Counted from the stretch's first letter, positions 1-64,000 are shown. The stretch is DNA of 64,000 nucleotides from Verrucomicrobiota bacterium (GCA_019244415.1 JAFASN010000006.1:34473-98472); one strand, 5' to 3'. The notes: generated by a model not told the origin, from the letters alone. Translations and numbers: made by a program.

Positions 1-762
1 AATGTTACCTTTCGTTACGCCGGTACTTCTGCCGATGCGGTGCGCAATTTGAATCTCCAAATCGACCCGGGCAAAACGTATGCACTCGTAGGGGCAAGCG
101 GCGCCGGTAAAAGTACGATCCTCTCACTCATCTTGCGTCTTTACGATCCCAGCAGCGGTGTCATCCGTTTGGATGGGATCGATCTTCGGACGATCACGCA
201 GGAGTCATTGCGCCAGCAGATCGGCCTGGTGAGCCAGGACACGTTCTTATTCCACGACACGGTTTACAACAACATCCTTTTCGGCCGGTTGGATGCTGAG
301 CGCGAGGAGGTTTACGCCGCCGCGCAAGCCGCTTACGCGCACGATTTCATCATGGCGCAGCCGAATGGTTACGACACCATCGTCGGCGACAAAGGCATGC
401 TGCTCTCCGGCGGACAGCAGCAGCGAATCGCCATCGCGCGCGCCGTGCTGAAAAACGCCCCCATTCTGCTGCTCGACGAAGCCACCTCGGCACTCGACTC
501 CGAATCGGAACAGCAAATCCAGCTCGCTTTGCAGAAACTTGCTGCGGGTAAAACCGTTGTCGCGATTGCGCATCGGCTCTCGACCATTCTATCCTCCGAT
601 CAAATCGTGGTAATGGATCGGGGACTGGTGAAGGAGATCGGCACGCACGGCGAGCTGCTCGCCAAGTCTGGCTATTATCGGCGGCTGTACGACCTGCAAT
701 TCAAGGGCGGTGCCGAACATAAAGATCCGGAACCGGAAGAACTGTTCGAAGTCGTCGGCTAA
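1..762 (+). CDS. ABC transporter, C-terminal ATP-binding domain (MsbA-like exporter), 5'-truncated by window edge
   Basis: Frame open from base 1; Walker A GASGAGKST, signature LSGGQQQRIAIARAVL, Walker B ILLLDEATSALD. Confidence 0.93.
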   Translation, partial: NVTFRYAGTSADAVRNLNLQIDPGKTYALVGASGAGKSTILSLILRLYDPSSGVIRLDGIDLRTITQESLRQQIGLVSQDTFLFHDTVYNNILFGRLDAEREEVYAAAQAAYAHDFIMAQPNGYDTIVGDKGMLLSGGQQQRIAIARAVLKNAPILLLDEATSALDSESEQQIQLALQKLAAGKTVVAIAHRLSTILSSDQIVVMDRGLVKEIGTHGELLAKSGYYRRLYDLQFKGGAEHKDPEPEELFEVVG

Positions 763-879
763 CGAGACCTGTACTCAGCCCGAGCGCCAACTCCACCTTT
801 CGGCGCCGGCTAGGCTCATTCAATTCGCCGTACTCAGCAACTGCGACGTCCGCGGCAAAACACGCGCCAGGTGGCGCCG

Positions 880-2049
880 CTAAACCGCCGAGCCGGCGTC
901 TTTTAACAGCGGCAAGCGCAGAGTGAACGTGGTCCCCGCCTCTGGTGTACTATCGACCGTGATTGAGCCCTGATGGTCCTCGATGACCTTCTTGGTGATA
1001 TAAAGCCCGAGGCCAGTTCCACTTTTTCCCTGTTTGGTGGTGAAGTACGGGTCGAAAATTTTTGCCATCAACTCCTGCGGGATGCCGCTTCCGGTATCGG
1101 CGACGACGATATCGATGTAAAAATCCTTCCGCACACACGTCACGGTGACGCTGCCCTTTTTCTCGGCGCAGGCCTGCACCGCATTCACGATCACGTTCTG
1201 CACCGCGCGAGTGAGCTGCGTCGCGTCGCCCAGCACCGTGCACTTGTCATCGCAGATGTCGCAATTGAACTCCACGCCATTCTGCGCCGCCAGTCCCGCC
1301 GCTCCCTTGCAAACGTCGCGCAGAATTTGCGCCATTGAGGTCGGCTTTGGTTTAAATCCGCCGTTGCTGCCGTAGCTCTGCCACATCGTGAGCAGATCGC
1401 GGCAAAGTCGCACGTTTTGCTCGATGATGTTCAGCTCTTTGGGCGTGCTGCCGGTCGCGCCTCTCGCTTTTTCAGCCTGCTCGAGTTTTTTCGCCAGCAT
1501 CTGCACGTAACCCCAGACGATCGTGAGCGGGTTACTCAGGTCGTGCACAAATTCCGCCGATGCCTGCCCCAGTGAGGCCAGACGTTCCTTCTGCGCCAGC
1601 TCGCTCATGAGCCGATTGTTCAGCTCCTGGATGCCGCGCGATGCTTCATCGCTCTGCCGGTGGCAGCGCGTGCGCTCGACGTTGCGGCCGATCACCTCGC
1701 GCATTTGCACGGCGTCGAATGGCTTGTTGATGTAGTCGTTCGCGCCGAGCCGCAACGCCTCCTGCGCCGTCTCCAGCGCACCGAACCCGGTCAGCATGAT
1801 CACCGCGACGTGCGGATCTTTCTCGCGGATTTTCCGCAGCCCTTCAATGCCGTTTGTCCCAGGCATGCGGATGTCGCTGATGACCGCGTCGGGCTGTTTT
1901 TCTTCCAGCAGTTGCAGGCCGGTCTCGACGTTGTCGGCCAGGTGCACTTGATAGTTCGGCTTCAGGAGCATGCGCAAACTTTCGCGTGGCCCAAGCTCGT
2001 CATCGATGATTAGAATTTTGGGCTGCTCAGTCGCGGTGATGGAAGGCAT
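880..2049 (-). CDS. Response regulator receiver domain fused to sensor histidine kinase (REC-HisKA-HATPase)
   Basis: ILIIDDELGPRESLRMLL...DAVISDIRMPG receiver; FVHDLSNPLTIVWG H-box; DTGSGIPQELMAKIFDPYFTTKQGKSGTGLGLYI ATPase. Confidence 0.92.
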   Translation of the reverse strand: MPSITATEQPKILIIDDELGPRESLRMLLKPNYQVHLADNVETGLQLLEEKQPDAVISDIRMPGTNGIEGLRKIREKDPHVAVIMLTGFGALETAQEALRLGANDYINKPFDAVQMREVIGRNVERTRCHRQSDEASRGIQELNNRLMSELAQKERLASLGQASAEFVHDLSNPLTIVWGYVQMLAKKLEQAEKARGATGSTPKELNIIEQNVRLCRDLLTMWQSYGSNGGFKPKPTSMAQILRDVCKGAAGLAAQNGVEFNCDICDDKCTVLGDATQLTRAVQNVIVNAVQACAEKKGSVTVTCVRKDFYIDIVVADTGSGIPQELMAKIFDPYFTTKQGKSGTGLGLYITKKVIEDHQGSITVDSTPEAGTTFTLRLPLLKDAGSAV

Positions 2050-2590
2050 GGGGCTGAGGCGGAATGAAGCTAACTTTGTGCCGTTTACAAAAGAAAGAAC
2101 AGCGACCGATGAATGCTGATCTGATTACTGATTGCTGATTTTTTAATCGCTGGTTCGGGACCGCACTGAAGTTATAGCTGAGTACGAACAAAGCCTGGAT
2201 GTTACTCGCACAGCTGTATCGACGAACTCTGCCGGATTTTTGGTAAACTGACTGGATTGATCTTCGAAGAGCTAGCTCTGTCTCCTGCGCCAACTCCTTC
2301 GCAAACAAACCACTCTGGGGGCGATAACGAGCAGGAAAAAAATGCTCGAGGAAAACTGCCGCCGACGTACCAAATCTCGCCCGTGAACATACCACAAACG
2401 TCCGTACGACGTATCCGCGCTTTTCACCAGCGCGTTCTGTACTTTGCGAGCGGGCCGAATCCGCGCGAAGCTCGTTAGAGCGGACGAGCGGTAGCCTCGC
2501 GGGAAGCAAGTACCGGCGGCGTGTTCGTCTGTCTACTTTGCCACACGCCAAAAACGTCCGTGTTTGGGGTGCGGCCTGCAATAGAAACAA

Positions 2591-2671
2591 GAAGGAGCTG
2601 CCTCGTCTCGACGGCAGCTCCTTGCAAAATGATTCGGCGAGGGAGAGAACGGTGTGTTCTCTTCCCTCGCC
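2591..2671 (-). terminator. Tandem hairpins downstream of the minus-strand S53 peptidase gene, probable terminators
   Basis: AAGGAGCTGCC(2592-2602)/GGCAGCTCCTT(2613-2623) perfect 11-bp stem; GGCGAGGGAGAGAAC/GTTCTCTTCCCTCGCC (2636-2671) stem with one bulge. Confidence 0.65.
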
Positions 2672-2706
2672 TAAATCAACGATGAGTTCAGTGTCCCGCG
2701 CGAGTC

Positions 2707-4863
2707 TTAGTACTTCGCGTGTGCCAGGGCGGAATTGATGAACGCGCTGCCATTGGGCGTACCTAGGCCAGTGACATTGTCCCATCCTGGGCCGGTCGCG
2801 AGCGACGAGTCAGTGCCGAATGTAAACACATCCCACCGGGTCGAAACCGGGCTCTGGTAGAGGGCGCTGATATATTGGTTTTGCGCCGGTGGCTGCGGCT
2901 CTGCCAGCGCGTTAGCACTGTAGTACTGAGGCGGGTTCGGCGGATTATAGATCACGCCCGTGACGTTATGCTGCCGGGCCGAAGCGGGCACGTTCACGTC
3001 GGTGATCGGACCATAACCCATTTGGTACAGGATCGGCGCTGCCTGCCCCAGCAGCGAAACAGCGCCCTTGGCGAGCGCAGCTTGGTTGGCAATTGCCCAC
3101 ACGGCAGAGAACATCGGGCACGACAGGCTTGTGCCGCCAAACACGCTCACCTGCTGCGGATGGCCTGGCACGCTATCAGGAGTAACGATGACTTCGTTGC
3201 CAGTCTGCGGGTCGGCATTCATCGAGATGTCAGGTACTTTGCGATAGGCGCCAGACAAACCGTTTTGGAAGGCCGGCTTGGCAAAATAAACACTGGTACC
3301 GCCGCCCGAGCCTCCTTGGAAGCCGAAGAACAGTGGCGGAATGGTAGGCGGATTCGGGATCGGATTCGCGATGCGCACGAAGTTTAATCCCCAGCCGGTC
3401 TGCAATTTGATTTGGTTTTGGCTGTTCAGGAATGTGCTCGTGCCACCCACGGCCGTGACATAGGGAGAATCGGCCAGCGCGTCCACCGAGGTGAGCGGAA
3501 TGCCGAAGTCAGCAGTATCTAAAGCGAGGTCATCGCCAGCATCGCCGCTGGAGACGTTGAGCGAAATACCGAGCAGCGCCGCGGTTTTGGCGATCTGGTT
3601 CTCCACAACCAGCTGGCTCGGATAGTACTCAACCAGCAGGATCTCCGGAATGCCGAAGCTGTTGGAAATGACGCTGCCGAGCTGGTTCTCGACTGCGTAA
3701 AGGTTCGACAGATCAAGTGACGAGCCGTTATCAGCAGCCTCGACGAGGATGATATTCGCGTCTGGAGCCATGGCATGCGCCCACTCCACGTCCAGCGTCG
3801 TCTCATACTGCCAGTTGCCGCTGATGCAGCCGTTGGTGGCTGTGCAGGTGACCGGGCCAGTGGGCTGGATAATCTGGAAGTTTTTGCCGGGCACCAGCTT
3901 TGGCAGACCATTCAGTTGCGAGAAAAGATTTGCGTCCTGCAAGATGGTGTTCGAGCCGTAGGCATCGACGATCACGATCGTCTGCCCCGCGCCGCGCAAT
4001 CCTTGCTTATAGACTGAGTTCAAGCCGTAGGCAGTCTGCATCTCGGCCGCGTCGTAGCCGCAGGGCGGCAAATTCGGCGGGTTGGTGTTGGTGATATTCG
4101 CACCATAGCGATTGCCTGTATAAGTCGCCTTGGGCGGGCCGCCGTTCGTGGTGAAGGTGACGGTTTGCACGCCGCGCAAACAATCGGCGCTAAAGAAAAG
4201 GCCATTCGGCGCGGATGAAACGGAAACGCCCTTGTAGGGAGTGCCAGTCTCCGGTTCTTTCGGCACGGAAACGTTCGCGCGGTATTGCATCGTACCGAGA
4301 CCCTGCACCGCGGCAACAAGCGCGTCAGTCGGCCCCGCCGGTCTGGGCACCGAGGTCGTCTGCCGATGGATTTGGCCATTGACCAGCACCCGGTTTACGC
4401 GGGTATTAAATGCGCGCTGGGCATCACCGATCTGCCCTTCGGCCATAACGAAGTGGTTATTCGCCTCGACTGATTTCACGTTCAGGTGAAAGCTGGCGAG
4501 ATATTTCTGCACAGCGAGGGCGTCAGCCGCAGTGGGAGCGAACTGTGCTTTGTATTGGGCTTGCGTCAGCCAGTGGTGGTAGTTAGGCGAATTGGCGTCA
4601 TTCATCTGCTGCAACAACGCGTCGGCGGCCGCTTCATTATGCATTTTCAGCCAGACTGTCACTGAGACCGGCGCTGACGCGCTTTCCGGCCCCAGCTCCA
4701 TCCGCGCGTTACTGGCCAGGCCATGCGCGGGAACCGCGATTGCCCCGTAGATAAACATGATAGCTCCCGCGAATAGCGCCGCTGCCACTGTGCCGCGCCA
4801 GACGCGTGATCCCATCACGCTCGCACTCACTTTTTGAACGAATCGAAACAATTTGATGCTCAT
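2707..4863 (-). CDS. S53 family (sedolisin/kumamolisin-like) peptidase with pro-domain
   Basis: Signal/TM N-terminus, pro-kumamolisin-like region, GGTSLSCPMFSAVWAIANQAA catalytic Ser motif, VTAVGGTS. Confidence 0.88.
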   Translation of the reverse strand: MSIKLFRFVQKVSASVMGSRVWRGTVAAALFAGAIMFIYGAIAVPAHGLASNARMELGPESASAPVSVTVWLKMHNEAAADALLQQMNDANSPNYHHWLTQAQYKAQFAPTAADALAVQKYLASFHLNVKSVEANNHFVMAEGQIGDAQRAFNTRVNRVLVNGQIHRQTTSVPRPAGPTDALVAAVQGLGTMQYRANVSVPKEPETGTPYKGVSVSSAPNGLFFSADCLRGVQTVTFTTNGGPPKATYTGNRYGANITNTNPPNLPPCGYDAAEMQTAYGLNSVYKQGLRGAGQTIVIVDAYGSNTILQDANLFSQLNGLPKLVPGKNFQIIQPTGPVTCTATNGCISGNWQYETTLDVEWAHAMAPDANIILVEAADNGSSLDLSNLYAVENQLGSVISNSFGIPEILLVEYYPSQLVVENQIAKTAALLGISLNVSSGDAGDDLALDTADFGIPLTSVDALADSPYVTAVGGTSTFLNSQNQIKLQTGWGLNFVRIANPIPNPPTIPPLFFGFQGGSGGGTSVYFAKPAFQNGLSGAYRKVPDISMNADPQTGNEVIVTPDSVPGHPQQVSVFGGTSLSCPMFSAVWAIANQAALAKGAVSLLGQAAPILYQMGYGPITDVNVPASARQHNVTGVIYNPPNPPQYYSANALAEPQPPAQNQYISALYQSPVSTRWDVFTFGTDSSLATGPGWDNVTGLGTPNGSAFINSALAHAKY

Positions 4864-5088
4864 ATGGATTTATGTTTACCAGCCGAAGAGCGAGTCTTTC
4901 CTGGCCACCGCCGCCCATGCCTCAGCGCCAAAAGTAACCGGCCCAATCCGGGTTTGCGCCAGTGTGCTCGGGTTGGCGCTTGAATGTCAATCCTAATTCG
5001 TACGCAGATCGCGAATTTTTTCCCGGAACGCTCTGCCACGCCGGCTGCAAGGCGCGTAGCTTCGAACTTCGGCCAACAATCAGCTGGA

Positions 5089-6522
5089 TCAGATCGCGTA
5101 CTTTTCCGCCAGCTTGTTCGCTGTCTGGCAGATCAGCTCCCAACCCGCGCGAACATGGTTTTCCGTGGTCAAAATATTACCAAGGCCCAGACGAATGGCA
5201 GTGCGGCCGCGCAGCTTTGTTTGCGTCAGGTAAGCGCGGCCGGAATGATTCACCTCTTCTACTAGGCGGGAGTTAAAGTCATCCGGTGCGCGCTTTGCCC
5301 GGAAACAGACCACACCCATGGATACAGGTGCGCTCAACTCCCATCTGCGCGAGGCGCTGACCCAGTCGCCAAACAACCTGGCCAGCCGCATGTGCTCACG
5401 AATCCGCGCCGCGATTCCCTCCCGGCCGAAGGTGCGGAAGACCATCCATGCTTTCAGGGCGCGGAAACGCCGCCCAAGCGGCACGCCGTAATCCATGTAA
5501 TTGCGCTCTGCCTCTTCCGTATCGCCGCGCAAGTACTCCGGCACGAGGGTAAAGACGCGCCGCAGCCGCTCCAGGTCGCGCAGGTAAAGTACGCTGAAAT
5601 CAAACGGCACGAAGAGCATCTTGTGCGGGTTGACGATGAGCGAATCGGCACGCGCCCAGCCTTCGGTGATCGCGCCTTCTTCCGGCAACAATGCCAGGCC
5701 GCCCCCGTAAGCCGCATCAATGTGGAGCCAGATTTTGTACTCATGGCACACGTCGGCGATTGCATTCACCGGATCGACGCTGGCAGTGGAAGTTGTCCCG
5801 CAGGTGGCGACGACGGCGAGCGGCCGCATCCCACCCGAGAGGTCGCGCGCGATCAGCTCGCGCAATTTCTCCACCCGCATCCGAAAGCTCTCATCAGTCG
5901 GCACGCGGACGACGTTTTCTTCGCCAACTCCGATGGCGATGGCAGCTTTTTCCACCGAGCTATGCGCCTGGTCAGAAGTGTAAATGCGCAAAGCCGGTCC
6001 GCCGCTCACGCCGAGCGTGCGGGCGTCGGGCACGGCTTCTTCCCGGGCAGCGCACAGCGCATGCATGATGCCGATCGATGCGGTATCGAACACCACCCCG
6101 CTCCACTCCGCCGGCAGTAGCAGCCATTGCCGCAGCCAGTCGATTACCACCGTTTCCAATTCCGTCGCGGCCGGCGAAGTACGCCAAGTCATGGCGTTCA
6201 CATTGAGCGCAGCCGACGCAATCTCGCCCAGCACGCCAGGCGCCGTGGTGGTGCAACCGAAGTACGCGAGAAATTCCGGATGCGCCCAGTTCAAAAGTCC
6301 GGGAACAATGATGTCCTTGAAATCCGCGAAAATGGCATCGAACGCTTCGCCCTCGTTAGGTGGAACAGAAGGTAATGCCCTGGTGATTTCACCCGGCGTG
6401 ACGGCCGGCGCCACCGGCAACTTCTCGATGTTCGCTCGGTACTCTACAATCCAGTCGGTTAACTGCCGAAGCTGCTGGCGGAATTCCTCGACCGGAACGT
6501 CACCTGATTCTTTCGTACTCAC
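5089..6522 (-). CDS. PLP-dependent group II (aromatic amino acid-type) decarboxylase
   Basis: LHIDAAYGGGLALL and SLIVNPHKMLFVPFDFSVLYLRD PLP-lysine motif; full length 477 aa. Confidence 0.9.
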   Translation of the reverse strand: MSTKESGDVPVEEFRQQLRQLTDWIVEYRANIEKLPVAPAVTPGEITRALPSVPPNEGEAFDAIFADFKDIIVPGLLNWAHPEFLAYFGCTTTAPGVLGEIASAALNVNAMTWRTSPAATELETVVIDWLRQWLLLPAEWSGVVFDTASIGIMHALCAAREEAVPDARTLGVSGGPALRIYTSDQAHSSVEKAAIAIGVGEENVVRVPTDESFRMRVEKLRELIARDLSGGMRPLAVVATCGTTSTASVDPVNAIADVCHEYKIWLHIDAAYGGGLALLPEEGAITEGWARADSLIVNPHKMLFVPFDFSVLYLRDLERLRRVFTLVPEYLRGDTEEAERNYMDYGVPLGRRFRALKAWMVFRTFGREGIAARIREHMRLARLFGDWVSASRRWELSAPVSMGVVCFRAKRAPDDFNSRLVEEVNHSGRAYLTQTKLRGRTAIRLGLGNILTTENHVRAGWELICQTANKLAEKYAI

Positions 6523-6552
6523 CTGCGCCTCCGTTCGACTGGAGCTGGCATC

Positions 6553-8724
6553 TTAGAAGGCAAAGCCGAACGAGAAATGGAAGGCGCCAAAGTCTTCGCC
6601 TGGCCGCGGATCCGGGTTGACTCCGTAATCGACGCGCACGGGTCCGATTGGCAGATCATAACGCAGCCCGGCGCCGATGCCGAAGCGCATATCGCCGAAG
6701 CCGGGCTGGCTGGCGTCAGGGAGCAAATTTCCAGCATCGACAAAAACAGCGCCCTTCAGCTCGCCGTAAAGTGGAAAGGTATATTCCACATTGAAGATGG
6801 TGTAGAACTCACCGCCGATGGGGTTGCCGCCGCGATCGTGCGGGCCGAGCTCGCGCTCACCGAAGCTGCGCACCGTGGTGCTCCCGCCATTGAAGAAGCG
6901 TTCGTCGATCGGTATGGCGAGCGCTTCGGTTGTGCCGTGGTCGTCGAGTGGATAAATCACGCCGCCACGCGCGCCTACGGCCAGGAGACTGCGCTCAAAC
7001 CATTTCCTTAAGGCCGACTTTTCCAGGTTTTCGCCGCCGACAACTGCCACCGGCTCGGGCGCGAACGACACGTAGTAGCTGGCGCGCGCTGTGGTGCGCA
7101 AAAAATCTATGTCGCTGCCAATGGCACTCGAAGCGAAGTCGATGCTGTTGTCGAAAACAAAGCCCCGCGGCGCCACCAACGGGTTCTTGCGCAGGTCAAG
7201 CGTCTGGCTAAACCCGACCGAGCTGACAAAGTACGAGGTCGGGCCGAGCAGGTCCGGCGGGTGAATCGTTGAGCTGGTAATATCGACGTGCCGTTCAGCA
7301 TAGTTAAGCGATACCTCGTATTGCTCCGTGATCTTGCGGCCAAGACTAAGCCGGCCGCCCAGCTCAAATTTTGAGTAACCATCAAAGTCGAAGGTCAAAG
7401 CTGAAAGCCGCGCCCGCAGCGAGTAGTCACTGTCAAATAGATACGGATCTTCGTAAAGAATGTCGCCTTTGTAACCGCGCTCCGAGATTTCTATCGAAGT
7501 AGTTAGTGGCCGCCCATAGCCAAATAAATTCCGGTTGGCGTACTGCACCCCGAAGATGGCGCCTTCGAATGAGCCGTAGCCAATGGAAAAGCCGAACTGC
7601 TGCGGTTTCGCTTCCTCTACATTAATGTCGAGCCGCAGTAGGTTGCCGTCGATGGGCGTGGGATTGATTTGCAAAATATTGAACAAACCGCTGCGCATTA
7701 GCTCACGGAACTTCTTCTCGATGACATCCGGACTGTAAGGCTGGCCGCTTAACTTCCTGAAACGGTTCACCAGGTAACTCGGTCGAAGCTGCTGAGTACC
7801 ACTAACGTGCACACCATCGAAGTAGTAGATGTGACTTGGATCGAGCACGATCCGCACGGGCACACGGCCATTCACGGCCGCGGCGATATCGCTGCTGGCA
7901 TTTACCTTCACGGCATAATAGCCGCGCGCCTTGTAGTAAGCTTGCAGTCTGCGCGGGATATCAGCTACCCGGCCATCGGTGTAAGGCTGGTTGATCAGGT
8001 CGAGAAGCTGTCCGCGCAAAGTTTCCGCGCCGTAAATCGTAGGCCCAACAAACTCGATGGGCCCGAAAAAGTACTGAGGACCCTCATGTACTACCATAAG
8101 TACATAGACGAGGTCAGGTTGAACGAATCGGTATTGCGGCTTCTCCACCGTGCAATCGGCGAACCCTTCGGCGACATAGAACCGTTGTACTAGATCAGCG
8201 CCTTCCTCGACATCGGTACTTACAAAAGGCAGCGAGGCCTGGAGCTTCGAGTAGCGCTGCCGCGTCGGCCCGACAGCGTACTCGAACAGCTTGTCTGCGG
8301 CGATGTTGTTGTTTCCGGAGAACTCGATAGTGCCAAGACGCACCAGCGGCCCTTCATTTACATCAAGCTCCAAGCGATCTCCTCGTACTTCGTAGTGAAC
8401 ATCCACATGAGCATAGCCATGTTTCTTGTAGAAGAGTTCCAGGAAGAAGGCAGCGTCATCTGCGCGCGCGTTTGTCAGGCCATACTGATCGATGGTCGCG
8501 ATCTGCTCCTTCAACTGCGAGCGCAGCTCCTTCTCATCAAAAGCGGTGTTGCCGCGGAACTCGATGTTCGCGTGCTGCGCCACCTTTTCCTGCTGCTTTG
8601 CCACTGCGCGCTGCTCCTGCTGTTTTTGCTTCTGCTGCGGCAACTCGGTTGCGTTTTGCCCGTAGCTGACGCTCAAAGTAGCGCTCAGCAAGAGAGCGAT
8701 TACTCCAGCTCGCCTCATCGTCAC
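6553..8724 (-). CDS. BamA/TamA-family outer membrane protein (POTRA repeats plus beta-barrel)
   Basis: Signal peptide, POTRA-like repeats, C-terminal GPVRVDYGVNPDPRPGEDFGAFHFSFGFAF with terminal Phe; overlaps tamB start by 4 nt. Confidence 0.9.
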   Translation of the reverse strand: MTMRRAGVIALLLSATLSVSYGQNATELPQQKQKQQEQRAVAKQQEKVAQHANIEFRGNTAFDEKELRSQLKEQIATIDQYGLTNARADDAAFFLELFYKKHGYAHVDVHYEVRGDRLELDVNEGPLVRLGTIEFSGNNNIAADKLFEYAVGPTRQRYSKLQASLPFVSTDVEEGADLVQRFYVAEGFADCTVEKPQYRFVQPDLVYVLMVVHEGPQYFFGPIEFVGPTIYGAETLRGQLLDLINQPYTDGRVADIPRRLQAYYKARGYYAVKVNASSDIAAAVNGRVPVRIVLDPSHIYYFDGVHVSGTQQLRPSYLVNRFRKLSGQPYSPDVIEKKFRELMRSGLFNILQINPTPIDGNLLRLDINVEEAKPQQFGFSIGYGSFEGAIFGVQYANRNLFGYGRPLTTSIEISERGYKGDILYEDPYLFDSDYSLRARLSALTFDFDGYSKFELGGRLSLGRKITEQYEVSLNYAERHVDITSSTIHPPDLLGPTSYFVSSVGFSQTLDLRKNPLVAPRGFVFDNSIDFASSAIGSDIDFLRTTARASYYVSFAPEPVAVVGGENLEKSALRKWFERSLLAVGARGGVIYPLDDHGTTEALAIPIDERFFNGGSTTVRSFGERELGPHDRGGNPIGGEFYTIFNVEYTFPLYGELKGAVFVDAGNLLPDASQPGFGDMRFGIGAGLRYDLPIGPVRVDYGVNPDPRPGEDFGAFHFSFGFAF

Positions 8725-11700
8725 CGGAAGCGGATAAGGTACTTTATCTGGCCGCGGAAATCCCCCGCTACGCCGACGTCGCCCACAAGTACAATATTGT
8801 CCGTAACCTTGAATCGCGCTGTGGCTGTTTGTTCGCTCGTCCGCTGCTCCGATGTGCCAAAGCCTACGTCGAGCCGACTGAAGAACGAGTCATTCTTCGT
8901 AGGTTGACCTTTCTTGAAGAACTTGGCGTAAAGTTGTTTCACCAGTAGCAGCGCGGCGCGGCTGGCCAGCACGTTACCGCTGCCGGTTAATTCTTCCCGC
9001 GTCGTCCCTGTCGCAAGCAGCGAGATAATTTCCTCCTGCGGCAATGGCGGTTCGCTGGTAAAAACGGCCTCCGGCGAATTCGCCGTCCCATAGATATACG
9101 CGTGAATGGTGTAGTCCCGGATGAGTGAAGTACCGTGCAACTCGATGCGCGGATTAAGCGGATCATCTGGTGTGAAATAAAGAAAGCCGTACTGAACGGT
9201 CAGCGTACTGAACGGCAGCGTCGCGTCGAAGTTCTCCAGCCGCACCTGACCCTGCAACCCGGGTTGCAGACCGGTGCCGTTGAGCTTCATGTCGATAATC
9301 GCGTCGCCAGTGGCGAGGTTTCCATTAATTAAAAACGGATCCTTGCTCTTGACGGTGACATCGAATTTCCAATCGCGCAGCGGCGGATCGGGAAAGGAAA
9401 GCATCGGCTGCGAGGCAGGCGGTTCCGGCGCAGGCCGGCCGGGCAGCCCGATCGGAATAATGTCGATGTTCTTCAGGAAATGACTGTTCGTCAGCGCGAC
9501 GTCGCCTTTCACCAGCGCGGCCATGAAGGGACCTGTAACCCTGATGTTCGCGTCGGCGCGCGCCGTCAGCGAATCATTGCGCGCCACGAGCACGCTATCG
9601 GCCCGCAACGTCAGATCGAGGTTCGGCTCGGTCAACTTGGGGAACAGAACGCGACCGCTGAGTACGAACGGGCCGCCGGCAAGATCGCCGGCGAATTTTT
9701 CCAATGTGAGCGCGTTATCGCGAAAGACGAGGCGGCCCTGGTAGCCGGTCAACGCCGGAAGCGTAGGATTACTGAACCGCGCGACGTTGATGTTAATATC
9801 GCCGCTGCCGCTGAAAACCGGACGCGCGATCGTGCCGCCGATTGCCACATCCAGCGCCGCCGTGCCATCGAGCTGCTGGATCGCTGGAACAAACTGCCGC
9901 AGGAAATTCACCGAGCTGCGCGGAAGCCGCACGCCGGCCTGCACTGGCGTGTTCTCATCCAGTGAATGCGTACTCAGCAGTTTGCCAGCATCGAAAGGCA
10001 TCACGGCGGTGATTGCCACCGGCTCGATCTTTGGCTGCTTCAGTTCGCCGGCGATGTTCAATTTACCTTGCGCGGCATCGGCGCTCACCCGCAACGTCGC
10101 TGGATCGAGATTCGCGAACTTGGGATTACGTAGCTCACGCGCGTCGACGTCGAGATGCCCATGCAGATTCGCCAGGCTGCCATCGGCCTGTACTTTCATG
10201 GTGACGAACCCGCTCGCTACCGGAGGCAGGCCGAGGTCATCGGAGATTTTTTTGAGGTCGAGATTTTCCGCCTGGAATGTCGCGGCGACATTGCCATCCG
10301 ACGGAAACACCGGCGCGTCCGTCCCGACATTTTTCCAGATGAATGGAATGCTCACGCTGCCGACCGCGTACTTGGTCGGGCCCTGGTTGAGCTGAATTTT
10401 CGAAATCTCCAGCCGCTCGTTTTTGGCGGAGGCAATCGCCTCGAAGTCCATCCGGTCGCTGCCGATGAAAAATGTGGGCATCTCCAGGCCGGCGGGCGAA
10501 TAGGTCGTGTCGATATTTGCCTGAAGCGCTTTCATGTTTCCAAGCTGACCGTGGGTCCAATTGAGCTTCAACGCTCCGTTTTGGGCGAGCCTTGCCAGTG
10601 AACCGCTCCCTTCCCAATTCAGCGTGAACGCTCCACCGAGCGTGGTATTGTTACTCGTCGCGGCAAGCAGCGGCTTCACTGTACTCAGGTCAGCGATGTT
10701 GACGGCGAGTTTACCGGCGAAGTTCTTCTCGCCGGCAAGATCAAGCGAGCCGTGTGCGTTCACGAAATCGTGCTGGTTCAGGCTCGCTGTGAGATCGTTG
10801 AGAAAAACCCGGCTACGCCAAATGGCGCCTGCCGCACTGAGCTGCGGGACAGTCAAATTCCGCGCCTGCAATCCAGCGCCGTAAACATCGAAGGACCCAT
10901 TCGCCGTCTCGCCGTTCCAGGTGACCTGCGCCCAGCCGGAAAGCGCGCCGGCGACCCTATCTGGTGACGGCTCGCTCCAGAACGCGGCGAGCTCCGGCGC
11001 GTTGATCGTCACGTCGAATTGCGCCGGTTGCCTGGTGAAATCGCTCGTGTTCGCTTGCAGCTCTGCCTTGCCCGTTGCCGAAATCGAGTTAGGGCCGCGG
11101 CTGACGCCGGCGTGCGAAATGGTGACTTTGTTGCCCTTCTGCTCGATTTGCGCGGTCACGTTATCAACTGCGAAAGCGCCCTGGTGCGGAGCAGTGATGA
11201 TCACACCGGCATTCATTTGTACTCCGTCGAACCACGGCAAGTCCCGGCCGCTCGTTCGCAATTCTTTCGTGCACGAAACGGTCGCATCGAGCTTCTCCAA
11301 TCCAGCGTCGCCGCTGCGCAGCGCCCCCGAGGAAATCTTGAGATCGGCCGCGAGTCGATCCTGATGCACATCGATCACGCCGTTCACCTGGGCTTGGCCA
11401 ATCACCGGCTGCGGCATCCCTGCGGTGATCGCCTGCAAATCCAGGTCGTTACTTGTGATCTCAAAATGCGCCGGGCTGCGACCGAGATTACGAGCATCAG
11501 CGGGAAGTTGAATTTCGCCCCGGGCCTGCAATGCGCTGCTGGCGCGCACGAGCTCGACAGGTTGCAGCGCCGCGACGCCATCATGTGCCGAGATCCGCGC
11601 CGCGATGCGATCAAACGTGATGCCGTTCACCTGCAAATCGCGCACGAGTACATCGCCCGCGCTCTTCCATGTCTTGGGCGAGCTGAGCAGACCGGAGAAA

Positions 11701-12584
11701 TCGAGCGCGAGGTTTTCAATCAGCGCGTTTGTGCTCTCCTCGCCGATGCCGAATTGCCGGAGTGATGCGAGCGCCAACTGCTGTACTTTTGTTTGAGCGA
11801 CGACCCGCAGTGAGCGCGCTTCCTCACGCAAGTCGCCCTGCGCATGAACCGCGCCGCCGCTAAGTACAACATCGATGCCGAACCCGAGCCGGTGCGCGCT
11901 GATCTGCGAGGCATCGACATTCAACAACGCAAGCTTGGTCTGCTCATTCAGCGCGACATTCCGCAAGACCAGATTGCGATTTTCATAACTCGTGGTGCCC
12001 GCGATACCCGACCACGATCGCCCCGAGGCCAACTGCACCTGGCCAATCCGCAGCTCGCCCGGCGCACTCGGGTTCAGGTCGAGATTGAGGTCACGAATGA
12101 TCAAGTCCCGTGGCTGATCACGCACGGTTACGTTCACATTCTCGAGACGCGCGCGCTTCGGGAAAATGCCCGGGAGCGACACCTTCTCGTTCGGCGGGGG
12201 CGAAGGTTTTACCGTCGGCTTTGGGTTAATCACGACCGTAGTGTTTCGCACGTCCAGCGCATCGAGTACGTCTGCCTCGCGACCGCGCAATACCGCGAGC
12301 AAGTTGTACTCAGCGCGAACGTAATCTGCGTCCGCCGCTTGCACCGCCGCGTTGGGCTTTAAGGGCGTGACGTGCAGGTTACGAATCGTTAGTGCGTTCC
12401 AGACATTGCCTTCGACCCGGAAATCCACCTTTAAGTCCTGTTTCGCCGCGACTCGTACTCCGACGAAATGGACGGCGCTTAGCAACAGCGGCCGGTGAAA
12501 GACAAAGAGCAGCGCAAGGATGACGCCGATCGATCCGCAAACGACGCGCCTGCGCCTGCTTCTACTGGTGAGTTGTTCCGCCAC
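8721..12584 (-). CDS. tamB: Translocation/assembly module TamB (DUF490)
   Basis: 1287 aa AsmA/TamB-like protein with N-terminal TM; C-terminal LPQEEIISLLATGTTREE...DVGFGTSEQ; coupled to BamA/TamA-like ORF. Confidence 0.85.
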   Translation of the reverse strand: MAEQLTSRSRRRRVVCGSIGVILALLFVFHRPLLLSAVHFVGVRVAAKQDLKVDFRVEGNVWNALTIRNLHVTPLKPNAAVQAADADYVRAEYNLLAVLRGREADVLDALDVRNTTVVINPKPTVKPSPPPNEKVSLPGIFPKRARLENVNVTVRDQPRDLIIRDLNLDLNPSAPGELRIGQVQLASGRSWSGIAGTTSYENRNLVLRNVALNEQTKLALLNVDASQISAHRLGFGIDVVLSGGAVHAQGDLREEARSLRVVAQTKVQQLALASLRQFGIGEESTNALIENLALDFSGLLSSPKTWKSAGDVLVRDLQVNGITFDRIAARISAHDGVAALQPVELVRASSALQARGEIQLPADARNLGRSPAHFEITSNDLDLQAITAGMPQPVIGQAQVNGVIDVHQDRLAADLKISSGALRSGDAGLEKLDATVSCTKELRTSGRDLPWFDGVQMNAGVIITAPHQGAFAVDNVTAQIEQKGNKVTISHAGVSRGPNSISATGKAELQANTSDFTRQPAQFDVTINAPELAAFWSEPSPDRVAGALSGWAQVTWNGETANGSFDVYGAGLQARNLTVPQLSAAGAIWRSRVFLNDLTASLNQHDFVNAHGSLDLAGEKNFAGKLAVNIADLSTVKPLLAATSNNTTLGGAFTLNWEGSGSLARLAQNGALKLNWTHGQLGNMKALQANIDTTYSPAGLEMPTFFIGSDRMDFEAIASAKNERLEISKIQLNQGPTKYAVGSVSIPFIWKNVGTDAPVFPSDGNVAATFQAENLDLKKISDDLGLPPVASGFVTMKVQADGSLANLHGHLDVDARELRNPKFANLDPATLRVSADAAQGKLNIAGELKQPKIEPVAITAVMPFDAGKLLSTHSLDENTPVQAGVRLPRSSVNFLRQFVPAIQQLDGTAALDVAIGGTIARPVFSGSGDININVARFSNPTLPALTGYQGRLVFRDNALTLEKFAGDLAGGPFVLSGRVLFPKLTEPNLDLTLRADSVLVARNDSLTARADANIRVTGPFMAALVKGDVALTNSHFLKNIDIIPIGLPGRPAPEPPASQPMLSFPDPPLRDWKFDVTVKSKDPFLINGNLATGDAIIDMKLNGTGLQPGLQGQVRLENFDATLPFSTLTVQYGFLYFTPDDPLNPRIELHGTSLIRDYTIHAYIYGTANSPEAVFTSEPPLPQEEIISLLATGTTREELTGSGNVLASRAALLLVKQLYAKFFKKGQPTKNDSFFSRLDVGFGTSEQRTSEQTATARFKVTDNIVLVGDVGVAGDFRGQIKYLIRFR

Positions 12585-12672
12585 GAGCGTGTTACCGTAA
12601 GGACGAGCCGCTAAAGAGCAACGCTTAGTCTCAGCTCTTTACGCGTTTCGCTCCTCAAAGTACAACACCGCC

Positions 12673-14640
12673 ATGCTCGATTTGGCCTCGGCCCTTAAGC
12701 AGCACTTCGGTCACGAGCAGTTCCGCCCGCTCCAGCGCGAGATCATTAACGATGCCCTTAACGGACGCGATGTCTTTGCCGTTCTGCCCACTGGCGGCGG
12801 CAAATCGCTTTGCTTTCAATTGCCCGCCCTTTTGCGCGACGGTCTTACCATCGTTGTCTCGCCCTTAATCGCTTTGATGAAAGACCAGGTCGACGCCCTT
12901 CGCACCGCCGGCATCTCCGCTACTTTCCTTAATTCGTCGCTTGATCGCAGCGAAGCAGCAGAACGATTCCGCCTCCTCAACCGTGGCGAATATCGCCTGC
13001 TCTACCTGGCTCCCGAACGCCTCATGCTCGACGGCTTTCTCGACGCGGCGCTGAATTGGAATATCACGCAGTTCGCCATCGATGAAGCGCATTGCATCAG
13101 CGAATGGGGCCACGATTTCCGCCCTGAGTACCGCGATTTGAAGAAGCTTCGAGCGCGATTCCCTGGTGTGCCCATCATGGCGCTTACCGCCACCGCGACC
13201 GAGCGCGTGCGGCACGACATCCTCAAGCAATTAAAGTTGCGCGAGCCGAGCTGTTACGTCGCCAGCTTCAACCGCCCGAATCTTACCTACCGCGTCGCGC
13301 CGAAAACCGCCGCCTACAGACAGACGCTCGAGTTCATTCGCACGCGACCAGGCGAGAGCGGCATTGTTTATTGCGCAAGCAGGAGAACGGCCGAGACGCT
13401 CGCGCAAAAACTGACAAAAGATGGGATCAGCGCGCAGGCTTACCACGCCGGATTGCAGGCGCATGAACGCACCCGCAGCCAGGAAATGTTTCTGCGCGAC
13501 GACGCGCGCGTGGTCACGGCAACGATTGCGTTCGGCATGGGCATTAACAAACCGAACGTCCGTTTCGTTGTTCACTATGATTTGCCGAAGAACATCGAGG
13601 GATATTACCAGGAAACGGGACGCGCCGGCCGCGATGGGCTCCCGGGCGAGTGCCTGCTGCTGTTCAACGCCGGCGACGTCGCCAAGCAGCTTCGTTTTCT
13701 CGATGAAAAGCCGCCGCGCGAGCAGGAAATCGCGCGCGCGCAACTGCGTGAAATGGTGAGCTACGCCGAGACGCGCGACTGCCGCCGCGCCACGCTCCTG
13801 CGGTACTTCGGCGAGGAATTCGGCGCGACCAGCTGCGATAACTGCGACAACTGCCTCGAGCCCCGCGACACGTTTGATGGTACTATTCCCGCGCAAAAAT
13901 TCCTCTCGTGCGTGCATCGGGTGCGGGAAAGAAGCGGGTTCAGCTTCGGCATCAACCACATCATTGCCGTGCTGACCGGCGCTGACACAGAAGCGGTTCG
14001 CCTGCGGGGACACAACGAACTTTCCACTTACCGCATCGGCCGAGAAATCTCCCGCACAGCATGGCAGGCGATTGGGCGCGAGCTAACGAGACTCGGATTG
14101 ATCGCGGTCGATCCCGGTAAATTCAGCACCGTCGAACTAACTCCGGCCGGTCGTGAAGCACTGAAATCGCGCAGGACAATCATGCTCACCAAGCTGGCAG
14201 ACCCTCTGGAAAAACCAGCTCGAGCTCGCGCCGGACAAATCAACTGTGACGAAGAACTATTCGAGCGGCTCCGCGTGCTGCGCCGCCGCCTGGCTGATGA
14301 GCGAGACGTGCCGGCCTACGTCATCTTTTCCGACGTCTCATTGCGCGAGATGGCGCGCAGCTATCCCACGCAAGTTGCTGACTTCGCCAGGATCCCTGGA
14401 GTTGGTCAGCAAAAGCTGAAGCAATTCGGCGAGATCTTTGTGGCCGAGATTACCAGCTTTCTGTCTGATCATCCGCACACCATCGGTAGCCCAGCTGAAT
14501 CCTCGGAACCTCACAATGATACGCCGGCTCCTGGTTTACACCTTACTGCTTCTCGGCGGGATCGTGCTCGCCTGGCCTTTCATCTGGCTCGTTGCCACTT
14601 CGGTGAAAACGGAGCGCGAGTTGTTCGTGGGGCGCAATAG
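12673..14640 (+). CDS. recQ: ATP-dependent DNA helicase RecQ
   Basis: FRPLQREIINDALNGRDVFAVLPTGGGKSLCFQLPAL, DEAHCISEWGHDFRPEY, QETGRAGRDG, CDNCDNC zinc region, HRDC domain. Confidence 0.95.
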   Translation: MLDLASALKQHFGHEQFRPLQREIINDALNGRDVFAVLPTGGGKSLCFQLPALLRDGLTIVVSPLIALMKDQVDALRTAGISATFLNSSLDRSEAAERFRLLNRGEYRLLYLAPERLMLDGFLDAALNWNITQFAIDEAHCISEWGHDFRPEYRDLKKLRARFPGVPIMALTATATERVRHDILKQLKLREPSCYVASFNRPNLTYRVAPKTAAYRQTLEFIRTRPGESGIVYCASRRTAETLAQKLTKDGISAQAYHAGLQAHERTRSQEMFLRDDARVVTATIAFGMGINKPNVRFVVHYDLPKNIEGYYQETGRAGRDGLPGECLLLFNAGDVAKQLRFLDEKPPREQEIARAQLREMVSYAETRDCRRATLLRYFGEEFGATSCDNCDNCLEPRDTFDGTIPAQKFLSCVHRVRERSGFSFGINHIIAVLTGADTEAVRLRGHNELSTYRIGREISRTAWQAIGRELTRLGLIAVDPGKFSTVELTPAGREALKSRRTIMLTKLADPLEKPARARAGQINCDEELFERLRVLRRRLADERDVPAYVIFSDVSLREMARSYPTQVADFARIPGVGQQKLKQFGEIFVAEITSFLSDHPHTIGSPAESSEPHNDTPAPGLHLTASRRDRARLAFHLARCHFGENGARVVRGAQ

Positions 14641-15895
14641 TCTGTTGCCGCAACTGCCTCATCCCAGGCTTAAATCACCTTACGCTGTCACCGCCCGGGG
14701 AGAACTACAGCGTGCCCTTCGTCTTGGGCAGCTTCGCGCCGACTCAACTGATCTTCAAACCGATCAGCTTCTATCGGGTGATGCTGCGGCCACAGGTTGG
14801 ACGATCACTGGCCCAGGCCAGCTTGTGCGGCAGGCAGATTTCGCGGAGCTACAGTACAATTTCCAGTCGGCTGCCACGGTAACACTATCGCGATCGTTCA
14901 TGACTACTTTCCCGCTGGAACGGCTGCGGCGAATCCAGCTGTACTTTCAGCCGGATGATACCTGGCATCGGTTGACTGTAAGGTTGGAAAAGCTCGGCCG
15001 AAGCTTCAAGGCGGAGCAACCGGTCTATCTTGCCGACTACAACTGGCAAATGGAAACGTGGGAGCAACAGCCGCCGAGTAGTCCAACCAGCATCAAGACC
15101 TGGATAATGTTAAAGCCTGACGGTACTTCAGACATACGCGGGCCTAACGAGCTAAAGATCACGGTCGAGCTACACCGTAGCAGCTTCGTGCGCGCGTGTC
15201 TGGCGAAGGTCTGGCGCAACTATCAACTTACTCTCGATTACATTCCGTTTTGGCGATATGTCGGGACCAGCTTGTTTCTGGTCATCCTTAACCTGGCGGG
15301 CGCTCTTTTTAGCTGTTCATTCGCGGCTTACGCGTTTGCGCGCCTGCAATGGCCTGGCCGATCGGTCGCATTCGCCGCGCTGCTCGCGACCATGATGCTC
15401 CCGGTGCAGGTAACAATGATCCCGCAGTTCCTGATCATGCAGAAGCTCGGATGGTATAACACGCTTAAGCCACTCTGGGTACTCAGCTTCTTTGGCTCAG
15501 GGTTCAGCATCTTCCTACTCCGGCAATTTCTGAAAGGCGGCCCGCGTGATTTGGAGGACGCGGCGCGCCTGGATGGCTGCGGCTACCTCCGTATCTACTG
15601 GTACGTTATCCTGCCCCTGGTCCGCCCTGCTCTGGCTGTGGTAGCTATCTTTACCTTTCTCGCCACCTGGAACGAATTCATGATGCCGCTTATCTACTTA
15701 AACGACCAGCGGCTTTATCCCCTTTCCTTTGGCCTCTACGCGTTTCAGGTGCAATCGCTCCAGCCGGGCACGACGGCGGGCATTGGTATGCTGATGGCCG
15801 GCTCTCTCTTGATGATGTTCCCGGTCATAGCCATCTTCTTCTTCGCGCAACGCTACTTCCTGCAAGGCATCACTTTGACCGGCATAAAAGGCTAA
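14516..15895 (+). CDS. Carbohydrate ABC transporter permease (MalG/UgpE type) with large insertion after TM1
   Basis: Start at MIRRLLVYTLLLLGG; EAA-type loop DLEDAARLDGCGYLRIYWYVILPLVRPALAVVAIFTFLATWNEFMMPL. Confidence 0.9.
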   Translation: MIRRLLVYTLLLLGGIVLAWPFIWLVATSVKTERELFVGRNSLLPQLPHPRLKSPYAVTARGELQRALRLGQLRADSTDLQTDQLLSGDAAATGWTITGPGQLVRQADFAELQYNFQSAATVTLSRSFMTTFPLERLRRIQLYFQPDDTWHRLTVRLEKLGRSFKAEQPVYLADYNWQMETWEQQPPSSPTSIKTWIMLKPDGTSDIRGPNELKITVELHRSSFVRACLAKVWRNYQLTLDYIPFWRYVGTSLFLVILNLAGALFSCSFAAYAFARLQWPGRSVAFAALLATMMLPVQVTMIPQFLIMQKLGWYNTLKPLWVLSFFGSGFSIFLLRQFLKGGPRDLEDAARLDGCGYLRIYWYVILPLVRPALAVVAIFTFLATWNEFMMPLIYLNDQRLYPLSFGLYAFQVQSLQPGTTAGIGMLMAGSLLMMFPVIAIFFFAQRYFLQGITLTGIKG

Positions 15896-16431
15896 CGACA
15901 CTCAAGTAGCTTAATTAAGGACGCGCGGCTGAGCGGCAGCTTGCCAAACAGATTGCCGAGCGCGCTCGCCGCATTCCCAACTCCTGGGTGGCCGACGCCC
16001 GTGATGCGCGCAAGCTCGTTCTCGAAGTACGTGATCGCGCGCACATCAGGTTCCGAGCGGTCGAGAAAACCGAAGGCGCGCTGAAGTAAGGCGAAGATTT
16101 CCGGCTCGTGGTGTTCCCTCTCGGTGCAAAGCTCGATGAGCTCGACGAAATAGGCTGCCGCTTGTGTCCGCACATGGCTGCTCCGGATTCCGGCGAACGG
16201 GTTGGCGACAATGACTTCGCGCAAAGTGTGCAGGGGCGACTTCCTGCTCAGTGCGATCGAAATCTCCGCCTCGAAGAACAGGTCGAGCCGGCCTCGGAAT
16301 GGGCTGTTCGCACGGCGCGCACCGCGCGCGACCGTCTGAATGACGCCCAGCGACTCGGTGCACCACGAGATGATTGAGCTCGTGTCGCTCAGCCGCCGTT
16401 TGCGCAACAGAATGCCGCGCGTGGTTTCCAC
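15892..16431 (-). CDS. recO: DNA repair protein RecO
   Basis: TRGILLRKRRLSDTSSIISWCTESLGVIQTVARGARR N-terminal OB fold; RecO-like length and architecture. Confidence 0.85.
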   Translation of the reverse strand: METTRGILLRKRRLSDTSSIISWCTESLGVIQTVARGARRANSPFRGRLDLFFEAEISIALSRKSPLHTLREVIVANPFAGIRSSHVRTQAAAYFVELIELCTEREHHEPEIFALLQRAFGFLDRSEPDVRAITYFENELARITGVGHPGVGNAASALGNLFGKLPLSRASLIKLLECR

Positions 16432-16494
16432 CGCGAAACGTAATTCGGCCGCGCCGCAGTTGCAGTTCTTTTTTCGCCGTCGCAGCTTCGCGAG

Positions 16495-17418
16495 ATGAAA
16501 ACGCGCAGAATCGGGTCGCTGGCAGTTTCGGTAGTCGGGTTGGGTTGCAATAATTTTGGGTGGCGCATCGACGCGAGCGCAACGGAAGCTGTCATCGACG
16601 CAGCGATTGCAGCCGGGGTAAACTTTCTCGATACCGCTGATCGTTACGGGAAGGGACTGAGCGAAGAATTCCTCGGACGCGCGCTGAAAGGCCGGCGTGA
16701 TGAAGTACTCATTGCCACGAAGTTCGGCATGGAAGTGGGACCGGGCCAGAGCGGGGCGTCACCGAAGTACGTGCGCGAGGCGATCGAGGCCAGCTTGCGA
16801 CGTCTCCGAACGGACCGCATCGACCTTTACCAGATTCATCAGCCTGACCCGCACACACCGATTGGCGAGACGCTTGGCGCGCTGGACGAGCTCGTCCGCG
16901 CCGGCAAAGTACGCGAGATCGGTTGCTCGAATTTCTCCCCCGCGCAATTGCGCGAAGCGGAATCAGTAGCGAAGAGCGGCACGCGTTTCGTCAGCGTGCA
17001 AAACGAGTTCAGTTTGTTTCATCGCGCACCGGAAACCGATGGTGTACTCAAGGAGTGCGAATCGCGCCGGATCGCATTTCTGCCGTACTTCCCGCTCGCG
17101 AACGGCCTGCTCACGGGAAAGTACCGGCCCGGGAAAGGCATCCCGAACGGAAGCCGGGCCGCTGAAGGATTCGGCCCAAAAGTGTTCACCCAGGAAAATC
17201 TCGAGACAGTCGCTGCGCTCAACCATTTCGCCGAGGGACAAGGCCACACCCTCCTTGAGCTTGCCTTTGCCTGGTTGCTGGCGCATCAGCCGGTCGCTTC
17301 CGTCATCGCCGGAGCAAGTAAGCCGGAGCAAATCCGCGCCAATGCAGCCGCTGCTGACTGGCAGCTTACGCGCGATGATCTGGCGGAAATCGACAGCATC
17401 ATGCAAGCGGAGCGCTGA
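16495..17418 (+). CDS. Aldo/keto reductase
   Basis: GLGCNNFGWR, FLDTADRYGKGLSEEFLGRAL, IDLYQIHQPDPHTPIGETLGALDELV. Confidence 0.93.
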   Translation: MKTRRIGSLAVSVVGLGCNNFGWRIDASATEAVIDAAIAAGVNFLDTADRYGKGLSEEFLGRALKGRRDEVLIATKFGMEVGPGQSGASPKYVREAIEASLRRLRTDRIDLYQIHQPDPHTPIGETLGALDELVRAGKVREIGCSNFSPAQLREAESVAKSGTRFVSVQNEFSLFHRAPETDGVLKECESRRIAFLPYFPLANGLLTGKYRPGKGIPNGSRAAEGFGPKVFTQENLETVAALNHFAEGQGHTLLELAFAWLLAHQPVASVIAGASKPEQIRANAAAADWQLTRDDLAEIDSIMQAER

Positions 17419-17445
17419 ACGCCAGATCTGTCCGCACTGCCCGTC

Positions 17446-18744
17446 ATGTCCACCACTCAGACCGCGCGGATTCCAGAAGACGTCAGTGGCCGTCCGCGGC
17501 GACAGCCGGTAGGAGACGTTAGCTGGCGGCGAACCTTTCGCGCGCTGCGGCACCGCAATTACCGGCTTTTCTTTTACGGCCAGCTGATCTCGCTGATCGG
17601 CACCTGGATGCAAACCACCGCGCTGAGCTGGTTCGTTTATCAAACCACCGGATCAAAAATCCTTCTCGGTCTCGTCTCCGCCGCCGGTTCCGCGCCGATG
17701 ATGTTGTTCTCCATCTGGGCCGGCTCGCTCGCCGATATTCACCCAAAACGCACCATCCTTGTCTTCACCCAAGCAGGGCAAATGCTCTGCGCGTTCATCC
17801 TCTCCATCGCTGTCTGGGAACATTTCGCCACGCCGAACTTCATCCTGCTCGTGAGCGCGCTTAATGGAATCGCCATGGGCTTCGACATGCCCGCGCGGCA
17901 GGCATTCACCGTCGAGATGACCAGCCGCGACGATTTACTCAATGCCATTTCGCTCAACAGCTCCATCTTCCACGGCGCGCGCGTACTCGGTCCCGCGCTG
18001 GCAGGGTTTTTGGTCGCGGCGATTGGAGTTGCGCTTTGTTTGTTTTTAAACGCCGTAAGTTTTATCGCAGTGATCGCCGGTCTTCTCATGATGCGATTGC
18101 CCGCGCATCAACGGCCGCACGAAGAAGTGTCCGTGACCGAGCACGCCTGGAGCGGCATTCGTTATTGCACGACAAACGCGCGCGTTCGCTTGATCCTGCT
18201 TCTGTTTTTGGCGGTCGGCGTTTTCGGCTGGTCGTACTCAGTGTTGATGCCGGCTTTTGCCCATGACATCCTCCGCGCCGGCCCAAACGGCTACGGTGTG
18301 CTGATGGCCGCCGGCGGCGCGGGGGCGTTTGTTGGCGCACTCATTGTGGCGACATGGGGCCACGCAGTCGCGCCGCGCAAGCTTGCTCTCGGCGGAGTGT
18401 ACTTATTTTCGTTAGCTCTGCTCGTATTCGCCTTTAGCCGAAGCTTCTATTTCAGCCTTGTGCCGCTTTTCCTCGCCGGCTTCGGCATGCTTCTCTTCTT
18501 TTCCACGTCCAATACCGCAGTGCAGACGATTGTCCCGGATGAGATGCGCGGACGTGTGATGGGTGTCTGGTCGCTCTTTTTCGGCGCAATGATCCCGCTC
18601 GGGAGCATCGAAGCTGGCGCGCTGGCGCATTGGCTCGGCACGCCGATCACCCTCGCCACCGGAGCGATCGTGTGCGCCGCGGCGGCGATCATCGCCCGCC
18701 TCGTTATCAGCCGGCGCGAGAGGACCACCGGAAAAGTAGCATGA
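17446..18744 (+). CDS. MFS transporter (EntS/MFS_3-like)
   Basis: FRALRHRNYRLFFYGQLISLIGTWMQTTALSWFVYQTTGS; 10-12 hydrophobic segments. Confidence 0.92.
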   Translation: MSTTQTARIPEDVSGRPRRQPVGDVSWRRTFRALRHRNYRLFFYGQLISLIGTWMQTTALSWFVYQTTGSKILLGLVSAAGSAPMMLFSIWAGSLADIHPKRTILVFTQAGQMLCAFILSIAVWEHFATPNFILLVSALNGIAMGFDMPARQAFTVEMTSRDDLLNAISLNSSIFHGARVLGPALAGFLVAAIGVALCLFLNAVSFIAVIAGLLMMRLPAHQRPHEEVSVTEHAWSGIRYCTTNARVRLILLLFLAVGVFGWSYSVLMPAFAHDILRAGPNGYGVLMAAGGAGAFVGALIVATWGHAVAPRKLALGGVYLFSLALLVFAFSRSFYFSLVPLFLAGFGMLLFFSTSNTAVQTIVPDEMRGRVMGVWSLFFGAMIPLGSIEAGALAHWLGTPITLATGAIVCAAAAIIARLVISRRERTTGKVA

Positions 18745-18766
18745 GTCAGCCGAGTACCTACAGACC

Positions 18767-19696
18767 GTGATCGAGAAGATTAGCTACCTCGGCCTTCCGA
18801 ATTGCTACCGGCTTTCGAACGGTAATGTAGAACTTGTGGTCTCGACTGATGTCGGTCCGCGTGTTTTGCGCTATGCCTTTGCCGCGTCAGACAATATCTT
18901 CGGCGAAGTACCGCAGCTAAGGACGCCGACAAGTCTGGGAGACTGGAAACCATGGGCGGGACATCGCTTGTGGGTGGCACCGGAAGAGATGCCGCGCAGC
19001 TATGCGCCGGATAATAGCGCAATCGGTTTCGAGATAATCGACGAGTACCGCATCACGTTACGCCAGCCGAAAGATCTCGCCGGCTTCGCCAAAGAAATGA
19101 CGGTTGAGCTAGCGAGAAATGGGTCGCAGGTGAGAGTGCATCATCGCATTGTGAACGAAACGGGAGCACCGGTGTGCATCGCACCATGGGCGATCACGAT
19201 CACGCGCGGCGGGGGTGTCACCATTATTCCCCAGGAGCCTTTTCGCTCCCATGATGAATGTTTAGTTCCGGCGCGCTCACTGGTACTCTGGTACTTTACC
19301 GATTTGACTGATCCGCGGATTGTACTCGGCCGGAAATACATTCAACTATGGACGGATGCCTCGCGGCCCGAGCCGCAAAAGGTCGGCGCAGCTAACCAGC
19401 AAGGCTGGTCGATCTATTATCATCCTGGGCTCGAAACAGTGTTCGCAAAGCAGGTTGAGTACGACTTTGCAGCAAGATACCCGGACTTCGGCGCGAATAC
19501 CGAGACGTATTCGGCGGGAGATTACATGGAGGTGGAGACACTTGGGCCGCTCAAGCTACTCGAGCCAGGGGCCGCAGTATTACATGAAGAACGTTGGCAG
19601 CTATTTCAAGGCGTGAAGTTCGGCATCTCCGAAGGCGAAATCGATGCCGCGCTCACTCCGCTTCTGCCTCGGCTCGACGCTGCCGGGCGAAGCTAA
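18767..19696 (+). CDS. DUF4380-like / aldose epimerase-like fold protein
   Basis: VELVVSTDVGPRVLRYAF, GGHRLW-like AGHRLWVAPE motif. Confidence 0.7.
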   Translation: MIEKISYLGLPNCYRLSNGNVELVVSTDVGPRVLRYAFAASDNIFGEVPQLRTPTSLGDWKPWAGHRLWVAPEEMPRSYAPDNSAIGFEIIDEYRITLRQPKDLAGFAKEMTVELARNGSQVRVHHRIVNETGAPVCIAPWAITITRGGGVTIIPQEPFRSHDECLVPARSLVLWYFTDLTDPRIVLGRKYIQLWTDASRPEPQKVGAANQQGWSIYYHPGLETVFAKQVEYDFAARYPDFGANTETYSAGDYMEVETLGPLKLLEPGAAVLHEERWQLFQGVKFGISEGEIDAALTPLLPRLDAAGRS

Positions 19697-21099
19697 CGAT
19701 TCACGATGTGAATCGCCCGCTTCTCTACCGCGAGTGCCGCCTCTTTCACAGCTTCACTCAAGGTAGGATGGGCGTGGCAAGTCCGACCTAAGTCTTCGCT
19801 GCTGCCGCCAAACTCGATTACCGAAGTAGCTTCGGCGATTAGCTCCGATGCGGCATGCTGCAACACGTGCGCCCCGAGGATCCGATCCGTCTCGGCGTCA
19901 GCCACGAACTTAACCAGTCCTTCAGCATCTTCATTAGCCAGGGCGCGGCCGTTCGCCCGGAAAGGGAACTTGCCGATGCGTACATTCATCCCCTTCTCCT
20001 TCGCCTGGTCTTCAGTCAATCCGACCCCAGCGAGTTCCGGGTTCGTGTAAATGATACCCGGAATCGCGTCGTAGTTCACGTGCCCTGCCTTGCCCGCGAT
20101 GTTCTCGATACAGGCGATACCCTCTTCTTCCGCCTTGTGGGCAAGCATCGGGCCGGCGATCACGTCGCCGATGGCATAGATATGTTCCACATTAGTTTGA
20201 AAATGCCTGTCCACTTTCACTCGCTTGCGATCATCCAGCTCAACGCCTACCCCCTGGCCAATTACTCCGTCCGCGAAAGCGCGCCGGCCCACCGCGACCA
20301 GCACCTTATCGGCTTCGAACGTCAGCGCTTCGCCGCCTTTAGTAGCAGAGACTACGGCGTGACCATTCTCCGCCTTTACGCCCGTAACTTTAGTCTCGAG
20401 ATGGAACTTCATACCTTGGGCGGTGAGGGCACGCTGGAGCAGGTTCGACAATTCGAGATCAAATCCCACAGCTATTCGGGGCAGAAACTCAAGTACAGTC
20501 ACTTCTGATCCAAGCCGGTTCCACACTGAACCTAGCTCGAGGCCAATCGCGCCCGCCCCGATGACCAGGAGCTTCGCCGGAGGTTCGGCAAAGGACAACG
20601 CTTCCGTGCTGCTAACAATTGTCGTGCCATCGAACCTGGCGAACGGCAGCTCGGCCGGTACGCTACCGGTGGCGATAATTATGTTCTCGCTTTCCAGTTC
20701 CTGAGTTTCGCCGTTGCCCGTTTTAACGGACACTTTGCCCGGCGCGTTGATCATGGCGGTGCCTTCAAAGAGAGCGACTTTGTTTGACTTCATCAGCTGA
20801 CGTACTCCGCCGGTAAGCGCCTTAACTACTTTATCCTTGCGGGAAAGCATTGCGGGAAGGTCAACGCGAGAGTTCTCGACTAGTATTCCATGTTTGGCAG
20901 CTTCCTTGCTGATGAAGTGGAAATGGTCGCTCGAAGTAAGGAGCGCCTTGCTCGGAATACAGCCGATGCGCAAACAGGTGCCGCCAAGTTCCTTCTCTTT
21001 ATCGATGATCGCGGTCTTGAGCCCAAGCTGCGCCGCCCTAATCGCTGCTACATAACCTCCCGGGCCAGCGCCGATAATTACTACATCGAATTTGTCCAT
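19693..21099 (-). CDS. lpdA: Dihydrolipoyl dehydrogenase (E3)
   Basis: VVIIGAGPGGYVAAIRAAQLG, GGTCLRIGCIPSKALL redox-active Cys, C-terminal HAHPTLSEAVKEAAL. Confidence 0.95.
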   Translation of the reverse strand: MDKFDVVIIGAGPGGYVAAIRAAQLGLKTAIIDKEKELGGTCLRIGCIPSKALLTSSDHFHFISKEAAKHGILVENSRVDLPAMLSRKDKVVKALTGGVRQLMKSNKVALFEGTAMINAPGKVSVKTGNGETQELESENIIIATGSVPAELPFARFDGTTIVSSTEALSFAEPPAKLLVIGAGAIGLELGSVWNRLGSEVTVLEFLPRIAVGFDLELSNLLQRALTAQGMKFHLETKVTGVKAENGHAVVSATKGGEALTFEADKVLVAVGRRAFADGVIGQGVGVELDDRKRVKVDRHFQTNVEHIYAIGDVIAGPMLAHKAEEEGIACIENIAGKAGHVNYDAIPGIIYTNPELAGVGLTEDQAKEKGMNVRIGKFPFRANGRALANEDAEGLVKFVADAETDRILGAHVLQHAASELIAEATSVIEFGGSSEDLGRTCHAHPTLSEAVKEAALAVEKRAIHIVNR

Positions 21100-21183
21100 A
21101 CTATTTCGTTGGTGCGAACGCGATCGAACACGGCAACGTAACCTTCGCCGTTACTCGATTTGCAGCACTCCGCTGCGGTAACA

Positions 21184-22374
21184 TTAGAAATCGATTGGCA
21201 GCGTCTTTGGTTGCTCGATTCCTTCTTTTACTTTAATCAGGAAAGTCACTGCTTCCCTGCCATCGACTGCGCGGTGATCATAGCTGAGCGCGAGGTACAT
21301 CATGGGCCGGACAACAACCGCGCCATTGACCGCAATCGGCCGTTCCATGATCTTGTGCATGCCGAGAATTCCGCTTTGTGGCGGATTCAGGATCGGCGTA
21401 CTCAGGAGCGAACCGTAGATGCCGCCATTCGAGATCGTGAATGTGCCGCCCTGAAGCTCTTCGATCTTGAGCTTTCCCTCGCGCGCCTTCCGGGCGAACT
21501 CAGCGATGTCGCGCTCGAGATCGGCGAATGATTTTCTATCTGCATCACGCACGACCGGCACGACCAGACCGCGCTCCGTGCCGACGGCGACACCGATATC
21601 GTAGTAGTTATTTTGCACGAAATCATCGCCTTCGATGCGGCCATTGATCGACGGCACAGCTTTTAGTGCCGCTACCGTTGCCTTAATGAAGAACGACATG
21701 AAGCCCAGCTTAATGCCGTACTTTTGAGTGAATCCTTCCTGCGCATGAGCGCGCAATGCCTGTACTTCGCTCATGTCGCATTCATTGAACGTGGTTAGAA
21801 TGGCCGCCGTTTGCTGCGCCATGACAAGCTGCTGCGCAATTTTGCGACGAAGCGGCGACATGCGTTTGCGCGTGACGCGGGCGTCGCTCTCAGCCGGAGG
21901 TAATGACGCTTCCTCGCGTTCTGCCTGTTCGTCCGTCGGCGGCGCCTCCGTGGGTTTTTGCTCGCGCTGTTCTACCGCGGCGAGCGCATCGCCTTTGGTC
22001 ACGCGACTGCCTTTACCCGAGCCTTTGAGTTGTGAGACATCGAGCTTTTCCTCCTTGGCAATGCGACGAACCGCGGGCGAAAGCGGCGTTTTCTGCTCGG
22101 TCGATTTCGCGGCCGGCGCGGGGACTTCCGCAGCTGCTTTGGATTGATCGATTTCAGCCACGATTTCCCCGATTTTTACTTCCTGCCCTTCCGGTACTTT
22201 CGTCTCGAGCACACCGTCGGTATCGGCCACGATCTCGGTGGAAACCTTGTCTGTCTCGAGGGTGAAAAGCGGCTCGCCTTTACGCACGCGCTCGCCGGAT
22301 TTTTTATGCCAGACGGAAACGACACCGCTGGTGATTGACTCGCCGACCGCTGGGATTTTCACCTGGAGGCTCAT
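21184..22374 (-). CDS. sucB: 2-oxoglutarate dehydrogenase E2, dihydrolipoyl succinyltransferase
   Basis: Lipoyl domain [13 protein letters not shown], peripheral subunit-binding domain, catalytic [16 protein letters not shown]. Confidence 0.95.
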
Positions 22375-22454
22375 GGCCGGGTAACTAAGCGCAAGTCAAA
22401 GGCGCGGTCGACAAGATTAAGGGTGCGCCAACAGCGTGCAAGCGAGGCGCAATC

Positions 22455-23585
22455 ATGACGTGGCGAGAGAACTGCTTCACTCGGTGGAAAGCCGTGCCCA
22501 TGAGCTTCACCCAACGTTTCGAGCGCCAGTCGCCAATTGCCATCGCCATCGAGATGGTGCTGCTGGTTTCAATTGTCGGATTCATCGATTACATCACGGG
22601 CTACGAGCTGAGCTTGTTCCTGTTTTACGGGCCACCGATTTATTTCACCGCCTGGTTTTGCGACAAAAAGACGGCGTTGCTGGTGGCGCTGCTGGCGGGA
22701 ATCACATGGTGGTGGGCTGATTTCGCGGCGGGCCATCCCTACATGGCGAACTGGTACGAAGGATGGGAAGTGATGATGCGGCTCGGGTTCTTTATCTTTG
22801 TCGCCATCGGCAGCTCAGCGCTTCGGGCGCGCCGCGACATCGCGGAGGCGCGTCTCGCCTTGCTGGAGCATTCGCGCCGCTTAGAGAAAGAGATTGTCAC
22901 AATCAGCGAGCGCGAACGGCAGCGCGTCGGTCAGGATCTGCACGATGGCCTTTGCCAGTACCTGGCGGCGCTCGGGTACGCAGCGGCTGCGTTGCAGGAA
23001 GACCTCGAGCGATTGCTGCTGCCGGCCGAAGCAGCGCGTGCGGCGGAACTCACCACTCTTCTTCAGGACGCGGTCATGCAAACGCGGAATCTCGCCCGCG
23101 GGCTTGTGCCGGTAGAAACGAGCGCCAATGGTCTTGCTTCAGCGCTGGAAGAACTGGCTGACTCCGTTGCCAGGTTGACGCGGATCGACTGCCGGTTTCA
23201 ACAGGATGACGAGATCGTGATCGCTGATGAAGCGACTGCGACGCATCTTTTCCGGATCGCGCAGGAGGCGATCAACAACGCGCTCAAGCATGCGGGCGCT
23301 CAGCAGATCAGAATTAACTTAAGCGCTGAGCAGGATGGCTGCGTTGTCCTGGAAGTTGCCGATAACGGTGTTGGCATCGGCAACGCGAAGGGCGGGAGCG
23401 GCGGCATTGGCCTGAATATTCTGCAATACCGCGCGAACTGCATCGGAGGCAATCTGCGCATCAGCCAACTACCGGAAGGCGGAACAAGTGTGCGGTGCAG
23501 TGTTCCGCAGAAACGGGAAGCCACTGCCATGATCGAAGCGGAGCCAGTTCCGCCGCTGGCGATGGTAGCTGAAGCTGCTGCATGA
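22455..23585 (+). CDS. NarX/DegS-type sensor histidine kinase (HisKA_3)
   Basis: N-terminal TM region; SERERQRVGQDLHDGLCQYLAALGYAAA; ADNGVGIGNAKGGSGGIGLNIL. Confidence 0.92.
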   Translation: MTWRENCFTRWKAVPMSFTQRFERQSPIAIAIEMVLLVSIVGFIDYITGYELSLFLFYGPPIYFTAWFCDKKTALLVALLAGITWWWADFAAGHPYMANWYEGWEVMMRLGFFIFVAIGSSALRARRDIAEARLALLEHSRRLEKEIVTISERERQRVGQDLHDGLCQYLAALGYAAAALQEDLERLLLPAEAARAAELTTLLQDAVMQTRNLARGLVPVETSANGLASALEELADSVARLTRIDCRFQQDDEIVIADEATATHLFRIAQEAINNALKHAGAQQIRINLSAEQDGCVVLEVADNGVGIGNAKGGSGGIGLNILQYRANCIGGNLRISQLPEGGTSVRCSVPQKREATAMIEAEPVPPLAMVAEAAA

Positions 23586-24235
23586 CGATGAACACGCGCG
23601 TTGTTGTCGTTGATGATCATCCCATGTTCCGCGAACGCTTAGTACAGCTGATCGAGAAGGAACCCGAAATGGAAGTCTGCGCCGAGGCCGACAACGTGCC
23701 TGATGCACTCGCCCGCATTCGCGAGAACAAACCGGAGGTGGCCATTCTCGATATCACGCTGAAAGGGTCAAACGGCCTCGAGTTGTTGAAGGATTTGCGC
23801 GCGCATGGACTCAATGTGCCGGTGCTCGTACTTTCGATGCACGAAGAGTCGCTCTATGCTGAACGCGCGCTGCGGGCAGGCGCTCGCGGGTACATCACCA
23901 AGTACGAACCTTCCTCACGTGTGCTGGGGGCATTGCGCGAAGTTTTGCGCGGTGAAATTTATCTCGATGCAAAGGTTATGGCCCGGATCGTCAAGCGTGC
24001 GGTCGGAAAGCGGAAGGATGATCAGCTTAACCCGATCGAGCGTCTGAGTGATCGCGAGCTCGAAGTGTTCGACCTGCTCGGCCGTGGGCGAACAACGCGC
24101 GAGATTGGCGCACGGCTACACGTGGGGCTCACCACGGTGGACACTTATCGGGCGCGGATTAAAGAGAAACTCCGATTAGAAAACGGCGCGCGACTTTTCG
24201 CCGAAGCAAGCCGGTGGGTACAATCACGCGAATAG
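23582..24235 (+). CDS. LuxR/NarL-family response regulator
   Basis: VVVVDDHPMFRERLVQLI; LSDRELEVFDLLGRGRTTREIGARLHVGLTTVDTYRARIKEKL; overlaps HK by 4 nt. Confidence 0.95.
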   Translation: MTMNTRVVVVDDHPMFRERLVQLIEKEPEMEVCAEADNVPDALARIRENKPEVAILDITLKGSNGLELLKDLRAHGLNVPVLVLSMHEESLYAERALRAGARGYITKYEPSSRVLGALREVLRGEIYLDAKVMARIVKRAVGKRKDDQLNPIERLSDRELEVFDLLGRGRTTREIGARLHVGLTTVDTYRARIKEKLRLENGARLFAEASRWVQSRE

Positions 24236-24373
24236 CGCCGCGCCTGAGCAGCCTCTTAGTTCGCACGAGAAACCAACCGGCTGTACTGCGTTCTGCTACA
24301 AAAAATGAGTGGCAGGTGTAGCGCGCTTTCGGTGCTTCGCCTGCTCTTACCAGTGGGAACAACCTGACCCTTC

Positions 24374-24787
24374 ATGCTGACGAACCGCGCTTCCCGCCAA
24401 AGACACAAAAGTATCGTAGCCTTCACCCTGGTCGAGATCATGATCGTCGTCGCGATCATTGCACTGCTCGCATCCATCGCCGTGCCTGGATTCACGCGGG
24501 CGCGCAAACGCGCCCAGGCCACCCGCGTTCTCAATGATCTGCGCCTCATCGATGCGGCGCTCGACTTATACGCGATCGAAACAAACAAATCATCTGGGAT
24601 GAACCCAGTCTGGAGTGACTTAAGAAGCTACCTCAAGAAAAACAGTTTACTCTACAACACTGGCGTCGATGTGCTCGGCAATACTTACGGGCCGTTCACA
24701 GTCGATAAGCTTCCGTCAGTGCCAAGCGCGTCAAAAACCGCGTTCTCGGATGTAGTGGACCCGAGTTTCTGGTCACCATATCAATGA
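24374..24787 (+). CDS. Type II secretion/type IV pilin-like protein with prepilin N-terminus
   Basis: KSIVAFTLVEIMIVVAIIALLASIAVPGF. Confidence 0.88.
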   Translation: MLTNRASRQRHKSIVAFTLVEIMIVVAIIALLASIAVPGFTRARKRAQATRVLNDLRLIDAALDLYAIETNKSSGMNPVWSDLRSYLKKNSLLYNTGVDVLGNTYGPFTVDKLPSVPSASKTAFSDVVDPSFWSPYQ

Positions 24788-24949
24788 GCAATCCGGTGCG
24801 GCTTGGGTTTGCGTGTTGCGAGTGATTGGTAGCAGGTACTCGTGGCCGAATGTTATGTCTGAGTTCCAGTTGTACTCAGACTCGTAATCACTGAGGCATT
24901 GCGAACCGGAGTCGCGATTTTCAACTAACGAGAAGTTTGTTCAGCGGCG

Positions 24950-27694
24950 CTACCCTGCGAAGGCGTCACTGATAAGCTTCGCCAGCTCTTTTTTGTGTCG
25001 GGCCAGGGCACCGACGGCCGGGCTGGCACTGGCGTTGCGGCCCGCGTATTGTACTTCGCGTCCAAAGATGGTACGCAATCGCGGCTCGATGAATGTCCAT
25101 GCGCCCATGTTCCGCGGCTCTTCCTGGCACCAGACCAGCCGCGCCGTCTCCGGAAAAGCGAGCACGGCCGCACGCAACTGATTTTCATCGAGCGGATAAA
25201 GCTGCTCGACGCGTACGATGGCAGCATTTGTGATCCCCTGCTTCTCGCGATACGCACGCAGATCGTAAAAGACTTTGCCTGAGCAAAGGATCACACGCTG
25301 CACCTCCTCAAGCGCCGCGGTTTCCCCAATGATCTCGCGGAATCGGCCGCTGGTGAATTCCTCCGCGGGCGACGATGCAAACTCCGCGCGCAGCAGGCTC
25401 TTCGGCGTCATGATGACGAGCGGCTTGATGAAGTCGCGCTTCATTTGGCGGCGCAGCACATGAAAGTACTGCCCCGAGGTGGTCACATTGCAGACTTGGA
25501 TGTTATCTTCGGCGCAAAGCTGAAGGAAACGCTCGAGCCGAGCGCTGGAATGTTCCGGCCCCTGGCCTTCATAGCCGTGCGGCAAAAGCAGCACGATCCC
25601 GCTGGGCCGCTGCCACTTTGATTCGGCCGAGACAATGAACTGATCGATGATCGTCTGCGCGCCGTTGGCGAAGTCGCCAAACTGCGCTTCCCACAAGCAA
25701 AGCATCGCCGGGTAATCGAGCGAGTAGCCGTAATCAAAACCGAGTACGGCTGCTTCCGAGAGAAGGCTGTTGTAAATGCAAATGCGCGCCTGCTTTTCCG
25801 CCAGGTGCATCAGCGGCACATAAGGCGCGCCGCTCTTGCCATCGTATAAAACCGCGTGGCGCGTGCTGAAAGTACCACGCGCGCTGTCCTGGCCGGACAA
25901 ACGCACCGGCGTTCCCTCCAGCAGCAGCGAACCAAACGCGAGCGCCTCGGCGTAATGCCATTCGTACGGGCCGCCGTTCTCAAACACTTTGCGCCGATGA
26001 TCAATCACGATCCGCTTGATCTTAGGCTGCACAAAAAAATCTTCCGGCAGGCGCGTCAGTCCGGCGACAATCGTCTTTAGCATCTCCGGGCTGATCGCCG
26101 TTTCCACCGATGAGCACGTGTATTGCGGTTGAAAGACGGCGGTGGATTCGCGGAACCTGGCCTTCTCTCCCGCGTCTTGTTTCTCGATTGCCTTCACGTT
26201 TTCCAGCGCCACTTCGAGCCGTAGCTGGAATTCTGTCTCGAGCGATGCCGCGTCATCCGTACTCAGCGTGCCGGCTTCGAGCAGCTCGTGTTTGTAGATC
26301 TGCGCGGTGGACGGGTGCTTGTCGATGCGCGCGTAAAGGTCGGGCTGGGTGAACGCCGGCTCGTCGCCTTCGTTGTGGCCGTAGCGCCGATAGCAATACA
26401 TGTCCACGATGACGTCGCGCCCAAATTCCTGGCGAAAATCAAGCGCCAGCTGGCTGACAAACATGCAGGCCAGCGGATCATCGCCATTCACGTGGAAAAC
26501 TGGTACTTCGATCATCTTGGCGATGTCGGTCGCGTACATTGATGAGCGCGCATCTTCCGGCAGTGTGGTGAAACCAATCTGATTGTTAACGACCACGTGC
26601 ACCGTGCCACCCGTGCCGTAGCCTTCCAGCTGCGACATGTTCAGAGTTTCCATGACGATGCCCTGGCCGGCGAAGGCAGCGTCGCCATGCACCAGCAAGG
26701 GCAAGACCTTCCGCCGATGCTCCGTGTCACCACGAATGCGCTGCCGCGCCCGCGCGGTCCCTTCCACCACCGGATCGACCGCTTCCAGATGGCTCGGATT
26801 TGCCGCGAGCCGGATCTCGATCTTATCGCCCGAAGCGAGCTTGCGAATCGTGCGGTAGCCGAGGTGGTACTTCACATCGCCGTCGCCCGCCACTAGATCG
26901 GGGATGTAATTCTCGGTGAACTCAGTAAAGATAACTTTCAGCGATTTGCGCAGGAAACTCGCCAGCACGTTGAGCCGGCCACGGTGCGCCATTCCCATGC
27001 AGATTTCCTCGATGCCGACTCGCGGGCAATCGTGCAGAATTGTATCCAGAATTACCATTAACGACTCCGCCCCCTGGAGCGAGAAACGCTTCTGCCCCAC
27101 GTAGCTCGTGTGCAGGAAAACCTCGAACGACTCGGCCTCCATCAACGCGCGCAAAAGTGCGACCTGCACCCGCGCGGGCGTCGAGCGGGCTTCCGGCCGC
27201 GATTCCAGCCGATGCCGCACCCAGTTACGAATGCGCGGGTTCTGGATGTGCATGAACTCGGCTCCGATGGAGCCGGCGTAAATCTTCGAGAGCCGCGCGA
27301 TCATCTCGCGCAACGTCATCACTCGCCCGTCCTCGAAGAATTTTGAGGAAACACGCAGGTCGAGGTCCTTGTCGCTAAAGCCCAACTCCCGCAGGGATAA
27401 CAGCGGATTTTCCGGCCGCTTGTCTGCCAGCGGATTCACCCGGGCAATCGTGTGGCCGAGCGTGCGATAGGCGTAAACCAGTCCATCAACACGCGTTTGC
27501 AGCGAGGTCTCACGCGAGCCGCTCGCGGCCGGCGCATGCGATGCCGCGCCATTCGCCTGCGGCAAATTCCCCAGCTCAAAGCCTTCAAAAAACGCCGCCC
27601 ATCCCGGATCAACGCTCTCCGGATGCTGCTGCCACCGGTGATAATTTTCCTCGATTAGCTCCAGATTTGCCCGGGCAGAGATCGACGTAGGCAT
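24950..27694 (-). CDS. sucA: 2-oxoglutarate dehydrogenase E1
   Basis: MPTSISARANLELIEENYHRW start chosen over the longer ORF; GMAHRGRLNVLASFLRKS; YGHNEGDEPAFTQP; LPHGYEGQGPEHSSARLERFLQ. Confidence 0.95.
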   Translation of the reverse strand: MPTSISARANLELIEENYHRWQQHPESVDPGWAAFFEGFELGNLPQANGAASHAPAASGSRETSLQTRVDGLVYAYRTLGHTIARVNPLADKRPENPLLSLRELGFSDKDLDLRVSSKFFEDGRVMTLREMIARLSKIYAGSIGAEFMHIQNPRIRNWVRHRLESRPEARSTPARVQVALLRALMEAESFEVFLHTSYVGQKRFSLQGAESLMVILDTILHDCPRVGIEEICMGMAHRGRLNVLASFLRKSLKVIFTEFTENYIPDLVAGDGDVKYHLGYRTIRKLASGDKIEIRLAANPSHLEAVDPVVEGTARARQRIRGDTEHRRKVLPLLVHGDAAFAGQGIVMETLNMSQLEGYGTGGTVHVVVNNQIGFTTLPEDARSSMYATDIAKMIEVPVFHVNGDDPLACMFVSQLALDFRQEFGRDVIVDMYCYRRYGHNEGDEPAFTQPDLYARIDKHPSTAQIYKHELLEAGTLSTDDAASLETEFQLRLEVALENVKAIEKQDAGEKARFRESTAVFQPQYTCSSVETAISPEMLKTIVAGLTRLPEDFFVQPKIKRIVIDHRRKVFENGGPYEWHYAEALAFGSLLLEGTPVRLSGQDSARGTFSTRHAVLYDGKSGAPYVPLMHLAEKQARICIYNSLLSEAAVLGFDYGYSLDYPAMLCLWEAQFGDFANGAQTIIDQFIVSAESKWQRPSGIVLLLPHGYEGQGPEHSSARLERFLQLCAEDNIQVCNVTTSGQYFHVLRRQMKRDFIKPLVIMTPKSLLRAEFASSPAEEFTSGRFREIIGETAALEEVQRVILCSGKVFYDLRAYREKQGITNAAIVRVEQLYPLDENQLRAAVLAFPETARLVWCQEEPRNMGAWTFIEPRLRTIFGREVQYAGRNASASPAVGALARHKKELAKLISDAFAG

Positions 27695-27805
27695 GGCTAA
27701 ATCCAATCTGTCATCGATACGCAGGGGAGCAAGGAGACCAGTCGCGGCGCAGGAGTTGCTAAGTACATCAACGATTCTCCTCGGCTCGTACTCAACCGTT
27801 GCGCT

Positions 27806-28303
27806 GTGACTGCACCAACCCCCCAATCTACTGACGCCTGTTCAGTCTTGAGCGGGCTGATGAGCTTTCACGATTCCGTGCCGCGTGACGAGTTCCGCGT
27901 CATCGTGGCTGATGACGATGATCTGCTGCGCGAAGTCGTTTGCGCGCCGCTGCGTCAATGGGGGTTCACCGTGGTCGAAGCCTCCAATGGGCGCCAGGCG
28001 CTCGACGCCGCACTTGCTCACAGCGGCCCCGTACTTGTGATTCTCGATTGGATAATGCCGGGCCTGGACGGGCTGGAGGTTTGTCGCCGCGTTCGCGCCA
28101 GTGATAAGCTCGCCTACATCCTCCTGCTCACTTCCCGCGCCGAAACCCGGAGCATGGCTGAAGGATTGAAGGCCGGCGCCGACGACTACCTGGTGAAACG
28201 CATGAACCGCGAAGAGCTTTGTATTCGCCTGAGCCTCGGGCTGCGCATGCTCAGCTTGCAGTCGCAGCTCTTAGTACAGGCGGGAGAAAACGTCAGCGCC
28301 TAA
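27806..28303 (+). CDS. Single-domain response regulator
   Basis: FRVIVADDDDLLREVV...VLVILDWIMPGLDGLEVCRRVR...KAGADDYLVKR. Confidence 0.85.
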   Translation: MTAPTPQSTDACSVLSGLMSFHDSVPRDEFRVIVADDDDLLREVVCAPLRQWGFTVVEASNGRQALDAALAHSGPVLVILDWIMPGLDGLEVCRRVRASDKLAYILLLTSRAETRSMAEGLKAGADDYLVKRMNREELCIRLSLGLRMLSLQSQLLVQAGENVSA

Positions 28304-28633
28304 GACGCGGCAGCGTTCGAGCTGCTGAGGCGGGGCGGGTTCGTTCGTCGCGCCAGCTCCGACGCGCCGCTTGCGGCTGGCATCCTCCGCTCGCGCTGAG
28401 TGGAAAGGAATGACTCTGCGTTCTTTCGAAGGCGCGATGATCATCCTTCGCTCGGCCCCATTCCGCTCACGAATTCTAATCTCAGCCGGGACGGAAAGGC
28501 ATTGCTGCTTCGCGAAATGGATTGCCTGCTCCTTCAGTGCAAACACCCTATCTGCTCCTGACAACTGGGTGCAGCTCCAGCCGTAGTTCTGCTGCTTGAT
28601 CAAAATGGTGGACTGGGTGGTCATGAGAAACAT
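28271..28633 (-). CDS. Hypothetical small protein (DUF2188-like)
   Basis: GWSCTQLSGADRVFALKEQAIHFAKQQCLSVPAEIRIRERNGAE pattern. Confidence 0.45.
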   Translation of the reverse strand: MFLMTTQSTILIKQQNYGWSCTQLSGADRVFALKEQAIHFAKQQCLSVPAEIRIRERNGAERRMIIAPSKERRVIPFHSARAEDASRKRRVGAGATNEPAPPQQLERCRVLGADVFSRLY

Positions 28634-28782
28634 GACTCTGCCATATCCGTTTCGCGCCCGTCTATTTTTTTCTCGTTAGTTTTTTCGCGATCTTGCCCAA
28701 TTGTCGTCAACGGCCGACCGGACTGAGCAGGAAAGGTAGTTGAGCCTGCGTTCTGCTCGTCGGATATGTCTTTGCGCAAATC

Positions 28783-29214
28783 ATGAGCAGCACCTACGAG
28801 AGCGATCGCGCCCCGGAGCCAGTAGGCGCGTTCCCGCACGCGAAACGCGCGGGCAATTTCCTCTTCCTTTCCGGGATCGGCCCCCGTACGCGTGGCACCA
28901 CGGAGATTCCCGGCGTTAAGCTTGGCAGCGACGGAGCCGTCGTTAGCTACGACATCGAGACGCAATGCCGGGCCGTGTTTGAGAACGTTCGCCTTGTCCT
29001 GGAAGACGCCGGCGCAAAATGGAACGACATTATCGATGTCACAGTCTTTCTTACTGACATCAAAAAAGATTTTCCCGCTTACAATCGTCTTTACGCCGAG
29101 TATTTCGCCGGTCCGAATAACCCCAACCCAACCCGCACCACGATCGAAGTACGCGCGTTGCCCACTCCAATCGCGATTGAGCTCAAAGTCATCGCTGCCG
29201 TTCCCGGGACGTAG
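28783..29214 (+). CDS. RidA/YjgF family protein (2-aminomuconate deaminase-like)
   Basis: FLFLSGIGPRTRGT...TIEVRALPTPIAIELKVIAAVP. Confidence 0.9.
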   Translation: MSSTYESDRAPEPVGAFPHAKRAGNFLFLSGIGPRTRGTTEIPGVKLGSDGAVVSYDIETQCRAVFENVRLVLEDAGAKWNDIIDVTVFLTDIKKDFPAYNRLYAEYFAGPNNPNPTRTTIEVRALPTPIAIELKVIAAVPGT

Positions 29215-29391
29215 CGCGAGCAGACGCGTATTCGCGCCAGTTACGATCACATGGCATCGCCTCCAGGAATCCTCGCCGCCGATCATGGTGAGCAGGATCG
29301 CTACTCACCAATCAATGTGCGGTAAAAAAAGCCGCGTTTCTCGCACAACGTACGTGCCACATCTGAGCCTCACGTGTAAGATGCTGCTCGG

Positions 29392-31410
29392 ATGTTAACC
29401 CTCACCCCGGTGTGCATCGTCTACTCGCAGGACGCTGACCTCGTCCGGCGGGTGAAGGCGTACGCGCGGAGCATGGCGCAGGTGCGCCACGTGGCTGAGC
29501 CGGACCGGCTCGAAGCCGTCCTCGAGCAAAGCGCGCCGGCCGTGGTCTTGATGGACCTGCGCGCACGTGAATGCCGCGACCTCATGGAACAGCTGGAGCG
29601 CGACTGGCCGGACTCGCTCCAGATCGCCCTCGGCACACCGCGTTCGGAGCCGTTGCGGGACGCGGAGAATTCGCCGGGCATTTACGCCGCGGAGGATTTG
29701 CAGCTCGAACGCCGGCCATTCCAGGCACTCATCGGTCGCGCCTTCGATTACCTGAAACTGATGCGGCAAAATCGGGATCTCCAGGAAGCAGCGATGACCA
29801 TCACTCCCGCACCGCTCGCGCCGTCAACCTCTGCTGCGGCGACGGAATCTCGTGCACATTCCTCAACACTGCCCCTGCTCCGTCTCCCCCGCGTGTTCCG
29901 AAAGCTGGAGAATGCCGAGACGTTGCTCGCAGGGCTAGTGGAAAATGTCGCGGACGCTGCCGGCGTGACGCGGGTGGGGATTTTTTCGCGGATTCGCCAG
30001 GGAGATAAGTACCGGCTGCGCGCCGGGCTGCATTGCCTGCCGGAGACGCACGAGATTGAGTACAGCGGGCGTGATCCGTTCGTGCGCTGGTTTGAAACCC
30101 ACGCGCACCTGATCTGGCGGCCAAATTTGCCGCACATTACTGATATGACGCAACGCGCGCTTCTGCGCCGCGCGCTCGATAGCTTCGGCGCGGAAGTGAT
30201 CGTGCCTTTGTACGGACGTACGCGAATCATCGGCTGGATTTTCTTTGGCTACGGAATCACCGGGGTGCCATTCGATCAGGGGCAGCTCGAGCGGCTGATG
30301 ATCCTGGCCGAGCATGTCGCAACGATGGTGGAGAACGCGCTCTTGTACGAAGAAATCACGCTGCAAAAAACGATGGCGGAAACGTTGCTCAAAAATATCC
30401 CGCCGGCGATCGTGGCGATTGACGATCAAGGAATGATCCGCTGGTTTAACGCGTCCGCCGAGACGATCCTCGGCGTGCGCGCGGCCGACGCATTGGGCCA
30501 TGCCGCCGAAGCTGCGGGACACCGAGTGGCGATGATGCTGCGCGACGCACTCGACTCGACTGAGAACGCTGACGCGCAGCAATGGATCGATCCGCGCACG
30601 CGGCGTTCTCTTTCTGTCGAAGTACGGCGGCTGGGCGACCCGCGCGCATCGCTCGGCGCAGTGGCCGTCATTCACGACGTGACCATGGAAGAGAATTTGC
30701 GCCAGAAACAGGAGTTGGTCGATCGTGCGGCGTTCTGGACTGATCTCGCCGCGAGCATGTCGCACGAAATCCGTAATCCCCTGGTCGCGATCAAAACCTT
30801 TGCCCAGTTGCTTCCGGAACGGTTCGATGACGCTGATTTCCGCAAGAGCTTCAGCGACGTGGTGGTGAACGAGGTCGAGCGGCTCGATAAAATTGTCTCG
30901 CAAATCAACACCTTTGCCCATCCTGGTGAACTGAAGATGCAGCCACTGGATATTCGTGAGCCGGTGCGGCGCGGTGTCGAGCTGGCGCGGAGCCGATTGA
31001 GCGGCAATGGCGAGGTGACGATCGAAGCCCAGCTGCCTCCGCACTTGCCGAAAGTCGTTGGGGACGAAAACGCGTTGGCGGAAGCGTTCGCCCATCTTGT
31101 CACTAACGCGGCCGAAGCGGCGCGCGCCGAGAAGAAACCGAAGGTGATGTTAACGGCGAAACAGATTCGCGAAGGCACACGCGATAGTGCGGTGCTCGTG
31201 ACCGTGCAGGACAACGGCCGCGGCATTGCGCCGGAAATGAAAGATAAAATGTTTTCTCCGTTCGCGACCACGAAACCGCGCGGTATGGGTCTCGGCCTGC
31301 CCATCGTCAAGCGAACCGTATTTGATCACAATGGGAGCGTTGACATTGAAAGTACCGGCCACGGCACGGCAGTAAACGTCGCTTTGCCCGTGAGCGAGAA
31401 CGGCGGCTGA
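29392..31410 (+). CDS. Sensor histidine kinase with N-terminal degenerate receiver-like domain, GAF and PAS
   Basis: Receiver-like VCIVYSQDADLVRRV...AVVLMDLRA; PAS IVAIDDQGMIRWFNASAETILG; ASMSHEIRNPLVAIKTFAQLL; VQDNGRGIAPEMKDKMFSPFATTKPRGMGLGLPIV. Confidence 0.9.
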   Translation: MLTLTPVCIVYSQDADLVRRVKAYARSMAQVRHVAEPDRLEAVLEQSAPAVVLMDLRARECRDLMEQLERDWPDSLQIALGTPRSEPLRDAENSPGIYAAEDLQLERRPFQALIGRAFDYLKLMRQNRDLQEAAMTITPAPLAPSTSAAATESRAHSSTLPLLRLPRVFRKLENAETLLAGLVENVADAAGVTRVGIFSRIRQGDKYRLRAGLHCLPETHEIEYSGRDPFVRWFETHAHLIWRPNLPHITDMTQRALLRRALDSFGAEVIVPLYGRTRIIGWIFFGYGITGVPFDQGQLERLMILAEHVATMVENALLYEEITLQKTMAETLLKNIPPAIVAIDDQGMIRWFNASAETILGVRAADALGHAAEAAGHRVAMMLRDALDSTENADAQQWIDPRTRRSLSVEVRRLGDPRASLGAVAVIHDVTMEENLRQKQELVDRAAFWTDLAASMSHEIRNPLVAIKTFAQLLPERFDDADFRKSFSDVVVNEVERLDKIVSQINTFAHPGELKMQPLDIREPVRRGVELARSRLSGNGEVTIEAQLPPHLPKVVGDENALAEAFAHLVTNAAEAARAEKKPKVMLTAKQIREGTRDSAVLVTVQDNGRGIAPEMKDKMFSPFATTKPRGMGLGLPIVKRTVFDHNGSVDIESTGHGTAVNVALPVSENGG

Positions 31411-31502
31411 CTGGTGATTACTTATGGTCGAATCGCCACGCGCAGCTACCTGCACCATTCAGCATTCACTGATCACGATCACCAGCGGCGCAGCCGCATT
31501 TC

Positions 31503-31985
31503 CTACTCTTCCGCTTCGCCTTCCGGATCAATCTCCGGCTTGAGCCCTTCCTCTTCCATCTTGCGCAGGACGTCGCTCATGTCTTCTACCTCGTCCCAGA
31601 CTTCCTGGCTCACGTAAATCGGCGCCTTTTGCTGCGTCGCCATGGCAATGCAATCACTTGGCCGCGCATCAAGTTCGATAATCTTTTTCTGCTGTAACTC
31701 GTTGGCGGCGGCGATAATCATCCGGGCATAGTACGTGGCATTCTTCAGGTCGTTAATAATCACGCGCTCCACGTGCGCGCCCACCGCTGTCATCAGGTGT
31801 GCCATCAGGTCATGCGTCAACGGCCGCTCCTTGCTGATCTCGCGCATGAACATCGTGATCGCGCTACCCACCGTCTGGTCCACGTAAATGATGAACACCT
31901 TTTCCGTGTTCCCGATGAACACCGCGCAACCGCCGCTCGTCGGTAACACCGCGCGCACATGCACCTCAATGACCGTCTTGTTCAC
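31503..31985 (-). CDS. Bifunctional nuclease family (BFN/DUF151) protein
   Basis: RERPLTHDLMAHLMTAVGAHVERVIINDLKNATYYARM...ELDARPSDCIAMA. Confidence 0.9.
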   Translation of the reverse strand: MNKTVIEVHVRAVLPTSGGCAVFIGNTEKVFIIYVDQTVGSAITMFMREISKERPLTHDLMAHLMTAVGAHVERVIINDLKNATYYARMIIAAANELQQKKIIELDARPSDCIAMATQQKAPIYVSQEVWDEVEDMSDVLRKMEEEGLKPEIDPEGEAEE

Positions 31986-32171
31986 TGACGAACGGTACTA
32001 ATGCGCGAGAGAAATACAAGCTGCCGGCGCGTGTGTCCCCTCATCTGGAGATCGCGCGCGACAGCGGTCGGTTCGAATTCGTCGCTGCTGCCGCACGCCG
32101 CACATTTTTTTCAATCGCTCTTGCATGTGACACGCGATGCATAACTGTCCGCTACACCGCCCGCTGACGAA

Positions 32172-34130
32172 ATGACGAAGACCGATTGGGACCTCGAAGC
32201 GGCGAACGCGACTTACAACGTCGAAGGCTGGGGCTCAGGCTATTTTGCCATCAACGACAAAGGCAACGTTGTCGCACGGCCCTTGAAAGAGAACGGCGGG
32301 GAAATCGACATCCTCGAAGTCGTGCGGGAAGCGCGCAGGCGCGGACTCGCTTTCCCGCTTGTCATCCGGTTTCAGGATTTGCTGCGCCACCGCGTGGAAT
32401 CGGTGAACCGCGCCTTTGAGAACGCGATGCGCGAGTTCAATTACGGCAACAGCTATCGCGGCGTATTTCCCATCAAGGTCAACCAGCTCCGGGAAGTCAT
32501 CGAGGAGATCGTGGATGCCGGGTTGCCATTCCACTTCGGCCTGGAAGCCGGGAGCAAACCGGAGCTGGTAGCGGCGCTCGCGATGCACAAGGATCCCGAG
32601 AGCCTCATCATCTGCAACGGCTACAAGGATGCCTCTTTCGTGCGAATCGCGCTGCTTGGCCGCAAACTGGGCAAACCAGTCATCATCGTCGTCGAAAAGC
32701 TGGAGGAGCTGGAGCAAACCATTCGAGCATCCAAGGAGGTGGGCGTCGAACCGATGATCGGCATCCGTGTTCGGCTGAAGGCAAAAGGTGCAGGGAAATG
32801 GACGACGAGCGGAGGTGAAAACGCGAAGTTTGGTTTGGACACTGTCGGGCTCGTCACGGCCAGCGAGATGCTCCGGAGCCAGGGTTTGGCTCATTGTCTT
32901 AAACTGGTCCACTTCCACGTCGGCTCACAGGTGCCGGACATTTCCACTATTAAGCGAGCTGTGCGTGAAGCAGCTCGCTATTACTCAAAGATTGCCAAGC
33001 TCGGTCATGAGCTCGGTTACCTCGATGTCGGCGGCGGACTCGGAGTAGATTATGATGGTTCACGTTCTACCTTCGATAGTTCCACCAACTACTCGCTTCA
33101 GGAGTACGCGAACGACGTCGTCTGGAACATCATGGACGTATGCGACTCAGAAGCTGTGCCCCATCCCACTATCGTCAGCGAAGGTGGTCGGGCCATCGTC
33201 GCCCACCACTCCGTGCTCGTCATGGAAGCATTCAGTTCGATCGAAAAGTCAGCCGGAAAAGCGAAGGTCACTGCGACAGAGACAGATCATAAGCTGGTGC
33301 ATGACATTCTCGAGGTAAAACATCGTCTGAAACGGGGTAATCGTCTCGAGAGCCTGCACGACATTCAGCAGATCAAGGATGAAGCGCAACAAACCTTCGA
33401 CCTGGGGCTTCTGGATCTTGAGTCGAAGGCCAAGATCGACAGCCTTTACTGGCAGTTAGCTGCCCAGATCGTCGGGATGCATCGCGGCCTGCGATTTGTC
33501 CCTGATGAGATCAAGGAACTCGAGACTACGCTGGCCGATCAGTATATCTGTAACTTCTCTGTCTTTCAGTCACTGCTGGACCACTGGGCACTTGGACAGC
33601 TATTCCCCATCATTCCTATTCATCGGCTCGGCGAAGCGCCGGAGCGCAATGGAACCATCGTCGATATTACCTGCGACTCCGATGGCAAAGTGTGCAAGTT
33701 CATCGACCTGCAAGACGTTCGCGATACGGTACCGCTGCATAGAATAACTCCGGGCGAGCTGTACTATCTGGGCGTGTTTCTGGTCGGGGCGTACCAGGAC
33801 ATCATGGGTGACTTGCATAACCTTTTCGGCCGAGTCACCGAAGTTCACGTTTTTCTCGATCCCGATGAAGAATCGGGATGGTACATCGAGGAGGTAATTC
33901 AAGGCAGCACCATCGGCGAAGTGCTTTCAATGACGCAATGGGACAAGGTGGAGCTGATGCGCCTGCTTAAGTCGCAAGTAGATGCTTCGATCAAGAGCGA
34001 CAGACTGAAGCCCAGTGATGCGATGAAGCTGCTCTCGGATTACGAGCGGCTGCTTCAGGAATATACCTACCTTTCCTTGAGCGGGATCAAGCCGTTGCCG
34101 CCGCCGGGCAATTGGCTGCCACTAAGCTAA
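32172..34130 (+). CDS. speA: Biosynthetic arginine decarboxylase
   Basis: YRGVFPIKVNQLREVIEEI, FGLEAGSKPELVAALA, LDVGGGLGVDYDGS; 652 aa. Confidence 0.95.
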   Translation: MTKTDWDLEAANATYNVEGWGSGYFAINDKGNVVARPLKENGGEIDILEVVREARRRGLAFPLVIRFQDLLRHRVESVNRAFENAMREFNYGNSYRGVFPIKVNQLREVIEEIVDAGLPFHFGLEAGSKPELVAALAMHKDPESLIICNGYKDASFVRIALLGRKLGKPVIIVVEKLEELEQTIRASKEVGVEPMIGIRVRLKAKGAGKWTTSGGENAKFGLDTVGLVTASEMLRSQGLAHCLKLVHFHVGSQVPDISTIKRAVREAARYYSKIAKLGHELGYLDVGGGLGVDYDGSRSTFDSSTNYSLQEYANDVVWNIMDVCDSEAVPHPTIVSEGGRAIVAHHSVLVMEAFSSIEKSAGKAKVTATETDHKLVHDILEVKHRLKRGNRLESLHDIQQIKDEAQQTFDLGLLDLESKAKIDSLYWQLAAQIVGMHRGLRFVPDEIKELETTLADQYICNFSVFQSLLDHWALGQLFPIIPIHRLGEAPERNGTIVDITCDSDGKVCKFIDLQDVRDTVPLHRITPGELYYLGVFLVGAYQDIMGDLHNLFGRVTEVHVFLDPDEESGWYIEEVIQGSTIGEVLSMTQWDKVELMRLLKSQVDASIKSDRLKPSDAMKLLSDYERLLQEYTYLSLSGIKPLPPPGNWLPLS

Positions 34131-34188
34131 CGGAGCCTTTGCTCCATCTCTGCTTGTCATTTTGAGCGAAGTCGAGGAACCTCGTACT

Positions 34189-35565
34189 ATGACCATGCCG
34201 GCGACAATTAAAAATGTTTTGCAGAGAACAAGGCCCGTCGCTGACCTGCAAGTACAAGGCTGGGTGCGCACGCGCCGGGATTCGAAGGACTTTTCTTTCA
34301 TCGAGCTAAATGACGGGTCATCGCTGAAAAATCTCCAGGTCATCGCGAAAAGCACGCTGCCTGAGTACTCAGAGGTGCTGCGCCTGATGACGGGAGCATC
34401 TATTCGCGTGCATGGTGATCTTGTCGCGTCGCAAGGAAAGGGACAGGCTTGGGAATTAGTAGCTGACAGGATCGAAGTAATCGGCCAATCGGACGACAGC
34501 TATCCGCTACAGAAGAAGGGACACACGCCTGAATTTCTTCGCGAGATCGCGCACCTGCGGCCGCGTTCCAATCTGTTTGGGGCAGTGTTTCGGGTTCGCA
34601 GCAAACTGGCTTTTGCCATCCATCGGTTTTTCCAGGAACGCGGATTTGTTTATGTGCACACGCCGGTGATTACCGGAAGTGATTGCGAAGGCGCCGGTGA
34701 GTTATTCCGGGTGAGTACAACGACTTCAGCAAAAAACCCACAAAACGACGATGCTCCGGCAGAGTTCTTTGGTCGGCCTACTTTCCTGAGCGTGAGTGGC
34801 CAGCTCGAGGCAGAAGCTTTCGCCTGCGCCTTCTCGAAAGTTTACACTTTCGGCCCCACCTTTCGCGCGGAGAACTCGAATACTTCAAGACATGCCAGCG
34901 AGTTCTGGATGATTGAGCCGGAGATGGCGTTTTGCGATCTCGCCTGCAACATGGATCTCGCGGAAGAATTGGTGAAGTATCTTGTGCGCAGGACGCGCGA
35001 GGAGTGCGCTGAAGACTTGGAGTTGTTCGCCAGGTTTGTTGACAAGGAACTACTCACACGGCTGGACTTCGTACTCGCCCGGCCATTTCACCGAATTACG
35101 TACTCGGAAGCCATCGAACTACTCTCTGCCAGCGCGGAGAACTTTTCCTTTCCTGTAAAGTACGGCCTAAACCTGCAATCAGAACACGAACGGTGGCTAA
35201 CTGAAAAGCACTTCAAGTCGCCGGTAACTATTTTTAACTACCCGCGGGAAATCAAGCCGTTCTACATGCGAGCGAATGATGACGGGAAAACCGTGGCAGC
35301 GATGGACCTTCTAGTACCTGGGATCGGTGAAATCGTGGGCGGGAGTCAACGCGAGGAGCGGCTGGAAGTCCTGCGGCAAAACATGCGGCAGCACCAGATG
35401 AATGAAGCTGAGTACAAGTGGTATCTGGACCTGCGGCGGTACGGTACTGTCCCCCACTCCGGATTTGGTCTCGGTTTCGAGCGCATGCTCATGTTTGTCA
35501 CCGGAGTGCCGAACATTCGGGATGTCATCCCATTCGCACGGACGCCGGGCAATGCTGAGTTTTAG
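34189..35565 (+). CDS. asnS: Asparagine-tRNA ligase
   Basis: [80 protein letters not shown]. Confidence 0.95.
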
Positions 35566-36152
35566 CAGACTTCCCGGACAAAAGCGCGCACAGCTTCGAG
35601 CGTCTGCTGGTCAACTTCGGCCTGTGTCTCACCGCGTCCGATTAGCTCGCGTTTTCGGACGGCGAGGGAATGATCGCCCCCTTCTACCACGTGAAGGAAA
35701 TTGCGCGCCTTCATCTCGCCACGGATCCTCTGCAATAGATCGAGCGGGCAAAGCGGATCACGCGTACCCTGGAGGAAGAGAATAGGTGTTTGTATTTGTC
35801 GCAGTACTCCATCGCGCAAGCGGGAGATATCACCGCCGCCGCAGAGCGGATAACCCATGCAGATCAGCCCCTTGACCTGCTCTTGCAGCGCCACATGACA
35901 ACCAATGCGGCCGCCCATGCTTTTACCTATCAGAACTACAGGCTCGCCGCTTTCTCGCGCAGCGGCGAGAGCGCGCCGGTGGCAGGCGATTAGCTGCGGC
36001 AGGCCATCTGGCCGTCGCCGGCGTTGCGCAGCATAATCGTAGTCAAATAGCTGCACGCGACCAAGCGCTTCCAGCTGCGCGGCCCACCGCTGCATCCAGT
36101 GGTGGGAGGAAGGCGCGCCTGCACCTGGCGCGAAAAGCAGGAGAGGTGTCAT
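35562..36152 (-). CDS. Alpha/beta hydrolase (KANL3/Tex30-like)
   Basis: LLLFAPGAGAPSSHHWMQ; VLIGKSMGGRIGCHVA; LFLQGTRDPLC. Confidence 0.88.
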   Translation of the reverse strand: MTPLLLFAPGAGAPSSHHWMQRWAAQLEALGRVQLFDYDYAAQRRRRPDGLPQLIACHRRALAAARESGEPVVLIGKSMGGRIGCHVALQEQVKGLICMGYPLCGGGDISRLRDGVLRQIQTPILFLQGTRDPLCPLDLLQRIRGEMKARNFLHVVEGGDHSLAVRKRELIGRGETQAEVDQQTLEAVRAFVREVC

Positions 36153-36610
36153 TCCGATTCAACGATCGTCGATAAGCGATCCAGAAACGCCACTTGCGCT
36201 GGATTAATCTTCGCGCGTGCGATTTCCAGTGGGAAGAACTCAGCGCGATCGATCTCCGGAAACGTGGTGAACTTACCCGACCTAGGCGGCCACTCCAGAG
36301 TAAAGGTGTTAGAGTCTAGCTCGAAGTTATCTTCCAAGTCACCCGCAAAGGCCCACGCGTAAACAATCTTGCCACCTTTTTGTTTCACCGAGCCAAGCTC
36401 AATCCAGTTTCCCTTGGGCCTGACACCGAGCTCTTCTTCAAACTCAATCTGCGCGCGCGAGAGCAGGTCTTCGTTCTCTCCCACTTCTCCTTTGGGAATA
36501 CTCCACGCTCCCAGGTCCTTATTGCGAAAGAACGGACCACCTGGATGCACCAGTAATACTTCCAGGCAATTACGGCGGCGGAACATGAGTAAGCCGCCGC
36601 TCAGTTTCAC
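36149..36610 (-). CDS. NUDIX hydrolase
   Basis: SIPKGEVGENEDLLSRAQIEFEEELGV Nudix box. Confidence 0.9.
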   Translation of the reverse strand: MKLSGGLLMFRRRNCLEVLLVHPGGPFFRNKDLGAWSIPKGEVGENEDLLSRAQIEFEEELGVRPKGNWIELGSVKQKGGKIVYAWAFAGDLEDNFELDSNTFTLEWPPRSGKFTTFPEIDRAEFFPLEIARAKINPAQVAFLDRLSTIVESE

Positions 36611-36611
36611 G

Positions 36612-37025
36612 CTAGTACGCCAGCAGGTAGATCGCTGCGACAGTCAGGATAAAGTACGGAACTAACACCGCCGCTCCGGCATACTCCTTTGCCATTCGTT
36701 GTCCAAAGAAAAGAGCGAGGAGCGCAATCGCGGAAACGACTGCCCCGTAAAACGAAATGGTCGAGCTGTGGCCGGTAAGCAGAACAAGGAAACCGATCGC
36801 GGTAAGTACACCAGCAGCAAGCTCGAGTACCGTGATCACCAGAAGCAGGAGCGGCACGCTGCCGCGCAACGCGCTTTTCGCGAAGTGGCCGGTGAGCCAT
36901 TGCAAGTTGCCAGCGCGGTCCAGCACCTTGTCGATGCCTGATTGCAGAAAAAGGATGGCAAGGAATGCGGAGGCGAGCAGTTGCAAGACCCAGACGGCTC
37001 CCCCGGGCGTATGCAGGTTCCACAT
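36612..37025 (-). CDS. DoxX-like membrane protein
   Basis: Four hydrophobic helices; AFLAILFLQSGIDKVLDRAGNLQWLTGHF. Confidence 0.75.
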   Translation of the reverse strand: MWNLHTPGGAVWVLQLLASAFLAILFLQSGIDKVLDRAGNLQWLTGHFAKSALRGSVPLLLLVITVLELAAGVLTAIGFLVLLTGHSSTISFYGAVVSAIALLALFFGQRMAKEYAGAAVLVPYFILTVAAIYLLAY

Positions 37026-37124
37026 GGCCGCAGCTTAACACCAACTCCACTCCGGATGGCAAGCGCGAGCAGTGCGAAGTTCATGGCTGAGGCAGCCGTT
37101 AGGCGATCGCAGGATGGGGCGAGT

Positions 37125-37688
37125 CTAAACAGTCCGCAGGCGCTGATGTTTCACTAATCGCTGGCGGACGCCGACAGCATAGACCAGATAATAGCCGATG
37201 ACCGCGGCTGCGACAGCGAGCGAAATGGCAGTCCCCGGGAGATTCAGCCACGTGTGGTGCTGTGCACTGGTCGTGTGCAAGCCACGCGACCATGCATACA
37301 CCAGGCGCCCAGCGATCGCGCCCACAATGAGAAAAGCCATCCACCTGCTCGGTGTATAGTACAGCCGTTCGCCGCGCGCTTCCCACCGTGTGAACGAAAG
37401 CCCGAGAATGCCGATCATCCCGCCAGCGGCAATTCCCAGAACCGCGCACACAAATGCCTGGTGGACCCAGATCGATGTGCAGGCTGCCGCGATAAGAAAA
37501 AATGTCGCGGCCAGCGCGGTCGTCCACACGTTTACCGTCGCGATCCAGCGGCGCCCTTCCCGCCGCGCGGTGCCGGCGCGATAACGTGAAACGATCGAGA
37601 GCGCGATCCCGACGATCAATGTTAATAGTACGACAAAAAGCAGCGCCAGTATCAGGAATGGCATCCCGCAATTTAGCGGGGTTCGCAA
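37125..37688 (-). CDS. Hypothetical membrane protein
   Basis: 187 aa with about 5 hydrophobic segments. Confidence 0.6.
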   Translation of the reverse strand: MRTPLNCGMPFLILALLFVVLLTLIVGIALSIVSRYRAGTARREGRRWIATVNVWTTALAATFFLIAAACTSIWVHQAFVCAVLGIAAGGMIGILGLSFTRWEARGERLYYTPSRWMAFLIVGAIAGRLVYAWSRGLHTTSAQHHTWLNLPGTAISLAVAAAVIGYYLVYAVGVRQRLVKHQRLRTV

Positions 37689-37877
37689 TTCGGCAATCGC
37701 GGCCGGGAAATCAGTCCCGGAATCGGTTCAGCTGAATCCCAATACCGGCACAGCAGCGGCGTTGCGGCATTCTTCGTTGCGGTGGTAAGTACGGCTGCCG
37801 GCGCGGCTTATGATTTCGAGCTTGTCTTTGGCACGGCCGTTGCATAACCCTCGACGCGCACGTATTCCGCTGCTCTT

Positions 37878-38633
37878 ATGAACAAATGCATCGTCCCTGG
37901 TCTCCTCGCGCTCGTCACTGCATCCACGCTTCTCGCCCAATCCAAGCCGCAGCTCAGCGTGGATGAGCTGGTGGCGAAAAATATCGAGGCGAAAGGAGGC
38001 GCTGCGGCGCTGAACGCCCTTCAGTCACTCAAGCTCACCGGGAAACTCATCGTCAACTTCGGTACTTCCATCGAACTTACTTATACTGAAATCAAAAAGC
38101 GGCCCGATCAGATACGCACCGAAGCGAGCTTGCAGGGAATGACGGCGATCGAGGCTTTCGACGGCAAAGAAGGATGGCGCATCCAGCCATTCCAAGGCCG
38201 GAAAGATCCCGAGAAAATGTCAGCCGACGACACCAAGTCGCTGGTTGAAGATGCGAAAATCGACGGTCCGCTGGTGGACTGGAAAGAGAAGGGCAGCACG
38301 GTGGAGTACCTCGGCACTGAAGACGTGGATGGGACCGAGGCGCACAAACTTAAGGTGACCCGGAAGAACGGCGACGTCACTTTTGTTTACCTCGATCCAG
38401 ACGCCTTCCTTGAGATTCGTACTGTCAGTCAGCGCATCGAACACGGTGCGCAGATCGAAGTCGTAACCGACATCGGCGACTACGAAAAAGTGGGCGGCGC
38501 TTTCATTCCCTTCTCGCGTGAGAGCGGCTCTCGAGGTTCATCTGAAAAAGAGAAGGTGGTCATCGAGAAGGGCGAACCGAACGCCGCAATCGATGACGCT
38601 ATCTTTCATTTCCCTTCTACAGCACAAAAATAA
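37878..38633 (+). CDS. Outer-membrane lipoprotein-sorting-like secreted protein
   Basis: Signal peptide; LSVDELVAKNIEAKGGAAALNALQSLKLTGKL pattern. Confidence 0.8.
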   Translation: MNKCIVPGLLALVTASTLLAQSKPQLSVDELVAKNIEAKGGAAALNALQSLKLTGKLIVNFGTSIELTYTEIKKRPDQIRTEASLQGMTAIEAFDGKEGWRIQPFQGRKDPEKMSADDTKSLVEDAKIDGPLVDWKEKGSTVEYLGTEDVDGTEAHKLKVTRKNGDVTFVYLDPDAFLEIRTVSQRIEHGAQIEVVTDIGDYEKVGGAFIPFSRESGSRGSSEKEKVVIEKGEPNAAIDDAIFHFPSTAQK

Positions 38634-38635
38634 CC

Positions 38636-41600
38636 ATGCGTACTTTCCAACTGTATCTCGTTAGCACACTTGGCCTCGCTCTCTCCAGCTTCGGCCAGCA
38701 AACTGAATTCAGCTCCGCTACCATTTCCGGCCTGGGAGCGCGCAACATCGGCTCTGCCACGATGAGCGGCCGTATCTCAGCGCTTGCCGGAACGAAAGAG
38801 CCCTCGGGAAAATCCACGCTTTTCGTCGGCTCAGCCAGCGGCGGGGTGTGGAAGTCCGACGATAGCGGCACGCGTTACCGGCCGGTATTTGATGAGCAGC
38901 CAGTGCAATCGATCGGCGCCATCGCCATTGATCCGAAGAACTCGAAAAACGTCTGGGTCGGCACCGGTGAATCCTGGACGCGCAACAGTGTCTCCATCGG
39001 TGACGGCATCTATAAATCAGTCGATGGCGGAGAGACGTGGACGAAGGCCGGACTTCCGAAATCGGAGCGCATCGCCCAGATCGCCATCAGCCCAAAGAGC
39101 AGTGACACGGTTTTTGCGGCTGTGCCCGGTCCGCTCTGGAGCGATTCGAACGACCGAGGCCTGTATCGCACGGATGACGGAGGCAAAACGTGGGAGTTGA
39201 TTCTTAAAGGCAGCAATCCTTCCACCGGCTGCTCGACCGTTGTCATCGATCCTAACGACTCGAACGTGATGTTTGCCGGGCTGTGGGATTTCCGGCGCAA
39301 AGGCTGGACTTTTCGATCCGGCGGCGATGGTCCCGACGCGCCCTCCGGCAGCGGTTTATTCCGCTCTGCGGATGGCGGCGCGACCTGGACCGAGATCACC
39401 CCGGAGAACAACAAAGGTTTTCCCAAAAAACCTTACGGCCGTATCGCCGTCGCCATCGCGCCTACGAATTCGAAGCGCATCTACGCTGCGGTCGAAGCTG
39501 TCGATAGCGCGCTCTATGTCTCCGATGACGGCGGCGCGACCTGGGACAAACGCGACAAGAGCCAGTGGATGGTCTGGCGGCCGTTCTACTTCGCCAACTT
39601 GATCGTGGACCCGAAGAATCCCGATCGTGTGTTCAAGACCGATGGCGCCATGATTGTTAGCGATGATGCGGGCAAGAGCTTCGCCACTGTAGGCGGGTTC
39701 GGCGGGATGCATGGCGACGTCCATTGCGTCTGGATTGATCCAACAAATCCGCAAACCGTCTTCTCCGGCGACGACGGCGGAATGTGGTACTCGTACAATA
39801 GCGGGAGCAAATGGTGGAAAGGCGAGAACCTTCCCGTCTCACAGTTTTACCACGTGAGCCTTGATGACAATGATCCATACCATGTTTACGGCGGGCTCCA
39901 GGATAATAGTTGCTGGATTGGTGACTCTGAGTACCCGGGCGGCATCGCCAACGCGCAGTGGGAGAATATGTACAACGGCGACGGCTTTTTCATGTTCGCC
40001 GATCCGGCTGACCCTGACTACCTCTATGCTGAGTCGCAGGGCGGTTACATTGGCCGGGTAAATCGCCTCACCCATGAAGCTCGGGACATCCAGCCAAAGC
40101 CGAACTACAAGGAGAAGCTGCGCTGGAATTGGAACACGCCCATCGCTCTTTCCCCGACGGAGAAGGGAACTATCTACATCGGCGCGCAGTTTCTTTTCCG
40201 TTCGCGCGATCATGGCCAGAGCTGGCAACGCATTTCGCCAGACCTGAGTACAAACGATCCGGACAAACAAAAGCAGGAACAGTCCGGCGGCATCACCGTG
40301 GACAACTCGGCCGCCGAGATGCACACGACCATTTACTCGATTAGCGAATCGCCAAAGAACAAGAACGTCATCTGGATAGGTACTGATGACGGTAACGTGC
40401 AGGTCACTCGCGACGCAGGTAAGACATGGGAGAACGTGGTGAAGAATATCCCTGGCTTGCCGCCGAATTCATGGGTGAGCTGGGTCCAGGCAAGTAACTT
40501 CGATCCAGCGACAGCCTACGCGACCTTTGACCGCCATACATTTGGCGACATGGAGCCGTACTGCTTCAAGACGACCGACTACGGCAAGACATGGCAGCCG
40601 CTCATCACGCCACAGGAGACAAAAGGTATTAGCGGCTACGCGCACGTGGTTAAGGAGGATCTCGTTAAACCGAACCTTCTTTTTGTCGGCACAGAGTTCG
40701 GGCTTTGGGTTTCGATCGATAGCGGGCAGACATGGGCGCAGTTCAAAGGGAACCATTTCCCCGAGGTGGCTGTGCGTGATCTCGCCATTCATCCGCGCAC
40801 AAACGATCTTGTACTCGCGACGCATGGCCGCGGTATCTGGATCGTGGACGATATTACACCGTGGCGCGCGCTCACACCCGAGCTTCTGCCGCAGGAAGCA
40901 GCTTTCGTTTCGGCACGTCCGGTACAGCAGCGCATTGAAGGTAATGGCGGCTGGGCGAGTGGCGATGCTGTTTTCATCGGTGAAAATCCTCCTGAAGGAG
41001 TAATTACTTACTACCAGCACAGCCGACACCTGTTCGGTAAGATCAAGCTCGAGGTACTTGATAGCTCAGGCAATCTTGTTGACGAGTTGCCGGCAAGTTT
41101 GCGTCCGGGATTGAATCGCGTCGTTTGGAACATGCGGACAAAGCCGCCGCGTGTTCCGCCGGCTGCCCAGGTGGCATTTAACGGCGTGCGTGGACCGCGT
41201 GTACTTCCGGGCACTTATACCGTTCGGCTAACGAAAAACGGCAAATCGATTGAGACAAAGCTCAATGTAGAGCTGGATCGGCGCGATAAGTTTAGTCTGG
41301 CCGATCGCAAAGCGCAGTTTGATGCCGCCATGCGCGTCCATGCCTTGTTTGGCGACGAAAGTGCACTCATGGATCGAATCATGTTCTTGCGCGGCGAACT
41401 CGCCAAAGCTGCCGCTGGCTTGGCTGCCTCAGATCCCCTGAAGAAAGACATCGGTGACTTCGACAACAAGGTGGATGCAGTACGGAAAGAGATTGTTGCT
41501 ACGAAAGAGGGCGGAGCCATTACCGGTGAAGAACGCCTGCGCGAACATACGGATCAACTCTACGGCGCGCTCTTGAGCTACGAAGGTAAGCCTGCCGATT

Positions 41601-41851
41601 ATCAGCTGGCCTACATCGACGCGCTGACGAAAGAACTGGGGGATGCGGTGAACGATTTCTCGAATGTACTCAGCAAAAACCTGCCGCAGCTTAACGACGA
41701 CTTGAAAGCGAAAGGCAAGCCACCGATTGCTCCGCCGCCGGAAAAGATGGCGCAAACCGAAGATGACGGCGCGTTTATCGCCTCCACTGCTTCCGGCGAG
41801 TCAGAGGAGAGTTCAGGTCAATTGCCAGCAAATCTGCGTCTCCACTTTTAG
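38636..41851 (+). CDS. Secreted sortilin/VPS10-like beta-propeller (BNR/glycosyl hydrolase repeat) protein
   Basis: Repeated S-x-D-x-G-x-T-W motifs (SVDGGETWTKA, RTDDGGKTWE, SADGGATWTE, TRDAGKTWENV, SIDSGQTWAQ). Confidence 0.9.
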   Translation: MRTFQLYLVSTLGLALSSFGQQTEFSSATISGLGARNIGSATMSGRISALAGTKEPSGKSTLFVGSASGGVWKSDDSGTRYRPVFDEQPVQSIGAIAIDPKNSKNVWVGTGESWTRNSVSIGDGIYKSVDGGETWTKAGLPKSERIAQIAISPKSSDTVFAAVPGPLWSDSNDRGLYRTDDGGKTWELILKGSNPSTGCSTVVIDPNDSNVMFAGLWDFRRKGWTFRSGGDGPDAPSGSGLFRSADGGATWTEITPENNKGFPKKPYGRIAVAIAPTNSKRIYAAVEAVDSALYVSDDGGATWDKRDKSQWMVWRPFYFANLIVDPKNPDRVFKTDGAMIVSDDAGKSFATVGGFGGMHGDVHCVWIDPTNPQTVFSGDDGGMWYSYNSGSKWWKGENLPVSQFYHVSLDDNDPYHVYGGLQDNSCWIGDSEYPGGIANAQWENMYNGDGFFMFADPADPDYLYAESQGGYIGRVNRLTHEARDIQPKPNYKEKLRWNWNTPIALSPTEKGTIYIGAQFLFRSRDHGQSWQRISPDLSTNDPDKQKQEQSGGITVDNSAAEMHTTIYSISESPKNKNVIWIGTDDGNVQVTRDAGKTWENVVKNIPGLPPNSWVSWVQASNFDPATAYATFDRHTFGDMEPYCFKTTDYGKTWQPLITPQETKGISGYAHVVKEDLVKPNLLFVGTEFGLWVSIDSGQTWAQFKGNHFPEVAVRDLAIHPRTNDLVLATHGRGIWIVDDITPWRALTPELLPQEAAFVSARPVQQRIEGNGGWASGDAVFIGENPPEGVITYYQHSRHLFGKIKLEVLDSSGNLVDELPASLRPGLNRVVWNMRTKPPRVPPAAQVAFNGVRGPRVLPGTYTVRLTKNGKSIETKLNVELDRRDKFSLADRKAQFDAAMRVHALFGDESALMDRIMFLRGELAKAAAGLAASDPLKKDIGDFDNKVDAVRKEIVATKEGGAITGEERLREHTDQLYGALLSYEGKPADYQLAYIDALTKELGDAVNDFSNVLSKNLPQLNDDLKAKGKPPIAPPPEKMAQTEDDGAFIASTASGESEESSGQLPANLRLHF

Positions 41852-41885
41852 GCTGATCCAGCGGCGACCGCTTAGTTTCCCGCAC

Positions 41886-43073
41886 CTACATCGCAGCGGC
41901 GCCGAACGCCAGGCCGAGCCCGTAGGTGACGACCGCTTCGATGACGCCGACCAGCGTCATTTCAAAACCGGAAGCCCACCACGAGCGGATAGTGATGAGC
42001 GATTTCACCGCGCCCACTGCGAAATGTGCCACGATGCTAATGATGAACGCGGTGATTACCGCGGGGAAGCCGGTCATGAAAAAGAAAGGAATGATCGGGA
42101 CGAAGGCGCCGATTGCGGTGGAGAGTGAAGCTGAGGCCGCCGATTTCCAGGGATTTGGAAAACGGTGTTCAGAAAGGCCGAGCTCGCTCTGGGCCATGGC
42201 TTGCACAAGCTGTTCCGGATCCTCAGCCAGGCGTTCGGCCATTCGCTGCGACTCTTCGGCGCTGAATCCCTGGAGCTGATAAAACAGCGCCATCTCCTCG
42301 ATTTCCTCCTCCGGGTTTTCCTCAACCTCGGCCTTTTCGCGCGCGATCTCCGCCTCGTAAACTTCGCCCTCGCTTTTCACCGCGAGGTAAGCGCCGGCTC
42401 CCATGGAGAGCGCGGAGGCAAGCATCCCGGCCAGACCGGAAATGAGTACGTAATGCTGCTGGTTATTAGTCGCGCCGGCAACACCTGAGACGATGCCAAA
42501 AACGGCGCCCAACCCATCGTTCACGCCATAAATCGCATCCGCCACCCAGCTGCCGCCGCGACCGTGCCAGCGCTCGCGTTTGAGAATGTTGTCGAGCAGC
42601 GCTTTCGGCGTTTGCGTTGGCGGTCCGGCCATCGCGTTCAGCGCGCGCGCGTGCGCCTTTTCTTCGAGCGCGCTGGTGCGCAGGAACTCCTGCACATCGT
42701 GTTCATTCGCCAGGGCGCGGTCGCGCTGCGCGTTGAATTCACGTTCGTGTTTTTCTTCGGCCGCTTCCATGCGGCGAATGGCGACGTCAGTTCCCAACGA
42801 GCGGGTGAACTTGCGCTGCAATCGTGTCCAGAAATTATCCGGTAACGTCGGGATCGGCTGGCCCATGTCGCGCAGCTTCTGCTCCCAGCGTTGGGCGTGG
42901 CGTTCCTCCGCTTCGGCCATGCGGATGAGAATGCCCTTGCGTTTTTCGTCCGGCTCCCGCTCGGCCAAATCTCGATAAACGCGCGCGGTCTCGACTTCAG
43001 CGCGCCAGTTTTTCTGGACAACCTCGATGGCCTCCTTGCGCGGTACAGCGGCGTTCGTCTGCTTATTGGCCAT
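41886..43073 (-). CDS. Ferritin-like domain fused to VIT1/CCC1-type transporter (MbfA-like)
   Basis: N-terminal ExxH ferritin-like helices (AEAEERHAQRWEQKL; EEKHEREF); C-terminal VIT domain DAIYGVNDGLGAVFGIVSGVAGAT. Confidence 0.88.
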   Translation of the reverse strand: MANKQTNAAVPRKEAIEVVQKNWRAEVETARVYRDLAEREPDEKRKGILIRMAEAEERHAQRWEQKLRDMGQPIPTLPDNFWTRLQRKFTRSLGTDVAIRRMEAAEEKHEREFNAQRDRALANEHDVQEFLRTSALEEKAHARALNAMAGPPTQTPKALLDNILKRERWHGRGGSWVADAIYGVNDGLGAVFGIVSGVAGATNNQQHYVLISGLAGMLASALSMGAGAYLAVKSEGEVYEAEIAREKAEVEENPEEEIEEMALFYQLQGFSAEESQRMAERLAEDPEQLVQAMAQSELGLSEHRFPNPWKSAASASLSTAIGAFVPIIPFFFMTGFPAVITAFIISIVAHFAVGAVKSLITIRSWWASGFEMTLVGVIEAVVTYGLGLAFGAAAM

Positions 43074-43199
43074 CGCGGTCATACTAGAGAAGAGGTCGCA
43101 AATGCCAAGCGCGCTAGCGGCATCGTTCTTTCGCAGGCCGTGCCTCATTAACCTGGACGCGGCAATACCCAGAGGCGCGAGCGCGTTGCCGCGCCGAAA

Positions 43200-43976
43200 T
43201 CACGAGCGCTTTACGTCCCCGACCATGCCGGCAGCTCCTGCAATCAGGAAATTGAGGGCGAACTCAGACCAATTTCCGTGTTCGCCCGGTTGAGTAACGA
43301 GCTTCGGCACCCAGACTAAAAGGCCGAAAAGTACCAGCATCAGAGTCATCAGCTCTATGGCAAGCCCGGCGTGGCGGTTTGCAAGAATCGCTATCGCGGC
43401 GAGTGCAAATGCGACCGTTGTAAGTACCGCCCAAAAATTCTGATCAGGAGGAATCCACGTCGGAACAAGCCTGGCTGTCACCCCGAAATAGAAGATTTGC
43501 GCCAATGTGAATGAGACCGCGCATAGTCCCAGGCCGATGCGCGCAACGACCGTCAGCGTTTGCGCGCGTGCTGCGTTCCGTTTCGTCGCGGCGTAGCCGG
43601 CGATCGCACCGCAAACGAGGCTAAGTTGTTCAAATAACCCGACATATGGGCCATAAACAGTCGGTGTGGCTCTGATATCAGGAATGCTCGCCAGGCAAAA
43701 AACTGTGTAAACGATGCCGAGAACGATGAATCCGGTGCGAGCAAATGGCGGATAGATAATGGCGATCGCCCCGATCACTTGCGCCAGCAACAAGCAGATT
43801 CCGGCGATCCTTCCAACCGGCGTGTGTAAGAGGTGATGCAGGTTTTGCCACGTGGCAGCGTCGCGCCAGATCAGTGCGACCGCCGCGAATAGCAGGGCAG
43901 AGGCGGCAAAAACGAACCGTGGCCATTCTCGCGCCTGTTTGCTTTCTCGTTTTCTGGTTTTCAAAGATGTTCTCAC
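43200..43976 (-). CDS. Hypothetical multi-pass membrane protein
   Basis: 258 aa with about 7-8 hydrophobic segments. Confidence 0.7.
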   Translation of the reverse strand: MRTSLKTRKRESKQAREWPRFVFAASALLFAAVALIWRDAATWQNLHHLLHTPVGRIAGICLLLAQVIGAIAIIYPPFARTGFIVLGIVYTVFCLASIPDIRATPTVYGPYVGLFEQLSLVCGAIAGYAATKRNAARAQTLTVVARIGLGLCAVSFTLAQIFYFGVTARLVPTWIPPDQNFWAVLTTVAFALAAIAILANRHAGLAIELMTLMLVLFGLLVWVPKLVTQPGEHGNWSEFALNFLIAGAAGMVGDVKRS

Positions 43977-44106
43977 TTCTCAGGATCAATTGGCGATACG
44001 CTTCCGTAGAGCTGCCGATTGCACTTCTGCCCATCGAATTACGTACTCAGGAGTAACAGGAAAAGTACAAACTTATTTCATCGCCGCGCCTCCGACTTAA
44101 CGGCCG

Positions 44107-45060
44107 TCAATCCGCTTCGGCGAGAGCGGGAGGTGAAAACGGCGTCTTACGGCCGAATTGTTGCGCGGTGATGACAATTGCCACCGAGCCGATGATCAAG
44201 GTCGCGGCTGCGATCGCACGGGGGCTCAACGTTTCGCCCGCGAAAAGGGCGCCGAGGACCACGGCGACGATCGGATTGACATACGCATACGTGGCGACTT
44301 TGGCCGGATCACAGTGGCGCAACAAGTAGATGTAGGCGCTGAAACCGATGATCGCCCCGATGAGTACGAGATAAATCCAGGAGCAGATGGAAAGCGTACT
44401 CACATCGCGCCAGTTCATCCGCTCGCGAGTGACAAGCCCGGTGAGCAACAGCAAAGCGCCGCCGCAAATCATTTGCTGCCCTGCGGCCAGGAACGGCGAC
44501 TCGGCGCTTTTCGCATGCCGGGAGTAGAGCGAACCGGCCGACCAGACGAAGGACGAGCAGAGTAAAATGATCATGCCGATTCCCGGCTGGCGCGTCTGGT
44601 CTGCGGCGAAATGCAGAGAGGGCACCATGAGAATGCCTACGCCGACAAATCCGCCGGCGAGGCCCAGCATGACGGGCGCACTCGGTCGCGCGGCGATACC
44701 GGTGCCCCATGACAGCAGGACGATGTAGATCGGAACGGTCGCGACCATCACTGCGGCGAGGCCGCTATCGAGGAATTTTTCTGAAAACGTGACGCCGCCA
44801 TTACCCGCCAGCAGCAGGCAGGCGCCGGTAATCGCGGCCGGACGCCAGGTTTCGCGGGGAGGCCGTGCGGCGCCCCGCGCTCGGGCGATCGCGTAAAGTA
44901 CCAACCCGGCAGTGAGGTAGCGCGAACCCGCCATGAGGAATGGCGGGATGGTTTGTATGGCGAAAAGGATGCCGAGATAGGTCGATCCCCAGATAAGGTA
45001 AAGTGCGGCGAAAAACGCAACTAAAACGAGCCGCGTGGGACGCATCGAGTACCAGCGCAT
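44107..45060 (-). CDS. EamA/DMT family transporter
   Basis: LYLIWGSTYLGILFAIQTIPPFLMAGSRYL; ATYAYVNPIVAVVLGALFAGE. Confidence 0.92.
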   Translation of the reverse strand: MRWYSMRPTRLVLVAFFAALYLIWGSTYLGILFAIQTIPPFLMAGSRYLTAGLVLYAIARARGAARPPRETWRPAAITGACLLLAGNGGVTFSEKFLDSGLAAVMVATVPIYIVLLSWGTGIAARPSAPVMLGLAGGFVGVGILMVPSLHFAADQTRQPGIGMIILLCSSFVWSAGSLYSRHAKSAESPFLAAGQQMICGGALLLLTGLVTRERMNWRDVSTLSICSWIYLVLIGAIIGFSAYIYLLRHCDPAKVATYAYVNPIVAVVLGALFAGETLSPRAIAAATLIIGSVAIVITAQQFGRKTPFSPPALAEAD

Positions 45061-45183
45061 CGCGCCGATAAGGGCGCAACCGGATTTCCGCTTGCGTCGG
45101 CTGCTTTTCTGCGCAGGAACAGAGGGCGGTTTTCTTTACGAACCAAAAAAACTGGAGGTGAAACAAATAACCCGAATCAAAGC

Positions 45184-46719
45184 ATGACACTAAGAGTTAC
45201 CATAACGACAGCGATAACGGTGTGCGGCCTGGCTGGAACAGCCCTCGCGCAAACGAAACCAGGGACCGGATTTCAGGACCTCAACCAGGTATGGGGGCGG
45301 CATTACCAATCAAATGCTGACCAACACCAATGGCCGGGCTGGCTTTCCCAGCAGGCAAGCGCAGCCGAGCGCCTCCGCCATTGGAACAAGGTCGCCATCG
45401 ATGCCAGCGGCTTGGATCACACGCCGCCGCCACCGGGCGACCATCGGATCTGGGGCGAACAACTTGGGCCCACACGCGCCAGCCGAGCCATGGCGATCGT
45501 CCACATCGCCATGTTCGATTCCGTGAATGCGGTGGCGCATCGCTACCAAACTTACACAGGCGTCCAGGGCCAAAATGGCGCGTCGATGAGCGCAGCCATC
45601 GCCGAATCGGCTGCGGAAACACTCACCGCGCTTTTTCCAGCCCAGACTACGTCATTCAACAATTATCTTGCTGACGATCTCAGCCAGCTGAGCCCATCGG
45701 CCCAAAAGCAAGCGGGCATTCAGCTTGGTCATGAAGCAGCCGCCGCCATTCTGCGGATGCGCGAGAATGATGGATCGGCGCGGCCCGAGCCGCGGGTGGG
45801 CGTTGAGTTCGTCTGCAGTAAAGAGCCGGGGAAATGGCGGCAGGACCCGATCAGCCATCATCCGCTCGCCTTCGGTGCGTACTGGGGCGAAGTGAAACCG
45901 TTTGTCATGCGGTCGTCGGCGCAATTCCGCCCACCGGCGCCGCCGGCTTTGACCAGCGCTGAGTACACCGCCGCCTACAATAACGTAAAGGCGCTCGGTG
46001 GCGACGGTACCGTGACACCAACAACCCGCACGCCCGAGCAGACGATCATTGGCACATACTGGGCATACGATGGAACGCCCAGCCTGTGCGCTCCGCCGCG
46101 CCTTTACAACGAGCTGATCGTGCACATCGCGGACCAGCTCGGCACGAGCAAAGATCCGGTGGAATTCTCCCGCTTGCTCGCCCTGGCCAACGTAGCGATG
46201 GCAGATGTCGCGATCTCGGTCTGGGAAGCGAAATACTTTTATCAGTTCTGGCGGCCGATTACCGGAATCCGCGAATCTGACCCCGGCACCGGCCAGACAG
46301 GGCGCGGCGACGGCAACCCGTCAACGATCGGCGACCCTAAGTACACGCCACTCGGCGCTCCCGCGAGTAATCTGACCGGGCCGAATTTCACGCCCCCATT
46401 CCCTTCCTATCCATCCGGCCACGGCGGATTCGGGGGCGCGTTGTTCGAGGTGTTGCGGCGCTTTTATGGCACGGATCACATCGCCTTCTCTTTCATCTCG
46501 GATGAATTCAACGGTAAGACGCGCAACGACAACGGCAGCGTGCGGCCGGTGGTCTCGCGCAGTTTTTCGTCGCTGTCGCAGGCCGAAGAAGAGAACGGCC
46601 AGAGCCGCATTTACCTCGGCATTCACTGGACGTTCGACAAAACCGCGGCGCTATCTGAAGGCGAGCGAGTGGCAGACTTCGTGTTTGCGCACGCGTTCGG
46701 GCCGGCGGAGCGCCGCTGA
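45184..46719 (+). CDS. Vanadium-dependent haloperoxidase / PAP2-superfamily secreted protein
   Basis: Signal peptide; FYQFWRPITGIR; PPFPSYPSGHGGFGGALFEVL; SRIYLGIHWTFDKTAALSEGERVADFVF. Confidence 0.9.
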   Translation: MTLRVTITTAITVCGLAGTALAQTKPGTGFQDLNQVWGRHYQSNADQHQWPGWLSQQASAAERLRHWNKVAIDASGLDHTPPPPGDHRIWGEQLGPTRASRAMAIVHIAMFDSVNAVAHRYQTYTGVQGQNGASMSAAIAESAAETLTALFPAQTTSFNNYLADDLSQLSPSAQKQAGIQLGHEAAAAILRMRENDGSARPEPRVGVEFVCSKEPGKWRQDPISHHPLAFGAYWGEVKPFVMRSSAQFRPPAPPALTSAEYTAAYNNVKALGGDGTVTPTTRTPEQTIIGTYWAYDGTPSLCAPPRLYNELIVHIADQLGTSKDPVEFSRLLALANVAMADVAISVWEAKYFYQFWRPITGIRESDPGTGQTGRGDGNPSTIGDPKYTPLGAPASNLTGPNFTPPFPSYPSGHGGFGGALFEVLRRFYGTDHIAFSFISDEFNGKTRNDNGSVRPVVSRSFSSLSQAEEENGQSRIYLGIHWTFDKTAALSEGERVADFVFAHAFGPAERR

Positions 46720-46874
46720 GTACAGATGAAACAGCTCGCGATGAGAAGCCACTAACCGAAAAAGTGAGCCCACGACACAGCCGCTACCCTCGAATCATAC
46801 GATTCAACAGCCAGCGTGAGCTGCTCTTTCCAGCGGCCCCACCAGCCGCAGCCCAGCTGCGCCCCTGTTAAGCA

Positions 46875-48791
46875 GTGCCTGATTCTAACAAACCGAAACT
46901 CGATACCAAGCTCCTCCAGTCGCTCATCGAAAATGTGACTGATTACGCCGTCGCGCTCCTCGATGCGCAAGGGCGGATTACCAGTTGCAACGCTGGCGCG
47001 CGGCAACTGCATCGCTGCCGCGACGACGAGCTCGTCGGTCACCATTTCTCGCGCTTCCATTCGGACGAAGACAAAGCTGCGGGAAAGGCGGAGTCGCTGC
47101 TCGACCAGGCGCGCTCCACTGGGCGCGCGGCCGGGGAGGCGTGGCGTCAGCGCGCGGATGGCTCGCGTTTTTGGGCATCGTTCCTCATCACGCCTCTCAG
47201 GAATGAGGCCGGCGAAGTCGCTGGGTTCGGCGAAATCGTGTGCGACCTGAGTGATCACAAGCTCAGGGAAGAGAAGCTGCGCGCGGGCGCGGAGCAGTTC
47301 CGGATGCTGGTGGACAGCGTGGATGAGTACGCCATCTACATGCTCGACGCCGACGGCTATGTCACCACCTGGAACTCGGGCGCGCAACAGATGAAAGGCT
47401 ACAGCGCGGCTGACATCATCGGGAAAAATTTTTCCTGTTTCTACACGCCCGAAGAAAAGGCCGCCGGCAAACCGCAATATAATCTCGGTTACGCGCGCCA
47501 GCACGGAGCCTGTCACGACCGCGGTCTGCGGGTGCGAAAAGATGGATCGACCTTCCATGCCGACGTACTCATCACCGCCCTGCGCGACAAAACCGGCGCG
47601 ATCCGCGGTTACTCCAAGGTTACTCGCGATGTAACCGATCAAATCCGCACCCGTGAGATCGAGGCCGCGCGCATTGCCGCCGAGAAGGCGAACAAGGCGA
47701 AGGACCAATTTCTCGCTGCTCTCAGCCACGAGCTGCGCACGCCGCTCACGCCCGCACTCGCCGCCGCCGGTTTTCTGGCCGAGCGCGCGAGCAGCATCGC
47801 GCCTGAGTACATCGAAGAGCTGGAGATCATCCGGCGCAACATTCAACTCGAAGCGCGGCTGATCGATGATCTGCTCGATGTCACCCGCATCACGCGCGGC
47901 ATGCTCCAGCTCCAACGCACACGCGTGGACGCTCATCTCGTAGTACAAAATGCGCTCGACGTCGCCGCCGCCGCCATCAACGAAAAAGCCCTGCTCGTCA
48001 TGACCGATTTTGCCGCCGGCGAGCATCATCTCTGGGCCGATCCGGTGCGCTTGCAGCAGGTCTTTTGGAACCTGATCAACAACGCCGTGAAGTTCACCGG
48101 CGAAGGCGGCTCGATTAAGATTTCCACCCAGACAGTCGATGGCTGGTGGCAGTTTGCCATCGCTGACACCGGCATCGGCGTTGAACCCGACCGACAGGGC
48201 GCGCTCTTCCGCGCTTTCGAGCAGGCGGGTCCTGCCGCGCGCAACTTCGGTGGCCTCGGTCTCGGGCTGGCGATTTCGAAAAACCTCGTCGAGCTGCACG
48301 GCGGCAAAATCGCCATGGAGAGCGCTGGCAAAGACCAGGGCAGCGTCTTCACCGTCACGATGCCGATCGCGCGCTTCGAGGAGCCGCACCCGGCGGAATC
48401 ATCTCGGAGCAGGAATGCGCGCGCAAAAGCCCTGCGCATTTTGCTCGTCGAAGATCACGGTGACACGCGCCGCACGTTATCAAGTCTGCTGCGCCACTTC
48501 GGCCACACCATTTCTATCGCCGATTGCGTCCAGGCCGCGCTCGATGCGGTCAAGTCTGAGGAATTCGACGCCGTACTCAGCGACATCGGCCTGCCGGATG
48601 GCACCGGCTACGACATCATCGCTCGCGCGAAAAAGAAGCAGTCGCTCAAAGGTGTGGCGCTCACCGGGTTCGGCATGGAAGAAGATGTCCGCCGCAGCCA
48701 GGAAGCGGGATTCGATTACCACCTGACGAAACCGATCGATTTCGCCGAGCTGCGCAAAGTACTGGCCGAGCTTTCTGCAAAGAAGACGTAG
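46875..48791 (+). CDS. PAS-PAS hybrid histidine kinase with C-terminal receiver
   Basis: Two PAS/PAC repeats; ALSHELRTPLTPALAAAGFL; GGLGLGLAISKNLVELHGG; ILLVEDHGDTRRTLSSLL receiver. Confidence 0.95.
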   Translation: MPDSNKPKLDTKLLQSLIENVTDYAVALLDAQGRITSCNAGARQLHRCRDDELVGHHFSRFHSDEDKAAGKAESLLDQARSTGRAAGEAWRQRADGSRFWASFLITPLRNEAGEVAGFGEIVCDLSDHKLREEKLRAGAEQFRMLVDSVDEYAIYMLDADGYVTTWNSGAQQMKGYSAADIIGKNFSCFYTPEEKAAGKPQYNLGYARQHGACHDRGLRVRKDGSTFHADVLITALRDKTGAIRGYSKVTRDVTDQIRTREIEAARIAAEKANKAKDQFLAALSHELRTPLTPALAAAGFLAERASSIAPEYIEELEIIRRNIQLEARLIDDLLDVTRITRGMLQLQRTRVDAHLVVQNALDVAAAAINEKALLVMTDFAAGEHHLWADPVRLQQVFWNLINNAVKFTGEGGSIKISTQTVDGWWQFAIADTGIGVEPDRQGALFRAFEQAGPAARNFGGLGLGLAISKNLVELHGGKIAMESAGKDQGSVFTVTMPIARFEEPHPAESSRSRNARAKALRILLVEDHGDTRRTLSSLLRHFGHTISIADCVQAALDAVKSEEFDAVLSDIGLPDGTGYDIIARAKKKQSLKGVALTGFGMEEDVRRSQEAGFDYHLTKPIDFAELRKVLAELSAKKT

Positions 48792-49047
48792 CGGAATTTA
48801 GAGAATTATTTCGTCTTTTTTGCGCGCCGTCGGCTCTGCGCCGATTCTCGACTTTGCTGGCTGTCGCCCGATAGGGAGCAGGTTCTTTTGTAGGCCAACC
48901 ATTCCTGGTTGGCGGTTTACCTATGGCAACGGGGAATTGTTGGCCGTCACCTGCCGCATACTCCATACGCTAACCTTTGCTCTTGACGCGGATCGGATGG
49001 GTCTTCGCGTCGAAAGAAAAGCTTCGGCGCGCACCTTCACGATCGCG

Positions 49048-49680
49048 CTACTCCTCCCTTGTGGCTGCAATCAATGGCGCCAAGGTCGCGAAGAACCTCG
49101 TCACGTACCAGAGATAAACAACGAAACCCGCCGCTTGGGCCGCGCAGAGGTAATAATGAGCCCCGCGGTTTAAGAACAAAACAGGCCTTAAGTAGATGGC
49201 GATCAGGCAGGCAAGATTGAACGCGAATAGCGCCGGAATCAGCAGCCTGATGTTTAGCCATTGGTCCGCTGTCGCTGCCCCATACAGGCGTAGCTCCGCA
49301 TCCGTACACGCTTCGCGGGCGCGAGTTCGCAGCAGACGCAAGTCGTACAGGAAAAGTAACCAGACAACCGCGGCATACGCCGTACTCAGGCCGAACCAGG
49401 CCTTCGGGCGGCCGATGCAGGTGAATAACACCGACTCGCCGAGTGTGCAGGCGATGTAGAAGAAGTTGTGCCCGAACTCGAGTGGCCACGCGATTAGCGT
49501 CAGCGTGTGGATGATCGAGCGCGACCAAAAGATAAAGATCACGCAGAGTCCGGCCGCCACGTACGCCGTGCTGCGAAGGTCGCGTAACGCAACCACATTC
49601 CGGGCATTATCGATCAGAAAGTAGAGCGCGACACCCTGGATAATGCTGGCGAGCGTGAGCTCGATGTTGAGTACTGTTGT
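49048..49680 (-). CDS. Hypothetical membrane protein; approximate start, ORF track fuses it to upstream monooxygenase remnant
   Basis: Residues from VLNIELTLASIIQGVALYFL onward give 5-6 hydrophobic helices; upstream part of ORF is FAD monooxygenase remnant. Confidence 0.5.
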   Translation of the reverse strand, partial: TTVLNIELTLASIIQGVALYFLIDNARNVVALRDLRSTAYVAAGLCVIFIFWSRSIIHTLTLIAWPLEFGHNFFYIACTLGESVLFTCIGRPKAWFGLSTAYAAVVWLLFLYDLRLLRTRAREACTDAELRLYGAATADQWLNIRLLIPALFAFNLACLIAIYLRPVLFLNRGAHYYLCAAQAAGFVVYLWYVTRFFATLAPLIAATREE

Positions 49681-49849
49681 GTCGAGTTCCCGGCGGGCAG
49701 AAGAACGGCGCACCAGCGCAAACTTAGCCAGGCTCTGCCGCCGGTTCAACGACCGGGAACAAATCGGCACAATCTCCAGCCGAACGGACTCCCTGCTCGT
49801 CAGTGGGTCGTTCGCAGCAGCGAATCCGATGCAGAAGATGCCGTAGCGG

Positions 49850-50779
49850 AAAACCGTGGGTGCAAACTCGTGACGATGTGGAGGAGGCTTGATGCTCCAC
49901 ATGATGCCAGGTGTTGGTTGGTGAGCCGCATCTCCTAACAGAAAGATTCGCCCGCGCCGGAATGAATCTGCCACGCGATGATGCACACGATAAGTCGAGA
50001 ACCAATTGACCTTCGTCACAGCTATCTTTAAATGCTCGACCGCCTGGTCCTTCACGTCGTCAAACGTCGGCTGACGGTCCTTCTCCTCCTCGATTGGACC
50101 AACGAGTCGAATGCGTCCTTTTTTCTTTTAATGGGAAGACCAACGCGAAGTCCGCACCTTCCAGGTCGGCATGCAGTTGATCATCCGTCGCGGGGCCCCT
50201 CGCTTCTACATCGGCGACATAAAACCGGCCGCTGTAGGTCCCTCTTGGGAAACCGATTCCCGATATTTCACGCACGCTTGACGAAGCACCATCGCAGCCA
50301 AAGAGGAAAGGTGTTGCCACAATCTCTTGCGATCCGTTAGGCAGCTTGAGCCTCGCTTCGACTCCTTTTTCATCCGAACGAAAATCCAGCAACTCTGTTT
50401 GCCGCTCTACGCGCACACCTAGCTCGACCAAATGCTTGATTAACAACCTCTCATGCGCGTCCTGCGGGAACACCAGGACAAACGAAAACGGACTCAAGCC
50501 TTGTCCTATATCCTCCAGCGAGACGCGGGCGGCGATCCTGCCCCGCACCCACAAGTTGAGATTGCTTATCTTTACCCCACCCGCGACCACCTCCTGGTCG
50601 ATACCCAACTGTCGATAGAACTCCAGCGTCCGGGCTTGCACCGCTAAGGCCCGCGAAGTCGTCCCAGCCTCCACTGTCTTATCAATGAGGCGGACCGCCA
50701 CGCCGCATCGTGTCAACCAGAGGGCCAAGACAAGCCCGGTCGGTCCTGCACCGACGATGAGAACAGGTGTTTCGCTCAT
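49850..50779 (-). pseudogene. FAD-dependent (PheA/TfdB-type) monooxygenase, frameshifted and truncated
   Basis: N-terminus VLIVGAGPTGLVLALWLTRCGVAVRLIDK in one frame; continuation KVNWFSTYRVHHRVADSFRRGRIFLLGDAAHQPTPG in another frame; lost homology after PTPG. Confidence 0.7.
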
Positions 50780-50813
50780 CCGCGTCGGACGGCACTTTGG
50801 ATAGCATAGCTTA

Positions 50814-50936
50814 ATCTAACGAGACACAAGATCAGCTACCGCGCCCAACAGCGCGCATGGCTGCAGGTTGAAGGTTGTAGCTACTCTAAGGGGGGGAGCA
50901 GAGCGGGGCGCCATTAGCTGCATCGCGGGGTTAGAC
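50814..50936 (-). repeat. attC site 1 (type B); left end of array
   Basis: ATCTAAC...GTTAGAC; GATCAGCTACCGC / GTTGTAGCTAC, ATTAGCTGCATCGC arms. Confidence 0.85.
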
Positions 50937-51659
50937 CTTCTCGGCGAAAGAGGCCCTGGTTTCCGCTACTTGCTCCCGCAAAACAAGCCATGCAATCAAG
51001 CCCGATCCAATGTCGATCAAGGCGTGTAGTAAAATCGCCGGCCAGAGCGAGTTCGAAATCGCGAAGACCAACGTCATGACAGCGCCCAGAATCGCAGTCC
51101 GCACGATGCCGCTCACGCCTTGGTAGGAATGTCCAAGGGCGAATACAATCATCGCGATCGCTGCAGCTCCCCACCAGCTCGCCCATGGCTGGAGCGCCCA
51201 GATAAGGTAGCCGCGGAAGATGAACTCTTCACAGAACCCAGCCGTTAGCGATAAGGCAAAGAACCAGTACAATTCAGTGCGCGTGTGGGGAAGGATAACG
51301 ACCAGCTTGGCGAATGTCTCACGCAGCTTTTCGCGGGCGCGAGGCTTGCGCGCGACTTGGTAGGCGCCCCGACCTTGAATCCCCACAAAGGCAATGTTCA
51401 GGCCAATCGCCACGCAAAATCCCCAGCCGGGCGAGAAAGCGAATCCCAGCGCGCGCCAGGCGCGACCGTTTGCGATCCAGAGCACCGCTCCGCCCGCGAC
51501 TAACGCCCACATCAACGTCATCCAGATCAACCAATAGCGGAGCCGTGCGGGACCTGGATCGATACCGACCCACCGAAGGAAGATGCGCCACAGAACAAAT
51601 TGATCGAAAAGAAGTGCGAAGGCGACTAATCCTAAATACAGGATATCAGGTGTTGTCAT
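50931..51659 (-). CDS. Cassette gene: CPBP family intramembrane metalloprotease
   Basis: Start MTTPDILYLG; GFCEEFIFRGYLIWALQPW, ALGHSYQGVSGIV, HALIDIGSGLIAW; stop TAA lies in attC 1 core box. Confidence 0.88.
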   Translation of the reverse strand: MTTPDILYLGLVAFALLFDQFVLWRIFLRWVGIDPGPARLRYWLIWMTLMWALVAGGAVLWIANGRAWRALGFAFSPGWGFCVAIGLNIAFVGIQGRGAYQVARKPRAREKLRETFAKLVVILPHTRTELYWFFALSLTAGFCEEFIFRGYLIWALQPWASWWGAAAIAMIVFALGHSYQGVSGIVRTAILGAVMTLVFAISNSLWPAILLHALIDIGSGLIAWLVLREQVAETRASFAEKV

Positions 51660-51664
51660 AGCTG

Positions 51665-51787
51665 GCCTAACAAGACAAAGCTCAGCCGCGACTACCCGAG
51701 ACGGCTCGCCGCTCACTGAGTATTTTAATCACGAATCGTCACAATTAACAAACCGGGCAGCCGTCGGCTGCAGCACCTGGGTAAGCC
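51665..51787 (-). repeat. attC site 2 (degenerate core GTAAGCC)
   Basis: GCCTAAC...CTGGGTAAGCC with GCAGCCGTCGGCTGCAGCACC arm. Confidence 0.75.
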
Positions 51788-51880
51788 TTTAGCACTGCAA
51801 GGTGTGAAACTTCCGGATAATAAAAAAGCAGAAAGCTTTCCTTTCATGCAATGTTCTTGAGGCCCCTTTTGTCTGACCTG

Positions 51881-52489
51881 CTAGTAGCGCCGGTGTTCTT
51901 CGGGTTGGAGTTGGGTGAGAAGCTCCCCGGCAGCGGTAGCATAATCGGTAAAGAACTTCGCGACTACATCGAGAGCGTGCGGATAGGCGGCGAAACGTTT
52001 GCGCAGTTGCTTAGTCACCGGATCGTAAAAGAAGGTAATGTCCTGGTCGAGATTTGGCACGATGAGTTCATCGCTTAGTTTTTGAAAGTGGTTGATGTCG
52101 TTTAGCCCGGCACGCGCAACGCTTTCTAGTTTGCGCAGGGTCACGACTGTCTTTACATCCAGTAACTGGTATCCTCCGGATTCTAGTAGGGCAGCGACGT
52201 CGCTAGGGCTATAATCAGTAGTAAACGAGAACGCACCTAAGCGAGGCATCTCGCCAGCATCGAGAGCACGCTTGAATCTCGCTGCCGCGTCGGTCTGCTG
52301 GGCGACTTGGGCTCGGGCGGCCTCGATTGATGCCCGCACATCTTGCTCCAAGGCGCCGATGATCTGATCGCGCCGACGAAGCTCTTCACGATGTTGCTGG
52401 TAATTGTTTAGCCAGAAAGCCGCATACACACCCACAAAGACCAGAACGAGTTCGGCAATCCAGTGACGAAGTGCACGCATAACGGACAA
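51881..52489 (-). CDS. Cassette gene: hypothetical protein with N-terminal TM
   Basis: MRALRHWIAELVLVFVGVYAAFWLNNYQQHREEL; 202 aa. Confidence 0.7.
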   Translation of the reverse strand: MSVMRALRHWIAELVLVFVGVYAAFWLNNYQQHREELRRRDQIIGALEQDVRASIEAARAQVAQQTDAAARFKRALDAGEMPRLGAFSFTTDYSPSDVAALLESGGYQLLDVKTVVTLRKLESVARAGLNDINHFQKLSDELIVPNLDQDITFFYDPVTKQLRKRFAAYPHALDVVAKFFTDYATAAGELLTQLQPEEHRRY

Positions 52490-52495
52490 GGTAAG

Positions 52496-52620
52496 ATCTA
52501 ACGAGACAAAAGCTCAGCTGCGGCTACCGGATAGCGCCCCTTCGCTGCTCGACGTTATTCTAATCACGTATCCCCAAGTTAACAAGCCGGGTAGCCGTCG
52601 CCTGCATCGCCTGGTTAAAC
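52496..52620 (-). repeat. attC site 3
   Basis: ATCTAAC...GTTAAAC. Confidence 0.88.
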
Positions 52621-52624
52621 GTTC

Positions 52625-52969
52625 TCACCTGTCGTGGTGGACATGAAACTGGTGTCCATCAGGATCTCTCACGGTAAACTGCCGCATTCCCCACGGCTTC
52701 ACTGAAAGTGGTTCAACGATCATCGCTCCCGCCATCTGCATCTCTGCAAATGTGCCATCCAGATCCTCCGCATAAATCCAATGACTCTGCGGAGTGATGG
52801 GTAGAGACGATAATCGGAAAAAGATAGCCGCGTCTCCGTTGCGTGATACTGCCGCAATTTCAGGAAGAGCCCAGGCCTTATTAAAACCGAGCTTGTCACA
52901 GTAATAACTTCTAGCTATCTCCAAGTCACTAACCGGTAATTCTCGTACTAAGTGACCTATCTTAGTCAT
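52625..52969 (-). CDS. Cassette gene: VOC (glyoxalase/bleomycin resistance) family protein
   Basis: VRELPVSDLEIARSYYCDKLGFNKAW ... MRQFTVRDPDGHQFHVHHDR. Confidence 0.9.
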   Translation of the reverse strand: MTKIGHLVRELPVSDLEIARSYYCDKLGFNKAWALPEIAAVSRNGDAAIFFRLSSLPITPQSHWIYAEDLDGTFAEMQMAGAMIVEPLSVKPWGMRQFTVRDPDGHQFHVHHDR

Positions 52970-52996
52970 AGTTATACCTTCCGAATAAGTGTGTAC

Positions 52997-53120
52997 GTCT
53001 AACGAGACACAAGCTCAACCGCGGCTGCCGAGACCGAGCTTGCCTGCAAGTGTGACGGTGGAAGTCACGATAAGCAAGGAAACAAACCGGGCAGGTGTTG
53101 GCTGCAGCGCCTGGTTAGAA
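52997..53120 (-). repeat. attC site 4
   Basis: GTCTAAC...GTTAGAA. Confidence 0.88.
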
Positions 53121-53585
53121 CTCTTTCGTGCCATGACGCTCCGCATAATCCTGGAATATACGTCTGACACCGCGCAGAAGAAAGGCAGCAACGATGATAC
53201 TGACGAGCGTGCCTGCCGCGGCATGTGCGATGAACCATGTGAAAAGCTGGAGCACGACAACGATGACAAGCATGGCAACAACGGCGAAACGACTTTGACG
53301 GAAGATGAAGAATGCAAGCACGCCAGAGATAGCTGCGATAATAAGGCTGAACGCAAGAGAAATCGCGGTCAGAAACGGCGTATGCTGAAGATACTGCTGC
53401 GAAGCAAACTCATGGCCGAGAACGCCGCCTGTGCTCGGCCGATGGTAGATGAAGTACTGAATAAGGGCTAGGACGCCCGTGAACAGGCTAATAGCGGCAT
53501 AGACGATTGCCGCATAGCCGGCGTGCTGCACGCTCTTGTCTGAGTAGTCGTAGAGCGACGAACTTTGGTCTTTCGCGTAGTCCAT
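53115..53585 (-). CDS. Cassette gene: 4-TM membrane protein
   Basis: 156 aa; stop TAA inside attC 4 core. Confidence 0.7.
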   Translation of the reverse strand: MDYAKDQSSSLYDYSDKSVQHAGYAAIVYAAISLFTGVLALIQYFIYHRPSTGGVLGHEFASQQYLQHTPFLTAISLAFSLIIAAISGVLAFFIFRQSRFAVVAMLVIVVVLQLFTWFIAHAAAGTLVSIIVAAFLLRGVRRIFQDYAERHGTKEF

Positions 53586-53600
53586 GCGCGGGGCGTTAAG

Positions 53601-53725
53601 GTCTAACGAGACAAAGCTCAGCCGCGGCTACTTTGGAGCGCGGCTTCGCTGCTCAACGCGTATTCTAATCACGTTTGGTCAAGTTAACAAACCGGGTAGC
53701 CGTCGGCTGCAGCGCCTGGTTAGAT
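53601..53725 (-). repeat. attC site 5
   Basis: GTCTAAC...GTTAGAT. Confidence 0.93.
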
Positions 53726-53732
53726 GTTGCGG

Positions 53733-53996
53733 TCACCTGCGGTAAACGTCACGCCGATGTCTGACCCGCTGAATCTCGATGACTCCGCTACCACGCAGTA
53801 GCTCATAGACAACGCGGTAATCGCCGAGCCGAATGCGATAAGTGTGCTCCGACCCGGTAAGCTTCTCCGAGCCGTGTGGCAGCGGCTCGTGTCCGAGCGT
53901 GGCGACGGCGTCGAGAATACGCGTGACCTCCTGCTGGGCGATGCGCCGCAAATCCTTCTTCGTCGACGCGCGCCAGCGGATCTCAAACGATGCCAT
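53733..53996 (-). CDS. Cassette gene: RelE/ParE-family toxin
   Basis: FEIRWRASTKKDLRRIAQQEVTRILDAVATLGHEPLPHGSEKLTGSEHTYRIRLGDYRVVYELL. Confidence 0.9.
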   Translation of the reverse strand: MASFEIRWRASTKKDLRRIAQQEVTRILDAVATLGHEPLPHGSEKLTGSEHTYRIRLGDYRVVYELLRGSGVIEIQRVRHRRDVYRR

Positions 53997-54180
53997 CTCG
54001 CTTGAGCTCCGAAACGAACTGCTCGTGCGGGATGGTCGGCTCGTCGCGACGCTCCGCCGCGACTGCTAAATCGTCCAAATCCTCGAGGAGCTTCTCGTAC
54101 GCGGAAATCGGCAGCAGCACTGCCGTGCGCTCGCCCTGCTCGTCGGTGAGATACTGGACCGAATCGCTCATCGGCAACAC
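53983..54180 (-). CDS. Cassette gene: RelB/Phd-like antitoxin
   Basis: VQYLTDEQGERTAVLLPISAYEKLLEDLDDLA; overlaps toxin start by 14 nt. Confidence 0.88.
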   Translation of the reverse strand: MLPMSDSVQYLTDEQGERTAVLLPISAYEKLLEDLDDLAVAAERRDEPTIPHEQFVSELKRDGIV

Positions 54181-54219
54181 TGTAATCTGAAACGCCGCGC
54201 ATGTCGAGATGCGAGCAAC

Positions 54220-54344
54220 ATCTAACGAGACAAAGCTCAGCCGCGGCTACCTGACAGCGCGACTTCGCTACTCTGAGACTATTCTAATCACGTTTAGGCA
54301 AGTTAACAAACCGGGTAGCCGTCGGCTGCAGCGCCTGGTTAGAT
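54220..54344 (-). repeat. attC site 6
   Basis: ATCTAAC...GTTAGAT. Confidence 0.93.
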
Positions 54345-54740
54345 GACTTGGCGTCGCTCGTCCACAGCGTGCGTGGCAAAAAAGAGCAGGAATGCCGATG
54401 ACGCGATGCAAAATAGAACGATGAGAACGGCTGGGGGACGCGCGATAGCGGGGTCAGTCGTGAAGCCGTATACGAGCCACAGAACGTGGAACGCGACGAC
54501 CAAGGGGGACGTGACCAGCCACAGAGTTCGCGCCCAGCGGCAATGCAGCAAAAGCCCAATGCCAGACGCGGCGACGATAAAGCCAAGTGGCAGTATGATG
54601 GCAAACGAGCCGAGTAAGGGATGTGAGAATGCCGCCGTGCCAATCGAGTGGACCACTATCGCCGCTAGTGCGCCGCAGATGCAGTAGTAAAGCCCGAGCG
54701 CAGTGATGAAGGCTCCAAAGACGATGCGCAGCGTAGTCAT
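54339..54740 (-). CDS. Cassette gene: 4-TM membrane protein filling the whole cassette
   Basis: ATG overlaps GTTAGATG core; stop is the TAA of ATCTAAC core. Confidence 0.7.
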   Translation of the reverse strand: MTTLRIVFGAFITALGLYYCICGALAAIVVHSIGTAAFSHPLLGSFAIILPLGFIVAASGIGLLLHCRWARTLWLVTSPLVVAFHVLWLVYGFTTDPAIARPPAVLIVLFCIASSAFLLFFATHAVDERRQVI

Positions 54741-54863
54741 CTAACGAGACAAAGCTCAGCCGCGGCTACCTGAGAGCGCGGCTTCGCTGCTTTGGAGGCA
54801 TTCTAATCACGAAAGTACCAGGAAACAAACCGGGTAGGCGTCGGCTGCAGCGCATGGTTAGAT
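54739..54863 (-). repeat. attC site 7
   Basis: ATCTAAC...GTTAGAT; GTACC-type loop. Confidence 0.93.
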
Positions 54864-54876
54864 GTAGCGGTCAGCA

Positions 54877-55206
54877 TCACATATTCTTTAACAACGGCTT
54901 TTCTCGGCTGTGGATGAGATCAAGCCGGACCGTGGGCGACTCGCCTATCCGTGAGAATGTAACTTCTGTCACAAAGTCAGAATAGCCATTACTGGCGATA
55001 GCGCTCCAGTGCCATCGACCGTTCTTCAAGGTAGGGTCGGCAGATGACGCATCAAAAGGACTGCAGCCGAATTTCCATTTGCAATGGGCGTTTGCGATCT
55101 CTGCAGCGAACCGGCTCGCTTGGTCGGCGGACAATGCAGGGCGGTCACCCGCATTTGTGGTGCAGGCGAGTGCAACGAACAGAAACGCGGCGAATACTCG
55201 CGGCAT
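54877..55206 (-). CDS. Cassette gene: putative lipoprotein
   Basis: MPRVFAAFLFVALACTTNAGD lipobox-like; start trimmed from attC-derived TTG. Confidence 0.6.
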   Translation of the reverse strand: MPRVFAAFLFVALACTTNAGDRPALSADQASRFAAEIANAHCKWKFGCSPFDASSADPTLKNGRWHWSAIASNGYSDFVTEVTFSRIGESPTVRLDLIHSREKPLLKNM

Positions 55207-55215
55207 CGGAACTAC

Positions 55216-55339
55216 ATCTAACGAGCTCAAGCTCAGCCGCGGCTACCAGAGAGCGCGGCTTCGCTGCTCACTGAGTACACTACTGAGGAATGGCCAAGTA
55301 ACAAGCCGGGTAGCCGTCGGCTGCAGCGCCTGGTTAGGT
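55216..55339 (-). repeat. attC site 8
   Basis: ATCTAAC...GTTAGGT. Confidence 0.93.
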
Positions 55340-55341
55340 CT

Positions 55342-55674
55342 TTAGTACGACACGCCTTTCGCTGTGTACGTAATTGATTCGGTCACTACTCGGCTCTTTC
55401 CAGGCGAGAACCGCCAACTACGAAATGCCGCGCTTGCCGCCCGGTCAAGGACGTTCTGGCCAGTGCTCTTCACGACGTACACCGAGGTGACGGTGCCGCT
55501 CGGTGCAACATGCAACGCGAAAACGCCTGCACCCGTAAGGTGGCGCTGCCTTGCCTCGACTGGGTACTCGGGTCGCGGAACCGAGATGGGAATGTCGTGA
55601 TGCGCGGGCGGCTCAGCAAACGAGAACCACGGAAGAGCTGCGGACAATACGGCAATTAGCGCGACGCGTATCAT
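55342..55674 (-). CDS. Cassette gene: TonB C-terminal-domain protein
   Basis: PRPEYPVEARQRHLTGAGVFALHVAPSGTVTSVYVVKSTGQNVLDRAASAAFRSWRFSPG. Confidence 0.88.
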   Translation of the reverse strand: MIRVALIAVLSAALPWFSFAEPPAHHDIPISVPRPEYPVEARQRHLTGAGVFALHVAPSGTVTSVYVVKSTGQNVLDRAASAAFRSWRFSPGKSRVVTESITYTAKGVSY

Positions 55675-55677
55675 AAG

Positions 55678-55801
55678 ACCTAACGAGACAAAGCTCAGCC
55701 GCGGCTACCTGGGAGCGCGGCTTCGCTCCTCTGAGCGTATTCTAATCAGGAATGGCCAAGTAACAAACCGGGTAGCCGTCGGCTGCAGCGCCTGGTTAGA
55801 T
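55678..55801 (-). repeat. attC site 9
   Basis: ACCTAAC...GTTAGAT. Confidence 0.93.
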
Positions 55802-56024
55802 GCGCGGCGTCGCAAGTTATGGGACGATTGACAAAGAGAGAGACACTGGGGCGAATGGCTCAAGCGGAAAGTGCGCCTCGGCCAAGAGCTCGCGCTGGCG
55901 GGTAGAAGATGTGCGAAAGAGGTAGAACTGATCTTCGAGTGGATCACTCATGACGTGCTGCGTCTCGAAATTGCCCGGCCGATCCGGGTCTCCGCGCTTG
56001 CTTTCACCGGCAGATGCAGAAGTC

Positions 56025-56148
56025 ACCTAACGAGACAAGCTCAGCCGCGGCTACTAGAGAGCGCGACTTCGCTGCTCTAAGTGTATTCTAATCAGGAATG
56101 GCCAAGTTAACAAACCGGGTAGCCGTCGGCTGTAGCGCCTGGTTAGAC
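56025..56148 (-). repeat. attC site 10
   Basis: ACCTAAC...GTTAGAC. Confidence 0.93.
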
Positions 56149-56343
56149 CGCGACTTGTTCGAACGAGACGTGTGGAATGTCTTCGATCCTCTCCTGAGCG
56201 TGCTCAACCGTAATGCCGCAAATCTTGCCTTCGGCGTCAAGGTCGAGAAGCGTGTTCTCGTCCAGATCGCGTGTCTCTGCCACGTTCCCGCTGCGAAACT
56301 CGATGTAAAGCGTGTCAGTGTCTTTGAAGTACTGGATCTTCAC
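56143..56343 (-). CDS. Cassette gene: DUF2283 family protein
   Basis: MKIQYFKDTDTLYIEFRSGNVAETRDLDENTLLDLDAEGKICGITVEHA; stop in attC core. Confidence 0.88.
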   Translation of the reverse strand: MKIQYFKDTDTLYIEFRSGNVAETRDLDENTLLDLDAEGKICGITVEHAQERIEDIPHVSFEQVAV

Positions 56344-56594
56344 GGGTGAAATGATCGATCGAAGAATGCGTTATGCACGGTCTCACCGTCAGGCAGAAGT
56401 ATAACGCGCAAATAGCGCCCGTCCATCTCTGGAATGGCTGCCCAGCGGCGAATGCGGCCGTCCTGCTGAATCTGCTCACGAGCCGGATCAGCTACAACGC
56501 GTTCGATCCATTCGAGGCGGATGAACGCGCGATCCGGCCGCTGCCGGATGTGCTGAAAGTAACGGGTGAACCGCACACCGGGAAAATAGCGCAA
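56340..56594 (-). CDS. Cassette gene: DUF4258-like protein, partner of DUF2283
   Basis: RYFQHIRQRPDRAFIRLEWIERVVADPAREQIQQDGRIRRWAAIPEMDGRYLRVILLPDGETVHNAFFDR; 4-nt overlap. Confidence 0.75.
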   Translation of the reverse strand: MRYFPGVRFTRYFQHIRQRPDRAFIRLEWIERVVADPAREQIQQDGRIRRWAAIPEMDGRYLRVILLPDGETVHNAFFDRSFHP

Positions 56595-56620
56595 GCGTTG
56601 CTAACACGAAAGGCGAAGCG

Positions 56621-56744
56621 GTCTAACGAAACACAAGATTAGCTACCGCGCCCGAGAGCGCGCATGGCTGCAAGTTGAAGGTTATAGCTACTCATAAGCG
56701 GGGGAACAGAACGGGGCGCGGTTAGCTGCATCGCCTGGTTAGAT
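56621..56744 (-). repeat. attC site 11 (type B)
   Basis: GTCTAAC...GTTAGAT, resembles site 1. Confidence 0.88.
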
Positions 56745-56763
56745 GGTTCGCGTGGCTGCACAA

Positions 56764-57081
56764 TCAGCGTGAATGTAGGCCTGCTAAGACTGCTAGCAAA
56801 ATGCCAGAAACCGCAGCAACGCCGATGGAAACAGCGCCCACACGAATGACGCGCCGCTGCCAACGCTGAATCTGCGAAAGCACTGGTGGGAAAGCGCCTC
56901 GATCGCGGAGCTCGCGTAACTCCGCGAAAGCGCCAAATGGATCGAATGACTCGCTGCCGCGATAAACGTCGTATCCAAACTCGATGATGGTGGCGAAGCC
57001 GGCGAGCCAAGCTAAGACAAACGTAGCGAGCGCCAAAGCGAGGACTGTCTTCAGCAGGAACGCTACGACTGCGTCTACCAT
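56764..57081 (-). CDS. Cassette gene: 2-TM membrane protein
   Basis: ATG formed at GTTAGATG core; two hydrophobic helices. Confidence 0.65.
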   Translation of the reverse strand: MVDAVVAFLLKTVLALALATFVLAWLAGFATIIEFGYDVYRGSESFDPFGAFAELRELRDRGAFPPVLSQIQRWQRRVIRVGAVSIGVAAVSGILLAVLAGLHSR

Positions 57082-57204
57082 CTAACGAGCTCAAGCTCAG
57101 CCGCGGCTACCTGAGAGCGCGGCTTCGCTGCTCTGGAACCATTCTAATCACGAAAGTACGAGGAAACAAACCGGGTAGCCGTCGGCTGCAGCGCCTGGTT
57201 AGGT
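57080..57204 (-). repeat. attC site 12
   Basis: ATCTAAC...GTTAGGT. Confidence 0.93.
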
Positions 57205-57675
57205 CTTTGGTGGCCACTCGAACCCATCTGGAATAAACTCTAATGAGGCGTTACGAGGCAAGCCGTAAAGCTCCACGATAATGCTGGTGCCGAGCTGCTC
57301 AATGCCAGCTCCCTCAGCTCTGAGGTAGTGCACATTGTTCATGACGTGCTCTGACATGGGCTGACCAAGCTCTGCCGCGAAGGCAGAAACCTTTTCTCGG
57401 TCAGCGATGTTGGAGGGACTCAGCAGCACCCAGTCTAGGCCAACTGTGCCGTGCTCCACTGAATACTGCAGGTTGATGGGATCTGCTTCCGGTGAAAGCG
57501 GCGATCTGAACATGGACACCGCGAAGGAGTGGTCTTTTGCAGTGGCAAGGCGGGAAAGGATCGCGGGAATGTCGCTGACAGTTACGAAGCGTCGAGGTAC
57601 TACGCGGCTGCGCAGAAACAGCACGACGGCGACAACTGCTGCGATGACGACGGCGGTAACGAGTAGTGCTCTCAA
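57199..57675 (-). CDS. Cassette gene: hypothetical N-terminally anchored protein
   Basis: RALLVTAVVIAAVVAVVLFLRSR; stop in attC 12 core. Confidence 0.65.
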   Translation of the reverse strand: MRALLVTAVVIAAVVAVVLFLRSRVVPRRFVTVSDIPAILSRLATAKDHSFAVSMFRSPLSPEADPINLQYSVEHGTVGLDWVLLSPSNIADREKVSAFAAELGQPMSEHVMNNVHYLRAEGAGIEQLGTSIIVELYGLPRNASLEFIPDGFEWPPKT

Positions 57676-57676
57676 G

Positions 57677-57801
57677 ACCTAACGAGCTCAAGCTCAGCCG
57701 CGGCTACCGGAGAGCGCGGCTTCGCTGCTCTAAACGTATTCTAATCAGGAATGGCCAAGTTAACAGGCCGGGTAGCCGTCGGCTGCAGCGCTTGGTTAGA
57801 C
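57677..57801 (-). repeat. attC site 13
   Basis: ACCTAAC...GTTAGAC. Confidence 0.93.
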
Positions 57802-57804
57802 CTT

Positions 57805-58233
57805 TTATGGCGCCTCACGAGAGAGCTTCCGAACAGCCTCTTTGGTATCGAACATGTCAAACTCGATCAGATACTCGTGCGCCCACAGCCGATCGGAAGC
57901 GCGCGTGGACTTCTCGTACTCGTGGAGAAGCTTGGCTGCTTCGGCTCGTGGGAGCAGGTCAATAAGCGGCACGAAAATGAGGCCCGTCTCGCTCTCAATC
58001 GGCCAAGCGCGTCCTCGAAGAAGGACAGCGTGGATGATGCCGGCACCGGCTCGATCTGCCACTCGCTTAGACTTGCGCCAGAATCGCTCATCGCTGAAGC
58101 AGGCGGTGGCGTAGCAGAGTTGTTGGAGATGCTCGGCTTCGTAACGTGCCATGTCGCGCCCCGGCGGCATAGCAGGTTGTCCCAATGCGGCTGTCGATAT
58201 AAATGCGACGCGCGCAATGATAAGCGGCTTCAA
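57805..58233 (-). CDS. Cassette gene: hypothetical secreted protein
   Basis: Minus-strand ORF filling cassette, 142 aa, TTG start 1 nt from core site. Confidence 0.6.
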   Translation of the reverse strand: MKPLIIARVAFISTAALGQPAMPPGRDMARYEAEHLQQLCYATACFSDERFWRKSKRVADRAGAGIIHAVLLRGRAWPIESETGLIFVPLIDLLPRAEAAKLLHEYEKSTRASDRLWAHEYLIEFDMFDTKEAVRKLSREAP

Positions 58234-58234
58234 G

Positions 58235-58350
58235 GTCTAACGAGCTCAAGCTCAGCCGCGGCTACCTACCTCGCTGCTCACTGCGTTTTGTAATCAGGAA
58301 GAGCCAAGTTAACAAGCCGGGTAGCCGTCGGCTGCAGCGCCTGGTTAGAT
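58235..58350 (-). repeat. attC site 14 (shortened)
   Basis: GTCTAAC...GTTAGAT. Confidence 0.92.
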
Positions 58351-58353
58351 GCT

Positions 58354-58569
58354 TCACCGTGCCTCCACAAAGTCTTGCACTGAAACACCTGCTTGCCGAA
58401 GAGCACCCGCAAGCGTGCCGACCTTAAGCTCACGATGCGCTGGAATAACGCATCCTGCTGCACCACGCCGAAGCACAATGTGACTACCGCGCTGGCGAAC
58501 CACCCTGAAGCCAAGTCGCTCAAGCCGACGCACTGCTTCAGCGCTGGAAACGCACGGGAGCTTAGGCAC
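58354..58569 (-). CDS. hicA: Cassette gene: HicA-family toxin
   Basis: SSAEAVRRLERLGFRVVRQRGSHIVLRRGAAGCVIPAHRELKVGTLAGALRQAGVS. Confidence 0.93.
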   Translation of the reverse strand: MPKLPCVSSAEAVRRLERLGFRVVRQRGSHIVLRRGAAGCVIPAHRELKVGTLAGALRQAGVSVQDFVEAR

Positions 58570-58771
58570 GACCGCCTGCTACCTCGAAGGTCGTGACCAA
58601 CGGCTGACCGGCTGGCTGCAACGGGAACTCCTCGAGATACAGTTCCGTCGCCTCGCGCAGGTTGGCGATGGCTTCCGGCACGCTTTCGCCTTGCGTGGTT
58701 GAACCGGTCTCCGGGTTCAGCGCGACGTAGCCGCCTTCTTCGGCGGGAATGAGTACGGCTGTCAGCAACAT
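58562..58771 (-). CDS. hicB: Cassette gene: HicB-family antitoxin
   Basis: LTAVLIPAEEGGYVALNPETGSTTQGESVPEAIANLREATELYLEEF. Confidence 0.93.
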   Translation of the reverse strand: MLLTAVLIPAEEGGYVALNPETGSTTQGESVPEAIANLREATELYLEEFPLQPAGQPLVTTFEVAGGRA

Positions 58772-58826
58772 CCAGTAATGTCGCTGTTTTCACGCCTCGG
58801 GTCAACAACGCCCTGACGCGCTCAGC

Positions 58827-58950
58827 ATCTAACGAGCTCAAGCTCAGCCGCGGCTACCTGAGAGCGCGATTTCGCTGCTTAGTCCTATTGTAATCACGAA
58901 AGTACCAGGAAACAAGCCGGGTAGCCGTCGGCTGCAGCGCCTGGTTAGGC
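58827..58950 (-). repeat. attC site 15
   Basis: ATCTAAC...GTTAGGC. Confidence 0.93.
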
Positions 58951-59403
58951 CTAATCACTTGCTCTGCTCGACAACTCCTGAACGCCGAGTCCGAGCGGGT
59001 CCTCCTGGCCGGCGACTGGCGCAAAACGGCCGTCGGACTCGTGCACCAGGAACAACAAATACCGCGGATGCTCAGCCGGATCGAAGAAGGCGAAAGCCGG
59101 CGCATCGATCAAAGGAATATTCGGGTCGGACATGCGATAATGGTGCAGAGTGAAATGCGCGCGTCGGCGACCTTTGAGTACGAGCAGCGTGCGAAACTCT
59201 GTAGCGACTCCGACTACCGGCTGACCGAGAATGACGCTCCGCTCCGGGGTATCGCGCGTGCGTACGATCGGCTGCGCAATGATGACAAGCTCTGCCGCAG
59301 CGAACAGCTGCCGATACGACCACGTCTGCATCAAGCGGCCTGACGCGGGATATGTGCATGCCGTCAGTATCGCGACAATCGCAATGATCGAACGACGCTG
59401 CAT
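58951..59403 (-). CDS. Cassette gene: hypothetical secreted protein
   Basis: 150 aa with N-terminal signal-like segment; ATG 2 nt from attC 16 core. Confidence 0.65.
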   Translation of the reverse strand: MQRRSIIAIVAILTACTYPASGRLMQTWSYRQLFAAAELVIIAQPIVRTRDTPERSVILGQPVVGVATEFRTLLVLKGRRRAHFTLHHYRMSDPNIPLIDAPAFAFFDPAEHPRYLLFLVHESDGRFAPVAGQEDPLGLGVQELSSRASD

Positions 59404-59405
59404 AG

Positions 59406-59530
59406 GTCTAACGAGGCAAAGCTCAGCCGCGGCTACCTGAGAGCGTGGCTTCGCTGCTCAGCGAGTACTCTAATCATGTTTGGCCAAGTTAACAAACCGG
59501 GTAGCCGTCGGCTGCAGCGCCTGGTTAGGT
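59406..59530 (-). repeat. attC site 16
   Basis: GTCTAAC...GTTAGGT. Confidence 0.93.
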
Positions 59531-59898
59531 CTTGGGGGCGTGAGTATGAAAATCACATCTGCAGCGAAAACGCCGTTCTCGAGAGCTTCGGCCGGCGGCT
59601 TAAGCCCATTCGCCCGTCGAACGCATTCGAGCGCGAACTTGGCGGCGCGCTTACCTGACGTGTTAGAAACGATCTTTACCTGCTCGACGTTGCCTGTGGC
59701 AGAGACCAAGAACTTAATGTGAGTCGTGCCGGGGTGCGCCCCTTTGCAGCGCGTTTCGACTTGTGCGAACCACGCATGCCCAATACGATTCCACAGCGCC
59801 TTAGCGAAAGCTTTGGTCGCAGGAGTTGCTTGCGGCGTAGTCGCAGTAGCGAGCGTTGCGAAGAAACTCACGAGCACAAATAAGCTTATGCGCTTCAT
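59470..59898 (-). CDS. Cassette gene: TonB-like domain protein with attC-encoded C-terminus
   Basis: THIKFLVSATGNVEQVKIVSNTSGKRAAKFALECVRRANGLKPPAEALENG; ends PNQALQPTATRFVNLAKHD inside attC 16. Confidence 0.7.
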   Translation of the reverse strand: MKRISLFVLVSFFATLATATTPQATPATKAFAKALWNRIGHAWFAQVETRCKGAHPGTTHIKFLVSATGNVEQVKIVSNTSGKRAAKFALECVRRANGLKPPAEALENGVFAADVIFILTPPRPNQALQPTATRFVNLAKHD

Positions 59899-59901
59899 AA
59901 G

Positions 59902-60026
59902 ACCTAACGAGACGAAGCTCAGCCGCGGCTACCTGAGAGCGCGGCTTCGCTGCTCTGAAAGTATTTTAATCACGAAAGTACCAGGAAACAAACCGGGTAA
60001 CCGTCGGCTGCAGCGCCTGGTTAGAC
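59902..60026 (-). repeat. attC site 17
   Basis: ACCTAAC...GTTAGAC. Confidence 0.93.
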
Positions 60027-60524
60027 CTTCGGTAGCTTGTCCCAAAGCTGTCCCAACTCAAAGCGCAGGAGCACGGGATCTTCGGGTGCTTCCAAGCCAT
60101 GCTCAAATGTGTTGCCGATCAGGATGACTGTGTGTGGAGGCTGGAAAAACATGTCTGCGCTGACAAATGGTGTCTTTTCTGGCTCCTCCAGCGCGCGAAG
60201 CTCACGCGCCTTCAGCGAAAAGACGTAAACATGATAATGCCACGGCTGGTGCCCGGCGCCGTTGAGAGCGGTGATAACAAGGAAATTGCTGTCGTGCGTC
60301 CATTCGGCGTTGCATGCGACATCACGGCTTAGCTCATGTTCGAACAACGTGTTGTGCTCGCGATCCTTGATCGCGAGCATTGTGCCTTCGGACTTTGTGT
60401 CGTGGAACGTGGTTTTCGTGAAGATCGCATTGAGTCGGCCGTCGCGAGTGCTTACGGGGTAGTCGAATGGCCGCTCGGCGGCGGCGCTACAAGCGATAAT
60501 CACCACGAGTGCGGCTACGCGCAT
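60021..60524 (-). CDS. Cassette gene: hypothetical secreted protein
   Basis: MRVAALVVIIACSAAAERPF signal; 167 aa; stop in attC core. Confidence 0.7.
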   Translation of the reverse strand: MRVAALVVIIACSAAAERPFDYPVSTRDGRLNAIFTKTTFHDTKSEGTMLAIKDREHNTLFEHELSRDVACNAEWTHDSNFLVITALNGAGHQPWHYHVYVFSLKARELRALEEPEKTPFVSADMFFQPPHTVILIGNTFEHGLEAPEDPVLLRFELGQLWDKLPKV

Positions 60525-60527
60525 GAG

Positions 60528-60650
60528 GTCTAACGAGACACAAGATCAGCTACCGCTGGCGAGAGCGAGCGTCGCAGCGGGTTGCCGTTGCAGTTGCGGC
60601 GGATGTGGAACACACAGCGGCCAGCGGTTAGCTGCATCGCCTGGTTAGGC
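60528..60650 (-). repeat. attC site 18 (type B-like, divergent middle)
   Basis: GTCTAAC...GTTAGGC; GATCAGCTACCGC / GCGGTTAGCTGCATCGCC. Confidence 0.87.
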
Positions 60651-60894
60651 GTTAACGTCGGTTTGCGTAGAGGCGTGGCACGTGAACGCTGCACAATGCG
60701 CATACTAGCTACGGCAAGCTGACCAACACCAGGAAAAAATCACTGAAAGCGTGGCCGCTAATCCTAGGGGCGCCCACATCGAGCTCCCGCGTCGTGCGGC
60801 AGCACTGACGAGTGGCGGCTCGGCAGCAGAATCGGCGCACGAGCAATTTCGTGAAGCAAGGCATCACCAACGTTGCTCGCGAGCGGCTATAAGC

Positions 60895-61019
60895 GCCCAA
60901 CGAGACAAAGCTCAGCCGCGGCTACCTGAGAGCGCGGCTTCGCTGCTCTGAGCGTATTCTAATCACGTTTGGCCAAGTTAACAAACCGGGTAGCCGTCGG
61001 CTGCAGCGCCTGGTTAGGT
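60895..61019 (-). repeat. attC site 19
   Basis: GCCCAAC...GTTAGGT. Confidence 0.92.
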
Positions 61020-61033
61020 CTCATTCGGCTCGG

Positions 61034-61354
61034 CTAGTAGGTAATGATCGTTCTTTCTGCAGTAGCTTCGATCGGTGAATTTTCATCGGTGCGCCAGGTG
61101 CCCCTGCGTCGCATAGCGTAGAACGTGCTGCCTGTTGAGTCGGACTCGCTACAGCAACGCTCGTCCACGTGCACGCGATCACGCCCAATAGCCTCAAGCT
61201 TAATCGTGGTGCGGCCAATATGAGGTGTGCTCGCGGCCAAACGCTTGATCTGGCCTACGTCCTCAGCAGACAAGGCGGTCGCGTAAGGCCCGACCAGCTC
61301 TATGTGAGTACTGCAGGCGCTCAGCAGAAACGCCAAAACGAGCTGCGGTCGCAT
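61034..61354 (-). CDS. Cassette gene: putative lipoprotein
   Basis: MRPQLVLAFLLSACSTHIEL lipobox. Confidence 0.65.
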   Translation of the reverse strand: MRPQLVLAFLLSACSTHIELVGPYATALSAEDVGQIKRLAASTPHIGRTTIKLEAIGRDRVHVDERCCSESDSTGSTFYAMRRRGTWRTDENSPIEATAERTIITY

Positions 61355-61356
61355 AG

Positions 61357-61480
61357 ACCTAACGGCTCAAGCTCAGCCGCGGCTACCTGAGAGCGCGGCT
61401 TCGCTGCTTATTAAGCATTTTAATCACGAAATTACCAGGAAACAAACCGGGTAGCCGTCGGCTGCAGCGCCTGGTTAGGC
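61357..61480 (-). repeat. attC site 20
   Basis: ACCTAAC...GTTAGGC. Confidence 0.93.
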
Positions 61481-61846
61481 CTTTCGCGTGCGAACATACT
61501 CCTCGATCTTCTTCAGTACGAGCTGACGTAACTCAACGGGCAAGTCGAGGGCGCGACGCTGAAACTCGGCGACAACGGTCTCGGCGGGAAATGCACCATC
61601 GGGAATGAGAATGGGCGTCGCATTCCCCCATGCGCTGTGCTCGCCGTCATCGACTTGCATGTGCGAGAAACCCCGGCCCGAACGCCACGTCAAGGCGCGC
61701 TCCCACCGCGGCTTACCATAGCAAAGCTGGAAACCGTGAATCACGCCGCTGGGTAGATGCCACACGATGAGATCGAAGTAGTCGTCGCTCAGCCATGTGC
61801 GGTCGTAATCGCCCGGCACGGCTTTCTTGGGCACGCGCTCTAGCAT
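61475..61846 (-). CDS. Cassette gene: hypothetical protein
   Basis: 123 aa ORF; stop in attC 20 core. Confidence 0.65.
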   Translation of the reverse strand: MLERVPKKAVPGDYDRTWLSDDYFDLIVWHLPSGVIHGFQLCYGKPRWERALTWRSGRGFSHMQVDDGEHSAWGNATPILIPDGAFPAETVVAEFQRRALDLPVELRQLVLKKIEEYVRTRKA

Positions 61847-61856
61847 GCTGGTGAAG

Positions 61857-61981
61857 GCCTAACGAACTCAAGCTCAGCCGCGGCTACCTGGGAGCGCGGC
61901 TTCGCTGCTCTTGAAGCATTTTAATCACGAAAGTACCAGGAAACAAACCGGGTAGCCGTCGGCTGGAGCGCTTCGTTAGGT
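61857..61981 (-). repeat. attC site 21
   Basis: GCCTAAC...GTTAGGT. Confidence 0.93.
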
Positions 61982-62343
61982 GCCGGCGCTCCCAAAGTAC
62001 GACCGGCGTCCCACCTCCTGCTTCTTCGGTCTCCTCGGCGCGTTCGCGGCGGAACTTCTGCAGCGGTGGGCGTACGCTGGCCACGAACGTCTCCTGCGCG
62101 TGAACTGGTGATTGAGAGTCAATACTCACGGCGCGTTCTCTCCCAATGGGCACGCTTTCGCCGCGGAACGCTCACGAACTAGAGGGAATGTCAACCGCGC
62201 TTTGCTGGCGCGTCGCGCGTACTCTGCGCGTCCTCTCACCTGAGAAGGCGTGACTGCTCAAAAGTACAGCCTAAGTACGAGAGGGCATAGCCTCACCACG
62301 TAGTACCACGAAGCGCTTCGCTTGAGCGGCAGATGCAGAAGTC
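61982..62343 (-). other. Cassette of the repeated poorly-coding family, copy 1
   Basis: Extended similarity to 63627-63989; only a weak 89-aa ORF not conserved in copy 2. Confidence 0.6.
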
Positions 62344-62468
62344 ATCTAACGAGACAAAGCTCAGCCGCGGCTACCCGAGAGCGCGACTTCGCTGCGCTGG
62401 AAGCATTCTAATCACGAAAGTACAAGGAAACAAACCGGGTAGCCGTCGGCTGCAGCGCCTGGTTAGAT
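62344..62468 (-). repeat. attC site 22
   Basis: ATCTAAC...GTTAGAT. Confidence 0.93.
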
Positions 62469-62505
62469 GGTGAACGTTGCTGCACGCAAGGCGGCGCACA
62501 ATGGA

Positions 62506-62763
62506 TTACATCGGTGCGATGGCGAACGAAATAGCAAGAACGACAACAGCGATGCCAAAGACGAGGTACAACCAAGCTACAAGGTAGTAGCGGGCGCGAA
62601 GGAGACGTGCCGCAGCTGCTGCCAAAAGTGCTCCGAATATGCTGAGAATGATCCACGTGCGTTGTGAGCCGACAGTCACGATGCCGATGAGTGCTGCGTA
62701 TGGGCCAAGTAGTGTAAGAAGATCGGCGGGAAAGTGACCCGATTTTGTTGTCCTCTCGCTCAC
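62506..62763 (-). CDS. Cassette gene: small membrane protein
   Basis: 85 aa with about 3 hydrophobic segments. Confidence 0.65.
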   Translation of the reverse strand: MSERTTKSGHFPADLLTLLGPYAALIGIVTVGSQRTWIILSIFGALLAAAAARLLRARYYLVAWLYLVFGIAVVVLAISFAIAPM

Positions 62764-62772
62764 GGCACAACC

Positions 62773-62896
62773 ATCTAACGAGACAAAGCTCAGCCGTGGC
62801 GAGAGGGAGCGCGGCCTCGCTGCTCTTGAACCATGTTAATCAGGAGTGGCCAAGTTAACAAACCGTCTCGCCATCGGCTGCAGCGCTTGGTTAGGT
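62773..62896 (-). repeat. attC site 23
   Basis: ATCTAAC...GTTAGGT; divergent L arms. Confidence 0.9.
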
Positions 62897-62967
62897 GCTC
62901 GTGTGCCATTCCCTTGTCGTGCGGCGCTACGCTTGCGCAAAGCGCGTCGGCTGCGGCCATTCCTGCT

Positions 62968-63141
62968 TCATAGTTCAGTTGAAACGTTGCCGGTCGTGTC
63001 TGCTCCTGCAAAGCTCGGTTGAGTGAGCGGTGTCGCATGTGGCAGTCGAATGCGTGTTAGTGCTCGAAGCGTGTCATGCGGCAGCGTCACAATGGCCATT
63101 CCTGCAATGGCGACGAGTAGCATAGTATGCGAGCGCTTCAT
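62968..63141 (-). CDS. Cassette gene: small secreted or membrane peptide
   Basis: MKRSHTMLLVAIAGMAIVTLP; 57 aa. Confidence 0.45.
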   Translation of the reverse strand: MKRSHTMLLVAIAGMAIVTLPHDTLRALTRIRLPHATPLTQPSFAGADTTGNVSTEL

Positions 63142-63144
63142 GTC

Positions 63145-63269
63145 ACCTAACGAGCTCAAGCTCACTCGCGGCGAGCGGGAGCGAGGGAACTAAAACAGTA
63201 TGAAGAAACAAACTACCAAAGCGGTGGGAAACAAACCGGCTCGCCGTCGAGTGCAGCGCCTGGTTAGGT
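63145..63269 (-). repeat. attC site 24 (divergent; carries plus-strand ATG at 63200)
   Basis: ACCTAAC...GTTAGGT. Confidence 0.9.
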
Positions 63270-63751
63270 CTTTGCGCCCGCACGAAGAAGAAGTGCTGAA
63301 CTACCTGCAATGGTTTGCCGAGAACCGTCCGCAGAAGTGGGTTCGACCGATGGATGTCGGCGGCTCCGATGGGTCTCACCATAGCGGCACGCTGGCAAAG
63401 CTGGTCAAGCTTGGATATGCCGAATCCCGTCGGCGCTGTGCGTCGATAGTCGGTGCGCTCGGCTCGAATCGGGCTGGAAAAGAGTATCGCGCGCTCAATA
63501 GACCTAACGAGCTCAAGCTCAGCCGCGGCTACCTGAGAGCGCGACTTCGCTGGTGTGAGAGTACTTTAATCACGAAAGTACGAGGAAACAAACCGGGTAG
63601 CCGTCGGCTGCAGCGCCTGGTTAGGTGTAAGGGTGGCGAAGGAACGAGCGGCTTTCGCCGTGTACTTGCTTCTTCTGTCTGCCTGAGGACATGGCGTGCG
63701 GGACTTCTGCATCGGTGGGCGAACGCTGGCAACGAACGTCTCTGCGCGTGA
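63200..63751 (+). CDS. Inverted cassette gene: small winged-helix-like protein; real C-terminus uncertain (ORF reads through next attC)
   Basis: HEEEVLNYLQWFAENRPQKWVRPMDVGGSDGSHHSGTLAKLVKLGYAESRRR...GKEYRAL. Confidence 0.55.
   Translation: MKKQTTKAVGNKPARRRVQRLVRSLRPHEEEVLNYLQWFAENRPQKWVRPMDVGGSDGSHHSGTLAKLVKLGYAESRRRCASIVGALGSNRAGKEYRALNRPNELKLSRGYLRARLRWCESTLITKVRGNKPGSRRLQRLVRCKGGEGTSGFRRVLASSVCLRTWRAGLLHRWANAGNERLCA
63502..63626 (-). repeat. attC site 25
   Basis: ACCTAAC...GTTAGGT. Confidence 0.93.
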
Positions 63752-63989
63752 ACTGGTGATTGCGTCAGTACTCAGGGCGGTTCTCTCTCGATGGCCACGC
63801 TTTCGCTGGGCAACGCTTACGAGCCAGAGGCCATGTCAAGGACGCTTTGCTGGCGTCTGGAGCGTACTCTGCGCGTCCTCTCTGCGGAGCCAAGGCGTGA
63901 CTGCTCAAAGTACGACCTAAGTACGAGGCGGTGTAGCCTCATCACGTAAAACGAGGAACCGCTTGCTTTCACCGGCAGATGCAGAAGTC
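63627..63989 (-). other. Cassette of the repeated poorly-coding family, copy 2
   Basis: Similar over most of its length to 61982-62343; reading frame disrupted relative to copy 1. Confidence 0.6.
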
Positions 63990-64000
63990 ACCTAACGAGA
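63990..64000 (-). repeat. attC site 26, truncated by window end
   Basis: ACCTAACGAGA identical to starts of other sites. Confidence 0.8.

Follow-up and report, generated by a model that had tools for sequence, protein, structure and literature searches.

What is the array that fills the rightmost 13.2 kb of a 64-kb stretch of a Verrucomicrobiota genome (C118:34473-98472; hereafter the window), and where is the integrase that would serve it? The original prediction was an integron cassette array read on the minus strand, and our analysis supports this interpretation. Every defining feature of attC that sequence can address is present, and the sites are putative substrates for recombination by IntI. 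The best explanation, to which we assign a probability of about 85%, is that the array is the integrase-distal part of a sedentary chromosomal integron and that the assembly broke within it, separating it from the integrase.

Structure and strand of the attC sites

The array comprises 25 complete attC sites of 116–125 nt each (50,814–63,626), followed by a 26th of which just the first 11 nt (63,990–64,000) are present, with intervening cassettes of 223–728 nt (median 376 nt; Table 1). A covariance model of attC built from these 25 sites returns exactly the same 25 on the plus strand of the 64-kb window, at 88–145 bits; elsewhere in the 64 kb, the only match at E < 0.1 is a weak one on the reverse strand that echoes a listed site. 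The original prediction had counted 25 complete sites plus one cut by the edge and had made covariance-model matches its touchstone, and it holds on both points. The independent test of the window-built model is provided by its matches beside intI on two other contigs of the genome (C76 and C78) and in relatives. An Rfam search gave no attC match.

The RYYYAAC and GTTRRRY core boxes, already recognized in the original prediction, end nearly all 25 sites, one R′ box (at 51787) being degenerate. In the left 50.8 kb, six such box pairs occur at attC spacing, and none of the six has the stem. In the array, 21 of the 25 box pairs, read on the plus strand, have at least 11 of 12 stem pairs and an extra base on the 3′ arm, while the same test read on the minus strand is passed by 0/25. 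The mean column identity of the attC alignment is 81%. The main type accounts for 22 sites (mean identity 79%), while three sites (50814, 56621 and 60528) have a second stem type that differs in stem and loop and is 59% identical to the first, with the same core boxes and geometry. This second type is absent from the earlier description of the locus.

The attC sites are imperfect hairpins in which structure rather than sequence is conserved. The stem, GCT-CAGCCG-CGGCTACC / GGTAGCCG-T-CGGCTG-C-AGC, is composed of 17 bp, with compensatory changes, and two extrahelical bases, both on the arm adjoining gene 3′ ends. The inner base is T in all 25 sites, just as predicted, but the prediction of a single extra base overlooked the outer one, which is located 7 nt further out, is present in 25/25 and is C in 23. 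In all 25 sites, the two extrahelical bases are 6 pairs apart, and the distance from the outer one to the core GTT is 8 nt. By alignment count, 95.7% of cells are paired, and changes on both sides occur in 13 of 24 pairs, including 11 of the 17 within the L stem. This level of covariation is attained by none of 500 shuffles, and pairing collapses when the partner is slid by 1–3 columns. Folding of the bottom strands, suggested as a check in the original prediction, bore it out in part: most plus-strand sequences tested singly are clearly more stable than shuffles, but the second-type sites 50814 and 56621 are no better than shuffles. The asymmetry of the extrahelical bases marks the plus strand as the recombining (bottom) strand, so the cassettes are read on the minus strand.

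The geometry matches that of the class 1 aadA attC, whose reference sequence was confirmed by matches in 2,514 plasmid records. In particular, both have the inner T, 6 bp between the extrahelical bases and an outer base 8 nt away from the core GTT, whereas the loop is longer here (125 versus about 60 nt), the outer base is C instead of G, and the stem sequence is different. Other dispersed hairpin repeats, either REP/RAYT-like or carried by an IS, might resemble attC, in that the sites are palindromic and single copies occur elsewhere in the genome and in relatives. However, the core boxes, the regular cassette spacing and the single orientation argue against such repeats, as does an extrahelical-base geometry identical to that of class 1 attC, and the sites stand in tandem next to IntI and attI both in this genome and at 8 of 14 intI loci of relatives. 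Given the extrahelical geometry and the association with intI/attI, we reject a repeat-element identity as extremely improbable.

Table 1. attC sites and cassettes of the array. For every attC, the recombining (bottom) strand is the window plus strand; cassettes are listed by reading strand. CM, covariance-model score.
Feature	Coordinates	Strand	Evidence
attC, second stem type, distal array end	50814..50936	+	CM 87.9 bits
Cassette: CPBP/Rce1-like intramembrane protease, last of array	50937..51664	-	PF02517 E=6.9e-20
attC, degenerate R′ box GTAAGCC	51665..51787	+	CM 102.6 bits
Cassette: 202-aa protein, no family match	51788..52495	-	
attC	52496..52620	+	CM 110.4 bits
Cassette: VOC/glyoxalase-superfamily protein	52621..52996	-	PF00903 E=9.4e-14
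attC	52997..53120	+	CM 95.6 bits
Cassette: 156-aa membrane-like protein, no family match	53121..53600	-	
attC	53601..53725	+	CM 139.4 bits; fold z=-3.5
Cassette: type II toxin-antitoxin, ParE/RelE-like toxin and RelB-like antitoxin	53726..54219	-	PF05016 E=2.4e-12, PF18506 E=1.4e-7
attC	54220..54344	+	CM 143.4 bits
Cassette: 133-aa membrane-like protein, no family match	54345..54738	-	
attC	54739..54863	+	CM 139.4 bits
Cassette: 117-aa protein, no family match	54864..55215	-	
attC	55216..55339	+	CM 131.5 bits
Cassette: TonB C-terminal domain protein	55340..55677	-	PF03544 E=3.9e-15
attC	55678..55801	+	CM 135.8 bits
Cassette: short ORF, 69 aa, no family match	55802..56024	-	
attC	56025..56148	+	CM 131.8 bits
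Cassette: DUF2283 protein and 84-aa partner ORF	56149..56620	-	PF10049 E=2.4e-18
attC, second stem type	56621..56744	+	CM 108.8 bits
Cassette: 105-aa protein, no family match	56745..57079	-	
attC	57080..57204	+	CM 144.8 bits
Cassette: 158-aa protein, stop codon from R″ box	57205..57676	-	
attC	57677..57801	+	CM 136.3 bits
Cassette: 142-aa protein, no family match	57802..58234	-	
attC, shorter loop	58235..58350	+	CM 118.5 bits
Cassette: HicA toxin (58354-58569) and 69-aa HicB-like upstream gene (58562-58771)	58351..58826	-	PF07927 E=8.8e-15
attC	58827..58950	+	CM 133 bits
Cassette: 150-aa protein, no family match	58951..59405	-	
attC	59406..59530	+	CM 140.3 bits
Cassette: TonB_C-like, frame continues into attC (stop 59470)	59531..59901	-	PF03544 E=1.7e-4, just below cut-off
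attC	59902..60026	+	CM 138 bits
Cassette: 167-aa protein, no family match	60027..60527	-	
attC, second stem type	60528..60650	+	CM 97.7 bits
Cassette, no convincing ORF	60651..60894	-	
attC	60895..61019	+	CM 141.5 bits
Cassette: 106-aa protein, no family match	61020..61356	-	
attC	61357..61480	+	CM 136.8 bits
Cassette: 123-aa protein, no family match	61481..61856	-	
attC	61857..61981	+	CM 135.4 bits; fold z=-4.3
Cassette, no conserved ORF, same family as 63627-63989 and one C76 cassette	61982..62343	-	
attC	62344..62468	+	CM 145.4 bits
Cassette: 85-aa membrane-like protein	62469..62772	-	
attC, L arm fully compensated	62773..62896	+	CM 128.6 bits; fold z=-4.4
Cassette: short ORF only	62897..63144	-	
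attC	63145..63269	+	CM 106.9 bits
Cassette, best open frame (77 aa, TTG start ~63266) on opposite strand	63270..63501	+	
attC	63502..63626	+	CM 142.4 bits
Cassette, no conserved ORF	63627..63989	-	
attC no. 26, first 11 nt	63990..64000	+	Cut by contig end

Cassette contents

The recognized cassette products are a CPBP/Rce1-like protease, a glyoxalase-superfamily protein, a ParE/RelE-RelB-like pair, a DUF2283 protein, two TonB_C proteins (one just below the cut-off), and HicA with a HicB-like partner, whose sole match, DUF7387, is below the cut-off. The remaining products have no match in family profile searches, and 0/10 of the family-less products tested with PADLOC match a defence model. Judging from coordinates, the R″ box (TAAC) provides the stop codon of about seven cassette genes. 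Toxin-antitoxin cassettes stabilize large integrons. How large integrons retain cassettes is the topic of PMC11023631.

The array is reminiscent of the VCR array of Vibrio cholerae. In both, the attC sites are long (~125 nt), closely alike and uniformly oriented, the small cassettes are for the most part unknown, and some cassettes encode toxin-antitoxin pairs. In contrast to V. cholerae, the host belongs to a different phylum and carries several smaller arrays and dispersed clusters instead of one known superintegron, and the array size here is truncated by the assembly.

Integrases, attI and the contig break

The genome assembly comprises 3.15 Mb in 134 contigs, and the last base of C118 (98,472) is window position 64,000, such that the contig breaks inside the array. 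No integrase had been noted in the window, and none is found anywhere on C118, whose right end lies within the array. The array is chromosomal and has many similar attC sites, as sedentary chromosomal integrons do; the left flank carries what we take, from the translations, to be arginine decarboxylase, asparaginyl-tRNA synthetase, and 2-oxoglutarate dehydrogenase-like ORFs.

Two loci in the assembly pass the integron-integrase cut-off, an intact one on C78 and a frameshifted one on C76. The C78 IntI (350 aa; TIGR02249, 457 bits, 4.2e-137) matches the structure of VchIntIA from V. cholerae (2a3v) at 6e-82, with the IntI-specific insertion aligned, and a frame change splits the C76 intI, whose main frame is 67% identical to C78 IntI. 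Upstream of both, a conserved stretch ending CTCGTTAGAY immediately precedes the first cassette and is very probably attI, since the same core is positioned at the same place in the intI loci of nine relatives. The genome holds the components of a complete integron, IntI and a very probable attI, on contigs other than that of the window. Furthermore, the window-built model finds 10 attC sites on C76 and another 3, the last of them truncated, on C78; these run to the contig ends, and intI is divergent from the cassettes, the canonical layout. Each of the three contigs breaks within an array, C76 and C78 on the integrase side and C118 on the far side.

The presence of two IntI with the same attC type on other contigs favours the main inference of the original prediction, that intI and attI lie to the right of 64,000, over its alternative of a CALIN, and the array is presumably joined physically to one of the two integrases. 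A weak hint that C76 belongs with the window array comes from an ORF-less cassette family common to C118 and C76 (80–84% identity); among 60 other Udaeobacter-family genomes, its only trace was a 27-nt match in a single genome. A comparison of selected contig ends found no overlap between C118 and C76 or C78 (longest shared word 24 nt), and no flank marker recurs in the intI loci of relatives, so gene order gives no join.

The lack of overlap and of syntenic flanking genes counts against the linked reading. The main rival is a true CALIN, a large attC cluster without an integrase in cis that is served in trans by the C76 or C78 IntI or was left by intI loss. Like CALIN elements, C118 has no intI; however, the contig stops within the array, just at the point where intI would be expected, so the absence in cis covers the left side only, and C76 and C78 are intI-proximal halves that likewise break inside arrays. 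Clusters of this kind are present in the same genome on C100 (at least 6 sites, internal to the contig) and C16 (2 sites), and, as both lack an adjacent integrase, an integrase-free array is conceivable. Relatives also carry many small dispersed clusters; the near-complete genome G022, for example, has 24 attC sites in 13 clusters and no intI over the cut-off. Against this, the window array, with at least 25 sites, exceeds every cluster in the six near-complete relatives examined, and we consider a CALIN unlikely.

We thus favour the integrase-distal part of a sedentary chromosomal integron. By homology with known integrons, IntI of this genome would bind the folded bottom strand (the window plus strand) of each attC, would place cassettes at the conserved attI ending CTCGTTAGAY, and may excise or reshuffle them. 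Older cassettes would shift away from attI, so the window would contain the distal, presumably mostly unexpressed end, and recombination presumably still occurs. What is read directly from sequence is how the attC sites are built, their covariation and strand asymmetry, the distal boundary of the array, and the occurrence of intI and attI next to this attC type in the same assembly.

Distribution in the Udaeobacter family

The host, a soil bacterium, belongs to the same family as Candidatus Udaeobacter (Verrucomicrobiota). The attC type defined by the window-built model is present in 36 of the 37 family genomes sampled (own genome included), with fewer matches in other families of the order and almost none in the scanned intI loci of other phyla. 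An intI above the cut-off is found in 30 of 61 family genomes, and in five near-complete family genomes attC sites form 6–17 clusters of 1–5. The closest named intI loci are those of Verrucomicrobia bacterium AV106, a genome with the same matches as G002 (same genus as the host), and Ca. Udaeobacter AEW3, which has an integrase identical to the one in family genome G079. In the integrase tree, a single supported group (97/88) unites this family with other Verrucomicrobiota, and the C76 and C78 copies both fall within the same inner clade.

Verrucomicrobiota, the phylum of the host, is already among the integron-bearing phyla (PMC8618304). Taxon-specific attC types are known, with 11 models, Verrucomicrobiota not among them (PMC8352920), and the literature searched yielded no report on Udaeobacter-family integrons. 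The array is a fresh example of a known system, most probably the far end of a large but ordinary chromosomal integron in the Udaeobacter family, and the most interesting point is the near-universal presence and dispersed clustering of such elements in this family. We tentatively suggest, as a possibility somewhat short of even odds, that integrons with a family-specific attC type are a near-universal trait of this lineage, in which one or a few IntI acting in trans would seed many small attC clusters around the chromosome; on this view, the window array would be a large component of a cassette network spanning the genome, not a single superintegron.

The Udaeobacter family is among the abundant soil bacteria, and the integron gene cassettes of soil form a very large pool that is poorly assigned. 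Short-read genomes lose such cassette arrays at contig ends. One attC type, with its integrase and attI, is now tied to a family of common soil Verrucomicrobiota, and such cassettes in soil metagenomes could therefore be assigned to their host group.

attC sites and a second integrase outside the window

Further attC sites, of the same type as those of the window or more diverged, are present on three other contigs of the assembly, C100, C16 and C50 (Table), none of which carries an integrase scoring over the cut-off of the integron integrase model TIGR02249. These sites can be read as small CALINs (attC clusters lacking an integrase) or single insertions. In the second integron integrase of the genome, on contig C76, a frame change separates the first 44 residues from the remainder; this copy may be a genuine pseudogene, or the frame change may be an artefact of the assembly.

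Table. Coordinates of the integron-related features and of a gene bordering the array
Feature	Locus (contig)	Position	Remark
Further attC sites	L123 (C100)	9304-13171	
Further attC sites	L124 (C16)	6814-7400	
Further attC sites	L125 (C50)	5848-5964	
Second integron integrase	L010 (C76)	9515-10481	Frame broken
Related cassettes	Window	61982-62343; 63627-63989	
Related cassettes	L010 (C76)	11379-11729; 14275-14583; 14709-15021	
FAD-monooxygenase-like gene	Window	49048-50779	Split; at distal border of array

Unusual cassettes and the distal border of the array

Five related cassettes, shared between the window array and the C76 locus, have no open frame common to them and differ by indels that are not in threes. 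All five start with GACTTCTNCATCTNCC, or nearly so, and a search of 60 other genomes of the host's family did not find them, the sole exception being a match of 27 nt in a single genome. Elsewhere in the window array, one cassette has its best open frame (63266-63496, 77 aa) on the + strand, against the orientation of the remaining array. At 59470-59530, an open frame continues through attC, such that the recombination site encodes the protein tail NQALQPTATRFV; similar tails are also present in other ORFs of the array.

At the distal border of the array, the FAD-monooxygenase-like gene has its N-terminal half (50060-50779) in one frame and its FAD motif (RIFLLGDAAHQ, continuing from 50055) in another, and thus resembles a pseudogene in decay.

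Integrons in the host's family

Five near-complete family genomes (G022, G015, G033, G027 and G020) each contain 12-29 attC sites, dispersed over 6-17 separate chromosomal clusters, and no intI over the cut-off was detected in G022 or G033. One relative's locus (L210, G067:C24, 9942-17396) has an inverted layout, in which the integrase is transcribed toward its own attC array, not away from it. In 12 of the 14 relatives' intI loci (L198-L211), a contig end lies ≤5 kb from intI; short-read assemblies therefore tend to lose such integron arrays.
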